In this document: one piece after another, positions 1 through 62,755 of the stretch | Numbering within the stretch: the first letter of the stretch is position 1 | How the letters are laid out: the number at the start of each line of letters is the position of its first letter | NCBI GenBank assembly: GCA_005879315.1 | Contig: VBLC01000076.1 | Location: 1-62,755 of the forward strand | Reading direction: 5' to 3' | Length of the DNA stretch: 62,755 bases | Source of the DNA: Deltaproteobacteria bacterium | Lineage (GTDB): Bacteria > Myxococcota > Myxococcia > Myxococcales > 40CM-4-68-19 | Notes under the pieces: model-generated | Databases searched by the model: none | What the model was told of the DNA's origin: nothing | Seen by the model: the letters and a program-made list of their open reading frames with translations, nothing else | Program-made: the position numbers and the translations under genes

Positions 1-782
1 TGCCGGCGACCACCGATGCCGTCATCGCTGGCCGCGACGTCGAAGGCCTGATGGCGGTGGTCGCGGGCGCGGCCGCCTCCAAGCAGGATCTCTTCATCGA
101 CGAGGGGAGCGCGCAGTTCGGGCCCTGCATCACCAATCCCGAGAAGATCATCATGCTCGGGTTCAATTATCGAAAGCACGCCATGGAGGTGGGCGTGCCC
201 ATTCCCACCGCGCCGGTGCTCTTCAGCAAGTACAACAACGCGCTCAACAGTCACGGCGGCAAGATCCCCCTGCCGGTCAAGGCGGCGAAGAAGTTCGACT
301 ACGAGGTCGAGCTGCAGGTCATCATCGGCAAGACCGCGCGCGACGTCTCCGAGGCCGAGGCGCTCGGCTACGTCTTCGGCTATGCCACCGGCAACGACTT
401 CTCCGCCCGCGATCTGCAGTACCGCGACGGCAAGAGCTCGCAGTTCATGATCGGAAAGACTTCCGATGGGTTCATGCCCGTGGGCCCCTGGCTGGTGGGC
501 GCGGAGGCGCTGGGCGATCCGCAGAAGCTCGCCATCGAGTGCCGCGTCAACGGCGAGCAGCGGCAGAATTCCAATACCAGCGACATGATCTTCAGCTGCG
601 CGCAGATCATCGCCTACGCCTCGAGCATCATGACCCTCAAGCCAGGCGACCTGATCTCCACCGGCACGCCCGAGGGAGTGATCAACGGCAAGCCACCCGA
701 GAAGCAGGTGTGGCTCAAGGCGGGCGACAAGGTGGCCTGCAGCGTCGAGAAGCTGGGCGAGCTGCGCTTCGAGCTCACTTAG
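1..782 (+). CDS. Fumarylacetoacetate hydrolase family protein (5' end outside window)
   Basis: The reading frame is open to the left edge (codons from base 3 on), so the true start lies upstream; the ATG at 51 is internal. The protein has the FAH fold used by fumarylacetoacetases, 2-hydroxymuconate isomerases and acylpyruvases, which act on C-C bonds of 2-oxo acids using a divalent metal. Numbering from base 51, the metal-ligand pattern YEVELQ gives E85 and E87 with D117 in GNDFSARD, followed by the family signatures around GPWLVG and TGTPEGV. The substrate cannot be told from sequence; cytoplasmic aromatic or sugar-acid catabolism is likely. Its stop overlaps the convergent PerM-type gene by 8 nt. 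Confidence 0.9.
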   Translation, partial: PATTDAVIAGRDVEGLMAVVAGAAASKQDLFIDEGSAQFGPCITNPEKIIMLGFNYRKHAMEVGVPIPTAPVLFSKYNNALNSHGGKIPLPVKAAKKFDYEVELQVIIGKTARDVSEAEALGYVFGYATGNDFSARDLQYRDGKSSQFMIGKTSDGFMPVGPWLVGAEALGDPQKLAIECRVNGEQRQNSNTSDMIFSCAQIIAYASSIMTLKPGDLISTGTPEGVINGKPPEKQVWLKAGDKVACSVEKLGELRFELT

Positions 783-1782
783 CCGCCTGCGCCGTTTCCG
801 GGGCCGGCTTCTTCAGCGCGCGTTCGGACCAGAGATACTCGACCGCCACCTGCGCGCAGGCGAGCATCGGCGTGGCCACGATGGTGCCGAGGACACCGAA
901 GATGGCGGCCATCGCGCCCTGCGTGACGAGCAGCAGCGCCGGCTTGATCTCGATCGCGCGGCGCATGACGAGCGGCTCGACCAGATATCCTTCGACGACG
1001 TGCACGCCGAGATAGATGATCGCGGCATAGAGCGCGTGCTGGGGCGACTGCGAGAGGCCGGCGAGGATTCCCGGGATGGCGCTGGCGACCGCGCCGACGT
1101 ACGGCACGAAGGTGCCGAGGAAGGTGAGCAGACCGAGCAAGAACCATCCTTTGATGCCGGCGATGGCGAGGCCGGCGGCGGTGAGCGTGCCCATCAGCGT
1201 CATGGCCACCAGCACGCCGCCGACCCAGCCGCGCAGCCCCTCGCCCAGCCTCCGCCAGGTCTCGTCGAAGGCGGCCTCGCGGCGGCGCGGCATGAGGCGG
1301 CGCAAGCCGCGGCGGTAGGTGTCGGGCTCGGAGACGAGGAACGCGCCGAGCACGATGACGAGCAGCACCGCGGTCGCGCTCGAGACCACCGAGAAGAGCG
1401 CCGGCAGCGCCTTCTCGCCGGCCTTGTCGAGCGCCTCGCCCGCCTTCTCCTCGATCTTCTGCGCGTTCTCCTCCGGCTGGACCTGGTAGAGCCAGCTTCG
1501 CGCCTCGCGGATCGCCCGAGGCACGCTCGCCCGCAGCTCGCTGACCTGGCGCGTGAGCGAGGGAGCGACCAGCGCCACGAACGCGCCGGACGCGCCGGCG
1601 AGCGCAAGCAAGACGAGAATCACCGCCACGCTGCGCGGCATCCATCGGGAGAGCCATCCGACGGGAAAGGAGAAGACCACGGCGATGACCACGCCGACGA
1701 AAGCGAGCAGCAGCACTTCGCGGGCGAGCCAGGCGGCGGCGATCAGTGCGGCGCCGAGGAGAAGACGGGAGCTGGCTTTCAT
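775..1782 (-). CDS. AI-2E family transporter / PerM-type permease
   Basis: A 335-residue polytopic inner-membrane protein of the UPF0118 (PerM/TqsA/YdiK) family. It opens with two hydrophobic segments (about residues 7-45), then a soluble charged stretch rich in E and K (about 95-125), then several membrane helices ending in the family's GVLGTIVATPMLA segment. Members export small signals or act in ion/pH tolerance; the substrate here is unknown. I chose ATG 1782 (MKASS); ATG 1818 (MTPRW) is possible in the same frame. The frame stays open far upstream, but the sequence there is an antisense shadow of the FUSC gene. It converges with the FAH gene and diverges from the FUSC gene. Confidence 0.85.
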   Translation of the reverse strand: MKASSRLLLGAALIAAAWLAREVLLLAFVGVVIAVVFSFPVGWLSRWMPRSVAVILVLLALAGASGAFVALVAPSLTRQVSELRASVPRAIREARSWLYQVQPEENAQKIEEKAGEALDKAGEKALPALFSVVSSATAVLLVIVLGAFLVSEPDTYRRGLRRLMPRRREAAFDETWRRLGEGLRGWVGGVLVAMTLMGTLTAAGLAIAGIKGWFLLGLLTFLGTFVPYVGAVASAIPGILAGLSQSPQHALYAAIIYLGVHVVEGYLVEPLVMRRAIEIKPALLLVTQGAMAAIFGVLGTIVATPMLACAQVAVEYLWSERALKKPAPETAQAAK

Positions 1783-1857
1783 CGTTCGTGCGATAAGGGC
1801 GGGCCATCGCGGCGTCATCTGGCGCGGCCGCGCACTGACCGGAGGTCGACACCGGTG

Positions 1858-3795
1858 ATGACCCCGGCGCGGTTCCGCGCCTCCGACCTGATCGGCTGGA
1901 GCGCGGCGCCGCCCGACTACGAGGCGGGCCTGCGGGCGGCGACGGCCACCATCGTCCCGCTCCTGCTCGGCGAATTGACCGGGCGGCCGCAGCTCATCTG
2001 GGTGGCGCTGGGCGGATGGCTCGCGACTTTCGCCGATCCGGGCGGGCCTTATCCTCTGCGCGCCTCGGCGCTGCTTGGATTCGCGCTCGCCGGCGGAGCA
2101 TCGGCGCTGGCGGGCGGACTGTGGGGCGCGCATCCGTGGCTGAGCATCGCCGCGCTTTTTCTCTGGGCCGCGGGCTGCGCGCTCCTGCGCGTCTACGGCG
2201 ATGCGGCCGGAAGCATCGGGTCGCTGGCGCTGATCGCTTTTGCCATTTCGCTCGGCTCGCCCGCGCCGCTGGAGATCTGCGCGCTGCGCGGATTGTTCTT
2301 CGGCGCGGGCACGCTCTGGGCGGCAGCGATGGCGCTGGCGCTGTGGCCGCTGCATCCCTATCGGCCGGTGCGAGCCGCCGTGTCTGCCTGCCACCTCGCG
2401 GTCGCCGCGCACATGCGGGAACTGGCAGCCTCGCCGCCTTCCTGGGCGCAGAGCGAGAAGGCGATGCGCAACCGCAGCGCCATCCGCCGCTCGCTCGAGA
2501 CGGCGCGCGGCATCCTCGCCTCCGTGCGCAGCGCGCGGCGCGGCGAGACCCGCCGCGGCGAGCTCCTCGTCGCGCTCTACGAGGCCGCCGAGCTGGCCAT
2601 GGGCGATATGGCCGCGCTCTCCGAGGCGCTGCAGTGGCGCGAGCAGATGCCGCCCTGGCTCTCGCGCGCGCTGCGCGAAGCCACCGAAGCCTTCGAGTGG
2701 AGCGCGCGAGTAGTCGCGGAAGAGCAGAGCGCTCCGCTTGCCCCGCCTGATCCACCCTCGGAAGACGGCGAGCTGGGCGCGCTCGCGCAGCGGCTCGTCT
2801 CGCACGCGCGCCTCGCGGTCGAGGCGGCCGCGGCGCTGCAAGGCGGTTCGCCCGGGCCGCAGGGCGCCTTCGCGCTCGACACGCGCGCCGCGCGGCGATC
2901 GCTGCGCGATGCGCTCTCCTTCCGCTCGCTCGAGCTGCAGCATGCCCTGCGGGTCGCGACCACCTGCGCCGCTGCCGCGCTGGTGGGAATGCTCTCGCAC
3001 CGGCCGCGCTGGTACTGGATCGTCGTCACCGCGGTCATCGTGCTGCAGCCCCATTCGGGTGCGACCCTGCGCAGGGCGATGCAGCGCACCTTCGGCACCG
3101 TCGCCGGCGCGATGCTGGGCGCGCTGCTCGCGCCCGTCACGCACACGCCCGGCCGGGCGGCGCTGGTGCTGTTCGCGCTCGCCATCGTGGCGGTGGCGCT
3201 GCGCAAGCAGAGCCACGCCATCTACGCGGCGCTGGTGACGCCGCTCTTCGTGCTCATGGCGGAGTCGACCTCGGGCGACTGGCACCTCACCTGGACGCGC
3301 GTCTCCTCGACTCTTCTCGGCGGAGGGCTCGCGCTCGTCGGCGCATACGCCTTCTGGCCAGCGCGGGAGCGCGAGCTCTTGCCCGGGCAGATCGCGGCGC
3401 TGTTGCGCAAGGTGCGCGCCTATCTCTCCTCCGCGCTCGCCGGCGCGCCTTCGGAACAGGCCAGGCGCGAGGCGGGTCTGTTGCTCGCCAACGCCGATGC
3501 CGCTTTCGAGCGCTTCCTCGACGAACCGCACCGGGACGATGAAGTCGAGGCGCTGATGGGGCTCAAGGCGGCTGCGCGCCGGTTGATCGGAGCGATCGCC
3601 TCCCTCTCCGCGGCGCCGGGAGAGCTGCATCACGCCGGCGAGCAACTGAGCGACGCTCTCGAATCGCTCGCGGCCGCGAGCGAGGCTCGCCAGGCGCCGC
3701 CGCCCTTGCCTCCCTTGCCGCGCACGCCGCAGACCGAGCGGCTGGTGCGGCCGGTGGAGGTGATTCACTCGGCGCTTTCGCGCTTCTTGCAGTGA
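1858..3795 (+). CDS. FUSC family membrane protein (aromatic-acid exporter type)
   Basis: A 645-residue protein with the two-block arrangement of FUSC / YccS / AaeB proteins. A cluster of hydrophobic helices at the N-terminus is followed by a long soluble region of about 200 residues, then a second block of helices starting near LRVATTCAAAALVG with the characteristic YWIVVTAVIVLQP segment, and a soluble C-terminal tail. Family members are inner-membrane exporters or permeability factors for hydroxylated aromatic acids. The substrate is not deducible. ATG 1858 is the first sensible start. It lies 75 nt from the divergent PerM-type start, and its 3' end overlaps the convergent alpha/beta hydrolase by 31 nt. 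Confidence 0.85.
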   Translation: MTPARFRASDLIGWSAAPPDYEAGLRAATATIVPLLLGELTGRPQLIWVALGGWLATFADPGGPYPLRASALLGFALAGGASALAGGLWGAHPWLSIAALFLWAAGCALLRVYGDAAGSIGSLALIAFAISLGSPAPLEICALRGLFFGAGTLWAAAMALALWPLHPYRPVRAAVSACHLAVAAHMRELAASPPSWAQSEKAMRNRSAIRRSLETARGILASVRSARRGETRRGELLVALYEAAELAMGDMAALSEALQWREQMPPWLSRALREATEAFEWSARVVAEEQSAPLAPPDPPSEDGELGALAQRLVSHARLAVEAAAALQGGSPGPQGAFALDTRAARRSLRDALSFRSLELQHALRVATTCAAAALVGMLSHRPRWYWIVVTAVIVLQPHSGATLRRAMQRTFGTVAGAMLGALLAPVTHTPGRAALVLFALAIVAVALRKQSHAIYAALVTPLFVLMAESTSGDWHLTWTRVSSTLLGGGLALVGAYAFWPARERELLPGQIAALLRKVRAYLSSALAGAPSEQARREAGLLLANADAAFERFLDEPHRDDEVEALMGLKAAARRLIGAIASLSAAPGELHHAGEQLSDALESLAAASEARQAPPPLPPLPRTPQTERLVRPVEVIHSALSRFLQ

Positions 3796-4532
3796 CGGGC
3801 GAGAAAATCGCTCATCGTGCGCAGGGTGGCTTCCTCCTGATCGCGATGCGGGCTGTGGCCGCAGTCTTTCAAAAGCTGCACTTCGACGGGCCCGGCCGCA
3901 CCGCGCCGGATCGCCTCCACCTGTGCGATCGTGCCGTACTCGTCGTTCTCGCCCTGGACGACGAGGAGGGGCGCGCGGATCTGCGGCAGCGAGCTCTCGA
4001 TGTTCCAGCGGCGGAAGTCGGGATCGAGCCAGGGGCCGTTCCAGCCCCAGAAAGCGGAGTCGACATCCTCGTGCCAGCGCGCCAGCCGCTCGCGCAAAGG
4101 CCCGCGCAGATAGGCGACCCGGGCGGCCTCGATGCTGCGCAGGCCGACGTCTTCGGTGAAGACATGCGGCGCTTCCAGGATGAGCGCGCGGGCCGGTGCT
4201 CCCGAGCCGGCGTAGAGGATGGCGATGGAGGCGCCGTCGCTGTGCCCGATCAGGACCGGCGCTGGAATGTCCGCCCTTTTCAAGATTTCGGCGAGCAGCT
4301 CCGCCTCGTCGTGCATGTAGCGCACCGGCCGCGGCAGCGGCACCGCATCGGAGGCGCCGTACCCGGCGCGGCTGTAGACGAAGGCGCCCAGGCCGGTTGC
4401 CTTCGCGAGCTTCTCGGGGAATCCGCGCCAGAGCCCGACGCTGCCCAGGCCTTCGTGAAGGAAGACGAGCACGGGCCCTTCGCGCGGGCCGTGCCACTCC
4501 GCTTCCAGCTTGACCCCGCGGACCTCGAGCAC
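3765..4532 (-). CDS. Alpha/beta hydrolase
   Basis: A 255-residue soluble alpha/beta-hydrolase. The oxyanion segment is HEGLGS (26-31), the nucleophile elbow GHSDG puts the catalytic serine at 98, an acidic candidate lies in VVQGENDEYGT, and the catalytic histidine is in DCGHSPH near the C-terminus. The triad order is standard for small carboxylesterase or C-C hydrolase members. The substrate is unknown. I chose GTG 4532, where homology-like sequence begins (VLEVRG). The alternative ATG at 4556 would overlap the divergent nitronate monooxygenase start by 2 nt and leave no room for a leader on either side. The 3' end overlaps the FUSC gene. Confidence 0.85.
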   Translation of the reverse strand: MLEVRGVKLEAEWHGPREGPVLVFLHEGLGSVGLWRGFPEKLAKATGLGAFVYSRAGYGASDAVPLPRPVRYMHDEAELLAEILKRADIPAPVLIGHSDGASIAILYAGSGAPARALILEAPHVFTEDVGLRSIEAARVAYLRGPLRERLARWHEDVDSAFWGWNGPWLDPDFRRWNIESSLPQIRAPLLVVQGENDEYGTIAQVEAIRRGAAGPVEVQLLKDCGHSPHRDQEEATLRTMSDFLARHCKKRESAE

Positions 4533-4554
4533 GGCGGCGGTTATAGACTGCGCC

Positions 4555-5637
4555 ATGACCCTGCGCACGCGGCTTTGCGACCTTCTCGGGATCGAAGTTC
4601 CCATCGTGCAGTCCGGCATGAATCGCATCGCCGGCCCGGACCTGGTGGCGCAGGTCTGCGAGGCGGGCGGGCTCGGCATTCTCGCCGCGCTCGGCCTTCC
4701 GCCTGAGACCGTGCGCGAGCAGATCCGCAAGGTCCGCGCGCTCACCCGCAGGCCCTTCGGCGTGAACCTCTGGCTGCTGGAGCCGGGCGGCGCTCCGCCT
4801 TCCGAGGAGGCGCTGCGCGGAGCGCAGAAGCAGCTCGACGTCTTCCGCGCCCGCCTCGGAATTGAGCCGCCGGGCGCGCGGCCGGCCGCGCCGCCGATGC
4901 ACGTCGCGGAGAACCTCGAGGTGATTCTCGAGGAGCGCGTGCCGGTGTTCAGCACGGCGCTGGGCGATCCGGGCCGGGAGCTCGTCGACCGCTGCCATCA
5001 GCGGCGCCTGAAGGTGATCTCGATGGTCGCCTCGCTCGAGGAGGCGCTCCTGGTCGAGCGCAGCGGCGCGGACGCCATCGTCGCGCAGGGATTCGAGGCA
5101 GGCGGACATCGATCGAGCTGGACTTCTTCCCAGCCGGTGGGTCTTTTCGCCCTCTTGCCGCGCATCGTCGATGCGGTTCGCGTTCCCGTGATCGCTTCAG
5201 GCGGAATCGCCGACGGCCGGGGATTGGCCGCGGCCCTCGTTCTCGGGGCGCAGGGAGCGTTGCTCGGTACACGCTTTCTCGCCACCCGCGAATCGACCGC
5301 GCCCGACTTCTGGAAGAAGGCGGTGCTCGCTGGCCGCGAGTCGTCGCTCACCAAGGTGCTCACCGGCATGACAGCGCGCGCGCTGCGCAACGACTTCGTC
5401 AAGGAATACGAAGCCAGCGGCGCACCGGTGCTGCCGCCCTTCGTTCAGCGCGCGGCAGCGCAGGACGTCTACGAGGCAGCGGCCGCGCGCGGCGAGACCG
5501 AGCTGGCCGCGCTCTTCGCCGGGCAGAGCGCCGGACTGATCCACGACCTGCCAGGCGCCGGCGACGTCGTGCGCGCGCTGGTGAGCGAAGCGGAAGCAGC
5601 GCTCAGGCGGGCCATGCCCGGGAAAGAATCGCGCTGA
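4555..5637 (+). CDS. Nitronate monooxygenase (2-nitropropane dioxygenase family)
   Basis: A 360-residue TIM-barrel flavoprotein that oxidises alkyl nitronates with FMN; relatives include enoyl-ACP reductase FabK. Visible family marks are the N-terminal IVQSGMNRIAGPDL, the FMN/substrate loop QGFEAGGHRS holding the conserved histidine, the phosphate-binding ASGGIADGRG and the GTRF segment. The length is normal for class I enzymes. The real start is ATG 4555 (MTLRT); an upstream in-frame codon at 4510 lies inside the neighbouring gene. Its 3' end overlaps the convergent aidB by 35 nt. FabK-like activity is possible but less likely, because no fatty-acid genes are nearby. Confidence 0.88.
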   Translation: MTLRTRLCDLLGIEVPIVQSGMNRIAGPDLVAQVCEAGGLGILAALGLPPETVREQIRKVRALTRRPFGVNLWLLEPGGAPPSEEALRGAQKQLDVFRARLGIEPPGARPAAPPMHVAENLEVILEERVPVFSTALGDPGRELVDRCHQRRLKVISMVASLEEALLVERSGADAIVAQGFEAGGHRSSWTSSQPVGLFALLPRIVDAVRVPVIASGGIADGRGLAAALVLGAQGALLGTRFLATRESTAPDFWKKAVLAGRESSLTKVLTGMTARALRNDFVKEYEASGAPVLPPFVQRAAAQDVYEAAAARGETELAALFAGQSAGLIHDLPGAGDVVRALVSEAEAALRRAMPGKESR

Positions 5638-7195
5638 CGTCGGCGCCTTTGGGGAGCGCGCCGAAGGCGTAGCTCTGCTCGCCGAGGCGCGTGGCGCAGA
5701 AGGCGTCGGCGACTGCCGGCGGCGAGTGGCGCACCAAGAGTGATGCCTGCAGCGCGAGCGCGAGTGACTCGACCAGCCGCCGCGCCTGGGATTCCTCCGG
5801 CTGCTGGACCTGCGCCAGGACGGTGTCGAGAGCGCGATCGAGATGTCCATCCGCGCCGCGGCCCAGCCGCAGCTCGGCGACCAGCGCCTCGCGCGCCTGC
5901 GGCTCTTTCGCCAGCGCGCGCAGCACGTCGAGACAGATGACGTTGCCCGAGCCTTCCCAGAGGGAATTGAGGGGGGCTTCGCGATAGACGCGCGGCAGGA
6001 TGCTCTCCTCCACGTAGCCGTTCCCGCCCAGGCACTCGAGCGCCTCGGCCGCGTGCGGCGCGGCGCGCTTGCAGATCCAGTACTTGGCGATGGCCGTGGC
6101 GATGCGGCGGAAGGGCGCCTCCTCCTTTCCCTGGTAGGAGCGGGCGAGACGCATCATCAGGGCCGTCGCCGCTTCGGATTCGAGCGCGAGATCGGCGAGC
6201 ACGGCGCGCATGAGCGGCTGCTCCGCGAGCCGCTTGCCGAAGGCGCGGCGATACGCGCAGTGGTGCATCGCCTGCGCGAGCGCCTGGCGCATCATCCCGC
6301 TCGAGGCGATGACGCAGTCGAGCCGCGTGTGGTTGACCATCTCGAGGATGGCCTGCAGCCCGCGACCTTCCTCGCCGACGAGCTGCGCCCAGGCGCCGTC
6401 GAGCTCCACCTCGGCGGAGGCGTTCGAGCGATTGCCCAATTTGTCCTTCAATCGCTGCAGATGGAATCGATTGCGCGCGCCTTCGGGCGTCCAGCGCGGC
6501 AGGAGAAAACAGGAGAGGCCCTTCTCCGCCTGCGCCAGGACGAGAAAGGCGTCGCTCATGGGAGCGGAGCAAAACCATTTATGCCCGGTCAGGAGATAGG
6601 CGCCATCGGCCCTTTCGGCGCGCGTGGTATTCGCGCGCACGTCCGAGCCGCCCTGCTTTTCCGTCATCGCCATTCCGATCAACGCGCCGGATTTCTGCGC
6701 CGAGGGAATGGAGCGCGGATCGTAGTGCAACGAAGTGATCTTCGCCCCCCAGGGTTCGAGCAATTGTTGCAGCGCGGGGAAGGCCGAATAAGTCATCGAG
6801 ATCGGGCAGCCGTGGCCGAATTCATTCTGCGAATCGAGCATCATCAGAGCCGCGCGCGCCACCTGCGCGCCGGGCCGCGGATCGCGCCAGGGCAAGGCGT
6901 GCACGCCGTGGGAGATGGAGAGGCGCATCAGCTCGTGCCAGGCGGGATGGAACTCGACCTCGTCGATGCGGTTGCCGAAGCGGTCATGGGTCTTCAGGCG
7001 CGGCGGATTTGCGTTTGCGAGAAAGCCCCATTCGATTGCCTGCCGCGAAGCGGTGCGGCGGCCGAACTCCGCCACCTCCGTTTCCGCCCAGCCGGCGCCT
7101 TCGCGCTGCAGCGCCTCGCGCAGCGCCGCATCGAGCGCGACCGGGTCGTGATCTTCGAGCGGCGGCGGCTGGTTTTGCACCTCGTGCGTCGGCAT
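5603..7195 (-). CDS. aidB: Acyl-CoA dehydrogenase AidB
   Basis: A 530-residue FAD protein that matches E. coli AidB (541 aa) throughout. It shares the N-terminal NQPPPLEDHD and the blocks FHPAWHELM, TEKQGGSDV, NTTRAER, GHKWF, DKLGNRSNAS, REAPLNSLWEGSGN and CLDVLRAL. AidB is a DNA-associated acyl-CoA dehydrogenase homologue induced in the adaptive response to alkylation; its true substrate is unclear. No ada, alkA or alkB lies beside it here, so membership in an alkylation regulon cannot be shown. ATG 7195 gives the expected N-terminus. Only 36 nt separate it from the divergent PBP gene, so the two promoters must be compact or shared. Confidence 0.95.
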   Translation of the reverse strand: MPTHEVQNQPPPLEDHDPVALDAALREALQREGAGWAETEVAEFGRRTASRQAIEWGFLANANPPRLKTHDRFGNRIDEVEFHPAWHELMRLSISHGVHALPWRDPRPGAQVARAALMMLDSQNEFGHGCPISMTYSAFPALQQLLEPWGAKITSLHYDPRSIPSAQKSGALIGMAMTEKQGGSDVRANTTRAERADGAYLLTGHKWFCSAPMSDAFLVLAQAEKGLSCFLLPRWTPEGARNRFHLQRLKDKLGNRSNASAEVELDGAWAQLVGEEGRGLQAILEMVNHTRLDCVIASSGMMRQALAQAMHHCAYRRAFGKRLAEQPLMRAVLADLALESEAATALMMRLARSYQGKEEAPFRRIATAIAKYWICKRAAPHAAEALECLGGNGYVEESILPRVYREAPLNSLWEGSGNVICLDVLRALAKEPQAREALVAELRLGRGADGHLDRALDTVLAQVQQPEESQARRLVESLALALQASLLVRHSPPAVADAFCATRLGEQSYAFGALPKGADVSAILSRAWPA

Positions 7196-7231
7196 GCGGG
7201 CCAGTGTACCGCTCCTTAGAATGCATGCCCG

Positions 7232-9265
7232 ATGCGAAAGCCGGTCCGCATCGCCGCCATCGCTGGCGGCTCCGTTGCGCTCGCGATCCTCCTCTTCGTC
7301 GCGGTGGTGGCGCTCGGCTGCCCGCCGGTCGAGTCGCTGCGCGACTACCGCCCTCCGCAGGCGAGCCTGGTGCTCGATAGCGAGGGAAAGCTGCTCGCGC
7401 GCCTCGCGCCCGAGGAGCGCATCGTCGTGCCGCTCGCGGCGATGTCGCCGCTCCTGGTGCGGGTCTTTCTCGCCGTCGAGGACCAGCGCTTCTATCAGCA
7501 CCGCGGCATCGACTGGCGCCGCGTGGGGGGCGCGCTCTTGCGCGACCTGCGCACGCTCTCCTTCCGCGAGGGCTCGAGCACCATCTCCATGCAGCTGGCC
7601 CGCAATGTCTTTCCTGATCGCCTGACCCGGGCGCGCACGCTGCGGCGCAAGCTGGCCGAGATGATCGTCGCCCGGCGGATCGAGACGACCTTCCCCAAGG
7701 ACCAGATCCTCGAGATGTATTTGAACCAGATCTATCTGGGGAACGGCTACTACGGCGTCGAGGCGGCCGCGCGCGGATACTTCGGCCGGTCGGCGAAAGA
7801 TCTGACCGCCGTGCAGGCGGCGCTCCTCGCTGCACTCCCCAAGGCTCCGGCGAACTACGATCCGCGCCGCTTTCCCGACGCCGCCCTCAAGCGGCGCAAC
7901 CTGGTGCTCCGCGAGATGGTCAAGGCCGGCCTGATCGACGCCAACGAGGAGGCGGCGGCGCGCAAGACGAAGTTGCGGCTGCGGCCTCCGGAGGAGGAAG
8001 GCGGAGCGCCCTGGTTCGTCGCGGCCGTGCGGCGCGCGCTGCACGATCGCTTCGGCCCCGATGCCGAGACGCAAGGCCTGCGCGTGCGGACCACGCTGGA
8101 CATCGCCCTGCAGCACACGGCGGAGCGCGAGCTGGTCAAGCAGATCGCCGCCGTCGAAAAAGGAAAGCTGGGCGCCTTCTCCGGCAAGCCCTGCGCCGGG
8201 GATGCGGAAGAGTGCCTCGAAGGCCTCTTCGTCGCGCTCGACAGCAGAAGCGGAGACGTGCGCGCGCTGGTGGGCGGCCGCGACTATCGGTTGAGCGAGT
8301 TCGACCGCGTCACCCAGGCGCACCGCCAGCCGGGCTCGACCTTCAAGCCTTTCGTCTGGACGGCGGCGTTGCAGGCGGGTGTGCCGATCTCGACGCTGCT
8401 CGACACTTCGCAAACGATCGCCGACTACGCTCCGGCCGACGGGCAGACGCCCTCGGACCACCCGCTCAATCTGCGCGAGGCTCTCCGGCTCTCGTCGAAC
8501 CGGGCCGCGGTGGCGCTGGGCGAACGCATCGGTCTGCAGCCCGTCATCGACGTCGCGCGCTCCTGCGGTATCGCCTCGCCGATCCCGCCCTGGCCGGCGA
8601 GCTTTCTCGGGGCGGCCGAGCTGACGCCGCTCGAGCTGATCGCGGCCTTTGCACCGTTCGCCAACGGCGGGCTGCGCCTGGTGCCGCGTTTCATCGACGA
8701 GGTGACCAACGCGACCGGCGAGCTGATCTGGCGCGAACCGATCGAGGTGGCCTCCGCGCTGCCCCCCGGGATCTCCTTCCTCATGGCCAGCCTGCTGGCA
8801 GAGGTGATCGATCGCGGCACCGGCATCGCTGCCCGCTCGGCGCTCGGCCGGAAGCTGCCCGCGCTGGGGAAGACCGGGACCACCAACGGCGCCCAGGACG
8901 TCTGGTTCGTCGGCGCCACTCCCGATCTGGTGGCAGGTGTCTGGCTTGGATTCGACAAGCCGCGGCCCATCGGCCCCGCCGCGACGGGCGGACGGCTGGC
9001 TGCTCCGGTGTGGGGACGCATCGTCGCGGCAGACTCGCGAGGCAGGCCCGTGCCAGCGCCGTGGACCGCGCCGGACGGCGTCGAGCAGCACGACATCGAT
9101 GTGCGTACCGGCGGGTTGGCGACAGACGGATGTCCGCCCAATCAAGTGGCGCGCGAATATTTCCTGCGCGGCACCGCGCCGGCGAACGACTGCTCCGAGC
9201 ATGCCGGCGGCGTGGCTGGATTTCTCCGGCGTACGCTGGAGGGCATCGGCAGACTCTTCCACTGA
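7232..9265 (+). CDS. Class A penicillin-binding protein (glycosyltransferase + transpeptidase)
   Basis: A 677-residue bifunctional peptidoglycan synthase anchored by one N-terminal helix (about 8-30). The GT51 glycosyltransferase domain has EDQRFYQHRG with catalytic Glu83, plus GSSTISMQLARN and IYLGNGYYG. The transpeptidase domain has STFK (active Ser369), SSN (421-423) and KTGT (547-550), so all three beta-lactam-binding motifs are intact. Its C-terminal tail contains two to three cysteines and a weak hydrophobic segment. It is shorter than E. coli PBP1a and lacks its inserted OB-like domain, resembling PBP1C/2A-type enzymes. It acts in the periplasm on lipid II. It diverges from aidB. Confidence 0.92.
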   Translation: MRKPVRIAAIAGGSVALAILLFVAVVALGCPPVESLRDYRPPQASLVLDSEGKLLARLAPEERIVVPLAAMSPLLVRVFLAVEDQRFYQHRGIDWRRVGGALLRDLRTLSFREGSSTISMQLARNVFPDRLTRARTLRRKLAEMIVARRIETTFPKDQILEMYLNQIYLGNGYYGVEAAARGYFGRSAKDLTAVQAALLAALPKAPANYDPRRFPDAALKRRNLVLREMVKAGLIDANEEAAARKTKLRLRPPEEEGGAPWFVAAVRRALHDRFGPDAETQGLRVRTTLDIALQHTAERELVKQIAAVEKGKLGAFSGKPCAGDAEECLEGLFVALDSRSGDVRALVGGRDYRLSEFDRVTQAHRQPGSTFKPFVWTAALQAGVPISTLLDTSQTIADYAPADGQTPSDHPLNLREALRLSSNRAAVALGERIGLQPVIDVARSCGIASPIPPWPASFLGAAELTPLELIAAFAPFANGGLRLVPRFIDEVTNATGELIWREPIEVASALPPGISFLMASLLAEVIDRGTGIAARSALGRKLPALGKTGTTNGAQDVWFVGATPDLVAGVWLGFDKPRPIGPAATGGRLAAPVWGRIVAADSRGRPVPAPWTAPDGVEQHDIDVRTGGLATDGCPPNQVAREYFLRGTAPANDCSEHAGGVAGFLRRTLEGIGRLFH

Positions 9266-9293
9266 GCCGCCATAAAAGTTCTAAGATGCCGCC

Positions 9294-10100
9294 ATGCCGC
9301 TCTCGCGCACCCTCAAGCTCGGCATGTCACGCCACCATGGCCGCACGCATGTCGAGGGCTGGGCCGATCTGCTTCCGCGCGCTCTCGCCGTCGGGCTGGG
9401 CTCTCCGGTCGTAGGCAACCTCGCCGAAGACTACGAGCAGCTCCTCGCAGAAGTTCTCTCCAGTGCAGTCGACGTGGCCTGGCTGCCCCCGCTCCTGCAC
9501 GCCCGCGCCGCAGGAAAGGGGGCGCTGCTGGTGGCACTGCCGCAGCGGGGCGGCTGGCTCACCTTCCGCAGCGCGCTCCTGGTGCGCAAGGATGACCCGA
9601 TCAAGACCTTGGCCGCCTTGCGCGGCATCCGGGCGGCCTGGCGCGATCGCGCCTCCGCCTCGGGATACCTCTTCCCGCGACTCGAGCTGCTCGCGCGCGG
9701 TGGCTCCTTCTCCTCGGAGAAATTCTACGGATCGGTCGAGGAAGCGGCGCGCGCCGTGGTGGAGGGCGAGGCCGATCTCTGCACCTGCTTCGTCAGCGAT
9801 GCCGCCCGCGACAAGGAGAAGGCCGCCGCCGAGATCGAGAAGTCGCTCGCTGCGTACAGCGGCAAGCTGCGCGTCCTGCACGTGACCGATCCCATTCCGC
9901 CCGACGGCTTCGTCGTGGCGGCGCGCGTCCCCGACGACGAGCGGGCGGCCATCGCGGCAGCGCTCCTGGGAATGCACAAGACCCCCGAGGGTCGCAAGGC
10001 GCTGGAAGTCGTGCTGCAGGCCGACCGCCTCGCGCCGGTGAACGACGCACTCCTCAAGTCGCTCAAGTCCTGGGCGGGGGCCGCGACCGCGCGCAGCTAA
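9294..10100 (+). CDS. PhnD/SsuA-type substrate-binding domain protein, no signal peptide
   Basis: A 268-residue protein with the bilobed phosphate/phosphonate binding-protein fold. Typical segments are SSAVDVAWLPP, LLVRKDDPIKTLAALRG, SASGYLFPRL and the VVEGEADLC hinge region. Unlike transported PhnD proteins it begins MPLSRTLKLGMSRHHG, without a hydrophobic leader, so it looks cytoplasmic, and no ABC permease or ATPase gene is adjacent. It may be a sensor or scavenging protein, or have been recruited from a transporter. It follows the PBP gene by 28 nt on the same strand and ends before a palindromic repeat region. The ligand is unknown. Confidence 0.75.
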   Translation: MPLSRTLKLGMSRHHGRTHVEGWADLLPRALAVGLGSPVVGNLAEDYEQLLAEVLSSAVDVAWLPPLLHARAAGKGALLVALPQRGGWLTFRSALLVRKDDPIKTLAALRGIRAAWRDRASASGYLFPRLELLARGGSFSSEKFYGSVEEAARAVVEGEADLCTCFVSDAARDKEKAAAEIEKSLAAYSGKLRVLHVTDPIPPDGFVVAARVPDDERAAIAAALLGMHKTPEGRKALEVVLQADRLAPVNDALLKSLKSWAGAATARS

Positions 10101-10117
10101 CTGCAGTGCTCAAGAGC

Positions 10118-10216
10118 CGTGCTCGAGCTCGTGCTGGTGTTCGTTCCCGCTAGTCGAGCTCGTGCACGAGCTCGATGTCGGGCACGATTGTCGAGCACGA
10201 GCACGAGCTCGCTTGT
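10118..10216. repeat. Palindrome-rich intergenic region with nested CTCG/AGCAC dyads
   Basis: Between two convergent genes sits a cluster of inverted repeats built from GAGCTCGTGC units. Bases 10154-10175 are a perfect 22-bp palindrome. A copy at 10125-10135 is complementary to 10200-10210 over 11 bp, so the whole 90-nt block can fold as a nested cruciform or hairpin in either transcript. There is no T-run, so it is not a classical intrinsic terminator. It may act as a bidirectional transcription barrier or be a REP-like element. Confidence 0.7.
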
Positions 10217-10233
10217 TGGTATTGCGGCTGCGC

Positions 10234-11346
10234 TCAGGCGTGCTGGTGCGGTTCTTCTTTCGTGATCCCGCGGGTCGGGTCCCCTCCGCGCACCGGACCC
10301 TCGGGCCGGTATTCGAGCTGGTAGATGCGGATGAGCGAGAGCAACACCGCCACCGCCACCGGTCCGAGGATGATGCCGAGGATGCCGAAGGCCTCGATGC
10401 CGCCGAAGATGGCGATGAAGACGAGCAGGTCGTTCATCTTCATCCGCGTGCCTACCAGTTTCGGCCGGAGGATGTAGTCGGCGATGAAGACGACGACGAA
10501 AAGGCTCCAGGCGAGAAGGCCGAGACCCTTCGCGATGTGGCCGGTCGCGATCATCACCACCGTCACCGGCGCCCAGATGAGTGCCGTGCCGACCGCGGGC
10601 AGGATCGACGCCACTCCCGTCAGTGCCGCCCACACGACCGGGCTGTCGACGCCGAAGATCCAGTACCCGACGCCCGCGGTCACGCCCTGGTAGAGGGTCA
10701 TGATGCCGGTGGAGAAGAGCATGGCTCTCGTCACGTCGCGCACGTCGCGGACGATCTGCTCCACCTGCCCGTTGGGCAACGGCAACACCTGCACCAGCCA
10801 GTGGGTGCCTTCGCTCCCCTCCTTGAGCAGGTAGTAGCTGGTGATGGCGGTGAAGACGAAGACGAAGATGACGGTGAAGAGACCCGCCACGATGCTCGTC
10901 ACCTGGCGGCCGAGGAAGGTTGCGACGTTGCGCGCCAGCTCGGCGACGCGCGCCTGGAGGTTCTCGGGCTGCAGCCCGAAGCGCTGGAGAAAGTGGACGA
11001 GGCTGTCTCCCAGGACGCCGACGGTGCCGTTCGCCGCGTAGCGCTGCGAGATGCTGTTGGCGGCGTCGATGACGCGGTGTCCGACCACCAGCACGACGAA
11101 GGCGACCAGCGCCACGAGCACGGTCATGACTCCGGCGGTGACGAGCGCGGCGGGCAGCCCCGGATGGCGCCGGCCGAGCTTGCGCAGGAGCTTCTCGTGC
11201 AAGGGAAAGACGCCCACCGCGATGACCAGGCCGAGGAAGACCGGTACCCAGATGGGCTCCAGCGTGCGCCAGAAGAGGTACGCCGCAACCGCGAAGAGGA
11301 CCAGGAAGGTCGACCGCTGCAGCCGCGTACGCTCGGAGAGCGGCAT
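10234..11346 (-). CDS. AI-2E family transporter (second PerM-type permease)
   Basis: A 370-residue PerM/UPF0118 permease with two N-terminal helices (LQRSTFLVLFAVAAYLFW, then WVPVFLGLVIAVGVF), a helical soluble middle and a C-terminal helix bundle containing the family-typical segments GVASILPAVGTALIW, DYILRPKLVGTRMKMNDLLVF and GGIEAFGILGIILGP. The tail is polar and ends in HQHA. I chose ATG 11346 because AGGA sits 9 nt upstream. ATG 11352 has the same motif at only 3 nt, and ATG 11370 and TTG 11388 are longer alternatives. It is only distantly similar to the copy at 775-1782. It diverges from the M16 peptidase pair. The substrate is unknown. Confidence 0.85.
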   Translation of the reverse strand: MPLSERTRLQRSTFLVLFAVAAYLFWRTLEPIWVPVFLGLVIAVGVFPLHEKLLRKLGRRHPGLPAALVTAGVMTVLVALVAFVVLVVGHRVIDAANSISQRYAANGTVGVLGDSLVHFLQRFGLQPENLQARVAELARNVATFLGRQVTSIVAGLFTVIFVFVFTAITSYYLLKEGSEGTHWLVQVLPLPNGQVEQIVRDVRDVTRAMLFSTGIMTLYQGVTAGVGYWIFGVDSPVVWAALTGVASILPAVGTALIWAPVTVVMIATGHIAKGLGLLAWSLFVVVFIADYILRPKLVGTRMKMNDLLVFIAIFGGIEAFGILGIILGPVAVAVLLSLIRIYQLEYRPEGPVRGGDPTRGITKEEPHQHA

Positions 11347-11464
11347 TCTCATTCGTCCTGAGGTAGGCATTGGAGTGAAATTCGCCAACCCGCGTCACGT
11401 AATTCGTCATTTGCGAGACGCTCCGGTCCGGAGTAGACCAGCGCCCTTCCAGAAGAGAGGGTCC

Positions 11465-12802
11465 ATGTTCGCGACACTTGCACTGCTCGTCGGCGCAGCT
11501 CCGTTGCCGCAGATCGCTTTCGAGAAATATCGATTGCCCAACGGCCTGACGGTCATTCTCTCCCAGGACCATCGCGCGCCGGTGGTGGCGGTGGACGTCT
11601 GGTACCACGTCGGCGCGGTCGACGAGCGCAAGGGGCGGAGCGGATTCGCCCACCTCTTCGAGCACCTCATGTTCCAGGGGTCGAAACACCTGCACGGCGA
11701 CGAGCGGACCGTCTTCGCCATGCTCGAGCGCAACGGCGCGACCAACCTGAACGGCACCACCGAATGGGACCGCACCAACTACTTCGAGACCATGCCGGCG
11801 GACCGGCTCGAGCTGGCGCTCTGGCTGGAGAGCGATCGGATGGGGTTCCTCCTCGACACCGTCGATCAGAAGAAGCTCGACACGCAGCGCGACGTCGTGC
11901 GCAACGAAAAGCGGCAGAGCATCGAGAACGTGCCTTACGGCAAGGCGGAGGAACACCTGGTCGAGCTGCTCTATCCGCAGCCCAATCCTTACTATGGATA
12001 CGTCATCGGGTCGCACGAAGATCTGGTGGCCGCTTCCCTCGAGGACGTGAAGGATTTCTTTCGCACCTACTATGCGCCCAACAATGCGTCGTTGGCGATC
12101 GTCGGGGATTTCAAGACCGCCGAGGTGAAGCCGCTGGTGGAGAAGTACTTCGGCCCCATCGTGCGCGGGCCGCAGAAGCCGCCCGTCACGGCGCGCACCG
12201 AGCCACACCTCAAGGAAGCGCGCGAGACGATGACCGACCAGGTCCAGCTCGCCAAGATCCTCATGGCCTGGGTGGGACCGAAGCCGCTCGAAGGATCAGC
12301 CGTCAATGCGCTCATGCGCGTGCTCGCCGGCGGCAAGTCGAGCCGCCTCTACCACGACCTCGTCTACGAGAAGAAGATCGCCCAGGACGTGAGCGCCTCC
12401 TGGGACCCGGCCATGCAGCTGGGCGGCATCATCGAAGTGACCGCCACCGTGCAGGCGGGCCGTTCGCCGCAGGAGGTGGAGGCCGCGCTCACCGACGAGA
12501 TCAAGCGGCTGCGCGACCAGCCGCCCGCCGCGGCCGAGCTCGATCGCGCCAAGCGAAACGTCGAGGCGCAGCTCTTCACCGCGCTGGAGAACGTCGGCGG
12601 CTTCGGCGGCAAGGCGGACCAGCTCGACTACTACGAGATGTGGGCGGGCGACCCCGGATACTTCTCCAGGAACCTGCAGGCCTTTCTCGACGTGACTCGC
12701 GAGGAGGTGCAGAAGGCCGCGCAGCAGTTCATGCGGGAGGAGCAGCGGGTCGTGATCACGGTCGTGCCCGAACAGAAGCAGGCGGCGGGAGGTGGCAAGT
12801 GA
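11465..12802 (+). CDS. M16 family zinc metallopeptidase, catalytic subunit
   Basis: A 445-residue M16B peptidase (processing-peptidase/PqqL-like). The inverted zinc motif HLFEH is present (H63, E66, H67) with the third ligand E148 in RNEKRQ, so this half is catalytic. Further family marks are GFAHLFEHLMFQGS and YYAPNNASLAIVGDF. A short hydrophobic N-terminus suggests export to the periplasm. ATG 11465 is preceded by a purine-rich AGAGAGGG. Its stop overlaps the GTG of the next gene by 4 nt (GTGA), giving translational coupling to its partner. Such pairs form heterodimers that degrade peptides. Confidence 0.92.
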   Translation: MFATLALLVGAAPLPQIAFEKYRLPNGLTVILSQDHRAPVVAVDVWYHVGAVDERKGRSGFAHLFEHLMFQGSKHLHGDERTVFAMLERNGATNLNGTTEWDRTNYFETMPADRLELALWLESDRMGFLLDTVDQKKLDTQRDVVRNEKRQSIENVPYGKAEEHLVELLYPQPNPYYGYVIGSHEDLVAASLEDVKDFFRTYYAPNNASLAIVGDFKTAEVKPLVEKYFGPIVRGPQKPPVTARTEPHLKEARETMTDQVQLAKILMAWVGPKPLEGSAVNALMRVLAGGKSSRLYHDLVYEKKIAQDVSASWDPAMQLGGIIEVTATVQAGRSPQEVEAALTDEIKRLRDQPPAAAELDRAKRNVEAQLFTALENVGGFGGKADQLDYYEMWAGDPGYFSRNLQAFLDVTREEVQKAAQQFMREEQRVVITVVPEQKQAAGGGK

Positions 12803-14301
12803 AGAAGCTCGTCGTCGTCGCAGCGCTGATCGGCTGCGCATCGAATCCGCCGCGGGCCGAAGCGCCGGCAGCACCGGCTGCGCCGCCGGCCGTGACTGCC
12901 GACGCGGATTATCGTCTGCAAGCTCCTGCGCCCGGCGCCCCCGTGCAGTTCAAGGCGCCCATCCCCAAGCAGTTCAAGCTGCACAACGGCCTGCCCGTCT
13001 ATCTGATCGAGCGCCACGAAGTTCCGCTCGTCAGCGTCGTCGTCGCCGTCCGCTCCGGCGCCGACACCGAGCCGCGCGGCAAGGCCGGCCTGGCTTCGCT
13101 CGCGCTCGATCTGCTCGACGAAGGCACGCCGACCCGCGACGCCGCCGCCGTGGCCCGCGACTTCGAAGACCTTGCCGCGCGCTACCGCACCCAGACCGAT
13201 GCCGATTCCTCCGGCGTCGGCGTCACGGCGCTCGCCAGCACGATCGACCCGGTGCTGGCGATCTTCTCCGACGTGGTTCTCCATCCCGCTTTCCGCGAGG
13301 CCGATGTGGAGCGCGTGCGCGTCGAGCGCCTCGGCGCCATCGCCCAGTCGCTCGACGATCCAGCCTCGGTGGGCCAGCACGTCCTCTCGCGCGTCCTCTT
13401 CGGCGAGCAGCACCCCTGGGGTTTCCCGGCCGAGGGCACGGCGCAATCGGTCAAGGCGATCACCCGCCAGGATCTGATCGCCTGGCACCAGGCCTATTTC
13501 CAGCCGGAGAACGCTGCGATCTTCGTCGTGGGCGACACCAGCGAGAGCGCGCTCATTCCGCTCTTGGAGAAGAGCTTCGGGGGCTGGAAGAATTCCTCCG
13601 CGCCGAAACCCACGCCGCGCAAGCCGCAGCTGGCCGGGCCGCGCACCATCTACGTGGTCGACAAGCCGGACGCCCCGCAGTCGCAGATCTGGATCGGCGA
13701 GATCGGCGTGTCGTCCACCGCGCAGGACATCTTTCCCGTGCGGGTGATGAACACCGTCCTCGGCGGCAGCTTCAACTCGCGCCTCAACGGCAATCTGCGG
13801 ACAGAGCACGCCTGGTCGTACGGCGTGTTCAGCTTCTACGATACGCATCGCGAGGCGGGGCCCTTCGTCGCTGCCGGCGGCGTGGTGAGCGACAAGACCG
13901 CCGAGGCGCTGGGCGAGTTCATCAAGGAGCTGCAGCGGATGAAGAGCGGCGAGGTCACCGACGCGGAGCTCAGCGACGCGAAGGAGTCGCTGGTGCGGGC
14001 CATCCCCGCGCTCTTCGTCAGCGACGACGCGACGGCCGTGGCCTACGCGCGTGCCTGGGCGCATGGCCTGCCTGCCGATTATTACGCGTCCTATCAGCAG
14101 CGCGTGCAGGCAGTGGGCAAGGAGGAGGTGGCGAAGGCGGCGCGCGATCGGCTGCACCCGGACACGATGGCGATCGTGGTCGTCGGCCCGCGCAGCGCCA
14201 TCGAGCAAAAGATCGCGGGGCTCAAGCTCGGGAAGGTGGAGCTGCGCGACGCGACGGGAGAGGCGAGCGCCGCCGCAGCTGCGGCGAAGGCCGGCAAGTA
14301 G
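12799..14301 (+). CDS. M16 family peptidase partner subunit, lipoprotein, HxxEH absent
   Basis: A 500-residue second M16B subunit. It starts with a lipoprotein leader whose lipobox LIGC places the acylated cysteine at about residue 14, then an Ala/Pro-rich linker. The place of the HxxEH motif is taken by SLALDLLDEG, so it cannot bind zinc in the usual way. The C-terminal domain keeps the substrate-binding Arg/Tyr segment (SRLNGNLRTEHAWSYG). In split M16B enzymes one subunit brings the zinc site and the other the Arg/Tyr site, and these two genes divide the labour in that way. It ends with an Ala-rich tail and converges with the Imm53-like gene. Confidence 0.9.
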   Translation: MKKLVVVAALIGCASNPPRAEAPAAPAAPPAVTADADYRLQAPAPGAPVQFKAPIPKQFKLHNGLPVYLIERHEVPLVSVVVAVRSGADTEPRGKAGLASLALDLLDEGTPTRDAAAVARDFEDLAARYRTQTDADSSGVGVTALASTIDPVLAIFSDVVLHPAFREADVERVRVERLGAIAQSLDDPASVGQHVLSRVLFGEQHPWGFPAEGTAQSVKAITRQDLIAWHQAYFQPENAAIFVVGDTSESALIPLLEKSFGGWKNSSAPKPTPRKPQLAGPRTIYVVDKPDAPQSQIWIGEIGVSSTAQDIFPVRVMNTVLGGSFNSRLNGNLRTEHAWSYGVFSFYDTHREAGPFVAAGGVVSDKTAEALGEFIKELQRMKSGEVTDAELSDAKESLVRAIPALFVSDDATAVAYARAWAHGLPADYYASYQQRVQAVGKEEVAKAARDRLHPDTMAIVVVGPRSAIEQKIAGLKLGKVELRDATGEASAAAAAAKAGK

Positions 14302-14302
14302 C

Positions 14303-14626
14303 TTACTTCCGCTCCAGCCGCTTCTGCTCCTTCATCGTCCGTTCCGCAAGATCGAGGAATGCGTAGAGCAGTGCATGGAGCTTGGTGGGATCGCCGACGC
14401 CTTCGAACCGATCCTCGCGGATGCGGTACGCAAGCCAGTCCTTGTCGGTCGCGCCTTCCTTGTAAGGCGCGAGCGTCAAGCCCGACAGGGGCGTGCCGGC
14501 CAGGTCGATGTGCACGTTCCAGCCCGGGGCGTCCTTGAGGGTCTCGATCTTCACGCCGAGCGAGAGATCGCGCCCGCGCTCGCACTGCGCCTTGTGCCAG
14601 GCCTGGATGCGATCGAGCACGTCCAT
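14303..14626 (-). CDS. Imm53 family-like immunity protein (orphan)
   Basis: A 107-residue soluble protein whose layout matches immunity protein 53. It has an N-terminal WHKAQC segment, the core GVKIETLKDAPGWNVHIDLAGTPL (in the family a GIKIETLDNPGW-like stretch), a charged DWLAYRIREDRFEGVGDPTKL segment and a final amphipathic helix. Imm53 proteins neutralise polymorphic toxins, but no toxin, VgrG, Rhs or secretion gene is nearby. It lies 37 nt downstream of the selenoprotein gene on the same strand and may be cotranscribed. The family assignment is from memory of the motif pattern and needs a profile search. Its stop is 1 nt from the convergent M16 stop. Confidence 0.65.
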   Translation of the reverse strand: MDVLDRIQAWHKAQCERGRDLSLGVKIETLKDAPGWNVHIDLAGTPLSGLTLAPYKEGATDKDWLAYRIREDRFEGVGDPTKLHALLYAFLDLAERTMKEQKRLERK

Positions 14627-14663
14627 GGGCGGATCCTAGAACGCATTTGCCAACCTTCAAACT

Positions 14664-15233
14664 TCAGCGCCTTCCGCTCTCCTGCAGAGCGCGGCGCAAG
14701 CCCTCCGCGACGCGCACCACCGGCCCGCCATGAAACGAGGGCGCATCGCCCCAGCGCGCGCCGGGCGGAAAGACTGCGACGAAGTCCCAGACGATCTCGC
14801 CGTCCGGATCCGACCACGGCTTCTTGCGCAGCTCATCGGAGAGCGCGCGGTGGGCGTCCCAGAGTTGCGAGGCGCGAGTCACCCGGGAGGAGGTCGAGGC
14901 AGTCGGCGGTCCGAAGTCCGTCGTCAGCACCGGTTCCCAGACCACCCAGGCGCGCGCGCCTGGCGCATCGCGCAGCGCCTCTTCCAGTGCGGAGGACCCC
15001 CGCACGCAAGTGGTTCAGGTGGGCGAGAGCAGCGCCAGGACGCGAGTGCGCCCTGCTTCCGCATCGAACTCCGCGCGCAGCCGCGACACCTCGAGCGGAG
15101 CGACGTGCGCCCGCGCTCCGACCAGCAAGGGTAGCCGGGACGCCCCGAGGAAGAGAGCAAAGCCGCTGAGCGCGAGCGCCAGGACCACTGCGATCTTGCG
15201 CATTCGCGGTGTGTACCATGACGGTACTTTCAT
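14664..15233 (-). CDS. Probable selenoprotein: secreted thioredoxin-fold-like protein with UxxC motif
   Basis: Two same-frame open segments on the minus strand are joined by one TGA at 15017-15015. Read through as selenocysteine they give one 189-residue protein: signal peptide (hydrophobic stretch LALALSGFALFLG), a basic segment, then strand VLALLSPT followed by U-T-T-C-VRG (Sec73, Cys76), then an Ala-rich helix, WVVWEPVL, a variable region and WDFVAVFPPGARWGD. Placement of UxxC after a beta strand and before a helix is that of thioredoxin-like redox proteins. A SECIS-like hairpin follows the TGA. ATG 15233 overlaps the amine oxidase stop (ATGA); ATG 15203 is an alternative giving Sec63. Reading the TGA as a plain stop would leave a truncated protein without its fold. 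Confidence 0.75.
14987..15005 (-). promoter_or_regulatory. Bacterial SECIS-like hairpin for Sec insertion
   Basis: On the minus strand, starting 9 nt after the TGA, GTGCGG pairs perfectly with CCGCAC around a 7-nt loop; one G-U and one further G-C pair can extend the stem. The apical part contains GGTC with the G-U about 18-19 nt after TGA, very like the GGUC of the E. coli fdhF SECIS (about 20-21 nt after its UGA). The spacing and the guanine in the loop meet the usual rules for SelB recognition. Confidence 0.65.
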
Positions 15234-16429
15234 CGGTCGGCGAGGATCTCCCGCGCTGCGCGCCGGCCAGTCTCGATCGCTCCGTGCACGGTGCCGCACG
15301 CGCCCTGGAACTCCGTCGCTTCGCCGGCGAAGAAGAGCGGGCCGACCCGCTCTGCGAGCTCCCGCTGCGCCTTCATCGCGCCCACCGGCACCCAGCTGTA
15401 CGCCCCGCGCGACCACGGGTCGTCTTGCCACTCGAAAACTCGCGCGTCGACGGGCTCGACGGGTTTTTCCAGCGCCGCGCGGAGCGAGCGCACCGCCGCG
15501 GCGACCGCATCTTTTCCCCGCAGCGCGAGCGCTTTCCGGCTGGCCGCCCAGCCGATCAAGACCGGCGCGCGCGAAGGCAGGGGCCGCCAGAAGGTGGGAA
15601 CCTCTCCGCCCGCCTGGAGAAAGGCGAGGTCGCGCGGCCAGAGCGGCTTTTCGAAGAGGAGGGCGACTTTGACCACCGGGCCCATCGCCAGCCGCGAGAT
15701 GGAGAGCAATTTCCTCTGCGGAAGCGGCGGCACGAAGCGCACCGTGCTCTTTTGCAAGACCCCGAGCGGCAAGGTGACGACGGCGCATTCCGCAGAGAGC
15801 GAGCCGCGCGCCGTCAGCGCCTCGACACCCTTGCGACTCCAGCGCAGCTCGAGCACCGGCGAGTTCAGCTCGACGCGCAGCCCCCGCGAAAGCCGCTGCG
15901 CCACCCGGTCGTATCCGCGCGGCAGTCGCGCGATGCGGTCGCCGCCGATCTTCCGCGCCGCTTCCATCTGCTGCAGGATCGCCTTGACGCTGGCGCGATC
16001 GAGCCGCGCGGCGTTGAAGCCCTCGACGAAGGCGGCCGCCATCGAGCGCTCCTCTTCGCTGGTACGCAATCTCCAGCGCAAGGTGCGGAAGGCGTCCTCC
16101 ACCGATCGATCGCGCAGCGGCCGGAGCGATGGAAGCTTTTCCTGCACCGACTCCCACAGCTCATTGCCGGGGCGGAGGCCGGCGAGATACTGTCGTCCCT
16201 TCACTTCGCGCCGGTCGTTGCCACTCAGCGCCTTGAGCGGTGGCGGCTTGCCGTGGATGAACTCCGCGCCCGCCTCGAGCGGCACCGGCCAGCCGGCGAT
16301 TCGCACCGTGTGTACCCGGCCGCCGATGCGATCGCGCGCCTCGAGGACCAGAACGCTGTGCCCGGCAAGGTGCAGCGCGCGCGCCGCCGCGAGCCCCGCC
16401 ACGCCGGCGCCGATGACGAGGACGTCCAT
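15230..16429 (-). CDS. Flavin amine oxidase family protein (NAD(P)/FAD-dependent)
   Basis: A 399-residue flavoprotein of the monoamine/polyamine oxidase type. The N-terminal dinucleotide-binding motif GAGVAGLAAARALHLAG (7-23) ends with E30, followed by DRIGGRVHT. The C-terminal FAD-binding block is FAGEATEFQGACGTVHGAIETGRRAA. Enzymes of this family oxidise primary, secondary or polyamines with release of hydrogen peroxide. No export signal is visible, and the amine cannot be named. I chose ATG 16429 because the dinucleotide fold starts immediately; the frame upstream is not protein-like. It heads a probable three-gene unit with the selenoprotein (4-nt overlap) and the Imm53-like gene. Confidence 0.88.
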   Translation of the reverse strand: MDVLVIGAGVAGLAAARALHLAGHSVLVLEARDRIGGRVHTVRIAGWPVPLEAGAEFIHGKPPPLKALSGNDRREVKGRQYLAGLRPGNELWESVQEKLPSLRPLRDRSVEDAFRTLRWRLRTSEEERSMAAAFVEGFNAARLDRASVKAILQQMEAARKIGGDRIARLPRGYDRVAQRLSRGLRVELNSPVLELRWSRKGVEALTARGSLSAECAVVTLPLGVLQKSTVRFVPPLPQRKLLSISRLAMGPVVKVALLFEKPLWPRDLAFLQAGGEVPTFWRPLPSRAPVLIGWAASRKALALRGKDAVAAAVRSLRAALEKPVEPVDARVFEWQDDPWSRGAYSWVPVGAMKAQRELAERVGPLFFAGEATEFQGACGTVHGAIETGRRAAREILADR

Positions 16430-16475
16430 GGGAGGGATAGACCAGGACACATCCATGGCAACCTGTCCGCGCGCT

Positions 16476-17096
16476 TTAGCGGGTGGGGCAACTGCGCGGG
16501 GCAGCGCAAGCGCAAGCACCATCCAGGAAAAAGCGCCAGTAGCCGCCGGCGCATCTCATCGACGAGCCGAGCGAGGGTGCATCGCAGCATCGGCCGTAAT
16601 CGCAGACGAGCCCGTCGGAGGAGCAGGGCGTGCCGAGGCGAGGCCGCGGCGTGGGACAGCCAGCGGCCACGTCGCTGCGCGGGCGGCAGTGCATGAAGCC
16701 GCCGAAGCCGCCATCCGTCGCACAGGTCAGGCATCCGCAAATGGCATCGGTGTAGAGGCAATTCGCAACACCGGGCGTGCACGCAGAGCCCTCCACCACC
16801 TCGAGGCTGCTCCTCGGACAAGCCGTCGGATTGGTGCCGCAGCCCGACTGCGGCGGAATCACGATCCAGTGAAGCGGCGTCGAGCCTGTCTCGGTCGCGC
16901 AGTCCACGAGCGTGGTGCAATCGGTGTTGCCATCACCGCCATACTCGCAGGCGTGGACATATGGATCGGGAAACGGGCACGCCGCGCCGGCCGTCGGGAC
17001 ATTTGCGGGGCACGGCCCTTCGTTTGCGGTCCCGCTTCCTCGGCAACCGCCGAGGAGAAGAAGGATCACAAGTCCAAAGCCAGACAAAGGACGCAT
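16476..17096 (-). CDS. Cysteine-rich lipoprotein, hypothetical
   Basis: A 206-residue exported protein of unknown function. The leader GLVILLLLGGC contains a lipobox (LGGC, Cys near residue 18). The mature part has roughly twenty cysteines in short spaced groups such as CEYGGDGNTDCTTLVDC, CGCLTC and CDYGRCC, so it is probably disulfide-rich and displayed on the outer membrane. Similar Cys-rich lipoproteins are abundant in myxobacteria, and some resemble EGF-like or metal-binding repeats, but I do not recognise a named family. It stands alone, 46 nt upstream of the amine oxidase start on the same strand, and diverges from the TAP-type hydrolase. Confidence 0.75.
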   Translation of the reverse strand: MRPLSGFGLVILLLLGGCRGSGTANEGPCPANVPTAGAACPFPDPYVHACEYGGDGNTDCTTLVDCATETGSTPLHWIVIPPQSGCGTNPTACPRSSLEVVEGSACTPGVANCLYTDAICGCLTCATDGGFGGFMHCRPRSDVAAGCPTPRPRLGTPCSSDGLVCDYGRCCDAPSLGSSMRCAGGYWRFFLDGACACAAPRSCPTR

Positions 17097-17238
17097 TGGG
17101 AACCCGTAGCCAAGGCCAACCTAGCCGACCAGCTCGCGACCGCGCTGAGAGCTACAGACGGAAATTGTGGATTCGAACGGTTGCGATGCGCTCCAAGCGA
17201 GTCGCGCCAGAGTGGGTTTGCTGGCATCCTCCGCTCGA

Positions 17239-18693
17239 ATGCGCATCCTCCTCGCCCTGCTCCTCGCCGCCGCTTGCACGCGCGGCGAGGCGGCCGCTCC
17301 CCGGCGGCGCGTCGCTCTCGCCCCCTGCCGCCTCAAGGGAACGGGACTGCCTGCGCAATGCGGCGCGCTGCGGGTTCCCGAGGACCGCGCCCATCCGCGC
17401 GGCCGGCAGATCGATCTCAAGCTCGCCGTGGTTCCCGCCTTGGCACGCGCGCCGGCGCCCGATCCGCTCTTCCTCCTCGCGGGGGGCCCCGGTCAGTCTG
17501 CGCTCGAGGCGCTGGGCCCGCTGCTCGGCGCCTTCGAGCGATTGCATCGGACGCGCGATCTGGTGCTGGTCGATCAGCGCGGCACAGGGTCGTCTCATCC
17601 GTTGCGCTGCGACCTCCATCCTCCCGAGGCGCCCCTCGCAGAGAAATTCGCCAGCGACGGGCTGGAGGAGGAGCGCTTCCGAAAATGTCTGCAAGGCTAC
17701 GACGCCGACCCGCGCCTCTACACCACCACCATCGCCATGGAGGACCTCGACGAAGTGCGCGAGGCGCTCGGCTACGATCGCATCGATCTCTGGGGCGGAT
17801 CCTACGGAACGCGCGCCGCGCTCATCTACCTGCGCGAGCACGCGGCGCACGCGCGCGTCGCCATCCTCGACGGAGTGGCGCCCCTGGCGCTGCGGCTGCC
17901 GGCCACCTTCGCCCGCGACGGGCAGCGATCGATGGATCTGCTCTTCAAGCACTGCGCCGAGGAGAAGGCCTGTGCGACGGCCTTCCCCGACCTGCAGCGC
18001 CGGCTGACCGATCTGCTCCGCGAGCTGCAGGCGCATCCGGCGCGCACGCACGTCAATGATCCGGTCAACGGCCAGCCCGCCGAGGTGGTCATCCACCGCG
18101 ACGTCTTCGCCTTCGGGCTGCGGGGCATCCTCTACCAGCAGGATTTCGCCAGCCTGGTGCCGCTCATCGTCGACCGCGCCGCGCGCGGCGATTTCGCCCC
18201 CTTCGTCGCCGCCACCGCCGGCCTCGATCAAGGATTCTCGCGCACGGTCAGCCTGGGCCTGCTCTTCTCCGTGCTCTGCGCCGAGGACATGCCCTTCGTG
18301 CAGCCGGAGGAGATCGACGAGCTCTCGCGCGGGACCTTCCTCGGCCCGCAGCTGGCGCGCGACTTCATGCGCATCTGCAGCTTCTGGCCGCGCGGATCGA
18401 TCCCGCCCGGTTTCCGCGAGCCCGTGCGCTCGGACAAGCCGGTGCTCTTGCTCTCGGGCGAGCTCGATCCGGTCACGCCGCCAGAATGGGCCGAGCAGGC
18501 GAGGAAGACGCTCCCCAACAGCCTGCACCTGGTGGTGCCGGGCGTGGGCCACGGCGCGAGCGCGGAAGGATGCGTGCCGCAGCTGATGGCGAAGCTCGTC
18601 GAGCAGGGAAGCCTGGCCGGCATCGACGGCAACTGCCTGCGACCGCTGCGGCGGCCGCCTTTCTTCGTCACTTTCGCGGGGCCTTCGCCGTGA
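17239..18693 (+). CDS. Alpha/beta hydrolase with TAP-like C-terminal domain, lipoprotein
   Basis: A 484-residue secreted hydrolase of the proline-iminopeptidase / tripeptidyl-aminopeptidase type. The leader LLALLLAAAC has a lipobox with Cys13. The nucleophile elbow is GGSYGT (Ser188), an HGGPG-like oxyanion loop is present as AGGPGQS, the acid is in SGELDPVTPPEWA and the histidine in VPGVGHGAS. Extra cysteines (such as C124, C150) probably form disulfides, as in TAP-like exoenzymes. ATG 17239 was chosen because it gives the lipoprotein signal; the frame is open from 17167. It overlaps the ABC ATPase gene by 4 nt, so the hydrolase and exporter are probably cotranscribed. Confidence 0.88.
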   Translation: MRILLALLLAAACTRGEAAAPRRRVALAPCRLKGTGLPAQCGALRVPEDRAHPRGRQIDLKLAVVPALARAPAPDPLFLLAGGPGQSALEALGPLLGAFERLHRTRDLVLVDQRGTGSSHPLRCDLHPPEAPLAEKFASDGLEEERFRKCLQGYDADPRLYTTTIAMEDLDEVREALGYDRIDLWGGSYGTRAALIYLREHAAHARVAILDGVAPLALRLPATFARDGQRSMDLLFKHCAEEKACATAFPDLQRRLTDLLRELQAHPARTHVNDPVNGQPAEVVIHRDVFAFGLRGILYQQDFASLVPLIVDRAARGDFAPFVAATAGLDQGFSRTVSLGLLFSVLCAEDMPFVQPEEIDELSRGTFLGPQLARDFMRICSFWPRGSIPPGFREPVRSDKPVLLLSGELDPVTPPEWAEQARKTLPNSLHLVVPGVGHGASAEGCVPQLMAKLVEQGSLAGIDGNCLRPLRRPPFFVTFAGPSP

Positions 18694-19424
18694 TCGAGGT
18701 GCGCGGCTTGCACAAGGAATTCGGTCCGGTGGTGGCGGTCGACGACGTCTCCTTCTCCGCCGCCGATGGAGTGGTCACCGGCCTGCTCGGTCCGAACGGC
18801 GCCGGCAAGACCACCACGTTGCGCATCCTCACCACGCTGATCGTGCCCGACCGGGGCAAAGCGCTCATCGACGGGCAGGACGTGGCGCTCGATTCCATCG
18901 AGGCGCGCAAGCGCATCGGCGTTCTCCCCGACGCTCGCGGGCTCTATCCGCGGCTGACCGCGCGCGAGCACGTGCGCTACGCCGCCGAGTTGCACGGGAT
19001 GAACGGCTCCGGCCTCACCAGCCGCATCGCGGAGCTGCTCGACCTGCTCGACATGCGTTCCATCGCCGACCGCCGCGTCGAGGGGTTCTCCCACGGCGAG
19101 CGGGTCAAGGTCGCGCTCGCCCGCGCGCTGGTCCACGGCCCGCGCAACGTCATGCTCGACGAGCCCACCAACGGCCTCGACGTCCTCTCGACTCGCGCGG
19201 TGCGCGACTTGATCCGGCGCCTGCGCGATCAGGGAAAGTGCGTCCTCTTCTCCAGCCACGTCATGCAGGAGGTGAGCGCGCTCTGCGACCGCATCGTGGT
19301 CATCGCGCGGGGGCGCGTGGTGGCCGAGGGCACGCCTGACGAGATCAAGGCGCGCGCCGGCAAGGACAATCTCGAAGAAGCTTTCGTTTCGGTCATCGGC
19401 ACCGACCAGGGGCTCGTGCAATGA
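18690..19424 (+). CDS. natA: ABC transporter ATP-binding protein, NatA type
   Basis: A 244-residue ATPase. Walker A is GPNGAGKTT (34-42), Walker B is NVMLDEPTNG, and the H-loop is in LFSSHVMQEV. The signature motif reads SHGER rather than LSGGQ, a variant common in the NatA / Na+-exporter branch. GTG 18690 overlaps the previous stop (GTGA), and the stop overlaps the permease ATG (ATGA). With the downstream permease it should form a NatAB-type exporter whose substrate may be Na+ or something else; the assignment rests on the paired permease architecture. Confidence 0.9.
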   Translation: MIEVRGLHKEFGPVVAVDDVSFSAADGVVTGLLGPNGAGKTTTLRILTTLIVPDRGKALIDGQDVALDSIEARKRIGVLPDARGLYPRLTAREHVRYAAELHGMNGSGLTSRIAELLDLLDMRSIADRRVEGFSHGERVKVALARALVHGPRNVMLDEPTNGLDVLSTRAVRDLIRRLRDQGKCVLFSSHVMQEVSALCDRIVVIARGRVVAEGTPDEIKARAGKDNLEEAFVSVIGTDQGLVQ

Positions 19425-20599
19425 AGCTGGCCTCCGTCATCTTCCGCAAGGAGCTGAAGGACCACGCGCGCGACCGCCGCTCGATCCTCTCCAGCCTGCT
19501 CGTGCCGCTGCTCGGGCCGCTCACCTTTCTCGCCATGTTCAGCGTCATCGCCTCCTGGATGCGCGAAGACCGGCCGCTGATCGTTCCGGTCGCGGGAGCG
19601 CAGAACGCGCCCAACTTGATCGCCTTCTTGCAGCGTCACGGCGCCATCGTCGAACCGGCGCCGCCGGACTACGAAGCGCAGGTGCGCGACGGCAAGCTCG
19701 ACCTCGCCATCTCGGTCCCCGAGGACTACGGCAAGGAATTCGAGGCGGGGCGCAGCGCGCCGGTGCAGATCGTCGAAGACAGCTCGCGCACCAAGAGCAG
19801 GCCCCAGGTCATGCGCGCGCGGCGCATCCTCGAGGCCTACAGCCGGCGCACCAGCGCGCTGCGGATGATCGCGCGCGGAATCAGCCCGGTCCTGGTCGCG
19901 CCTCTGGAGCTGACCAGCGTGGACCTGGCCACGCCGGAGAAGACCGCTGCCAACGTGCTCGGCATGATGCCGCTCTTCCTCCTCATGGCCGTGTTCATCG
20001 GTGGCCTGCACGTCGCCATCGACTCCACGGCCGGCGAGCGCGAGCGCGGATCGCTCGAGCCGCTGCTGGTGAATCCGGTGTCTCCCTCGGCCGTGGTCAC
20101 CGGGAAGTGGCTTGCGACCATCGCCGCCACCTTGCTCGCGCTGGCCATCGCGCTGGCGGGATTCGAATTCGCCATCGCCCGCGTGCCTCTGCAAGACCTG
20201 GGTATCAAGTTCAGGCTCGGCTCGCAGGAGGTGATGGGGCTCCTCGCGGCGGTGGTGCCGCTGGCCCTCTTCGCCGCCGCGCTGCAGATCACCCTCGCGC
20301 TCTTCGCCCGCACCTTCAAGGAAGCGCAGACCTATCTCTCGGTGCTGATGCTGATCCCCATGATGCCGGCGATGTTCATCTCGCTGCAGCCGATCAGAGC
20401 GACGCTGCCGATGATGGTGGTGCCGGTCTTCGGCCAGACGCTCTTGATGAGCGACGTGCTCCGCGGCGAGCCGGCGCCCGCGCTCTGGTTCGCCATCGCC
20501 GCGCTGACCTCGGCGCTGTGCGCGGCGCTGCTCTTGACCTGGGCGGCGCGGCTGTTGCGCAGCGAGAAGATCGTCTTCGGCCGGAGCGGCGGGGCCTGA
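19421..20599 (+). CDS. natB: ABC-2 type permease, NatB type
   Basis: A 392-residue ABC-2 permease. It begins with an amphipathic FRKELKDHARDRRSI segment, one helix, then a large extracytoplasmic domain (about 50-180), then five helices. The conserved loop ERERGSLEPLLVNPVSPSA lies between the first two helices of the C-terminal block and is typical of NatB-like permeases that export Na+ or peptides. It is coupled by ATGA to the ATPase. The gene ends before a hairpin at 20666-20688 and converges with the SRPBCC gene. Confidence 0.88.
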   Translation: MKLASVIFRKELKDHARDRRSILSSLLVPLLGPLTFLAMFSVIASWMREDRPLIVPVAGAQNAPNLIAFLQRHGAIVEPAPPDYEAQVRDGKLDLAISVPEDYGKEFEAGRSAPVQIVEDSSRTKSRPQVMRARRILEAYSRRTSALRMIARGISPVLVAPLELTSVDLATPEKTAANVLGMMPLFLLMAVFIGGLHVAIDSTAGERERGSLEPLLVNPVSPSAVVTGKWLATIAATLLALAIALAGFEFAIARVPLQDLGIKFRLGSQEVMGLLAAVVPLALFAAALQITLALFARTFKEAQTYLSVLMLIPMMPAMFISLQPIRATLPMMVVPVFGQTLLMSDVLRGEPAPALWFAIAALTSALCAALLLTWAARLLRSEKIVFGRSGGA

Positions 20600-20665
20600 A
20601 GGATAGAATGAACGCCGAAGCAGAGCCTGAAGCGGGAAAGGGAAAGGGAAGGGGCCGCAGGCGCG

Positions 20666-20688
20666 CGCCAACGCCTGCGGCGTTGGCG
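20666..20688. terminator. Hairpin between convergent genes
   Basis: A perfect 9-bp stem (CGCCAACGC / GCGTTGGCG) closes a 5-nt loop in the 102-nt gap between natB and the convergent SRPBCC gene. It lacks a T-run, so termination by it is a guess; it could serve both strands. Confidence 0.45.
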
Positions 20689-20701
20689 ACGGCGGCCACG
20701 A

Positions 20702-21277
20702 CTAGCGCTTCTTTCGACCTGCGGCCTTGCGCGCCGGCGCGCGCCTTCGCGGCGGAGGCTTCTTCCGCGTCGGTTTGCGCGTCGCCTTGCGCGCCGCGGC
20801 TGGCGCGCGCCGGGCCTTGCGCTCGGCTCGCCTTCCCCAGGAAGTGGGCCGCGCCGCCGCTGCTTTGAAGACCTGCTTGCTCCCTTTGATGAAATATTTT
20901 GTCAGCGGCTTCAGGTAGTGCTCCATCCAGCCTTTTTCATATCTCTTTGCTTTATCGGCGGGCACGTCCGAATGCTTGATGCGCACGCGCGTCCCGCCCC
21001 GCGCCGCCTCGAATTCCACCACCAGCCGCGAGTCGCGCGACTCCGGCGCGAACTCGCTCGTGCGCCAGGTCTGCACGATGCGCTTCGCCGCGTCCAACCC
21101 GAGGATGATCCCGTGCATGTATCCATCCCAGGCGATGAATCGCCCGCCCGCCCAGGGTTCGACCAGGGCCTCGCCGCCGCCGGTGAACGCGGCGTGCTCG
21201 CGCGAATCCATCCAGGCGGCAAAGACTCGTTCCGGCTCGGCGGGAACGACCGCCTCCACTTCGAACGAATCGGCCAT
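20702..21277 (-). CDS. SRPBCC (AHSA1-like) domain protein with lysine/arginine-rich tail
   Basis: A 191-residue protein. Residues 1-130 form an AHSA1/SRPBCC domain (VPAEPERVFAAWMDSREHAAFTGG, the GGRFIAWDGYMHG turn, RIVQTWRTSEF and a long final helix with WMEHYLKPLTKYF). Such domains bind hydrophobic ligands or partner proteins. Residues from about 140 on are almost only Ala, Lys, Arg and Pro, like a histone H1 or HU-type tail, which would bind DNA, RNA or an acidic partner. ATG 21277 (MADSF) is taken; ATG 21289 adds four residues. The gene stands alone. Confidence 0.85.
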   Translation of the reverse strand: MADSFEVEAVVPAEPERVFAAWMDSREHAAFTGGGEALVEPWAGGRFIAWDGYMHGIILGLDAAKRIVQTWRTSEFAPESRDSRLVVEFEAARGGTRVRIKHSDVPADKAKRYEKGWMEHYLKPLTKYFIKGSKQVFKAAAARPTSWGRRAERKARRAPAAARKATRKPTRKKPPPRRRAPARKAAGRKKR

Positions 21278-21473
21278 TTCATTTTTCATTCTGATCGAAT
21301 GAATCCCTCAATTCCACTTTTAGGTTTGACGAAATGACAGGGTTGCGCTCGGATGCGCCATGCCTGGCGCCTTGACCGCCCGCGGCACGACTGCCCCCGC
21401 GGTCTTCGCCCACAACAGCTATACGCTCGTACGTCCTCTGTTTTCCTGGCGCCGGGTCTCGTAGGAGGAATGC

Positions 21474-22109
21474 TTGGAGGTCAAAGGATTCGAGGTACTC
21501 GGCGATCAGCGCGTGGGCGAGGGCGGCGCGCTGCGCATTCGCCGTCTGCGGCTGAGGCTGGTCTTGTCCGACGGATCGCGCACCCATGAAGGCGTCTGGG
21601 ACTACGTGGAGCGGCCGATGGGTCTCGACGCCGTCGTCCTCTTGCTCTGGCATCGCCGGGACGACGGACAGATCGAAGTGCTCCTGCGCTCGGGCGCTCG
21701 CGTGCCGTTGCACTTCGGCCGGCCGCATCCGCCGCGGCAGATGCTTTTTCCCGAGCTCGTCGCCGGAATCCTCGAGCCGGGCGAAGAAAGCGAAGCCGCG
21801 ATTCGCCGGCGCGCCTGCGACGAGGCGATGGAGGAGGCGGGAGTGCGGATCGATCCCGCTGCGGTCGAACGGCTGGGGCCGCCGCTCTTTCCCACGCCGG
21901 GAATGTGCGCCGAGCAATTCCATTTCGTCGCCGCCCGGGTGCAGGACAAATCCGCGCCGCCCCCGCGGGGCGACGGCTCGCCTTTCGAACAGGGGGCGCG
22001 CCTCGACTGGATCGACCTGGACGAGGCGCTCTCCCGCTGCGCGCGCGGCGAGATCGAGGACATGAAGACCGAGCTCGGGCTGCGCCGACTGCGCGAGCAG
22101 CTGCGCTGA
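21474..22109 (+). CDS. Nudix hydrolase
   Basis: A 211-residue Nudix protein of the ADP-sugar pyrophosphatase style, cleaving nucleoside diphosphates linked to another group. The box reads GILEPGEESEAAIRRR then DEAMEEAGV: the E-E pair is intact, the usual RE before it is DE, and three residues are inserted between the first Glu and this segment compared with the standard spacing. A perfect AGGAGG lies 5 nt upstream of TTG 21474, so a TTG start is well supported. The 184-nt upstream gap holds no other gene. It precedes the sigma factor. Confidence 0.85.
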   Translation: MEVKGFEVLGDQRVGEGGALRIRRLRLRLVLSDGSRTHEGVWDYVERPMGLDAVVLLLWHRRDDGQIEVLLRSGARVPLHFGRPHPPRQMLFPELVAGILEPGEESEAAIRRRACDEAMEEAGVRIDPAAVERLGPPLFPTPGMCAEQFHFVAARVQDKSAPPPRGDGSPFEQGARLDWIDLDEALSRCARGEIEDMKTELGLRRLREQLR

Positions 22110-22205
22110 CGTCGCCCTGCGTCAATCCCGCGCAGCACCGCGGCAAATTGACATATCCAACTGGCTGCGCCGTTGAAACCAGCGCACGCTTCGCGTCACC
22201 AGTGG

Positions 22206-22787
22206 ATGAAGTCGCAAATGCCCCAGGCGCGCGACAGGACTTCCGACCAGGAGCTGCTGTCGCGCGCGCGGGCGGGCGATGCGGAGGCATTCCGGGTGAT
22301 CTTTCATCGCGAAGCGCCGGCCGTGCGCAGGTTTCTCGGCGATCTCTTGCGCGACGACTCCGCCGCAGACGAGGGAACGCAAGAGACGTTCGTGCGCGCC
22401 CACCAGCGGCTCGGCACCTTGCAGCAGGCGGAGAAGCTGCAGAGCTGGCTCTTCGGCATCGCCCGCATGGTTTTTTTCGAGCACTTGCGCCGCAAGCGCC
22501 GCGATGCGGTGCCGCAGGACTCCGGGGACCCGGTCGAGATCGACCGCGCGCCGGGGCCCGAAGAGGTGCTGCTCGCCAGCGAAGCCGACCAGGTCCTCGA
22601 CGGCGCGCTCGCGACCCTCTCGCAGGAGCGGCGCGCAGCGCTGGTGCTGCGCCTCGATCACGGCCTCGGCTATCCCGAGATCGCGGAGACGATGGGTTGG
22701 TCGCTGCAGAAGGTGAAGAACGAGATCCACCGCGCCCGCCTGCAGCTGCGGCAGCGGCTTCAGGCGTATCTGGAGGGCGCGGCATGA
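22206..22787 (+). CDS. ECF-type RNA polymerase sigma factor
   Basis: A 193-residue sigma factor. Region 2 is visible from EAFRVIFHREAPAVRRFLGDLL to QSWLFGIARMVFFEHLRRKRR, then a charged linker, then region 4 (LSQERRAALVLRLDHGLGYPEIAETMGWSLQKVKNEIHRARLQLRQRL) with the HTH that reads the -35 element. ATG 22206 is chosen; TTG 22173 and ATG 22218 are alternatives, and none has a clear Shine-Dalgarno. It overlaps the downstream anti-sigma-like gene by 4 nt (ATGA), the usual arrangement for ECF/anti-sigma pairs. Confidence 0.88.
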   Translation: MKSQMPQARDRTSDQELLSRARAGDAEAFRVIFHREAPAVRRFLGDLLRDDSAADEGTQETFVRAHQRLGTLQQAEKLQSWLFGIARMVFFEHLRRKRRDAVPQDSGDPVEIDRAPGPEEVLLASEADQVLDGALATLSQERRAALVLRLDHGLGYPEIAETMGWSLQKVKNEIHRARLQLRQRLQAYLEGAA

Positions 22788-23428
22788 GCGGGCATGTTCC
22801 CCTCGAGGAGATGGAGGCGCTGGCGCTCGGGGAGCTCGAGCCCGCGCCGGCAAAGGAGATCGAAGCGCACGCCGGCTCCTGTGCAGCCTGCGCGCGCGAG
22901 CTGGCCCTCATCCGCGCCGAGCAGGGTTTGTTCGCCCGCCGGTCCCAGCCTTCCATCGATGCGCTCTGGCCGGGAGTGGCCGCGCGCATCGCCCGAGAGC
23001 CGCGGATCCATCGGCCGCACTGGGCGCGGCGCATCGCCCTGGCGGCGGCAGGAGCGGCAGCTGCCGCGGCGCTCCTCTTCGCGCTGCGGCCCGCAGCGGT
23101 CAGGGCGCCGCTTGCGCAGGAGGCGGCGGCGAGCGAGTCCAAGCGCGCCATCGCCGATGCGCTCGCCACGCTCGATCGCGCCGAAGCCGATTACCGCCGT
23201 GCCGCCGTCGTGCTCGAGTCCGAATACGCCGCAGCCCGCAAGAACCTCGACCCCGAGCTGGCCCGCCGCTGCGACGAGACGCTGGCGCGGGCGAGAAGCA
23301 ACCTCGGCGACGCCAGGACGCTGGCCGCGCAGGACGTCAACGCCCGCCTGCGCGTCCTCGAGGGCTATGCCGGATACCTGCGCTCCTTGCGCAGCGTCGT
23401 GGAGCAGTCCCAGGAGGCAAATCCGTGA
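22784..23428 (+). CDS. Putative zinc-finger anti-sigma factor
   Basis: A 214-residue protein. The N-terminal part contains HAGSCAACAREL, the HxxxCxxC pattern of ZAS anti-sigma domains, followed by a single membrane helix (about 82-105) and a periplasmic coiled-coil-like tail rich in Ala, Arg and Glu. It should hold the neighbouring sigma factor in the cytoplasm until an envelope signal arrives. It overlaps the sigma gene (ATGA) and the DUF4097 gene (GTGA), making one transcription unit. The tail does not match a named sensor domain that I recognise. Confidence 0.82.
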   Translation: MSGHVPLEEMEALALGELEPAPAKEIEAHAGSCAACARELALIRAEQGLFARRSQPSIDALWPGVAARIAREPRIHRPHWARRIALAAAGAAAAAALLFALRPAAVRAPLAQEAAASESKRAIADALATLDRAEADYRRAAVVLESEYAAARKNLDPELARRCDETLARARSNLGDARTLAAQDVNARLRVLEGYAGYLRSLRSVVEQSQEANP

Positions 23429-24660
23429 TCCGCATCGTGCTGTTGGCATCGTTGATCGCGCTGGCTGCGGAAGCGAAGCGTCCGGCGCTTCCGCCCAGGC
23501 CGCCCGAGCCGCCGCGGGCGTCGGCGCCGCCTCCTCCGCCAGATCCGGATGACGACTGCGACGCGGACGCTGCGGAGGTGTACGTCGTCGGTCCCGAGGT
23601 GCAAGTCGACGTGCCCGGCGTCCACGTTCGCGTTCCGGACGTGCACGTCCATCTCGGGCAGATGCTCTCGCGCGCATTCACCAGCAGCGGAGGAACCCCC
23701 GCGCCGGACGACGACGAAGATTCCGACCAGGACGAGGACCAGCCCGAGGAGCGCGACGAGAACGGCAGCAAGGTCCGCATCTACCGGCTCCAGACCATGA
23801 AGCGCGATCTGCGGCGCATGCAGCAGGACATGCGGAAGATGGTCCGCGGCCGCCACGACGACGACGACGACTGGGACAGGGAAGGCGGCGCACAGGCGCA
23901 CGGGACCGGAAGCGCTGCTTTGTCGGTCAACGGGCCGGTGCTGTTCCGGCTGAGCGCGCACGCGGGCGACGTGGAGATCACCGCCACCGATCAGAAGAAG
24001 GTCAGCGCGACGCTCACCGATGCGCCTGCCGAGAACATCTCGCTGCGGCTTTTCGGGGATCGGGTCGAGGTTTCTTTCCGCGGCCGCAGCCAGATGCGCC
24101 GCGGAAAGCTGCATGTCGAGTTGCCGCGCGGGAGCCGCGTCGATCTCAACTCCATGTCCGGCGACGTCACCGTGCAGAAGCTTTCCGGCGAGGCGCGCAT
24201 CCGCACCATGTCGGGCGACGTCAAGCTCTTTGGAGTGGCCAAGGCCGACGTGCAGACCATCTCCGGCGATGCCCGCATCGACGACGCGAGCGGACCGGTT
24301 CGGCTGCATACCGTCTCTGGCCATGCGGTCGTCACCAGCAGCAGCGCCACGCCGCAGCTCGAATTCCAGTCCGCCTCCGGCGATCTCGACTGGTCGGGCC
24401 TCTGCGCCCGCGACTGCCACGTCAGCGCCGAGACCGTCTCCGGAGTCGTGCGCCTCGCCGTCGACTCGCGCAGCTCCTTCGAGCTCAGCTACACCTCGCA
24501 CACCGGCGAGTTGCGCGACGAGATCAACCTGGCGGTCAAGCACTCCCCCAAGCGCAAGCACGGCCTGATGGGCGGCTGGCTCGAGGCGACGTACGGGAAG
24601 GGCGAGGGCGTGATCGAAGCCGACGCCTTCTCGGGAAACCTGGTGGTGAAGAAGAAGTAG
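23425..24660 (+). CDS. DUF4097 (adhesin-like beta-helix) secreted protein
   Basis: A 411-residue exported protein. A short signal peptide is followed by a Pro-rich stretch, valine-rich repeats (VVGPEVQVDVPGVHVRVPDVHVHLG), an acidic DDDEDSDQDEDQ run, a basic helix and a second Asp run. The C-terminal half (about 185-405) has DUF4097 beta-helix repeats with recurring SGDV/SGDA turns (MSGDVTVQ, MSGDVKLF, ISGDARID, VSGHAVVT). Such proteins are often encoded with sigma/anti-sigma or LiaF-type envelope stress genes. GTG 23425 overlaps the preceding stop. It is the last gene of the ECF unit, and its role in sensing is unproven. Confidence 0.82.
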   Translation: MIRIVLLASLIALAAEAKRPALPPRPPEPPRASAPPPPPDPDDDCDADAAEVYVVGPEVQVDVPGVHVRVPDVHVHLGQMLSRAFTSSGGTPAPDDDEDSDQDEDQPEERDENGSKVRIYRLQTMKRDLRRMQQDMRKMVRGRHDDDDDWDREGGAQAHGTGSAALSVNGPVLFRLSAHAGDVEITATDQKKVSATLTDAPAENISLRLFGDRVEVSFRGRSQMRRGKLHVELPRGSRVDLNSMSGDVTVQKLSGEARIRTMSGDVKLFGVAKADVQTISGDARIDDASGPVRLHTVSGHAVVTSSSATPQLEFQSASGDLDWSGLCARDCHVSAETVSGVVRLAVDSRSSFELSYTSHTGELRDEINLAVKHSPKRKHGLMGGWLEATYGKGEGVIEADAFSGNLVVKKK

Positions 24661-24788
24661 GGCCTTCGGCCCGCCAGCCCGCCCGGTGGTCGTCGCGAGA
24701 GGCCCTCGCGCGCCATCCTGTCCAGTTGCCTGTGTGGGCGTCTCGTCCCCAGCTTGGGAGGACATCCACAGCCGGGGGAATTCACACC

Positions 24789-25181
24789 ATGCTCAAGAAA
24801 CTGGTCATCGCTCCGTTCGCTGCTCTTCTTCTGGCGGGTGCCGCGCGCGCCGCGCCGCTGCAAACCTTGACGCTGCGCAACGATCCGCAGGTGGCCGACA
24901 AGGGCCTCCATGCCGACATCGTCGAAGTGCAGACGCACCGCTCGCCGGGCGCCGTCATCGCCACCGACGCTCTCTACGGCGGCATTGCCGGCCTCGCCAT
25001 CGGCGCGGGCATCGCGCTCCTCGAAGGCAGCAACAACTGGTGGCGCGATCTCTCGATCGGCGCCGGCGCTGGCCTGCTCATCGGCGGCATCTTCGGCGCT
25101 GTCGATGCGGCCTCGATGATGGACCGCCAGTATCACGATCGCGGCTTCAGCCGATCGGCGGGCCTGGGCGGACATTTCTAA
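24789..25181 (+). CDS. Exported glycine-zipper protein, hypothetical
   Basis: A 130-residue protein with a good signal peptide (MLKKLVIAPFAALLLAGAARA, cleavage probably after ARA). After a short beta-rich part come two Gly/Ala-rich hydrophobic segments (YGGIAGLAIGAGIALLEG and IGAGAGLLIGGIFGAVDAA) of the glycine-zipper kind that insert into or span membranes. The C-terminus is polar (RQYHDRGFSRSAGLGGHF). I do not recognise a named family. The gene has its own strong terminator 20 nt after the stop, so it is probably a single-gene transcript. The 128-nt gap upstream holds a short GGGCC/GGCCC hairpin right at the previous stop. Confidence 0.75.
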   Translation: MLKKLVIAPFAALLLAGAARAAPLQTLTLRNDPQVADKGLHADIVEVQTHRSPGAVIATDALYGGIAGLAIGAGIALLEGSNNWWRDLSIGAGAGLLIGGIFGAVDAASMMDRQYHDRGFSRSAGLGGHF

Positions 25182-25201
25182 GCCTTCGCGACAAGGAGGT
25201 G

Positions 25202-25236
25202 GCGTGTCGCCGGGCAGCCGGCGACACGCTTTTTTT
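25202..25236 (+). terminator. Strong intrinsic terminator
   Basis: A perfect 12-bp GC-rich stem (25202-25213 with 25218-25229) closes a 4-nt loop GCAG and is followed by seven T (25230-25236). It is the clearest rho-independent terminator in the window and ends the glycine-zipper transcript before the PP2C promoter. Confidence 0.92.
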
Positions 25237-25252
25237 CGCCCGGCGCGCGAGG

Positions 25253-25281
25253 TTGACGGGGCGCGACCCCTGCTGTTAGAG
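25253..25281 (+). promoter_or_regulatory. Sigma-70-like promoter of the PP2C gene
   Basis: TTGACG (25253-25258) and TTAGAG (25276-25281) are separated by exactly 17 bp and lie just past the terminator, 17 nt before GTG 25299. The -35 is near consensus; the -10 is weak. Confidence 0.5.
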
Positions 25282-25298
25282 CCGTCTCGAAAGCCGGG

Positions 25299-26090
25299 GT
25301 GCAAGGCATCGTGCGCATCGTCCACGCGGCGCGGACAGACGTCGGGATGAAGCGGGACAACAACGAGGACAACCTCCTCGTCTATCCCGAGCAGCACCTC
25401 TTCTGCGTTTTCGACGGGATGGGCGGCCACGCCGCTGGCGAGGTGGCGAGCGGCATCGCCGTGCGCGAGATCAAGGAATTCTTCGAGCTGACCGGCAAGG
25501 ATCCCGACGCCACCTGGCCCTTCAAGGACGACCGGGCCCGCACCTACGACGAGAACCGCCTGGTCACCGCCATCAAGCTCGCCAACGCGCGCATCATGGA
25601 GGCGAGCGAGCAGGACACCACCAAGAAGAACATGGGTACCACCTGCGTGACGCTGCTCTTCGGCGAGCGCAACGGCGAAGTGCGCGTGCTGGTGGCGCAC
25701 GCCGGGGACAGCCGCGGCTACCTCTTGCGGGACAACAAGCTCAAGCGCATCACCGTCGATCATTCGCTGGTCGAGGAATACCTGCGCATGGGCAAGATCA
25801 GCGAGGAGGAAGCGAAGAACTTCCCGCAGAAGAACATCATCCTCCGCGCCCTCGGACAGCAGCGCCAGGTCGACGTGGAGATCAACGCCCACGATCCGCG
25901 CCCCGGCGACCTCTTCATGCTCTGTTCCGACGGCCTCTCCGGAATGGTCGAGGACAAGTTCATGGAGTCGATCCTGCTCAAGCAGTCGGGAAACCTCGAG
26001 GCCTGCGCCAAGAAGCTGCTCGACACCGCCAACGCCAACGGCGGCGTGGACAACTCCACGGTGATCCTCGTTCGCTACGAAGGCGCCTGA
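25299..26090 (+). CDS. PP2C-type Ser/Thr protein phosphatase
   Basis: A 263-residue Stp1-like phosphatase that removes phosphate from Ser/Thr using two metal ions. All motifs are intact: GMKRDNNEDN near the N-terminus, FDGMGGH, GTTCVTLL, HAGDSRGYLLR, the VDHSLVEEYLRMGKISEEEA flap segment, CSDGLSGMV and GGVDNSTVILV. No transmembrane segment is present. GTG 25299 follows a promoter candidate. No Hanks-type kinase is adjacent, so its partner kinases are elsewhere; myxobacteria usually encode many. Confidence 0.93.
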   Translation: MQGIVRIVHAARTDVGMKRDNNEDNLLVYPEQHLFCVFDGMGGHAAGEVASGIAVREIKEFFELTGKDPDATWPFKDDRARTYDENRLVTAIKLANARIMEASEQDTTKKNMGTTCVTLLFGERNGEVRVLVAHAGDSRGYLLRDNKLKRITVDHSLVEEYLRMGKISEEEAKNFPQKNIILRALGQQRQVDVEINAHDPRPGDLFMLCSDGLSGMVEDKFMESILLKQSGNLEACAKKLLDTANANGGVDNSTVILVRYEGA

Positions 26091-26149
26091 CAGCCGCTCG
26101 CCTGCTCACGGTTGCGCGCAGTGGGGAGCGGTTCACAGCTTTGTCATCG

Positions 26150-26392
26150 ATGCTATCGCCGGTATGGATCGACGATGTCGATGCCGAAGCTGCCATCGCC
26201 GAGTCCAAGCGCCTTTGGGGTCCGGACGGCGCAGTTTCCTACGCCGATGAATACCCGCACTCTCGCTGTCTGGTAGGCGAGCTGAAGAGCGGCCGCTTCT
26301 GGATCCGCGGGCGCGGCTCGAGCTGGAAGGCGGCTTTCGCCGACGCGGAGGCGCGCAAGATCAAAGCGTCGCGCCGGCGGGCTGCGCACTGA
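26150..26392 (+). CDS. Small hypothetical protein
   Basis: An 80-residue protein starting MLSPVWIDDVD. It has a helix-rich acidic start (AEAAIAESKRLWGPDG), a middle with YADEYPHSRCLVGELKSGRFWIRGRG suggesting two beta strands, and a basic C-terminal helix (FADAEARKIKASRRRAAH). Codon use matches its neighbours and the composition is protein-like, so it is probably real, but I do not know its family. TTG 26141 is an alternative start. It follows the PP2C gene by 59 nt and overlaps the convergent mdtC by 32 nt. Confidence 0.55.
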   Translation: MLSPVWIDDVDAEAAIAESKRLWGPDGAVSYADEYPHSRCLVGELKSGRFWIRGRGSSWKAAFADAEARKIKASRRRAAH

Positions 26393-29300
26393 GCTCGCTC
26401 CGCCGCTTGTTGCGCGAGAGCTTGTCCATCGTGACGTAGATCACAGGCGTGGTGAAGAGCGTGAGCAGCTGCGAGATGAGCAGCCCGCCGACGATGGTGA
26501 TGCCGAGCGGCTGCCGCAGCTCCGCCCCGGTGCCGTGGCCGATGGCGAGCGGAACGCCGCCGAAGAGCGCCGCAAACGTCGTCATGAGAATTGGCCGGAA
26601 GCGCAAGAGCGAGGCCTGGTAGATCGCTTCCTTCGGCGTGAGACCCTGCTCGCGCTCCGCTTCGATGGCGAAGTCGATCATCATGATGGCGTTCTTCTTG
26701 ACGATGCCGATGAGGAGAATGATGCCGATCAGGGCGATGATGCTGAATTCCATCTTCACCAGAAGCAGCGCGAGCAGAGCGCCCACTCCCGCGGAAGGCA
26801 GCGTCGAGAGGATGGTGACCGGATGCACGTAGCTCTCGTAGAGCACGCCGAGCACGATGTAGACGGCGATGAGCGCGAACATGACCAGGAGCGGCTCGCT
26901 GGCGAGCGACTGCTGGAAGGCTTGCGCCGTGCCCTGGAAGGAGGCGCGGATGCTGGCCGGCAAGCCGATCTCGTGCTCGGCGCGGTGGATGGCGTCGACC
27001 GCCTGACCGAGCGCGATGCCGGGGGCGAGATTGAAGGAGAGCGTCACTGCAGGGAACTGTCCCTGATGATTGACGCTCAATGAGGTGGCGGCGGGCACGA
27101 CCCTGGCGATGGCCGAAAGAGGAACAGCCTCGCCGCTCGCACTGCGCAGGTAGAGCTGCCCGAGCGCATCGGGGTGATTCTGGTATTCCGGCTTCACCTC
27201 GAGGACGACGCGATATTGATTGAGCTGCGTGAAGACGGTCGCCACCTGCCGCTGCCCGTAGGCGTCATAGAGAGTGTCGTCGATCGACTGCGGCGAAATT
27301 CCCAGCCGCGCCGCCGTGTCGCGGTCGACCTCGACGGTCAGCTTCAGCCCGGCGGTCTGCTGGTCGGTGTTGACGTCGCGCAGCTCCGGTACCGAGCGCA
27401 GCTTCTGCAGCATCTTCGGCGACCACTGGGTCAGCTCGTCGAGGTTGGCGTCGACCAGCGTGTATTGATACTGGGTGCGCCCGATGCGCCCGCCCAGCCG
27501 CACGTCCTGGTTCGATTGCATGTAGAGGGCGATGCCGGGAATGCGCGCCAGCTGCGGCCGCAGCTCGTTGATGACCTGGTCGGCGCTCTTCTTCCGCTGC
27601 GGCAGCGGCTTGAGCTGCACGAAGACGGTGCCGGTGTTGCCCGCGCCGATGAAGGACATCATGTGATCGACGGCGGGATGGGCCATCACCACCGCATTGA
27701 TCGCTTCCTGGCGCGCGCGCAGCGCCGGGAAGGAGATGTCCTGCGGCGCCTCGGAGAAGCCGCTGATCTGCCCGGTGTCCTGCTGGGGGAAGAGTCCTTT
27801 GGGAATGACGATATAGAGGGTGACGCTGATGGCGATCGTCAAGATCGTCACGATCAGCATGACGAACTCGTGGTTCAAGACCCATTGTAATCCGCGATCA
27901 TAGAGACCGTGGAGGAAATTGAAGGCGCGTTCCAAGGCGCGAGAGAAGCGGCCGTGCCCGATCTCCTTCTCCGGACGCAAGAGGCGCGAGGCCATCATCG
28001 GCGTCAGCGTCAGGGAGACGAGGGCCGACATGGCGATGGCGATGCTCAAGGTGACGGCGAATTCGCGGAAGAGCCTGCCCACCATGCCGCCCATCAAGAG
28101 GATGGGGATGAAGACGGCCAGCAACGAGACGGTGATGGAGACGATGGTGAAGCCGATCTGCTTTGCGCCCTTGAAGGCGGCTTGCATCGGCGGATCGCCG
28201 GACTCGATGTAGCGCGCGATGTTCTCGGTCACCACGATGGCGTCGTCGACGACGAATCCGGTGGAGATGGTCAGCGCCATCAGCGAGAGATTGTCGAGGC
28301 TGTAGCCGCACAGATACATGGCACCGAAAGTGCCGATCAGGCTGAGCGGCACGGCGACGCTGGGGATGGCGGTGGCCCTGCCGCTGCGCAAGAAGAGGAA
28401 GACGACCAGCACCACCAGGCCCACGCTGATCAGCAGCGTCAGCTCCACGTCGGAGACCGAGGCGCGGATGGTTCCGCTGCGGTCGAGGACCACGCTGATG
28501 TCGACGGAGGGCGAGATGGCCCCGGAGAGCGAGGGCAAGAGCGCCTTGACCCGGTCGATCACGTCGATGATGTTCGCGCCAGGCTGGCGGCGGATGATCA
28601 TCAGCACCGCGCGCCGCCCGTCGGTCCAGGCGGCCACCCGCTCGTTCTCGACGCTGTCGACGACGTTGGCCACGTCCTGCAGGCGGACGGGCGCGCCGTT
28701 GCGATAGGCGAGGATCAGCGGCTTGAAGCCCTCGGCCTTGAAGAGCTGATCGTTGGCGGCGATCGATCGCGTCTGGACGGCGCCGCTGAGCGATCCCTTG
28801 GGCGAATCGAGGGTGGCGCGCGAGAGCACGGTGCGCACGTCCTCGAGCGACAGGCCCAGGCCTGCGAGCGCGCCAGGGTCGACCGAGACGCGCACGGCAG
28901 GCTGCTGGCCTCCTCCGATGAAGACCTGACCGACGCCCGACACCTGCGAGACCTTCTGCGCGAGAATCGTGTTGGCGACGTCGAAGATCTGACCCAGCGG
29001 CAGCGTCTTGGAAGTGAGCGAGAGGATGAGGATGGGCGCGTCGGCGGGATTGACCTTGCGGTAGTTGGGCCGGTTCGGCAGCCCGGGGGGAAGGTCGCCG
29101 CCGGCTGCGTTCATCGCGGCCTGCACGTCGCGCGCGGCGGAATCGACGTCGCGATCGAGGTCGAACTGCAGGGTCAGGCTGGTCTGGCCGAGCGTGCTGC
29201 TGGAGGTGATCTCGCTGATGCCGGCGATGCGGCCGAAACGGCGCTCGAGCGGCGTGGCCACGGCCGAGGCCATCGTCTCGGGGCTCGCGCCGGGAAGGCC

Positions 29301-29447
29301 GGCGCTGACGTTGATGGTCGGATTGTCGGTGCGCGGCAGCGGCGCGACCGGCAGCTGAGTGAACCCGGCGCTTCCCGCCAGCACCACCGCGAGCGCGAGC
29401 AGCGTGGTCGCGACCGGCCGGCGGATGAAAGGCGCGGAGAAATTCAT
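26361..29447 (-). CDS. mdtC: RND multidrug efflux permease MdtC
   Basis: A 1028-residue inner-membrane RND pump subunit, collinear with E. coli MdtC: same N-terminus (FIRRPVATTLLALAVV, LPVAPLPRTDNPTINVSAGLPGASPETMASAVATPLERRFGRIAG). The proton-relay Asp pair is in TGFVVDDAIVVTEN, and IVKKNAIMMIDFA marks the later helices. MdtB and MdtC form a mixed trimer that exports bile salts, novobiocin and other drugs through TolC. It is the last gene of the operon; its ATG overlaps the mdtB stop by 4 nt. Confidence 0.94.
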   Translation of the reverse strand: MNFSAPFIRRPVATTLLALAVVLAGSAGFTQLPVAPLPRTDNPTINVSAGLPGASPETMASAVATPLERRFGRIAGISEITSSSTLGQTSLTLQFDLDRDVDSAARDVQAAMNAAGGDLPPGLPNRPNYRKVNPADAPILILSLTSKTLPLGQIFDVANTILAQKVSQVSGVGQVFIGGGQQPAVRVSVDPGALAGLGLSLEDVRTVLSRATLDSPKGSLSGAVQTRSIAANDQLFKAEGFKPLILAYRNGAPVRLQDVANVVDSVENERVAAWTDGRRAVLMIIRRQPGANIIDVIDRVKALLPSLSGAISPSVDISVVLDRSGTIRASVSDVELTLLISVGLVVLVVFLFLRSGRATAIPSVAVPLSLIGTFGAMYLCGYSLDNLSLMALTISTGFVVDDAIVVTENIARYIESGDPPMQAAFKGAKQIGFTIVSITVSLLAVFIPILLMGGMVGRLFREFAVTLSIAIAMSALVSLTLTPMMASRLLRPEKEIGHGRFSRALERAFNFLHGLYDRGLQWVLNHEFVMLIVTILTIAISVTLYIVIPKGLFPQQDTGQISGFSEAPQDISFPALRARQEAINAVVMAHPAVDHMMSFIGAGNTGTVFVQLKPLPQRKKSADQVINELRPQLARIPGIALYMQSNQDVRLGGRIGRTQYQYTLVDANLDELTQWSPKMLQKLRSVPELRDVNTDQQTAGLKLTVEVDRDTAARLGISPQSIDDTLYDAYGQRQVATVFTQLNQYRVVLEVKPEYQNHPDALGQLYLRSASGEAVPLSAIARVVPAATSLSVNHQGQFPAVTLSFNLAPGIALGQAVDAIHRAEHEIGLPASIRASFQGTAQAFQQSLASEPLLVMFALIAVYIVLGVLYESYVHPVTILSTLPSAGVGALLALLLVKMEFSIIALIGIILLIGIVKKNAIMMIDFAIEAEREQGLTPKEAIYQASLLRFRPILMTTFAALFGGVPLAIGHGTGAELRQPLGITIVGGLLISQLLTLFTTPVIYVTMDKLSRNKRRSELSAQPAGATL

Positions 29448-32400
29448 GTGGCAGGGACCGGGGCGGGCTTGCGCCGCAGCCAGGCGCCGAGGCGGCCCAT
29501 GTAGAGATAGATGACCGGCGTCGTATAGAGCGTGAGCACCTGCGAGATGAGCAGCCCGCCGACGATGCTGATCCCCAGCGGCTGGCGCAATTCGGAGCCG
29601 GTGCCGCTGCCGAAAGCGAGCGGGATGCCGCCGAGGAGCGCCGCCATGGTGGTCATCATGATCGGCCGGAAGCGCAACAGGCAGGCCTGGAAGATGGCCT
29701 CGCGAGGCGAGCGGCCCTGATCGCGTTCCGCCTCGAGCGCGAAGTCGATCATCATGATGGCATTCTTCTTGACGATGCCGATCAAGAGGATGATTCCGAT
29801 CAGGGCGATGATGCTGAAGGAATGGCGCGTGAGCATGAGGGCGAGCAGCGCGCCGACGCCGGCCGAAGGCAGCGTCGAGAGGATGGTGACCGGATGGATA
29901 TAGCTCTCATAGAGGACGCCGAGGACGATGTAGACGGTGAGCAGCGCCGCGAGAATGAGGATGGGCTCGCTCGCCAACGACTCGCTGAAGGCCTGCGCCG
30001 TGCCCGAGAAACCGGCGCGGACCCCGGGCGGCAGGCCCATTTCCGCTTCCACTTTGGAGATGGCGTCGACCGCCTCGCCCAGCGCCACTCCGGGAGCGAG
30101 ATTGAAGGAGAGCGTGACGGCCGGGAATTGTCCCTGATGATTGATGGAGAGCGGCGACTGCGCCTGCTCGAAATGGGCGAAGGCCGAGAGCGGCACCTGA
30201 TCTCCCGTCGATGATTTCAGATAGAGGCGCTTCAATGCCTCGGGGTTTTCCTGATCTTCGGGCCGCACTTCGAGGATCACGCGATACTGGTTCAATTGCG
30301 TGAAGATCGTCGACACCTGCCGCTGCCCGAAGGCGTCGTAGAGCGCGTCGTCGATCGACTGTGGCAGGATCCCCAGCCGGGCCGCAGTGTCGCGGTCGAT
30401 GTCGAGCTTCTCCTGCAGCCCTGCCGTCTGCTGGTCGCTGGCCACGTCGCGCAGCTGCGGCAGCTGCTGCAGCTTGTCCACGACCTTGGGCCCCCACTCG
30501 GCCAGCTCGCGCGGATCGGCGTCCTCCAGCGTGTATTGATACTGGGTGCGGCTGAGGCGGCTCTCGATCTGCAGATCCTGCACCGGCTGCAGGAAGATCT
30601 GGATCCCCTCCACCTGCTGCAGCTTCGGCTGCAGGCGCGCGATGATCTCCTGCGCGCTCTCGCTGCGCTGGTCGCGAGGCTGGAGCGCGATGGAGAGGCG
30701 CCCGCTGTTGCTCGTCTGGTTGGTTCCGTCGGCGCCGATGAACGAAGCGACGGTGGCGACCGCCGGATCCTGGAGCACGACGTCGGCGAGCGCGCGCTGG
30801 CGATCCATCATGCGCGCGAAGGAGGCGTCGGGCGCGCCTTCGGTGACGCCGATGAGGAGGCCGGTGTCTTGCTGGGGAAAGAATCCTTTGGGAATGACGA
30901 AGGCGAGCAGCAGCGTGAAGAGCAGCGTGGCCAGCGTCACCAGCAGCGTCGTGCGCTGGTGGTCGAGCACCCATTCCAGCCCGCGCTGGTAGATGCGCAC
31001 CATCCGTTCCCACATCCGCTCGGTCCAGCGCTGGAAGCGGCCCTCCTTCTCTTCGCCGTGGGGCTTGAGCATGTGGGCGCACATCATCGCGGTCAGCGTG
31101 AGAGAGAGGATGGCGGAGACGCCGATGGCGATGCTGAGCGTGACGGCGAACTCGCGGAAGAGCCGGCCGATGATCCCCCCCATGAAGAGCAGGGGAATCA
31201 AGACGGCCACCAGCGAGACCGTCAAGGAGACGATGGTGAATCCGATCTGCTTGGCGCCTTTCAACGCCGCCTCGAACGGCGGGTCGCCCTCCTCGATGAA
31301 GCGGGAGATGTTCTCGATCATCACGATGGCGTCGTCGACCACGAAGCCGGTGGAGATGGTGAGCGCCATCAACGACAGGTTGTTCAGGCTGTAGCCGCAC
31401 AGGTACATCAATCCGAAGGTTCCCAGGAGCGACAAGGGAACGGCGATGCCGGGGATGAGGGTGGCGCGCAGCGAGCGGAGAAAGACATAGATGACCGCCA
31501 CCACCAGGAAGATGGTCAGGAGCAGCGTGAACTGGACGTCGCGCACCGAGGCGCGCACCGTCTCGGTCCGGTCGGCGAGGATGTTCATGTCGATCCCTTG
31601 AGACAGCGTCGCCTTCAGCTGTGGCAAGAGGGCCTTCACCCGATCGGCCGTCTGGATGACGTTGGCCCCCGGCTGCCGCTGGACGTTGAGGATGATGGCG
31701 CGCTGCTGGCCGGCCCAGCCGGCGAGCTGCGCGTTCTCCACGCCGTCGATCACCTCGCTGACCTCGTCGAGGCGGACGGGCGAGCCGTTCTTGTAGGCGA
31801 TGACGAGCGGCCTGAAAGAGGCGGCCTTCCCCAGCTGGTCGTTGGTGGCCAGCATGAAATCCTGCCGCGGCCCATCGAGGTTGCCTTTGGGCTGATTGAC
31901 GTTGGCCTGCGCGAGGACGGCGCGCACGTCTTCCAGCGTCAGCCCTGTCCCGGCCAGAGCTTCGGGATCGACCTGCACGCGCACGGCCGGCTTCTGGCCG
32001 CCATTGATCGTCACCAGGCCCACGCCGAGAACCTGCGAGATCTTCTGCGCCAGGATGGAGTCGGCGGCGTCGTCCACCTGATCGAGCGGCAGCGTGTGCG
32101 AGCTGACGCTGAGGGTGAGGATGGGCGTGTCGGCGGGATTGCTCTTGCTGTAAGTGGGCGGCGCGGGAAGGGTGCGGGGCAAGAGGTTGGAGGCGGCGTT
32201 GATGGCCGCCTGCACGTCCTGCTCGGCAGCGTCGATGTTCCGCTCCAGCTCGAACTGCAGGGTGATCTGGGAGGTGCCGAAGCTCGAGACCGAGGTCATC
32301 TGCTGCAGCGCCGGCATCTGCCCGAACTGCCGCTCGAGCGGCGTGGTGACGGCCGAGGCCATCGTGTCCGGGCTCGCTCCGGGGAGCAGCGTCGAGACGA

Positions 32401-32536
32401 CGATGGTGGGGTAATCGACCTGCGGCAGCGCCGAGACCGGAAGCTGTCGATAGCCGGCGATGCCCGCGAGCAGCAGTCCTACGGTGAGCAGCGAAGTGGC
32501 GACCGGCCGCCGGATGAACGGCTCGGAGATGCTCAC
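29444..32536 (-). CDS. mdtB: RND multidrug efflux permease MdtB
   Basis: A 1030-residue RND pump subunit collinear with E. coli MdtB (LPVSALPQVDYPTIVVSTLLPGASPD, TTPLERQFGQMPALQQM, GVGLVTINGGQKPAVRV). The relay pair is in TGFVVDDAIVMIEN. It differs enough from the downstream MdtC to be the partner rather than a recent duplicate. It works as the heteromeric MdtB2C pump in the inner membrane. Overlaps of 4 nt link it to mdtA upstream and mdtC downstream. Confidence 0.94.
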   Translation of the reverse strand: MSISEPFIRRPVATSLLTVGLLLAGIAGYRQLPVSALPQVDYPTIVVSTLLPGASPDTMASAVTTPLERQFGQMPALQQMTSVSSFGTSQITLQFELERNIDAAEQDVQAAINAASNLLPRTLPAPPTYSKSNPADTPILTLSVSSHTLPLDQVDDAADSILAQKISQVLGVGLVTINGGQKPAVRVQVDPEALAGTGLTLEDVRAVLAQANVNQPKGNLDGPRQDFMLATNDQLGKAASFRPLVIAYKNGSPVRLDEVSEVIDGVENAQLAGWAGQQRAIILNVQRQPGANVIQTADRVKALLPQLKATLSQGIDMNILADRTETVRASVRDVQFTLLLTIFLVVAVIYVFLRSLRATLIPGIAVPLSLLGTFGLMYLCGYSLNNLSLMALTISTGFVVDDAIVMIENISRFIEEGDPPFEAALKGAKQIGFTIVSLTVSLVAVLIPLLFMGGIIGRLFREFAVTLSIAIGVSAILSLTLTAMMCAHMLKPHGEEKEGRFQRWTERMWERMVRIYQRGLEWVLDHQRTTLLVTLATLLFTLLLAFVIPKGFFPQQDTGLLIGVTEGAPDASFARMMDRQRALADVVLQDPAVATVASFIGADGTNQTSNSGRLSIALQPRDQRSESAQEIIARLQPKLQQVEGIQIFLQPVQDLQIESRLSRTQYQYTLEDADPRELAEWGPKVVDKLQQLPQLRDVASDQQTAGLQEKLDIDRDTAARLGILPQSIDDALYDAFGQRQVSTIFTQLNQYRVILEVRPEDQENPEALKRLYLKSSTGDQVPLSAFAHFEQAQSPLSINHQGQFPAVTLSFNLAPGVALGEAVDAISKVEAEMGLPPGVRAGFSGTAQAFSESLASEPILILAALLTVYIVLGVLYESYIHPVTILSTLPSAGVGALLALMLTRHSFSIIALIGIILLIGIVKKNAIMMIDFALEAERDQGRSPREAIFQACLLRFRPIMMTTMAALLGGIPLAFGSGTGSELRQPLGISIVGGLLISQVLTLYTTPVIYLYMGRLGAWLRRKPAPVPAT

Positions 32537-33732
32537 GGCCTCGGTCCCGCCGGAGCGCGGCCCATCTCGCGCGCCGGTTGCGCCGGGCCGCCCTGCGGTC
32601 GCGCCGCCACTTTTGCGCCGGGCCGCAGCTGGCTCTGGCCGTCGACGACGACCTGCTCGCCCTGCTGCAGCCCGCGCGCGACGATGGCGAGATCGCCCTG
32701 GCTCAGCTCGACCTCGATGGGGCGCGCCGAGACCGTCTGGTCGGGAGCGATGACGTAGGCAAACGTTCCCTCCGGCCCGCGCTGCGGCACGGTGGCCGGC
32801 ACGACCAGCGCTTCCCTGCGGGTGGTCAAGAGCAGGCGCGCCTTGACGAACTGGCTCGGCCAGAGCAGCCGCTGCGGATTGGGAAAGAACGCCTTCAGCC
32901 GCATGGTGGAAGTGGCGGCATTGATCTGGTTGTCGACCAGCGCCAGCTGCCCGGCGGAGAGTCTGGTGGCTCCGTCGCGGCTCCAGGCCTCGACTTGCAG
33001 CGGCCCTTTGGCGAGCTCGTTCATCACCCGCGGGAGATCGTCCTGCGGGAGGCTGAAGAGAACCGCGATTGGATCGAGCTGGGTGATGAGCACCAGCCCA
33101 TTCACGTCGGTAGCGCGGACGAGGTTTCCCGGATCGACCTGGCGCACGCCGGTGACGCCGTCGATGGGTGAGCGGATGCTGGCGTAGTCGAGGTTGAGGC
33201 GCGCCGAGTCGATCTGCGCGCGATCCAGCTGCACCGCGCCCTCCAGCTGGCCGACCAGCGAGGCCTGATCGTCGGCCTGCTGCTGGGCGATGAGCTTTCG
33301 CTGCGCCAGCCCCCGGTACCGTTCGAGATTGAGGCGCGCGCCCTTCAGCTGCGCCTCGTCGCGCGAGAGCGCGCCCTCCGCCTGGTGCAGCTGGTTGAGG
33401 AAGGGCCGCGGATCGATGCGCGCGATCAGCTCGCCTCTTTGCACCGCCTGCCCTTCGGTGAAGAGCACCACATCGAGGCGGCCGTCGACCTGCGAGCGCG
33501 CCGTCACCGTCTTGAAGGCGACCACGTTGCCCAGCCCGTCGAGATAGATGGGCACGTCGCGCTTCTGCACCTGCGCCGCCGTCACCGGCACGGGCCGCTG
33601 CGCCGCCTGCTGTGCGCTCGCCGCGGTCGCCGCCGCCTGCTGGGTGCTGCGCCGGTGGACGAAGAAGGCGATGCCGGCGATGAGGACCACCGCCGCCAGA
33701 AGGAGGATCAGCCGCCGATCGCGCATGCTCAC
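32533..33732 (-). CDS. mdtA: RND efflux periplasmic adaptor MdtA
   Basis: A 399-residue membrane-fusion protein. One N-terminal anchor helix (LILLLAAVVLIAGIAFFV) is followed by a Gln/Ala-rich stretch, the lipoyl-like halves around DGLGNVVAFKTVTARSQVDGRL and RSPIDGVTGVRQVDPGNLV, an alpha-helical hairpin (about 115-180), a beta-barrel domain and a Gly/Pro-rich tail. It bridges MdtBC to the TolC-like channel. Start ATG 33732 overlaps the tolC stop; the stop overlaps the mdtB start. Confidence 0.93.
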   Translation of the reverse strand: MSMRDRRLILLLAAVVLIAGIAFFVHRRSTQQAAATAASAQQAAQRPVPVTAAQVQKRDVPIYLDGLGNVVAFKTVTARSQVDGRLDVVLFTEGQAVQRGELIARIDPRPFLNQLHQAEGALSRDEAQLKGARLNLERYRGLAQRKLIAQQQADDQASLVGQLEGAVQLDRAQIDSARLNLDYASIRSPIDGVTGVRQVDPGNLVRATDVNGLVLITQLDPIAVLFSLPQDDLPRVMNELAKGPLQVEAWSRDGATRLSAGQLALVDNQINAATSTMRLKAFFPNPQRLLWPSQFVKARLLLTTRREALVVPATVPQRGPEGTFAYVIAPDQTVSARPIEVELSQGDLAIVARGLQQGEQVVVDGQSQLRPGAKVAARPQGGPAQPAREMGRAPAGPRP

Positions 33733-35018
33733 TCCCGCCCGAGCGCGTGCAAGAGCTGCGCGCGCGCCGTGGCCAGTCTGTCGTCCGCCTGCACCGCCTG
33801 GGCCGCGGCGCTGGTCAGCGCCACCTGCGCGTCGCCCAGCTCGATCACGCTGCCTACTCCCGTTTCGTACCGGCCTTCGGCGAGGCGAAGGCGCTCCCGC
33901 GCGTTGATCAGCGCCTCCTGGGCCGCGCCGACCGATTCCCTGGCGGCGCGCACCGCCAGCCGCGCTTGATCGAGATCGAGGCGGATCTGCTGCCTCAAGA
34001 TGTCGAGCTGCGCCACTGCCCCTGCCGCGTTCGCTTCCGCCTCGCGGACCTGCGCGCGGGTGAGGCCGCCCTGGAAGAGATTCCAGGAGAGCGTCAGGCC
34101 CGCGCTCGCGTTCCAGCCCAGCTGGCTGATGGAGGTGCCGCCCTGGGTGAAGCCGAGAGTCGCCGCCAGGGACGGGCCGTACTGTCCTTCGATCGACGAG
34201 GCGGTCAGCTGCTGGGCGCGCACCTGCTGCTCGAGCGAGGCCACTTCCGGCCGCGCCTTCAGCGCTTCCTCCAAGAGCGGCGGCAGCTCGGCCTCCTCGC
34301 CCTTGATGGGCGGGAGCGCCTCGTCGGCGATGTCGTAATCGACGGGTCCCTCGATGCCCATCGCCTGGTTCAACTGCGCCTTCGCGGTCAGGTAGGTGTT
34401 CTCGGCGTTGATCAGCGTCACCCGGGCGTTCGCGCTGTCGGTGCGGGCCTGCGCCAGATCGATGTCGGGCCGCGTGCCGGCGCCGACGAAGGCCTCGATC
34501 TGCTCCAGGTGCTTGTTGAAGTTGTCCAGCGAATCGCGCGCCACCTTCACCAGCGAGCGGCTGGCGCGGGCGGCGAAGTACGCGGAGCGGACGTTGAAGC
34601 CGACGAGCAGCGCGGTCGCCCGCTCGCTGCTCACGCTCGACTCTTCCTGAGCGCGGGCCGCGCGCCAGCGGTTGGGCGCCGCACCGAAGTCCCAGAGAAG
34701 CTGCGAGGCCGAGATGTTGCCGGAGAAAAAGTTGTAGAGGCTGAAGCTCGAGTTGGTGTCGGTGTTGAAAGTCCGTGGCGCCGATCCCGGCCGATTGATG
34801 AAGTTCGCGGTGGTGCGTTGATAGCTCGCCGTGGCGGTGAGCTGCGGCAAGAGCGCAGCGAAGGCCTCGCTCGAGCGCGCCCCGGCAGCGCCGGTTGCCG
34901 CGCGCGCCTGCCGGAGTTGTGGCTGCCGCTCGCGCGCCGTCCTCAGCGCCTCCTCGAGAGTGAGGACGCGCGGCCCGGCTGCCTGGCCGAGCAGGGCAAG
35001 GGCGAGAGCGAAGATCAT
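33729..35018 (-). CDS. TolC family outer-membrane efflux channel
   Basis: A 429-residue outer membrane factor. It has a short signal peptide (ending near GQAAG) and two internally repeated OEP domains with long helices (LTLEEALRTARERQPQLRQARAATG... and later AQLDILRQQIRLDLDQARLAVRAA). In the trimer these form a beta-barrel and periplasmic tunnel. It is the exit duct for the MdtABC pump encoded just downstream. The ATG at 35018 overlaps the marR stop by 4 nt. The leader is unusually short. Confidence 0.9.
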   Translation of the reverse strand: MIFALALALLGQAAGPRVLTLEEALRTARERQPQLRQARAATGAAGARSSEAFAALLPQLTATASYQRTTANFINRPGSAPRTFNTDTNSSFSLYNFFSGNISASQLLWDFGAAPNRWRAARAQEESSVSSERATALLVGFNVRSAYFAARASRSLVKVARDSLDNFNKHLEQIEAFVGAGTRPDIDLAQARTDSANARVTLINAENTYLTAKAQLNQAMGIEGPVDYDIADEALPPIKGEEAELPPLLEEALKARPEVASLEQQVRAQQLTASSIEGQYGPSLAATLGFTQGGTSISQLGWNASAGLTLSWNLFQGGLTRAQVREAEANAAGAVAQLDILRQQIRLDLDQARLAVRAARESVGAAQEALINARERLRLAEGRYETGVGSVIELGDAQVALTSAAAQAVQADDRLATARAQLLHALGRE

Positions 35019-35476
35019 CCCGTCACCCGATGCGCAGGGGCTTCTTCCGCGAAGGCTTCCAGATTGCCGATCAACTTGCGCAAGAGAGCGCGCAACATCT
35101 CCTGCTCGCGCTGCGACATCCCCTGCACCGAGGCGGCGCGCACCGCCGTGGCGATCGGTTCGATGCGCTCGACCAGCTTCGCTCCGGGGGCGGTGAGCGC
35201 GATGCGCAGGGCGCGCCGATCGTCCGGGTCGGGCTGGACGCGCAAGTAGCCGCGCTCCTCCAGGGCCACGGCGACCCGCGAGGCGGTCGGGGCATCGAGC
35301 CGCTGCCGCCTGGCGAGCTCGCCCAAGGTCGCGCCCGGCAGATCGCGGGCGGCGTAGAGGAACCAGAACTGTCCCGGTGTCAGCTGCAGATGGCGCGCAT
35401 GGCGGAGCACCGCCATCTTCAGCCCGCGGCGGGCGGCGGCGATGAGCAGTCCGAGCGGCTCCTGCGGAGGCGACAT
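35015..35476 (-). CDS. MarR family transcriptional regulator
   Basis: A 153-residue winged-helix regulator starting MSPPQEPLG. Features are the N-terminal helix, LTPGQFWFLYAARDLPGATLGELARRQRLDAPTASRVAVALEERGYL (the recognition HTH) and the wing RVQPDPDDRRALRIALT with the family-defining D-x-R-R. MarR proteins usually repress efflux genes and release on binding phenolic ligands. It is first in the tolC-mdtABC operon, so autoregulation of the pump is expected. TTG 35488 is an upstream alternative, but it would place the start inside the operator-like dyad. Confidence 0.93.
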   Translation of the reverse strand: MSPPQEPLGLLIAAARRGLKMAVLRHARHLQLTPGQFWFLYAARDLPGATLGELARRQRLDAPTASRVAVALEERGYLRVQPDPDDRRALRIALTAPGAKLVERIEPIATAVRAASVQGMSQREQEMLRALLRKLIGNLEAFAEEAPAHRVTG

Positions 35477-35488
35477 TTGCTGTGGCAA
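35477..35488 (-). promoter_or_regulatory. MarR-type operator candidate
   Basis: On the minus strand TTGC-CACA-GCAA sits immediately before the marR ATG. E. coli MarR binds TTGC-CTGG-GCAA, with the same half sites and the same 4-nt gap. A bound repressor here would cover the start region of the operon. The 82-nt space to the divergent ACT gene could let it touch both promoters. Confidence 0.5.
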
Positions 35489-35570
35489 CTAAACGGCTGG
35501 GGCCGCCGGGTCAAGCCCGCGAAACATTCGGAAACGTCCTTGATAGGATGCGAAAGGGAGGGACCAGCAA

Positions 35571-36005
35571 ATGGCGATGAGCGTCAAGAGCGCAAAATTG
35601 TGGGTGCTCGATGCGAACGACCGGGCCGGCCTTCTGGCCGACACGCTGGGGCCGCTCGCCTCCGCCGGCGCCAGCTTGCGCGTGGTGATGGCGTACCGGC
35701 ATCCGGGGCAGACGGAGCGCGCAGCGGTGGAGGTCTATCCCATCCAGGGCAAGAAGGCGGAGGCGGCGGCTCAAGCGGCGGGGATGCAGCCGTCGCAGAT
35801 GGCCTGCCTTCTGGTGGAGGGCGACGACCGGCCTGGCATGGGCGCGCAACTGAGCCGCGCCATCGCCAGTTCCGGCCTGAGCATGACCTTCCTGATGGCG
35901 CAGGTGATCGGCCGCAAGTTCTCCGCGGCGGTGGGATTCTCCAGCGAGCAGGACGCGGAAGCAGCGGCGAAAGCGATCAAGTCGGCGGGCAAGAAGCGCG
36001 GCTGA
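35571..36005 (+). CDS. Tandem ACT domain protein
   Basis: A 144-residue soluble protein made of two ACT domains. The first (about 7-60) starts KLWVLDANDRAGLLADTLGPLASAGASL; the second (about 77-140) starts ACLLVEGDDRPGMGAQLSRAIASSGLSM and ends with a helix. The NDRAGLL and DDRPGMG turns are the ligand-binding loops that usually bind amino acids. Such stand-alone tandem ACT proteins are regulatory or nitrogen/amino-acid responsive, but the ligand is not known. ATG 35571 is 82 nt from the divergent MarR dyad. Confidence 0.85.
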   Translation: MAMSVKSAKLWVLDANDRAGLLADTLGPLASAGASLRVVMAYRHPGQTERAAVEVYPIQGKKAEAAAQAAGMQPSQMACLLVEGDDRPGMGAQLSRAIASSGLSMTFLMAQVIGRKFSAAVGFSSEQDAEAAAKAIKSAGKKRG

Positions 36006-36022
36006 CGTTCGCTCCTCTTCAC

Positions 36023-36036
36023 TTGATCTGTATCAA
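36023..36036 (+). promoter_or_regulatory. Inverted repeat upstream of the motor operon
   Basis: TTGAT-CTGT-ATCAA is a perfect 5-bp dyad with a 4-nt gap in an AT-rich island 120 nt before the first gene of the operon. A second small palindrome GCAATTGC follows at 36042-36049. It may be an operator; no -10/-35 pair with correct spacing is clear. Confidence 0.35.
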
Positions 36037-36155
36037 TTCCTGCAATTGCGGCGCGGTTGCGTCCACCGGCGAACAGCGCGCGGCGCGTCGGGGCTTACGC
36101 GCGCGCGTGCATCAACGAACCTTGCGCGCGTCCTGGGGGGCTGGAGGACGCGATC

Positions 36156-37106
36156 GTGCTTCGCGCGCTCGCTTCATTCGCGCTCGTCCTTGCCTGCGGC
36201 TGCGGAAATCATTTCGTCGAGCCGCATCCGCCGCAGCTCGAGCGCGCGCAAGCGACTTACACGGCGGGCAGCGCGGGAGAGCCAACCTCCTATCTGGTCG
36301 TGCTCGATCTCTACCTCGAGCGCAGCGCCGGGTGCGCCGACCAGCACGCCTTCGCGCTGCAGACGATCCGCGCAGCGATGGGGCCCGAAGCGATCGAGAT
36401 CGCCGTCGAGGACGCCTCGCCGACCTGCGCGCAGCTCTCCACCCGCAGCATCGATCCTCTCGCGGTCGATACGGCCATCGTGGCGGCCCAGGCGGCGCAC
36501 GCCGCCGCGCACCTGCGGCCCATCCTCGTCTACGTCAACAACATCGACCTGCCCATCACCCATCCGCTGATCGATCAGCTCGCCGCCATCCGCTCGCGCT
36601 CGGTGGCGCGGGTCCAGCAGGCTCCTTTGTACTGGGCGCTGGCGGCGGCGAAGCCGGCTGGCGACCTGCGCAGCGACCGCATCGTCCCTTGGACCTTCAC
36701 GGGCGATGCGGCCCTCGGCGCGACCCTGCGCTCGCTGGCGTCGGCAGACCTTCCGCTGCAGAGCGAGACGGGCGACGTGGCGGGCCCCTTGCCGCTGCTC
36801 GGCGAGGACGCGCTCCATCGCGCGCTGCAGTTCAAGCTCTGCAGCGGGTCGGACTTCGTCGCGCCCCTTGGATTCGCCGGAGACGGCAGCGCGCAGCCCG
36901 TCGATCCGCAGAAGCCGCCCGCTTTCTCCGTCGCGCTGCCGCCGCGCTACGCCATCCCGCTCTCGGAATTCAAGCCCCGCGCGATCACGCTTCCCGTCGA
37001 GCTCTGCCTTCTCCATTGCGATCGGTTCTTCGGCTATCTGCCTGGAGATGACCCGGTCGTCTGGGACCAGGTGGCGGGCTGCCTCCTGCCGGACAGCCAG
37101 CCATGA
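36156..37106 (+). CDS. Lipoprotein, first gene of the MotAB/FliFG-like operon
   Basis: A 316-residue exported protein with leader VLRALASFALVLAC (lipobox-like, Cys near residue 14). The mature part starts with a Pro/Thr-rich linker and then a domain with a hydrophobic strand TSYLVVLDLYLERS, helices and a second strand HLRPILVYVNN, a layout like a Rossmann/vWA-type fold. Six or more cysteines suggest disulfides. I do not recognise a family. GTG 36156 was chosen because it begins the signal; the frame is open from 36057. Its stop overlaps the next start by 4 nt. The ninth gene of the operon has a broadly similar layout. Confidence 0.7.
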   Translation: MLRALASFALVLACGCGNHFVEPHPPQLERAQATYTAGSAGEPTSYLVVLDLYLERSAGCADQHAFALQTIRAAMGPEAIEIAVEDASPTCAQLSTRSIDPLAVDTAIVAAQAAHAAAHLRPILVYVNNIDLPITHPLIDQLAAIRSRSVARVQQAPLYWALAAAKPAGDLRSDRIVPWTFTGDAALGATLRSLASADLPLQSETGDVAGPLPLLGEDALHRALQFKLCSGSDFVAPLGFAGDGSAQPVDPQKPPAFSVALPPRYAIPLSEFKPRAITLPVELCLLHCDRFFGYLPGDDPVVWDQVAGCLLPDSQP

Positions 37107-37681
37107 TGGCCGCTCTCTTTCTCCTGCTCGCGGCCGGAGCGGCCACCGCCGAGCCGGTGCGCGTCGAGCGGCGCGTGCTGATCAAGGAGAAGCGCTGGTT
37201 CGTCTCGGGCGGCTTCGCCTGGCTGGAGCGCGGCGACTACTACCTCAATCCCGGATTCGCCCTCTCCGCCTCGTACTACCCGACCGAGGAGGGCGGTCCG
37301 GAAATCCGCGTGGCCGGTTTCGTCTCGCGGCTGAGCGCGGCCGGCGACGAGGTCTTCAAGCTCACGGGTCTGATGCCCGACTCGCACCGGCCCATCTCGC
37401 TCGTCACGGCGGGTTGGCGACAGTCGCTCAGCTACGGAAAGCTGGCCATCGGATCCTCGGTGCTGCATTTCGATCTGCAGGGAGCGCTGCACGGGGGCGC
37501 GCTCGTCACCGACCGCTCCGTGGCCCCGGCGCTCTCGGCGTCGGGCGGCGCGCTGATGCGCATCACGGCGCGGATCCATGCGCAGCTCGATCTCGGGCTG
37601 CTCGCCTCGTACGAGCGGCGCTCGCGCGCCTCGATCGCGGTCGGATTCCTCCCGCTGCTGTCGATCGGGGTGGCGCTGTGA
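37103..37681 (+). CDS. Outer-membrane beta-barrel protein candidate
   Basis: A 192-residue exported protein with a clean signal peptide (LFLLLAAGAATA). The mature chain is made of alternating hydrophobic/polar strands (RWFVSGGFAWLERGDYYLNPGFALSASYY, ISLVTAGWRQSLSYGKLAIG, IHAQLDLGLLASYERRSRASIAVGFLPLL) and ends in a hydrophobic strand, as small eight-stranded barrels do. It resembles myxobacterial outer-membrane beta-barrel proteins found in gliding and envelope complexes. It overlaps both neighbours by 4 nt. It could be the outer-membrane partner of the MotAB/FliFG-like motor, but this is inference from position. Confidence 0.7.
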   Translation: MMAALFLLLAAGAATAEPVRVERRVLIKEKRWFVSGGFAWLERGDYYLNPGFALSASYYPTEEGGPEIRVAGFVSRLSAAGDEVFKLTGLMPDSHRPISLVTAGWRQSLSYGKLAIGSSVLHFDLQGALHGGALVTDRSVAPALSASGGALMRITARIHAQLDLGLLASYERRSRASIAVGFLPLLSIGVAL

Positions 37682-39159
37682 TCGCGCTCCTGCTCGCGAC
37701 TGCCGCGCAGCTCTTCTGGAGCCGCGACCTGGGCGGCCTCCAGCGCCTGATTGCCGAGCAGTCCGCGGAGGCGGACGGCCTCTTCGGCGACCTGCTCCGG
37801 CTCGTCGACTGCGAGGCGCTGTCGCCCAGCGACGATCCCCTGCGGCGCCTGGTGCGCATCGAAGCGCTGCGCCGCGCGCGGCCGGCGAACAATCTCTGGC
37901 GCGACATCCTCCACCCCGGGTTCTTCCGCCGCCAGGTGACCAATCCTACCGGCAGCCTGGTCTGGCGCAACGATGGCGAGCCCTGGCCGGGCGAGACGCT
38001 GGTGGTCGCGCCGCCCCTCTCGCAGTGCGCCAAGGAGCCACTCCCCAAAGGCGACGAGGTCGCGCTGCTCGCAGGCCTTCGCCTCGACGATGCGGCGGCA
38101 CGTGCGCGCGTGGCCTATCAGCTCGCGCTCTTGCTCGTGCGCAAGCGCGCGCCCGCTCTGGACGCGGCGCGCTCCATCGATCCAGCGCCGCTGCGGGCCG
38201 AACTGCAGCCGTGGGCGCGCCTCTTGCGCCTCGAGGCCGGAGCCGATCCGCGCGAAGGCTACTTCGCTCTGGTCGATCAGTGGAGCGGCGCGCCGGACGA
38301 AGTGGTCATGCGCGCAGCGGCGCTGGCGGCAGAGCGGCATCAGTTTGACCAGGTCGCCCGGCTGACCGAGCGCGCCGCGGCGCCGAAGACTCCGGCGCAA
38401 CGCCATTTGATCTCGCTGCGCGCGGCGGCCCTCGCGGCGCTGGGCCGCAATGAAGAGGCGCTCGCCGTGCTCGAAAAAGCGCCGGAGCGGGAGCTGTCGC
38501 TGCGGCTCCTCTCGCGGCGTCCTTTCGACAAACGGTCGCGCGCGCTGCTCGCCGCCTTCCCCGGAATGCCCGCGTCCGATCTCGCCGAGCGCGCGCTGGC
38601 GGCAGGAAACGTGCGCACCGCCAGGGCCGCGGCCGAAGAGCTGCTCGAGGGCCCGGCCCACAAGCTCGCCCGCGGTCTGGCGCTGCAGGCGGAGATCGCC
38701 TTTGCCCAAGGCGAGCCGGCCGCCTTCGACGACGCCATCGCGCGGCTCTTCCCCGCCGAGCGCAAGCCGTTCTCGCACGCCGCCGAGCGAGAGGATCGCG
38801 ATCGCTCCGCCATCGAGCTGCTCGAGCTGCTCGCCGCGCGACAGGCGGCGCGGCCCGACCGAGCCTGGCAGCGGCTGCTCGAGGCGCGCGCCGCGCACGT
38901 TGCCGCCGAGGTGCACGTTCGCCACAAGCCGGAAGCGGAGCGCGTGCTCGTCGCCTTGCGCGAGCTGCGCGGAAAGCCCGGAACCGCGCTGGCGCTCGGC
39001 GCGATCGCAGTCGAGCCCCAGGCGCCGCTGCCGCCGGAGCCCCAGGTCGCCTTCGACTTTCCCGAGCCGTATTCGCTGCTCGCCATTCCCGCGCCCGATG
39101 GCTCCTTGCACGACTGGTTCCCGAACGAAGAGCGCCTGGCTGGAGGAGGTCTGCCGTGA
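37678..39159 (+). CDS. Periplasmic alpha-solenoid (TPR-like) protein, hypothetical
   Basis: A 493-residue protein with a short hydrophobic start (VIALLLATAAQLF). Most of the chain is Ala/Leu/Arg-rich paired helices like a TPR/solenoid (ALAAERHQFDQVARLTERAAA, ISLRAAALAALGRNEEALAVLEKAPE, LAERALAAGNVRTARAAAEELLEG). It ends with a Pro-rich segment and an FPEPYSLLAIPAPDGSLHDWF tail. Solenoids of this type are scaffolds in envelope machines. GTG 37678 overlaps the previous stop, and its own stop overlaps the next GTG (GTGA), with a GGAGGAGGT ribosome site there. No named family recognised. Confidence 0.75.
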   Translation: MIALLLATAAQLFWSRDLGGLQRLIAEQSAEADGLFGDLLRLVDCEALSPSDDPLRRLVRIEALRRARPANNLWRDILHPGFFRRQVTNPTGSLVWRNDGEPWPGETLVVAPPLSQCAKEPLPKGDEVALLAGLRLDDAAARARVAYQLALLLVRKRAPALDAARSIDPAPLRAELQPWARLLRLEAGADPREGYFALVDQWSGAPDEVVMRAAALAAERHQFDQVARLTERAAAPKTPAQRHLISLRAAALAALGRNEEALAVLEKAPERELSLRLLSRRPFDKRSRALLAAFPGMPASDLAERALAAGNVRTARAAAEELLEGPAHKLARGLALQAEIAFAQGEPAAFDDAIARLFPAERKPFSHAAEREDRDRSAIELLELLAARQAARPDRAWQRLLEARAAHVAAEVHVRHKPEAERVLVALRELRGKPGTALALGAIAVEPQAPLPPEPQVAFDFPEPYSLLAIPAPDGSLHDWFPNEERLAGGGLP

Positions 39160-40286
39160 TCCGCCTTCTCGTCCTTCTCTTCGCTGCCGCGCTCGCGGTG
39201 CGCGCCGAAGAAAAACCGCCTGAGCCCGCGCGGCCGGCGCCGGAAATTCCCGAAGCCGCCGTCGTCCACGCCCGCAAGAGACCGGTCGAGCGCCTCCGGG
39301 TGGTCGAAGGCAACCTGGTCACTTCGGGCGAAACCGTGAACGCCAGCGACGTGGTCGACGAGATGCTCGACGAGCTCGCCGCCGACGTGGCCAAGCTGGG
39401 CGGCCCGCGGGTGGGACCGCTCTTGCTCGAGCGCATCCAGGTCTCGGACAACATGAATCCCGAGTACGCCTCGATCCTCGAGGCGCGCCTCGCCTCCGCC
39501 ATCTACCGCGCCGCCAACATCGCGCTCATCGTCTGCCACGAGTGCTTCGCCCTCAAGAGCCGCCTCGAGAACGGCAGCTGGGTGGTGAGCCGCGGGATCA
39601 CCGGCCGCGACCAGCTGAAGGAGGTCGCCCGCAAGTACGGCGCGCAGACGATGCTGGCGGTCTCGCTCTCGCTCCAGGACCGTCCCAATTCCATGGCGAT
39701 GGACGTCGAGATGGTCCGCGCCGAGGACTCCTCCATCGCCTTCGCCGAGAACTACCGGCTGGACGCCGGCCGCGCTCTTCTCTATCGCGGCGCCGACACT
39801 GCGCAAGCGCGCGAAGCGCGGCTGCAACAGATCGAGGATCGCCTCAACCAGCGGCCGCATCTGCAGACGGCGGCGGAGCTGGGCTTCATGCGCGTCGACT
39901 CCGATCAGGGCGCCATCTGGGGCGGCACGGGCCGCTTCATCCTCACCGAGCCATTCGCCGATCGCTTCTCGGCGGGACTGTCGCTGGGCGGATTCCTCAA
40001 CACCACCACTCTGGCCGGCGGAATTCTCGGCGGGGTCTTCCAGGCCCGGATTGGCGACCCCGCTTTCGACGCACCCGAATGGTCGCTGGTGATCAATCCC
40101 GGCATGCTCATCACCGGCAACGCGGGCAATGCGATGCTCCTGCTCGGCGGGCTGCGGCTCCTCGGCGGCGTGCGCCTCGCGCTGCACGCCGACGTCGGCT
40201 ACCTCGCTTCCTTCCAGATCAACAACAAAGGCGCGACCTACGGCGGCCTGGTCACGGAACTGGGGGTCAGCTTCGTATGGCGTTGA
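39156..40286 (+). CDS. FlgO/CsgG-like domain plus C-terminal barrel, exported
   Basis: A 376-residue exported protein (leader LLVLLFAAALAVRA). The N-terminal half has the fold pattern of FlgO / TolB-N / CsgG-type domains: an ASILEARLASAIYRAAN helix, a sensing-type strand, then ITGRDQLKEVARKYGAQTMLAVSLSLQ and a strand-rich end. The C-terminal half from about 225 is strand-rich with aromatic ends (LVINPGMLITG, LALHADVGYLASF, LVTELGVSFVW), like an outer-membrane barrel closing in VW. Vibrio FlgO is an outer-membrane flagellar ring protein, so a ring or anchor role fits the MotAB context. This assignment is from pattern only. Confidence 0.65.
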   Translation: MIRLLVLLFAAALAVRAEEKPPEPARPAPEIPEAAVVHARKRPVERLRVVEGNLVTSGETVNASDVVDEMLDELAADVAKLGGPRVGPLLLERIQVSDNMNPEYASILEARLASAIYRAANIALIVCHECFALKSRLENGSWVVSRGITGRDQLKEVARKYGAQTMLAVSLSLQDRPNSMAMDVEMVRAEDSSIAFAENYRLDAGRALLYRGADTAQAREARLQQIEDRLNQRPHLQTAAELGFMRVDSDQGAIWGGTGRFILTEPFADRFSAGLSLGGFLNTTTLAGGILGGVFQARIGDPAFDAPEWSLVINPGMLITGNAGNAMLLLGGLRLLGGVRLALHADVGYLASFQINNKGATYGGLVTELGVSFVWR

Positions 40287-40921
40287 GACTCTCGTTGCTG
40301 CTCCTGATCTGCTCTTGCGCGAACACCGGGCCCAACGCGCTGCCCAAGCGACTGGTGGTGCCCGACGAAATGCGCCGCGCGCCAGCGCCGGCGGCGGGCA
40401 TTCCGCTGCGGACGCCGGTGACTCTCGGGACGGCCGCGACCCCAGTCTCCAAGGATCTGCGACCCGCCACGCCTACGCCCGCCACGCCCGCCTTCGAGTC
40501 GCGGCGCTATCTGGTGCGCCTCACCGAGCATGGCCGCACCTGGGAGCTGGAGCTGCCCGAGTCGCGCGGCGGCTATGAGCTGCGCATTCCCATCGAGCCG
40601 GCGCCGGGCGAGACACCCACCGCCGCCGACGCGGAGATGCTGGCGGGCGGCGCCTCACCGCACAAGGGATACCTCGCCAACCTGGCACGCATCGGCGAGA
40701 TGTACTCCGCGCACAAATACGAGATGGCGCTGATCGAGCTGGTCGATCTCGAGCCGTCCTATCCCAAGGACGGCCGCATCCAGGCGATGAAGGGTTCGCT
40801 CTACCAGAAGCTGGGCAAGGCAAAGCTGGCGCGAGAGGCGTGGCAGAAGGCGCTCGCGCTCGACCCGGCCGACACCGGCGTCGCGGAAGCGCTCCGCGAG
40901 CTTCGACAAACGGAGGAGTAG
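40277..40921 (+). CDS. TPR-containing lipoprotein
   Basis: A 214-residue lipoprotein with leader LSLLLLICSC (Cys near residue 14). After a Pro/Thr-rich linker there is a strand-rich part (RRYLVRLTEHGRTWELELPESRGGYELRIPI) and a C-terminal pair of TPR-like helices (YSAHKYEMALIELVDLEPSYPKDGRIQAMKGSLYQKLGKAKLAREAWQKALALDPAD). Similar TPR lipoproteins help assemble envelope complexes. Its start lies 10 nt inside the preceding gene, and its stop touches the motA start with no gap, so it is tightly coupled to the stator genes. Confidence 0.82.
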   Translation: MALRLSLLLLICSCANTGPNALPKRLVVPDEMRRAPAPAAGIPLRTPVTLGTAATPVSKDLRPATPTPATPAFESRRYLVRLTEHGRTWELELPESRGGYELRIPIEPAPGETPTAADAEMLAGGASPHKGYLANLARIGEMYSAHKYEMALIELVDLEPSYPKDGRIQAMKGSLYQKLGKAKLAREAWQKALALDPADTGVAEALRELRQTEE

Positions 40922-41698
40922 ATGCACGTCATCCTCGGCATCCTCGCGCTGGCCGCGACTCTGCTTGCCACCATCGCGCTCGAGCACACCCAGACGCATT
41001 TCACCGGCCTCCTCTACGGTCCCGCGCTGTTGCTCCTCCTTCTGGCGCCGCCTTGCGTGGCGCTCACCTCGCACGGCGTGGAGCAGCTGGTCGACACCGC
41101 GAAAGAGCTCTGGCGCGCGGTGCGCTTCTCGCCCCGCCGCTCACGGGCGCAACTCTACGACGAGCTGACCCGCTTCGCCGCCGAGTTCCGCCGCGGCCGC
41201 GCCGCCGAGGCGCTCGCAACCGTCGAGCGCGCCGACCACGCGCTCTTGCGCCAGCTCGGTCCGTTGGTGCTCAAACGATATGCGCCGGAGGAGATCGAGC
41301 GCACCGCGTCCACCGCCGGCTACTGCCTCGCTTCCTCGATGAAGCGGGCCGAGGACGTGCTCGCCTCGCTCGCGCGCGTGTCGCCAGCGATGGGGCTGGT
41401 GGGCACGACGCTCGGACTGATCATGCTCCTGCGCGAGCTGCAGAACTTCGAGCAGCTCGGGCCCTCGATGGCGCTGGCTCTTCTCTGCACCCTCTACGGC
41501 CTGGTGCTGGCGAACGCTCTCTATCAGCCGCTCTCGCGCCTGGTGCACGACCACGCGGTGATCCTCCAGGAGGAGGCGCGCCTGCTCACCCGCGCGCTCC
41601 TCCTCATCGCCGCGGAGAAGCCGCTCGCCGACGTCCGCGCGCTCTTCGATGCGCCTTCCGCCGAGGCTGCGCCCGAGCCGCGCCTCGCCCTGGGCTGA
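40922..41698 (+). CDS. MotA/TolQ/ExbB-type proton channel, MotA-like
   Basis: A 258-residue four-helix protein: TM1 about 4-20, TM2 28-48, a cytoplasmic domain (about 50-150), TM3 152-170 and TM4 182-204. TM3 SPAMGLVGTTLGLIMLL and TM4 MALALLCTLYGLVLANALYQPLS match MotA rather than TolQ/ExbB, including prolines near P155 and P203 at the ends of the channel helices. MotA with MotB forms an ion-driven stator that turns a rotor. The ATG directly follows the previous TAG, with a GGAGG ribosome site. Exact ion and rotor partner are not given by sequence; the FliFG-like protein is the obvious candidate. Confidence 0.88.
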   Translation: MHVILGILALAATLLATIALEHTQTHFTGLLYGPALLLLLLAPPCVALTSHGVEQLVDTAKELWRAVRFSPRRSRAQLYDELTRFAAEFRRGRAAEALATVERADHALLRQLGPLVLKRYAPEEIERTASTAGYCLASSMKRAEDVLASLARVSPAMGLVGTTLGLIMLLRELQNFEQLGPSMALALLCTLYGLVLANALYQPLSRLVHDHAVILQEEARLLTRALLLIAAEKPLADVRALFDAPSAEAAPEPRLALG

Positions 41699-41701
41699 CC
41701 G

Positions 41702-42316
41702 ATGGACGATCCGCTGCACGTCGAACACAAGCCCGACGAGCTGTGGCTGATCAGCTACGCCGACCTGCTCACGCTGCTGGTCGGATTCTTCGTGCTCATC
41801 ATCGCCTCGGTGCCGATGCGGCAGGCGCGGTTCGAGCGCATCGCCGCCTCGCTCTCCGGCACAAGGCAAGCGCCGCTGCAGTCGCTGCAGGAGAAGATCG
41901 AATCGTTGGTCGCGCGCTCGCCGGAGCTGAAGAACCGGGTGGTGGCGCGCGACGAGGGCGGCAGCCTGGGGATCGAGTTCAAGGACGCGCTCCTCTTCGA
42001 CTCCGGCTCGGCGCTGGTGCGCAGCGAGGCGCGGCCCGCCATCGCCGAGATCGCGCGCCTCTTGCGCGAGCTGCCGGCGCGGCCGGTGACCATCGAGGGG
42101 CACACCGACGAGGTGCCCATCCACACCACGCCCTTCCACAGCAACTGGGAGCTGTCCTCGCAGCGGGCGATCAACGTGCTCGCTGCTCTGGAGGCCGCGG
42201 GCGTCGAGCGGGCGCGGATGAGCTCGCGCGCCTTCGCCGACACGCGGCCCATCCTCTCGAGCGAAGGCGAAATCCAACGCACCGCGAGCCGGAGAGTGGT
42301 CATCCGGGTGGAGTAA
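41702..42316 (+). CDS. MotB-like stator protein with OmpA domain
   Basis: A 204-residue protein with a single N-terminal membrane helix whose DELWLISYADLLTLLVGFFVLI matches MotB, including the ion-carrying aspartate D21 in YAD. A helical linker leads to an OmpA/MotB peptidoglycan-binding domain with ALLFDSGSALVRSEARPAI, EGHTDEVPI and NWELSSQRA. All key features of a working MotB are visible: the channel Asp, the plug/linker and the anchor. It starts 3 nt after the MotA-like stop and ends 2 nt before the FliFG-like gene. Confidence 0.9.
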   Translation: MDDPLHVEHKPDELWLISYADLLTLLVGFFVLIIASVPMRQARFERIAASLSGTRQAPLQSLQEKIESLVARSPELKNRVVARDEGGSLGIEFKDALLFDSGSALVRSEARPAIAEIARLLRELPARPVTIEGHTDEVPIHTTPFHSNWELSSQRAINVLAALEAAGVERARMSSRAFADTRPILSSEGEIQRTASRRVVIRVE

Positions 42317-42318
42317 CC

Positions 42319-43941
42319 ATGCGCACCGCAGTCTTGATCTCGACTTTGCTCTGTGCCGCGACTGCCACCTCCAAGCTGCGGCAGGACGCGGAGGAGAAGG
42401 CGCGCGCCGAGGTGACCGATCTCTTCCGCGCTCTCTGCCCGGAGCAGTGCCTCTTGCTCTCCGTCGAGGCGCGCATCGGCGAGGAGGATCTGCCCGAGCC
42501 GGCCCCCGGATTCGACGCGCCCGGCGCGCGATCGCTGCCGGTCCTGCGCGGCGTGGCGGCGACCCTGCTTCTCGACGCGCGCCTGCCGGCCGAGTTCCGC
42601 GCGCGGATGAAGGCGCTGGTCGCGCAGCGGCTCAAGGCGCTGGGCGCCCCGCCGGCCGTCGCTGTCGAGGTGGTGCAGTTTCCGCCGCCGCGGGCGCAGG
42701 CCGAAGCGGCCCCGCCCCCGCAGCCGCCACAGCCGTCCGTCGCGTCCGCGACTCCGGTGGCGGCGAACAAGCCGGAGGAGAAGCTGATGGAGCACGCACC
42801 GCTGCTCGCGGTCGTGACGCTTCTGGGCACGGTGCTGCTGGTCCTGGGCGCGCTGCTCTTCCTCGCCGCGCGGCGCAATTCCGACGTGTCTTACGAAGTT
42901 GGCCCCGAGCCGCAGCCGCAGCCCGCCGCGTCGGCCAAGCCTGCCGAGGCGCCAGTTGCCGATCCATTCCCCATCCAGCGAACGCACAAGCTGGAGAAGG
43001 CGCTGCTCGAGCAGCGCGGGCTGCGCAATGCGGTGGTGCGCGAGGCGCTCGGCCGCGGCGAGCATGCGCTGGTGGCTCGCTGGATCCGCGAGCTGGGGGA
43101 ATTCCTCCTCGAGGACTTGCGCGGCGACGTTGCGCTCGCGCCCGCCTTGCAGCAAGTCGGGGCCGAGCTCGTGCGCGGCGCCGGGCCCGATCGCTCCGCG
43201 GGTCTACTGGAATTGGAGGGGCGGACGATCGCGGCGCGGCTCACGCGCGCGCCAGAAAACATCGACGAAGCCTTCGCCTTCCTCGAAGGCGTGCGGGCCG
43301 AGCCGTTCCTCGCCGCCTGCCGCGGGCTCTCGCCTGCGTCGCTGGAAGCGGCGCTGCGCTTCGCTCCGGCGCACCTGCGCGGCGCAGCCCTCGCCGAGCT
43401 GCCGGTGGCGCAGCGCCAGCAGATCGCGCTCAGCTGGGCGCGCCTTCCGGAGGTGAGCGCTGCGGTCGCGCTGACCGCGGCCGACGAGCTGCGCGCGCGG
43501 CTGGGCGAATCGGCTGGCGCCGGCCAGGCGGTGCGCGCGCTCGCCGACGTGCTCGACAGCCTGGGCCGCGCCGAGCAGGACGCGCTGGTCGAATCGATGC
43601 GGCGCGACGGCGGCGCGCGGGCTGCGGCCGGCCTCTGGGTGGAGTCGGCCTTGCTCTCGGCGAACCCCGACGCGCTCGCGGCGGCGCTCCTGGGAACACC
43701 GGCCAACCGGCTCGCCGACTATCTGCGCGGCGCCGACCCCGCCGTCCGCGATCACTTGCTCGCCGCCTGCCCTGTACGGTTGCGCAAGGAGCTGGAGGAG
43801 GAGCTTTCGCTCCGCTCCACCTCCACACGCGAGGAGTTCGCGGCGGCGCGGCGCGAGCTTCTCGCCCGGCTCGCCGAGGAGACGGCGCGGCGCGGCCCGG
43901 CGCTGACGCGGCCCGAGCGGCCCCGGCTGGTCGTGGAGTAA
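42319..43941 (+). CDS. FliF-like / FliG-like fusion protein (putative rotor)
   Basis: A 540-residue protein: signal peptide (1-18), a periplasmic segment with a ring-building strand-helix-strand motif (GVAATLLLD, AEFRARMKALVAQRLKALG, AVAVEVVQF; about 78-121) like FliF/SctJ, a Pro/Ala linker, one membrane helix (160-184) and a cytoplasmic region. Residues about 330-521 follow FliG middle and C-terminal domains in order: FLEGVRAEPFLAACRGLSPASLEAAL, QAVRALADVLDSLGRAEQDALVESM, LLGTPANRLADYLRGADPAVRDHLL, then a charged helix LRKELEEELSL and a final helix, as in FliG torque regions. This gives a single-protein ring plus C-ring adaptor next to MotAB. The FliG match is from memory and needs profile confirmation. 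Confidence 0.7.
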   Translation: MRTAVLISTLLCAATATSKLRQDAEEKARAEVTDLFRALCPEQCLLLSVEARIGEEDLPEPAPGFDAPGARSLPVLRGVAATLLLDARLPAEFRARMKALVAQRLKALGAPPAVAVEVVQFPPPRAQAEAAPPPQPPQPSVASATPVAANKPEEKLMEHAPLLAVVTLLGTVLLVLGALLFLAARRNSDVSYEVGPEPQPQPAASAKPAEAPVADPFPIQRTHKLEKALLEQRGLRNAVVREALGRGEHALVARWIRELGEFLLEDLRGDVALAPALQQVGAELVRGAGPDRSAGLLELEGRTIAARLTRAPENIDEAFAFLEGVRAEPFLAACRGLSPASLEAALRFAPAHLRGAALAELPVAQRQQIALSWARLPEVSAAVALTAADELRARLGESAGAGQAVRALADVLDSLGRAEQDALVESMRRDGGARAAAGLWVESALLSANPDALAAALLGTPANRLADYLRGADPAVRDHLLAACPVRLRKELEEELSLRSTSTREEFAAARRELLARLAEETARRGPALTRPERPRLVVE

Positions 43942-43944
43942 GCC

Positions 43945-44883
43945 GTGCGCGCGTTCGCTCCAGTCGCGGTTCTCCTCTGCTTCAGCTGCGTGATCGTGAT
44001 GAATGAGGAGACGTCGAGCCGCGACACCGGCCTGCCCGACGCGGGCACCGACGGCGGGCACGGAGGCGGAGGGGGAGGATCGGGCGGCGACCTCGATGGC
44101 TCGATCTACTGGGGGGACGGCGGCCACGACCCCCCGCATGGATTCCCCGGCAGCGGGCAGGAGGGCGATCCCGGCACGGCGGTGCTGCTTTTCTTCCGCA
44201 TCGATCGCGGCACCGCCGACCTGGCCGCCGCGGAAGAGACGATGGCCAAGCAGCTGATCGCGGCGCTGGAATCGGCGCGGCTGGTGGTGAGCTCGGTGAC
44301 GGCGATCGACCTCTACGCCGGCGGGAGCGTCCTCTGGCGGAGCATCATCAACACCCAGCCGTCCGTCTCGCTGGCCGACGTACTGCGCGCGCGCGCCGCG
44401 CAGATCGATACGGCGCCGAGCGCCTGCACGACGCTGGGCCCGGTCGACTTCGGCCGCAGCCCAGGCCTCCTCTCGCGGGCGGTGCTGGTCGCGATCGTCG
44501 AGCATGGGCCGCGGCCGCAGTCGGCCTCGTGCGACACGCTCGCCGGCGCAGCGGTGGCCGATCCCACCACCTGGCTGCGCGTCACGCCTTATCCGATCCC
44601 GCGCGCGCAGATGCGCTATCTGTTCATCTCCACCTCCGAGACGTTGCCCGCAGACCAGATGCAGTCGGCATGTCTGGCCACGGCCGGCTTCCCGCCCTTC
44701 GCGCTCGATGCGCTCGCGCCCTCGCCGCAGCCGTTCTTCGACGCGCTCGCGCCGCGCTTCAACGCCGGCCTGCCCAACCTCGCCACCCGGATCGATCTCT
44801 GCGAGGCGCTCGGGAGCGGATGGCAGACGCGCGCGAACGAGCTCGCCAAAGGCTGGTCGGCGATCTTGCAGCTGCAGCCATGA
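43945..44883 (+). CDS. Lipoprotein of the MotAB/FliFG-like operon
   Basis: A 312-residue lipoprotein-like protein. The leader AVLLCFSC gives a cysteine near residue 15, followed by a Gly/Asp-rich spacer with a poly-Gly run. The domain starts with strand GTAVLLFFRIDRGTAD, contains helices and a second strand region (RAVLVAIVEHG, MRYLFISTSE) and holds several paired cysteines (SACTTLG, SASCDTL, SACLATA). Its layout echoes the first gene of the operon, and both may be divergent copies of a vWA-like fold. GTG 43945 starts 3 nt after the FliFG-like stop; ATGA overlap links it to the last gene. No named family recognised. Confidence 0.68.
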   Translation: MRAFAPVAVLLCFSCVIVMNEETSSRDTGLPDAGTDGGHGGGGGGSGGDLDGSIYWGDGGHDPPHGFPGSGQEGDPGTAVLLFFRIDRGTADLAAAEETMAKQLIAALESARLVVSSVTAIDLYAGGSVLWRSIINTQPSVSLADVLRARAAQIDTAPSACTTLGPVDFGRSPGLLSRAVLVAIVEHGPRPQSASCDTLAGAAVADPTTWLRVTPYPIPRAQMRYLFISTSETLPADQMQSACLATAGFPPFALDALAPSPQPFFDALAPRFNAGLPNLATRIDLCEALGSGWQTRANELAKGWSAILQLQP

Positions 44884-45356
44884 AGCGGCCGCGGCGCAGA
44901 GTGATGCGGCGCGCGCGGCGGCGGCGGCGCTCCCGGATCGGTTGGTTGTTCGCCGCGCTGGCTGTCTGTTGCGCGCTCTGGTTCTGGCAGCGGCCCGCGC
45001 CGCCTTCTCCGCCGGCCGATCGGCCTCGCTCTCCGCCACGCGCGGCCGCGCTTCCGCCGCCGCGACGCCTCGCGCACCCGATCCCCACCGCGCCGCGCGA
45101 TCTGCTGCTCGCCGCGCTTCGCTCTCGCGCCGTCGAGCTGCGCGATTGCCCGCAAGCCGCCGATGGGCCGCACCAGATTGCCACGCGCCTCGACCTGAGC
45201 CGCGCCGGCTCGGTGCGTGCGGTTGCCTTCGACAGCTCCGAGCCGCTGCCGCGCGATCTCGCCGATTGCGTGCGGAGCCGGATGCTGGCCTGGCGGCTCG
45301 ACGAAGTTCCGCTGCGCTCCGATCTCCAAGCGCTGCTCACGCTCGAGATGCGTTGA
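44880..45356 (+). CDS. Small inner-membrane protein, TonB/AgmX-type C-terminus
   Basis: A 158-residue protein with a very basic N-terminus (KRPRRRVMRRARRRRRSR), one membrane helix (IGWLFAALAVCCALWFW), a Pro-rich stretch and a C-terminal domain (about 75-158). That domain has ELRDCPQAADGPHQIATRLDLSRAGSVRAVAFDS and LADCVRSRMLAWRLDEV, a strand-rich pattern with two cysteines like the AgmX/PglI C-terminus and other TonB-like domains. It may link motor motion to the outer membrane. The ATG overlaps the preceding stop (ATGA). It is the last gene of the operon. Confidence 0.7.
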   Translation: MKRPRRRVMRRARRRRRSRIGWLFAALAVCCALWFWQRPAPPSPPADRPRSPPRAAALPPPRRLAHPIPTAPRDLLLAALRSRAVELRDCPQAADGPHQIATRLDLSRAGSVRAVAFDSSEPLPRDLADCVRSRMLAWRLDEVPLRSDLQALLTLEMR

Positions 45357-45559
45357 TCAGGTTGGACGGCCTGGCGCGCTCTCCTCTGGAGATGGTGCCA
45401 TATAAGACGTTCATCGTATACCTCGGCAAGCTCGCGCGCGAGCACTAGTCGTCGTCGCATGCTGTCGTGGTCAGGTCTTTTCCCGACACTCCTCGGGTCT
45501 ATTTCCGATTGTTGAGCGGCGGGCGCTCTCTGTACGCTCGCAGATAAGGAGCCCGCGCA
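45357..45559 (+). other. Intergenic region before the PAS kinase
   Basis: This 203-nt gap contains no supported gene. It holds a short CCCGA/TCGGG hairpin around 45483-45497 and an AAGGAG ribosome site 8 nt before ATG 45560. I could not find a convincing promoter. Confidence 0.5.
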
Positions 45560-46489
45560 ATGCCAGGTCTGAAACGTCGGGGTGCCAGCGCGTCGGGCCC
45601 CGGCGAGCAGGCCACTTTTCTCAGCTCGATCCTCGAAGCCTCGACTGAGTACTCGATCATCGCCACCGACCTGGAAGGGCGGATCCTCGCCTGGAACGAA
45701 GGAGCGCGCAGGATCTACGGTTACAATCCGGCCGACGTCGTCAACAAAGCCGACGTCTTCCGACTCCACGATCCGGACGACGTCAGAAGTGGCCTGGCGC
45801 GCGCCCGCCTGGAAGAAGCGCGCGCCTCCGGCAAGTGGTCTGGCGAGCTGAGTCAGGTGCGCAAAGATGGCTCGCGCTTCACCGCCAACGTCACCATCAC
45901 GCTGCGCAGCGGACCCTCCGGTGAGCCAGCCGGCTTCACCATCATCTCCCGCGACCTGCGGGAGAGCGGCGAGGAGAAATTCCGCGGCCTGCTCGAGTCG
46001 GCACCCGACGCGATGGTGATCGTCGACCAGCGCGGCCACATCGCCTTGCTCAACTCGCAGACCGAGAAGCTCTTCGGTTATCCGCGCGCGGAGATGCTAG
46101 GGAAGCCCATCGAGATGCTGGTGCCCGAGCGCTTCCGCCAGAAGCATGGCGTCTACCGCGAGGGATATTTCCACGACCCGCGCGTGCGCACGATGGGAGC
46201 AGGGCTCAACCTGCAGGGCCTGCGCCGGGACGGCACCGAGTTCCCCGTCGAGATCAGCCTCAGCCCGCTGCGAACCGAGCAGGGCGTGCTCATCAGCGCC
46301 TCGGTGCGCGACGTCACCGACCGCCGCCGCGCCGAGGAAAAATTTCGCGGCCTGCAAGGTGGAGATGCTCATCCCCGACCGTTTTCGCCCCGGCCACCCC
46401 GCCAAGCGCGACGCCTTCTTCCACGAGCCGCGCGTGCGTCCGATGGGCGCGGGCCTCGATCTCTATGGCCGGCGCAAGGACGGCAGTGA
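45560..46489 (+). pseudogene. N-terminal PAS-PAS part of a disrupted hybrid histidine kinase
   Basis: The frame starts well (AAGGAG then ATG) and encodes two complete PAS/PAC modules: the first [28 protein letters not shown]..., the second [43 protein letters not shown]. Just after EEKFRGL near 46351 the sequence jumps to text equivalent to the end of a third PAS domain ([17 protein letters not shown]) but in another frame. By comparison with the previous repeat, about 110 nt are missing and 110 is not a multiple of three. The reading frame then runs on as nonsense to 46489. The kinase part continues in the next frame. It is either a broken gene or an assembly error; a programmed +1 shift would not restore the missing PAS half. 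Confidence 0.75.
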
Positions 46490-47744
46490 ATTTCCCGTCG
46501 AGATCAGTCTCAGCCCGCTCGAGACCGGCGAGGGCGTCCTGGTGAGCGGATCGATCCGCGACGTCACCGACCAGCGCCGCCTGGGCGAGCAGCTTCGCCG
46601 CAAGAACGAAGAGCTGGAGGAGCAGAACCGGCGCGTGCAGGAGGCCAACCGCCTCAAGAGCGAGTTCCTCGCCAACATGTCGCATGAGCTGCGCACGCCC
46701 CTGAACGGCATCATCGGCTTCGCCGAGCTGATGCACGATGGCAAGGTCGGCGCGGTCGCGGCCGCGCACAAGGAATACCTGGCCGACATCCTCACCAGCG
46801 CGCGCCACCTCTTGCAGCTGATCAACGACGTCCTCGATCTCGCCAAGGTCGAGTCGGGCAAGATGGAGTTTCGCCCCGAGCAGCTCGACGTGCGCAAGAC
46901 CTTCGAGGAAGTGCGCGACATCCTCCGCACCATGGCGGCGCGAAAACGCATCCGCGTCGAGCTCGAGACTGCGGCGGACATCGGCGCCGCCTACCTGGAT
47001 CCGGCGCGGCTCAAGCAGGTCCTCTACAACTATCTCTCCAACGCGCTCAAGTTCACGCCCGACGAGGGGCGCGTGACCATGCGCGTGCGGCCGGAGGGCA
47101 AGGAGAAGCTTCTCATCGAGGTGGAGGACACCGGCATCGGCATCGCTCCAGAGCAGATGAGCCGGCTCTTCGTCGAGTTCCAGCAGCTCGATGCCAGCGC
47201 GGCGAAGAAGTACCAAGGCACCGGACTCGGCCTGGCGCTGACCCGGCGGGTGGTGGAGGCGCAAGGCGGCCGCGTCGGCGTGCAGAGCGCTCCGGGAAAA
47301 GGAAGCGTCTTCTCCGCCCTGCTCCCGCTGCCCGCCGCTCCCGCTGAGGGAAAGGCGGTGCTGCGCGGCGGTGGCCGGAAAGTGCTGGTGATCGAGGACG
47401 ATGCCCACGAGCGGGCCTGGCTCGAGCAGACGCTGAGCAAGGCCGGCTGGTTGGTGCTCTCCGCCTCCTCTGGACGCGAGGCCCTCGAGCTCGCCAGCGA
47501 GGCGCGCTTCGACGCGCTCACCATCGATTTGCTCCTCCCCGACATGAGCGGTTGGGAACTCCTCCGCGCGCTGCGCGATCAGGGACCCAACCAGAACACC
47601 CCGGTGGTCGTGGTGACGGTGATGGGAGTCAAGGAAGCACAGCCCGCGATGCCGGTGCAGGGCTACTTGATCAAGCCAGTGCAAGCAGTTGAGCTGCTCT
47701 CGGCGCTGGAGGGCATTGCGCACGAGTCCGGGGCGAAAGCGTGA
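46365..47744 (+). CDS. Hybrid histidine kinase, truncated PAS + kinase + receiver
   Basis: A 459-residue product if translation restarts at ATG 46365, which has AAGG 5 nt upstream. It has the second half of a PAS domain with PAC ([26 protein letters not shown]), a coiled-coil ([37 protein letters not shown] with the phospho-accepting His), the ATPase domain with N box ([11 protein letters not shown]), G boxes ([21 protein letters not shown]) and a C-terminal receiver domain ([30 protein letters not shown]). Overlaps the DivK-like gene by 4 nt. Whether it is a functional independent kinase or a remnant of the full protein is open. Confidence 0.72.
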
Positions 47745-48114
47745 GCGGCGAGAAAATCCTCATCGTGGACGACAACCCAACCAACCTGAAACTGGTGCGC
47801 GTGCTGCTCAGCGCTGAGGGGTACGAGGTGCGCACGGCGATGGATGCGGAAGAGGCGTTGGCGGTCATCCGCGAGTTCCAGCCGCGGCTGATCCTGATGG
47901 ACATCCAGCTGCCGGGGATGGATGGGCTGACCTTGACCCGCAAGCTCAAGGCAGACCCAGAGACGCGCGACACGATCGTGGTGGCGGTCACGGCCTACGC
48001 CATGAAGGGCGACGAGGCGCGCGCGCTCGCGGCCGGATGCGACGGCTACATCGCCAAGCCGATCGATACGCGGACCTTGCCGAAGACGCTTGCGCGCTTC
48101 CTGGAGCGGAAGAC

Positions 48115-48118
<4 letters not shown>
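47741..48118 (+). CDS. Single-domain response regulator, DivK-like
   Basis: A 125-residue CheY-type receiver. The acidic pocket is [10 protein letters not shown], the phospho-acceptor Asp is in [13 protein letters not shown] (about residue 52), the Thr switch is in [11 protein letters not shown] and the Lys in [11 protein letters not shown]. The [14 protein letters not shown] pattern is that of DivK and related phosphorelay receivers fed by hybrid kinases. Its GTG overlaps the kinase stop, and its stop overlaps the next GTG. It is very similar to the copy at 51691-52074. Confidence 0.92.
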
Positions 48119-49509
<1,391 letters not shown>

Positions 49510-49606
49510 GGCGGACTTCCCATGGCGGGACGCGGTTCGCCCGGCTTCGACTCCCAATTTCCTTCGCGAATCTCCGCGGCACGCATCTCGCAATGGAGAT
49601 GTGTCG

Positions 49607-49954
49607 ATGCCGCACGCACCCATCGCGCTGGTGGTCGAGAGCGATCCTGCCGAGCTGCGCCGGATGACGCAATCCTTGCGCGCTCTCGGCTGGGAGGCGA
49701 TCGGCGCAGAAGACGCGCCAGAGGCCTGCGCGCTCCTCTGCACCTTTCACCCCGCGCTGCTCATCGCCCAGGTGGATGCGCCCGGCGTCGCGGAGCTGGC
49801 GCAGCACGCGCGAGAGGCCGGCAGCTTTGCTCGCCTGATCGCCGTCAGCGAGCGCGATGTGCCGCCCGAGGAAGTTCCTCTCTGGGATGCCGAAGCGCGC
49901 AAGCCGCTCGACGTCGGCGAGCTGCTCTGGGCGTTGAAAGGTTCGGTTCTCTGA
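49607..49954 (+). CDS. Pseudo-receiver domain protein
   Basis: A 115-residue protein with the CheY-like fold layout but without the phosphorylation site. The acidic pocket reads ALVVESDPAEL (one acidic position is Glu-Ser rather than Asp-Asp), and the place of the phospho-acceptor holds LLIAQVDAPG with Gln instead of Asp. A Lys is kept near the end (EARKPLDVGEL). Such pseudo-receivers act by protein contact rather than phosphorylation. ATG 49607 has GGAG 8 nt upstream; GTG 49601 is too close to it. It lies between the NtrC-like gene and a true receiver. Confidence 0.72.
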   Translation: MPHAPIALVVESDPAELRRMTQSLRALGWEAIGAEDAPEACALLCTFHPALLIAQVDAPGVAELAQHAREAGSFARLIAVSERDVPPEEVPLWDAEARKPLDVGELLWALKGSVL

Positions 49955-50096
49955 CGGCCCGCAAGGTGCGCGAGCTCCTCAATGCGCACATCCCACAACA
50001 GGAACCGACGCCATAGATGGGGTACCTGACGCACGTGCGCCGTGGCAACAAATACAGGCCGTTGGTCACGGCACGAGAGCTGCAACAGGGAGAATC

Positions 50097-50597
50097 ATGC
50101 ACAAGCACCGCACCGTGCTCCTGGTCGACGACGACGAGAGCCTGCGCGACAGCCTCGACAAGATCATCGAGCGCGCCGGCCACACCTGTTTCGTCGCGGA
50201 GAACGGACTGCAGGCGCTCAACATGCTTCGCAAGCGCGAGATGCACGCCATCGTCGCCGACCACGACATGCCGGGCATGGACGGCGTGGAGCTGCTCAAG
50301 CTCGTGGCCACCCGCCACCCGAACATGGCGCGCATCCTCCTCACGGCGCGCTCCGACTCCGAGACGGTCGTCCGCGCCATCAACGTCGGGCAGGCGTTCC
50401 GCTTTCTCCACAAGCCATGCCGCACCGCCGAGCTGCTCACCACCCTGCACTTCGCATTCGAAGCGTCCGACCGCGAGGCGGAGAACTGGAGGCTGGCGGC
50501 GGAACTTCGCCGGCAGACCGCCATGTTCGCGGAAGTGCGGCATCGATGTCCCGGCGTGCTCGAGGAGATCGAGGCGCGCCTTTCTGCTTCCGTCTGA
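50097..50597 (+). CDS. Response regulator with receiver domain and C-terminal helical segment
   Basis: A 166-residue protein. Residues 5-120 are a receiver domain (VLLVDDDESLRDSL, the acceptor in IVADHDMPGMDG, LLTARSDSE, FLHKPCRTAELL), very like the receiver of RpfG and other HD-GYP regulators, but no HD-GYP domain follows. The last 40 residues are helical (EASDREAENWRLAAELRRQTAMFAEVRHRC). Possible output is by protein contact. ATG 50097 has AGGGAG upstream. The 142-nt gap before it holds no gene that I can support. Confidence 0.85.
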   Translation: MHKHRTVLLVDDDESLRDSLDKIIERAGHTCFVAENGLQALNMLRKREMHAIVADHDMPGMDGVELLKLVATRHPNMARILLTARSDSETVVRAINVGQAFRFLHKPCRTAELLTTLHFAFEASDREAENWRLAAELRRQTAMFAEVRHRCPGVLEEIEARLSASV

Positions 50598-50608
50598 AGG
50601 AATCGCTC

Positions 50609-51718
50609 ATGGACCGGCGCAGCACCATCCTGGTGGTTGACGACGAGGAGCTCAACCGCTCGCTCCTGCGCGCTTTGCTCTCCGCGTCCTTCGATGTGCT
50701 CGAAGCGTCTTCGGGCGTCGCGGCCCTCGAGATTCTGGGCCGCGCGCCGGTCGATCTGGTGTTGCTCGACGTGATGATGCCCGAGCTTGACGGCTTCGCC
50801 ACCTGCAAGCTGATCAAGGCGCAGCCGCGCGACTCCCTCCTTCCCGTCATCCTCGTCACCGCCCTCGGCGAGCAGGAGGATCGCAACCGCGGGCTGGAGT
50901 CCGGCGCCGACGATTTCCTCCGCAAGCCGGTCGACCGCCGCGAGCTCCTCCTCCGCGTGCGCAGCTTTCTGCGGCTGCGCGGGCAGGAGCAGATCATCCG
51001 CGGCCAGGTGGAAGAGCTGAAGCGGCTGCAGACTTTCAAGGACGACATGGTCTCGCTCCTGGTGCACGACCTGCGCAATCCGCTGTCGGGCCTCCTCAGC
51101 AATCTCGAGCTGATGCTGGAAACGGCCCGCGAGAAGCAGCAGCTCGACGATCTGCGCCGCGCGCTGCGGGCCGGTGAAGGCCTGCGCTCGGTGCTCGACG
51201 AGACGTTGCAGGTCAGGCTGCTGGAAGAGAAGGCGATCTCGGCGCAGCGCGCGCCGGCAATCCTCGCGGACGTGCTCGCCGCGGCCGTCGACTCGATCCA
51301 GCCGGTGGCGAAGCGCCGCGGGATCGCCCTGAGCTCCTTGCTCGAGGGCGAGATCGGCGCCGAGCTGGACGAGAAGCTGGTGCGGCGCTCGGTGGAGAAC
51401 CTTCTCTCCAATGCCGTCAAGTACTCGTCGAAGGGCGGCTCCATCTCCGTGACCGCCAGAAACCACGGAGGCTTCGTCGAGATCGACGTGGCCGACAGCG
51501 GGCCCGGCATTCCCGATGCACTCAAGGGCGTCCTCTTCGAGCGATTCGGTTCCCTCGAAGCCCACCGCGGCAGGGAGCGGCGCGGCGTCGGTCTAGGTCT
51601 CTATCTGGTCAAGCTGGTCGCCGAGGCGCACGACGGCGATGTCTCGGTGCACGACGTTCCTGGCGGCGGCGCGCTCTTCCGCCTGCGCCTTCACGGAGCC
51701 GGCGTTCGCGCGAGGTAG
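50609..51718 (+). CDS. Receiver-histidine kinase hybrid
   Basis: A 369-residue protein with a receiver domain first (ILVVDDEELNRSLL, acceptor in LVLLDVMMPELDG, KPVDRRELL), then a coiled linker (RGQEQIIRGQVEELKRLQTFKDDM) and a kinase core. The H box is SLLVHDLRNPLSG, the N box VENLLSNAVKYSS, and the G boxes VADSGPGIPD and GVGLGLYLVKLV. Receiver-first kinases act downstream of another kinase in phosphorelays. There is no membrane segment. It follows the preceding regulator by 11 nt, and its 3' end overlaps the convergent DivK-like gene by 28 nt. Confidence 0.9.
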   Translation: MDRRSTILVVDDEELNRSLLRALLSASFDVLEASSGVAALEILGRAPVDLVLLDVMMPELDGFATCKLIKAQPRDSLLPVILVTALGEQEDRNRGLESGADDFLRKPVDRRELLLRVRSFLRLRGQEQIIRGQVEELKRLQTFKDDMVSLLVHDLRNPLSGLLSNLELMLETAREKQQLDDLRRALRAGEGLRSVLDETLQVRLLEEKAISAQRAPAILADVLAAAVDSIQPVAKRRGIALSSLLEGEIGAELDEKLVRRSVENLLSNAVKYSSKGGSISVTARNHGGFVEIDVADSGPGIPDALKGVLFERFGSLEAHRGRERRGVGLGLYLVKLVAEAHDGDVSVHDVPGGGALFRLRLHGAGVRAR

Positions 51719-52074
51719 GAGGCGATCACGCCCGGCAGCGCTCGGGTGTCGATGGGCTTGGCCAGATACCCGTCGCAGCCCGCCTCGCGCACGCGCTGTT
51801 CGTCCCCCTTCATCGCGTAGGCGGTGACCGCGATGAGGATGATGTCCCGGGTCGCGGGGTCCGCCTTCAGGCGGCGGCTCAGTTCGAAGCCGTCCATGCC
51901 CGGCATCTGGATGTCCATGAGGATGAGGGCGGGCCGGAATTCCTTGAGCAGTGCGAGCGTCTCCTCGCCGCTCGCCGCGCAGCGCACGTCATAGCCTCTC
52001 TTCTTGAGCAGGAAGAAAATCAACTTGGCGTTGGTCGCGTTGTCGTCGACGACGAGGATCGATTCGCCCGCCAT
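51691..52074 (-). CDS. Single-domain response regulator, DivK-like
   Basis: A 127-residue receiver similar to the one at 47741-48118. It has ILVVDDNATNAKL, the phospho-acceptor in LILMDIQMPGMDG, the switch in [11 protein letters not shown] and CDGYLAKPIDTRALP. It starts 4 nt after the stop of the hybrid kinase on the same strand, so it is probably its cognate partner, taking phosphate through the kinase's receivers. Two copies of this kind in opposite operons suggest a duplicated kinase/DivK module. Confidence 0.92.
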   Translation of the reverse strand: MAGESILVVDDNATNAKLIFFLLKKRGYDVRCAASGEETLALLKEFRPALILMDIQMPGMDGFELSRRLKADPATRDIILIAVTAYAMKGDEQRVREAGCDGYLAKPIDTRALPGVIASYLARTPAP

Positions 52075-52078
52075 GGTA

Positions 52079-54898
<2,820 letters not shown>

Positions 54899-55327
54899 TC
54901 AGTCCACGTCGACCGCTTTGGCGCCGTTGAGGCTCGTCGCTCTCGACACGTAACCGATCGCTCCCGGATGGCTGACCACGTAGTCGACCACCGCGACGTC
55001 GTCGCGCAGCTCGGGCGGAGGAACGCCCTGACCGGAGAAGATCCGCTGCTGCCAATAACTGCGCATCGACGCCACCGAGCGCGCCAGGATGTCCTGGGAG
55101 AATCGCGCGCGCACCGCCGAGTCGGGGCTCGCGTCGACCGGTCGGATGGGCGTGTCGTCGGGCCATTGCGTCGTTCGGCGGAAGAAAACGTCGGCGACGA
55201 ACTTGCGCTCGAGATGGCTGAAGGTGCTCTTGGGATGGACGATGACGACCCAAGCGTCGGCGCTCGCCGCTTGTGCGACGGCGGCGGCCGAGACGAGGAT
55301 GAATGCTCCGATCCGCAAGCGGGTCAT
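54899..55327 (-). CDS. Mini PstS-like phosphate-binding domain protein
   Basis: A 142-residue exported protein with leader GAFILVSAAAVAQAASA. The mature part has the short PstS-type pattern VVIVHPKSTFSHLERKFVADVFFRRTTQWPD, VRARFSQDILARSVASMRSYWQQRIFSGQG and DYVVSHPGAIGYVSR, matching the small one-lobe phosphate-binding-like proteins often encoded beside porins and membrane kinases. It is likely a sensory ligand-binding partner for the hybrid kinase rather than a transport protein, because no pstCAB genes are present. It lies 7 nt after the barrel stop and 0 nt before the kinase start. Confidence 0.85.
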   Translation of the reverse strand: MTRLRIGAFILVSAAAVAQAASADAWVVIVHPKSTFSHLERKFVADVFFRRTTQWPDDTPIRPVDASPDSAVRARFSQDILARSVASMRSYWQQRIFSGQGVPPPELRDDVAVVDYVVSHPGAIGYVSRATSLNGAKAVDVD

Positions 55328-55334
55328 CCTCCTC

Positions 55335-56492
55335 TCAGAAGTAGGCCGTGGTCTTCAAGGCGAAGAGCGCCCAGTCCGGCTGCAGCGCGGAGAGCAGCTG
55401 GTTGCCGTTCAGGGCCGGTGAGAGCGCGGCGGTGCCGTGCAGGTAATGACCTTCGAGCTTGATCAGCCAGAAGGAGTTGACGTCGAATCGCACGGTCAGG
55501 GCCAGGTCGTGCTGGTAGGCGTCGCGCCCGCTGCGCTTGTCGACGTTGGGGAAATAGAGCGAGTAATAGGCGCCCGCCGCCCACAATGGACTGACGCGAT
55601 AACTGGCGAGCGCGTAGGCGCGTTCGCTGGTGGTGGCGCTGTTGGGAAAGGAGGCGGTGTCGCTGCTCTCGGCTTTCACCAGCCAGCGGCTGTATTCGGC
55701 CGCGAACTGCCAGTCGCGGATCAAGTACTCGGCCGAAGCGACCCAGAGCGTCGCGGGGATCTTGACGGAGACTGGGCTCTTCTGCGCGATCGCCAGGCTG
55801 GTGTCGAGCCGGAGGAACTGCAGGCTCGCTCCCAGCCGCAAGCCATCGAGGGGCGGGGACCAGAGCAAGCGGCCTCCCGCGACGTAAGGGACGTCGAGGC
55901 TCACGACCGTGATGGGCGAGGTCGGCTGCGGGGTGACCTCGATGAAGATGGTCCCCGCGTACAATCGATACTCGAGCGCTCCCGGAGCGCCGAGTCGGGT
56001 ATATCCGTAGACCTCACCGCCGGTCTGGGCCAAGAGGAAGTCGCGGTTCTGCGCGGGATAGATCGATTGCGGAAGAAGGATGGCGGTGCGGGCGGAGTCG
56101 ACGTCGCTGATGGTGTTGTAGAGCCCGAAAGGAAGCTTGACGCGTCCGGCGCGAAGACCGAGCCAGTCCTTCCAGTGATAATCCAGGTAATACCAATCCA
56201 AGATGGCCTTGTAATCGCCGATGGGTCCCAGCTGGCGCGCGAACAGTTGAACTCCCAGCCTGAGCTTGTCGGTCGCGGGCAAGGTGAAGTTCAGCCCGAT
56301 TTCACTGAACTCGAAGCTGCCGCGCGCGGTGTTGGCGAGATAGTTGTTCGCGCTGGTGAGCAGATATCCCTGACTGACGAAGCCGTGCGTCTCCAGGCTG
56401 GCGGAGCCTCCGGGGAGCTCCAGCTCGGCGGCGGCGGCGGATGACGCGCACACTGCCGCGCTGGCGAGGACTACAAGGAGACCTCGTTTCAT
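55335..56492 (-). CDS. Porin-like outer-membrane beta-barrel protein
   Basis: A 385-residue exported protein with a clear signal peptide ending near SSAAAA. The rest is alternating beta strands with aromatic belts (RLGVQLFARQLGP, AILDWYYLDYHWKDWLGLRAGRVKLPFG, YRVSPLWAAGAYYSLYF, FWLIKLEGHYLHG) and ends in TAYF, a terminal aromatic as in Bam substrates. ATG 56492 has AGGA 5 nt upstream. It is first in a probable operon with mini-PstS, hybrid kinase and DivK-like genes, so it may feed ligand to the sensor. Confidence 0.88.
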   Translation of the reverse strand: MKRGLLVVLASAAVCASSAAAAELELPGGSASLETHGFVSQGYLLTSANNYLANTARGSFEFSEIGLNFTLPATDKLRLGVQLFARQLGPIGDYKAILDWYYLDYHWKDWLGLRAGRVKLPFGLYNTISDVDSARTAILLPQSIYPAQNRDFLLAQTGGEVYGYTRLGAPGALEYRLYAGTIFIEVTPQPTSPITVVSLDVPYVAGGRLLWSPPLDGLRLGASLQFLRLDTSLAIAQKSPVSVKIPATLWVASAEYLIRDWQFAAEYSRWLVKAESSDTASFPNSATTSERAYALASYRVSPLWAAGAYYSLYFPNVDKRSGRDAYQHDLALTVRFDVNSFWLIKLEGHYLHGTAALSPALNGNQLLSALQPDWALFALKTTAYF

Positions 56493-56852
56493 TCCATTCC
56501 TGCGTGGGTCATTGCACCGAGCGTAACAAACAAATCTCGGACCTAACAAATAAACGTCCGGTCAGTCCGGTTCATCCCGGAGCCCCGCTCCGGGAATGAC
56601 CTTACTCGCTTACATTCGGTTTTCCCTCTGGAAACGGCACCCTGATCAGCACGCTGTCTTCATCGATCGTCGTCGACGCGCGTTCTGGATTCAACATTGT
56701 AAAAAAAGATAATCTGCAAGTCCTATAGGAATGGGCTCCCGAGGGCGTTCGTCTCGTCGGGGACCTGCGTGCTGCAGCTGCTGAATCTGGGGCTCGGCCC
56801 GGTGCTTGCGACGGGAGCGGTCATGATATGCGCTCTGGAGATGGGCGCAGGA
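56493..56852. other. 360-nt intergenic region with direct repeats and hairpin
   Basis: No coding region is supported here. It is more AT-rich than the flanks. Two TAACAAA(C/T)AAA direct repeats start at 56524 and 56544, exactly 20 bp apart (about two helical turns), 32 nt upstream of the porin start, so they may be activator or repressor sites for the porin operon. A perfect 7-bp hairpin with 5-nt loop lies at 56576-56594 and can be extended with flanking TCAT/ATGA. A run of seven A lies near 56700. Confidence 0.55.
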
Positions 56853-57965
56853 TCAACGCACCGCTTCGCTCGACTGCAGCGCGCTGACGATGGCGTCGGC
56901 GATCTGCCCCGCGCCTCGGGGATCTGGATGGCCGTCCCACGGCATGATGCGCTCCGGCTGCAGCTCGACCACCACGTGAGGCAACCCGGCGAGCAGCTCG
57001 CGCACCGGCTCCGGCTCGGCGGTGAAGAGCGGCAGAACGAAGAGGGGCCGCGCGCCGCGATCCCGCGCAGCGCGCGCGGTGGCTTCGAGAATGGCGCGGG
57101 TCAGCCTCAGGCTGCTCTGCAATCTCCACTCCGGCAAGATCTGGAGGTCGTCGACAAACAGCTCGCGCAAGCGGATGCGCGGCCAGAAGGCCGGTGCGAG
57201 CACCAGCTCGCCATCGCGCAGCTCGAGGTGCGGCCGCGCGTCGCTGAGATTGCGGTGAAGCTGGACCGGCAGAACGGTGCTCACCAGGGCGACCGGATGT
57301 CGCAGCCGCAGCAGGGCCTCGCACGCGCGGAGGAACGCCTGGTCGCTGCCGTAGCCTCCCTCGGCCACGTTCACCACTTGCAGACCGAGACGCGCGCCGG
57401 CTTGCGCAGCGAAGGTGTCGCGCCACTCGAGGCCGTGCCCCGTGGCCATGGATTCTCCGGTGACGAGCAGCGTGGGCGCGTGCGGGTCCTCGACGAAGCC
57501 CGCCGAGGGCGCGCGATCGCCGTGCGCGTCGACGGCGTACTCGACCACCGGCCCGCCGCCGGGTTGGCCGAAGCGCATGACCCGGCCCGGAACGAAGCTC
57601 CATCCGGTGCGAGCATCTTTCGAGCCGAGCAGGAACTCCAGCCTCGGATGCCGGGCTCGATCTGCGGGCCGCTCCATGACGCGCAGGGCGATTTCCACTA
57701 CGCAGAGCGCCGCGACGATGGCGAGGCCGACGCGTCCCAGCTCCGCGGCGGAAAGCCGCCGGACGATCAGCGCAACGGCGCCGAATGCAAGACCGACCGC
57801 GGCCAGACTGCCGCGCACCGTTGGCAGCATCCAGGCCGGCGGCGGCAGATAGCAGGCGGGCACGACGACGTGGCGCACCCACCAGCCGCCATCCATCCAC
57901 GCCGCGGCGGCGATGAAGGCGATGGCCAGGGCGTAGAGAGCGATGCGAACGCACAGGCGCAACAC
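56853..57965 (-). CDS. Membrane-anchored SGNH-type hydrolase
   Basis: A 370-residue protein with an N-terminal membrane part (about 5-95, three or more hydrophobic segments) and a C-terminal SGNH-like domain. Block I is TLLVTGESMATGHGL with the nucleophile Ser, block II is near VAEGGYGSDQ, and block V is WDGHPDPRGAGQIADAI with the D-x-x-H pair. Such enzymes remove or transfer acyl groups on envelope polysaccharides or lipids. It diverges from the glycosyltransferase gene with only a 29-nt gap, so the two are likely co-controlled in a surface-glycan process. Confidence 0.8.
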   Translation of the reverse strand: MLRLCVRIALYALAIAFIAAAAWMDGGWWVRHVVVPACYLPPPAWMLPTVRGSLAAVGLAFGAVALIVRRLSAAELGRVGLAIVAALCVVEIALRVMERPADRARHPRLEFLLGSKDARTGWSFVPGRVMRFGQPGGGPVVEYAVDAHGDRAPSAGFVEDPHAPTLLVTGESMATGHGLEWRDTFAAQAGARLGLQVVNVAEGGYGSDQAFLRACEALLRLRHPVALVSTVLPVQLHRNLSDARPHLELRDGELVLAPAFWPRIRLRELFVDDLQILPEWRLQSSLRLTRAILEATARAARDRGARPLFVLPLFTAEPEPVRELLAGLPHVVVELQPERIMPWDGHPDPRGAGQIADAIVSALQSSEAVR

Positions 57966-57994
57966 GCCGCCACACTACCAGCGCGCGCGGCGCC

Positions 57995-59533
57995 ATGATC
58001 GAAACGTTCCTCGCTCTCTACGTCCTCTGCATGCTCGGCATGCTCGCGTACTCGCTCTTGCAGCTGCACCTCACCTTTATCCATCGCCGGCTGCGGAAGG
58101 CGCGCGGGAGCGTGCCGGTCGCATCGGCGCCGGACGAATGGCCGCTCGTCACCGTGCAGCTTCCCATCTACAACGAGCGCTACGTCGCCACCCGCTTGCT
58201 CGAGTGCGTCGGCAAGCTGGATTACCCGTCCGACCTGTTCGAGATCCACGTGCTGGACGACTCGACCGACGATACGCCCGAGCTGGTAGCGCCCAAGCTC
58301 GCCGAGTTGGCCGCGCGGGGATTGCGCGTGGCGCACGTGCGCCGCGCCGGCCGTTCCGGCTACAAGGCCGGCGCGCTGCGCGATGCGCTCCCCCGTGCCG
58401 CCGGCGAATTCATCGCCATCTTCGATGCAGACTTCTGTCCGGCGCCGGACGTGCTGCGAAAGGCCCTTCCCTGGTTCCGCGATCCTCGCGTCGCCGCCGT
58501 CCAGCTGCGCTGGGGATTTCTCAACGAAGGGTATTCGCTCCTCACCCGTCTGCAGGCGTTCGTGCTGCGCGTGCACTTTTTCGTCGAGCAGCCGGCGCGC
58601 CGGGCGCGGGACCTGTTCGCCAACTTCAACGGTTCGGGCGGACTCTGGCGCCGTGCGGCCATCGACGACGCCGGCGGCTGGCGCGCGGACACCATCACCG
58701 AGGACCTCGACTTGAGCTATCGCGCGCAGTTCAAAGGCTGGCGCATCGAATTTCTCGAGCACGCCCCGTGCGACAGCGAGCTGCCGGTGGACATGGACGG
58801 TTTCCGCTCGCAGCAGTTCCGCTGGATGAAAGGAGGCGCCCAGAACGCGCGCTTGCATCTCGGCCGTGTCCTGAAGAGCCGCTTGCCGCTCCTGGTCAAG
58901 CTCCACGCCTGCGGACACCTGCTCGCGAGCAGTTTCTATCTCCTGGTGCTGGCGACGGTACTGCTCTCGGTCCCGCTCGCCGCGGTCGGCAATGCCGCGA
59001 CGGTGGCCTATACGACGCGCTATGCGGTCGCATTCCTCCTGGCCATTCCCGTCGCGGCCGCCCTCATGTACGAAGCGCAAGACCGGCCGTACACGACCGC
59101 GCGGTTCTTTGCGATGGTCTGCGGCTGGTTCGTCTTTTCGCTCGGCATGTGCCTTCACAGCGCGTCGGCGGCCTTCCACGGCTGGCTAGGCGGTGGGGGC
59201 GAATTCGTCCGCACGCCGAAGTACGGCATCGTCGGCGCGCGCGGCGACTGGTCGAAGAGCAGCTACGTGCACCACAAGCTCCCGACCGCCGCGTGGCTCG
59301 AAGTGGGCCTGATGATCTTCGTCTCGATCGGCCTCTTGGCAGGATGGGTTCGCCGGAATTTCGCCTTCTATCCCGTCCAGGTCATGACACTGATTGGGCT
59401 GGTCTGGGTCTTCGGGCTGTCGCTCTTCCATTCGCAAAAGGCGCAGGGGCGGAGGCTCACCGGCGCGGGAGCAAGAGCAGCGCCGGAAGCAGAACCAGCG
59501 CAGTCACGATGGTCGTCACCTCGCCGACCATAG
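57995..59533 (+). CDS. Processive GT2 glycosyltransferase (cellulose-synthase-like)
   Basis: A 512-residue inner-membrane glycosyltransferase. TM1 is near 3-22, then a GT2 domain with VTVQLPIYNE, DDSTDD, FDADF, TEDLDLS and QQFRWMKGG (the Q..RW motif of processive enzymes), then about six C-terminal helices. It resembles beta-glycan synthases that polymerise and pass a sugar chain across the membrane; the sugar is unknown. No BcsB, BcsZ or export-barrel gene is next to it. Its last 77 nt overlap the convergent MMPL-type gene. Confidence 0.9.
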   Translation: MIETFLALYVLCMLGMLAYSLLQLHLTFIHRRLRKARGSVPVASAPDEWPLVTVQLPIYNERYVATRLLECVGKLDYPSDLFEIHVLDDSTDDTPELVAPKLAELAARGLRVAHVRRAGRSGYKAGALRDALPRAAGEFIAIFDADFCPAPDVLRKALPWFRDPRVAAVQLRWGFLNEGYSLLTRLQAFVLRVHFFVEQPARRARDLFANFNGSGGLWRRAAIDDAGGWRADTITEDLDLSYRAQFKGWRIEFLEHAPCDSELPVDMDGFRSQQFRWMKGGAQNARLHLGRVLKSRLPLLVKLHACGHLLASSFYLLVLATVLLSVPLAAVGNAATVAYTTRYAVAFLLAIPVAAALMYEAQDRPYTTARFFAMVCGWFVFSLGMCLHSASAAFHGWLGGGGEFVRTPKYGIVGARGDWSKSSYVHHKLPTAAWLEVGLMIFVSIGLLAGWVRRNFAFYPVQVMTLIGLVWVFGLSLFHSQKAQGRRLTGAGARAAPEAEPAQSRWSSPRRP

Positions 59534-61847
59534 CGTACCAGCCGAAACTGCGCAGCGCGCGATTGAGCGAATAGAGAAGCGAGCCATACCCGACGATCGA
59601 GGTCCACGAGCAGAGCGCCACCGCGGGCCCCACCTCCGCGAGCGCCTCGAGCACGTCGCCGCCTCGCGCGCGGACGCGCGCTGCCAGGTTGGCGCTGTAG
59701 TCGACGGCGATTCCGAAGGTGATGGGGAAGACGATGAAGTTGAAGAAGTTGATCTTCAATCCGACCGCCGCGGCGGCGCCGCACATCAGGACCACTCCGA
59801 GGAGCAGCGACCCGAACACGTAGACGCTGGTGCGCAGATTGCGGAAAAAGAGGAACACCAGCGCGAAGACGCCGGCGAAGGAGAGGAGTGTCGTTCGCGG
59901 GCCTTCGTTCTCGATGTCGGCGAGCAGGTCGGCGACGATGACGTTCTCGCCCGTCGCGTCGTACTTCTTGCCGCCGATGTCGACGTCTCGGACGCCGCGC
60001 ACGAAGGCCTCGAGGTTCCCGGCCATCTCGGTGTGAGCCAGGTGGGTCGCGGTCAGGACGGCCAGTCGCCCGAGCGTGCCGTCGCGCTCGCGGAATCGAT
60101 CGAGCAGGCCGGGCGGTGCCTCTTGAGCCGTGACCGCCCGTTGCTCCGCGAGCTGATCGCGCACCTGGCGTAGCCGCTCCCGCTCGATCCGATCGGAAAC
60201 TGTCGCCAACACCGAATCGGGCAACTCGGCGACGATCTGATGAATCACCCCGAGCTTTGCTTCCTGGTCGCGAGGCACCACGCTGGAAATGGTGTCGCAG
60301 CTCTCGATCAGGTCGCCATACGGCTTCTCCCGGGTCCGCTGCCGGATCACCTCGCAGAACCGGTCCGCGTCCTCACGGGTGTCCAGCAGGGCGATGGCGC
60401 CCGCGATCGATTGCTCCAGCGAGGCATCGGCGCGAGCTTCCGTCTCGTTGAGAACCTTCCGGCCCTTGGGTGGGTCGTTGGCGAGGTTCTCGAGGTTGCG
60501 CTCCATTGCCCGAGGAAGCTGGCGCAAGAAGAGGATCGCGGAGGCCGCGCACAAAACGGCGAAGATGCCTACGATGGCGCGCGGGCTGGCGAAGAAACGC
60601 CGGGCAAAGGCGATCCGCAACGGATCTCGCTTTCCCGGCGCGCCGCGCAGCCTCTCGAAGATCGAGAGCATCGCGGGCGCCAGCGCGAAGGTGCACAGCC
60701 AGCAGAGCAGCATGCCGACCCCACCGATGAAACCGAAGTGTCGGAACCCGCGGTTCGCCGCCACGACCAGCACGCCGAAGGACACGCTGGTCGCCGCCGC
60801 AGCGAGAAGCGTGGCGCGCGCGGTGGTGCGCGCTGCTTCGACGCAGGCCTCGCGAAGCGCCAAGCCGCGCGATCGCAGCTGCCGCACGCGCGCGAGATAG
60901 ATGAGCCCGTAGTTGATGCCGTTGCCGACGACGATGGCGCCGAGGAAAGCGGTCTGGGTATTGAGATAGCCGATGACGAGCCGGGTGAGGCCAAAACAGA
61001 TTGCCACCGCGATGAGGACCGGGACGCCGAGCGAGACCGTCGATCGGAGGTCGCGAAAGAAGAGCAGGATGGAAAGAAGCACCAGCGTGACCACGACCAC
61101 GGCGGTGCCCGCGAGGTCGTGGAGGACGGTCTGGTATTCCGCGATGAGCATCGGGAAGGTGCCGGCGAAATCGACGCGCAAGTGCCGGTCGCGTAGCTCG
61201 GGCCCGCGCGCATCGACCAGGAGCTGCATGCGATCGACGAGCGCGCGCGCCTCGTCGACCGACAGGCTGGTTCCGGCGGGCCTCACCTCGACCGTCACCG
61301 AGGTATGATCGGGATGCGCCAGGTAGCCGTCGGGATAGCGCGCGAAGCGCTGCGCGATCTGTTCCCGCGGAAGCTGCAGCAGCGGGCCTTCGTCGTCGTC
61401 GAGCTGCACCACGAGCGGGTTCTTCCGATTCCGGATCTCCGCCCGTGTCTTGCGCAGGTCGTCGAGGCTGGCGAAGAGCGGCCAATGCGCCTCGTACCAC
61501 CGCTCGACGGGGCGCATGTTCCAGTTGACGAAGCGGATCTGCGCAGGACCCATCCCGAGGAAATCGCGCGCCAGCGCCGAGGCCATCGCTTCTGCATTCG
61601 CGAGGCCCTGAGCTCCCTCGAGCGATTGCACGACCACCAGAACGGTGCCATCGCCCCCCACGCGCCGGATCAGTTCCTTCATGTGCTGGACCGAGGGCAG
61701 GTCTTCGGGCAAGAGCTCCTGGAAGCTCGAGCGGATCTCGAGGTGCGACGCAGCCCAGGCCGAAGCGCCCGCGAGCGCCAGCGCGACTGCGAGAAACAGC
61801 CCGGGCCGCGCGATCGCCGCCTCGGTGGCGCAGATCAAAGAGCGCAT
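59457..61847 (-). CDS. MMPL/RND superfamily exporter
   Basis: A 796-residue transporter with two repeats of one helix, a large periplasmic domain and five helices. TM1 is near 15-33; the first bundle includes LAGTAVVVVTLVLLSILLFFRDLRS and AIVVGNGINYGLIYLARV; the second bundle includes FPITFGIAVDYSANLAARVR and TSIVGYGSLL. The VGNGINYG and FGIAVDYSAN segments in TM4 and TM10 correspond to the family's proton-relay regions. Such proteins move lipids, hopanoids or lipid-linked products. There is no HpnN-type context. It converges with the GT2 gene and diverges from the phenylalanine hydroxylase gene with a 50-nt gap. Confidence 0.88.
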   Translation of the reverse strand: MRSLICATEAAIARPGLFLAVALALAGASAWAASHLEIRSSFQELLPEDLPSVQHMKELIRRVGGDGTVLVVVQSLEGAQGLANAEAMASALARDFLGMGPAQIRFVNWNMRPVERWYEAHWPLFASLDDLRKTRAEIRNRKNPLVVQLDDDEGPLLQLPREQIAQRFARYPDGYLAHPDHTSVTVEVRPAGTSLSVDEARALVDRMQLLVDARGPELRDRHLRVDFAGTFPMLIAEYQTVLHDLAGTAVVVVTLVLLSILLFFRDLRSTVSLGVPVLIAVAICFGLTRLVIGYLNTQTAFLGAIVVGNGINYGLIYLARVRQLRSRGLALREACVEAARTTARATLLAAAATSVSFGVLVVAANRGFRHFGFIGGVGMLLCWLCTFALAPAMLSIFERLRGAPGKRDPLRIAFARRFFASPRAIVGIFAVLCAASAILFLRQLPRAMERNLENLANDPPKGRKVLNETEARADASLEQSIAGAIALLDTREDADRFCEVIRQRTREKPYGDLIESCDTISSVVPRDQEAKLGVIHQIVAELPDSVLATVSDRIERERLRQVRDQLAEQRAVTAQEAPPGLLDRFRERDGTLGRLAVLTATHLAHTEMAGNLEAFVRGVRDVDIGGKKYDATGENVIVADLLADIENEGPRTTLLSFAGVFALVFLFFRNLRTSVYVFGSLLLGVVLMCGAAAAVGLKINFFNFIVFPITFGIAVDYSANLAARVRARGGDVLEALAEVGPAVALCSWTSIVGYGSLLYSLNRALRSFGWYAMVGEVTTIVTALVLLPALLLLPRR

Positions 61848-61897
61848 TCGGGCTTCTCTCCTGCGGACCTGACGGAGACGCTGCTATCTTGAGCGCG

Positions 61898-62755
61898 ATG
61901 AAGTTCTCCCCTGTCGAGGAACGGATCCACGAGAAATCCGCGGCGCCCCATCCCTGGCGCGAGGCTGACCTCGTCCCGCTCGATCCCGATCATCCAGGTT
62001 TCCGGGATCGCGTCTACCGTGAGCGGCGGAACGCGATCGCGCGCATCGCCCTCGAGTACAAGGAAGGGCCGGTGCCGCGCGTGGATTACACGGCAGAGGA
62101 AGGGGAGACCTGGCGGGCCGTCTGGGCCAGTCTGGCGCCGCTCCACCAGAAGTACGCGTGCGCCCAGTACCGCGATGCATCCGGCGCCCTCCGACTCGAC
62201 CGCGAGTCGGTGCCACAGCTCGAGGACGTCAACGCTTCGCTGGTGCGGGCGACGGGATTCACCATGCGGCCGGTGGCGGGGCTGGTCGGCGATCGCACCT
62301 TCCTCGGCTCCCTCTCGCATGCCAGGTTTCTCGCGACCCAATATATGCGCCACCCGAGCCGGCCTTTCTACACGCCGGAGCCCGACGTCGTGCACGAGCT
62401 GATCGGCCACGCCGCGACCTTCTGCGAGCCCGGCTTTGCCCGGCTGAATCGCGCCTTCGGCAAGGCCGCCGAGCACGTGGACGCGCAAACCCTCTCGCGG
62501 GTCGCGAGGCTCTACTGGTACACCTTGGAGTTCGGCGTGTGCCGCGAAAAGGGTGCCCTCAAGGCATACGGCGCGGGCCTGTTGTCGTCATTCGGCGAGC
62601 TGGGCGGCTTCGAAGAGCGCGCGCGGCTCGAGCCGTTCGACCCCGACGTCATCGCCGAGACGCCCTACGATCCGACCGACTACCAGCGCGTCCTCTTCGT
62701 CGCCCCCGGTTTCGCCGAGATGATCGAGCGCGTCTGCGAATGGCTCGATCGCGCG
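61898..62755 (+). CDS. phhA: Phenylalanine 4-monooxygenase, C-terminus beyond window
   Basis: The first 286 residues of an aromatic amino acid hydroxylase, open to the right edge. The non-heme iron site is intact: HELIGH (H166, H171) and E211 in WYTLEFGV. Other marks are DVNASLVRATGF and GLLSSFGELGGF. It converts phenylalanine to tyrosine with tetrahydrobiopterin and oxygen in the cytoplasm. ATG 61898 gives the natural start (MKFSPVEER). It diverges from the MMPL gene. No pterin-recycling gene is in view. The fumarylacetoacetate-hydrolase-family gene at the left end is 61 kb away and need not belong to the same pathway. Confidence 0.93.
   Translation, partial: MKFSPVEERIHEKSAAPHPWREADLVPLDPDHPGFRDRVYRERRNAIARIALEYKEGPVPRVDYTAEEGETWRAVWASLAPLHQKYACAQYRDASGALRLDRESVPQLEDVNASLVRATGFTMRPVAGLVGDRTFLGSLSHARFLATQYMRHPSRPFYTPEPDVVHELIGHAATFCEPGFARLNRAFGKAAEHVDAQTLSRVARLYWYTLEFGVCREKGALKAYGAGLLSSFGELGGFEERARLEPFDPDVIAETPYDPTDYQRVLFVAPGFAEMIERVCEWLDRA

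Follow-up and report, generated by a model that had tools for sequence, protein, structure and literature searches.

Our data point to a non-flagellar rotary envelope motor, driven by ions and encoded by ten co-directional genes (g1-g10) at positions 36156-45356 of the forward strand of the window, the whole stretch of 62,755 nucleotides analysed here. We consider this reading probable, at roughly 0.6. The genome, that of a soil bacterium, is assembled in 125 contigs (4.43 Mb, 97.6% complete), the window being contig 94, and the spacings between successive genes (-4, -4, -4, -10, 0, 3, 2, 3 and -4 nt, negative values being overlaps) agree with the tight packing described in the original prediction. 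The idea that one locus joins stator, rotor and envelope parts stands, with a flagellar-type stator, a FliG rotor and outer-membrane and TonB-like parts all present, while the suggested output in gliding, adhesion or glycan handling is drawn by analogy.

Stator and rotor genes

The stator genes are g6 (40922..41698, +, 258 aa, MotA/PomA-type) and g7 (41702..42316, +, 204 aa, MotB-type). Homology shows the pair to be a flagellar-type stator, which is predicted to be able to bind peptidoglycan. The g6 protein matches PF01618 at 8e-17 in Pfam, and its best NCBIfam models are those of flagellar PomA (2.2e-18) and MotA, ahead of TolQ (1.3e-5) and ExbB (4e-4). Likewise, its profile finds MotA (8gqy, 6.8e-23) and PomA (7e-22) in the PDB before ExbB (2.4e-5). 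Arg90, Pro155, Thr162, Thr190 and Pro203 are invariant in ten of ten sequences, and Thr162 and Thr190 correspond to PomA positions associated with Na+ motors. In g7, the MotB plug (5.7e-11) and the OmpA peptidoglycan-binding domain (2.2e-16) both exceed their Pfam cut-offs, NCBIfam returns MotD/MotB models down to 1.9e-40, and the channel residue Asp21 is invariant (10/10). The MotA-like channel and the MotB-like stator with channel Asp and OmpA domain had thus been called correctly.

In the MotA tree, 33 channels of the ExbB/TolQ side are separated (100/100) from the operon form (type A), a related form (type B, see below) and flagellar MotA; other MotA/ExbB-family channels of these genomes fall on the ExbB/TolQ side. 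Within the flagellar side, type A lies outside a group of flagellar and type B sequences (94/95). A survey from 2025 describes the MotAB-type stators (FIT) as a single flagellar group (PMC12505986). By NCBIfam, profile search against the PDB and the tree, g6 is not a TolQ/ExbB-type channel subunit, and by Pfam and NCBIfam g7 is MotB-type and not a TolR-type, AglQ/AglS-like subunit with a channel. An assignment of the pair to TolQR, raised beforehand as an alternative outcome, was rejected on the flagellar models and the MotA tree.

The rotor protein g8 (42319..43941, +, 540 aa) has a signal peptide, a periplasmic domain probably of ring-building type (about 20-120), a TM helix (160-187) and a FliG-like cytoplasmic part (about 219-525). 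Homology shows it to carry a FliG torque domain, which follows the TM helix and a periplasmic domain with a probable ring-building fold. A missing FliG match had been named as a point against the predicted FliF/FliG-like fusion; instead, FliG_C exceeds the curated Pfam cut-off (7.8e-8, 33.0 bits vs 23.3) and is present in 15 of the 19 g8 rows. Membership of the FliG family also holds by a profile of ten g8 sequences, whose best PDB matches are FliG (3usw, 3usy, 3hjl; profile 304-532), by hhalign against flagellar FliG (203 columns, E 1.2e-8) and by predicted fold. The AlphaFold2 model (pLDDT 84) comprises a helix-strand-strand-helix-strand periplasmic domain, the TM helix and a FliG part composed of helices. 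Its 13 best Foldseek matches are all FliG chains, some spanning about 310 columns, so that FliG N, M and C domains are apparently all represented. Rank 17, near matches to OsmC, is the FliF MS ring chain 8z5v_A (prob 1.00, E 0.08), and in hhalign the N-domain of type A has no significant sequence match to FliF (probability 3-7%). The FliF half of the fusion is therefore no more than likely in type A, since its support comes from Foldseek and the modelled fold and not from sequence.

The flagellar stator-rotor interface pairs R90 with D288-D289 and E98 with R281 (PMC12505986). In the hhalign alignment, which lays g8 'YLRGADPAVRDHLLAACPVRLRKELEEEL' on flagellar FliG 'ALKGAEQPLREKFLRNMSQRAADILRDDL', Glu494/Glu495 fall on Asp288/Asp289 of E. 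coli FliG and Arg487 on Arg281. The acidic pair is kept: the position of Glu495 is acidic in all C-terminal rows, and Glu494 is invariant in family f1, which includes the window's genome, and in the Archangium family (f4). Arg281 is kept in part, its position being Ser in most Archangium-family rows, and the positions of Lys264 and Arg297 are unconserved; in f1, the MotA residue Glu98 has a shifted position.

In the FliG tree, flagellar FliG forms one clade (99/98) and type A with the distant forms another (100/99), with type B between them. As the branches are long and the tree is unrooted, we make no claim as to which lineage came first. We regard it as unlikely that the operon is the motor half of a flagellum without the export half, having branched before the flagellar clade and reflecting an early, filament-free use of MotAB-FliG.

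Profile searches bore out the predicted lack of flagellar genes at the locus and detected no FlhA, FliF or FliM/FliN in the genome. FlhA (PF00771) was detected in none of the eight f1 genomes with the operon, one of them 100% complete, with flagellated controls positive. FliF (PF01514) was found in none of eight f1 genomes and is present in G009 and G031, and FliM/FliN (PF01052) was absent from the seven f1 genomes tested. FliG_C exceeds its cut-off in the window's own genome solely in the operon. Pfam and NCBIfam revealed no rod, hook or filament genes within the operon, and no flagellar export genes lie nearby, so that neither of the outcomes named in advance as refuting the prediction was seen. 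One f1 genus (genus label g4) has a flagellar-type FliG and lacks the operon. Archangium-family genomes contain FlhA-family genes, which probably belong to the known Myxo type III systems, reported without FliG and MotAB (PMC3459982). It is just as doubtful that the motor half encoded here is the counterpart of such a non-flagellar type III system.

Envelope genes, conservation and related forms

The genes g1 (36156..37106, +, 316 aa, GTG start) and g9 (43945..44883, +, 312 aa) had been described as exported lipoproteins. They are candidates for this role, g9 more clearly in the relatives than in the window, and neither has a family match in Pfam or NCBIfam. The g1 protein has invariant cysteines and a homolog in every long f1/f4 locus (28-40% identical); g9, with a conserved TxE and cysteines, is kept in place in all long loci. 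Both predicted outer-membrane barrels found support. By profile, g2 (37103..37681, +, 192 aa) appears to belong to the myxobacterial barrel family TIGR04565 (OMP_myx_plus), with a score of 2e-7 in the window, below the cut-off, and matches in nine of nine relatives (best 2.8e-12). For g4 (39156..40286, +, 376 aa), AlphaFold2 (pLDDT 76) predicts an LpoB/GNA1162-like periplasmic domain and an eight-stranded OmpA-type barrel, in line with Foldseek matches to LpoB (3.7e-5) and NspA/OmpA/OprF (6e-5).

The solenoid call for the exported helical-repeat protein g3 (37678..39159, +, 493 aa) draws on weak TPR matches (0.03) in Pfam; homologs 32-38% identical occupy the same place in the loci. The TPR lipoprotein candidate g5 (40277..40921, +, 214 aa) fits its earlier description, with TPR_2 (1.8e-4) and TPR_8 (2.2e-4) in Pfam and a lipobox-like ICSC. 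As had been proposed, g10 (44880..45356, +, 158 aa) is a basic protein (pI 11.8) with a single TM helix, which lies between a basic N-terminus and a proline-rich linker; its AgmX/PglI-type (TonB-like) C-terminus (NF033768) is weak in the window (0.008) and is matched in eight of twelve relatives (best 4.5e-6). TonB-like ends have also been described for GltG/GltJ (PMC9389320). No member of g4 or g10 falls into a Pfam family, and six further operon genes match no flagellar family in Pfam or NCBIfam. Together, the g4 barrel, the g2 family and the g10 end support an outer-membrane output, although no particular one.

Homologous loci were taken from a contig scan (seven loci, one of them from a named isolate) and a wider genome profile search. 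The g8 gene turns up in the Archangium family as well as in seven more f1 genomes, and all sufficiently long homologous loci of f1, other genera of that family included, and of f4 contain all ten genes in the same order every time, whereas the flanking genes differ. Because the order is constant inside and the flanks change outside, the ten-gene block is the exact unit, and its recurrence in f1 and f4 is not a matter of chance. No conserved neighbours hinting at an output were seen around these loci. In the window, two RND-type pumps, an adaptor, an outer-membrane factor and, alongside, a MarR-like regulator at 26361-35488 resemble an ordinary efflux operon.

More distant Myxococcota (L066, L062+L063, L064+L065, L179) have the rotated order g4-g5-MotA-MotB-g8-g9-g10-g1-g2, and some of them also have g3; the loci L062-L065 are divided between contigs, which hides their full order. 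The suggested synteny check thus returned the ten-gene order in f1 and the Archangium family and a rotated one elsewhere. The g4 and g8 profiles share matches in 17 of 195 genomes. Beyond these, g4 matches G111, which has the cluster, and, weakly, G184, and g8 matches G163, a type B locus.

Type B clusters are simpler and read FliF/FliG fusion-TPR-MotA-MotB-MotB (L137, L139, L140, L141, L067, and L138 as a contig fragment). The cluster at L137:7933-12321 adjoins a uvrC-like gene, and no barrel was found in it. Its fusion matches FliG_C at 4e-21 and YscJ_FliF_C at 8e-4, below the cut-off, and the type B fusion aligns with FliF RBM3 in hhalign (E 1e-7). Type B displays the fusion clearly and, at the sequence level, ties the periplasmic domain-TM-FliG fusion weakly to FliF.

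A third form, TPR-MotA-MotB-fusion-g1-like-g2-like-g3-like-g10-like, is found at L180:4438-13054 (Archangium lansinium, G118) and L181:2-8429 (G115); not every gene is present in both, and the envelope genes were assigned by position and look, not by significant search. As this form occurs in both genomes, each holds two such systems. The long fusion in L180/L181 has weak MgtE_N/FliG_M matches, and its neighbours resemble g1, g2, g3, g5 or g10.

Other FliG-like proteins were also seen. Weak FliG_C matches in proteins of about 500-770 aa (L143-L149, L155), common in the Archangium family, were rejected as relatives of g8, being a different protein. A FliG_C-like ORF of 551 aa (G072:C1:7840206-7840418) lies near FliMN_C (7834357) and FlhA-family (7821888) type III genes. 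It resembles the Archangium-family proteins just named, although the literature describes Myxo type III systems as lacking FliG. At L142:8821-9402, a protein of 194 aa with one TM helix and FliG_C (3.3e-11) is encoded in the 1.8 Mb genome G178.

Proposed machine and alternative explanations

In the machine that we propose, g8 would form a ring, turned by MotA through the conserved Arg90 and the g8 acidic pair Glu494/Glu495. The ring would work without FliM/FliN, and hence the usual CheY directional switch would be missing. Torque may cross the periplasm through the g8 N-domain, the TonB-like arm of g10, g3 and g5, and may reach an outer-membrane assembly of g4, g2 and the lipoproteins g1 and g9. 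As its output, the machine most likely moves or remodels a surface component, gliding being one possibility; the operon has no obvious output structure or adhesin gene.

A dedicated gliding motor, whose rotor drives surface adhesion complexes, overlaps with the rotary envelope motor as a possible output, and we entertain it tentatively. The operon shares kinds of parts with Agl-Glt (TPR proteins, OmpA-like barrels, the TonB-like GltG; PMC3169522), and since no f1 genome tested has GltJ over the curated cut-off, there is room for another motor in f1. Against this, the operon has no adhesin, and GltJ over the cut-off is already present in four Archangium-family genomes, as well as in one f6 genome. 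Given the missing GltJ in f1 and a MotA off the ExbB/TolQ side, the link to gliding is an analogy of parts.

Rather unlikely is a TonB/Tol-like energiser, in which MotA/MotB act via g10 to pull or open the outer-membrane barrels, with g8 as a non-rotating scaffold. Its tasks could be transport, lipid or polymer export, or envelope tethering. The TM helix, proline-rich linker and AgmX/PglI-type C-terminus of g10 would suit such a role, as would the two barrels and lipoproteins and the LpoB-type domain of g4. However, the plug-bearing stator is of the MotAB and not of the ExbBD/TolQR type, the FliG torque domain keeps its conserved acidic pair across members, and type B, which has neither barrels nor g10, retains both fusion and stator.

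Flagellar stators report mechanical load, and the genes following the operon in the window, from 45560, encode a PAS histidine kinase and a response regulator. A surface or load sensor, with a stator that reports load rather than doing net work, is nevertheless improbable, as the flanking genes vary from locus to locus. The flagellar homology of the stator and rotor domains might point to the remains of a flagellar motor in decay, a reading rejected as most improbable: all ten genes are intact and keep their order across families, the channel and interface residues are invariant, and six other genes have no flagellar family match.

Comparison with known systems

To our knowledge, MotAB acting on FliG is known solely from flagella. 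Searches of the open literature found no description of such a system, and the intactness of the set in distant relatives suggests an apparently undescribed rotary envelope machine. If this is true, the torque module is portable and kept in bacteria without detectable flagellar genes, and nature offers a small motor that combines FliF-like and FliG parts in a single chain and has no FliM/FliN. The ways in which evolution assembled or reused the flagellar motor could then also be tested directly. The motor is amenable to testing, since the isolate Archangium lansinium has the operon.

Like the bacterial flagellar motor, the system has a stator of the same type with plug, channel Asp and OmpA domain, a FliG fold whose torque helix carries the acidic pair, and a membrane protein whose periplasmic domain is probably of the ring-building type. 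Unlike in the flagellar motor, a single chain comprises both FliF-like and FliG parts and has a single predicted ring domain, FliM/FliN, FlhA and FliF are undetected in f1, and six envelope genes lack a flagellar match. Agl-Glt/Nfs of Myxococcus likewise combines an ion channel, a TonB-like protein, TPR proteins, small outer-membrane barrels and lipoproteins. However, AglQ/AglS are ExbD/TolR-type (PMC3169522) whereas g7 is MotB-type, the MotA tree places g6 on the flagellar side, and the paper on the Glt machine makes no mention of FliG (PMC3169522). With ExbBD-TonB and TolQR-TolA the operon shares a distant MotA/ExbB superfamily channel and a TonB-like protein (g10), but it has a MotA-type channel, a MotB with plug and OmpA domain and a FliG-type partner. 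The Myxo non-flagellar type III secretion system (PMC3459982) is another case of flagellum-related parts in myxobacteria; it represents the export half, whereas the operon represents the motor half, in f1 without FlhA. The locus lacks a tested defining feature of the flagellum, of Agl-Glt and of TolQR/ExbBD, and its torque core is still homologous to that of the flagellum.
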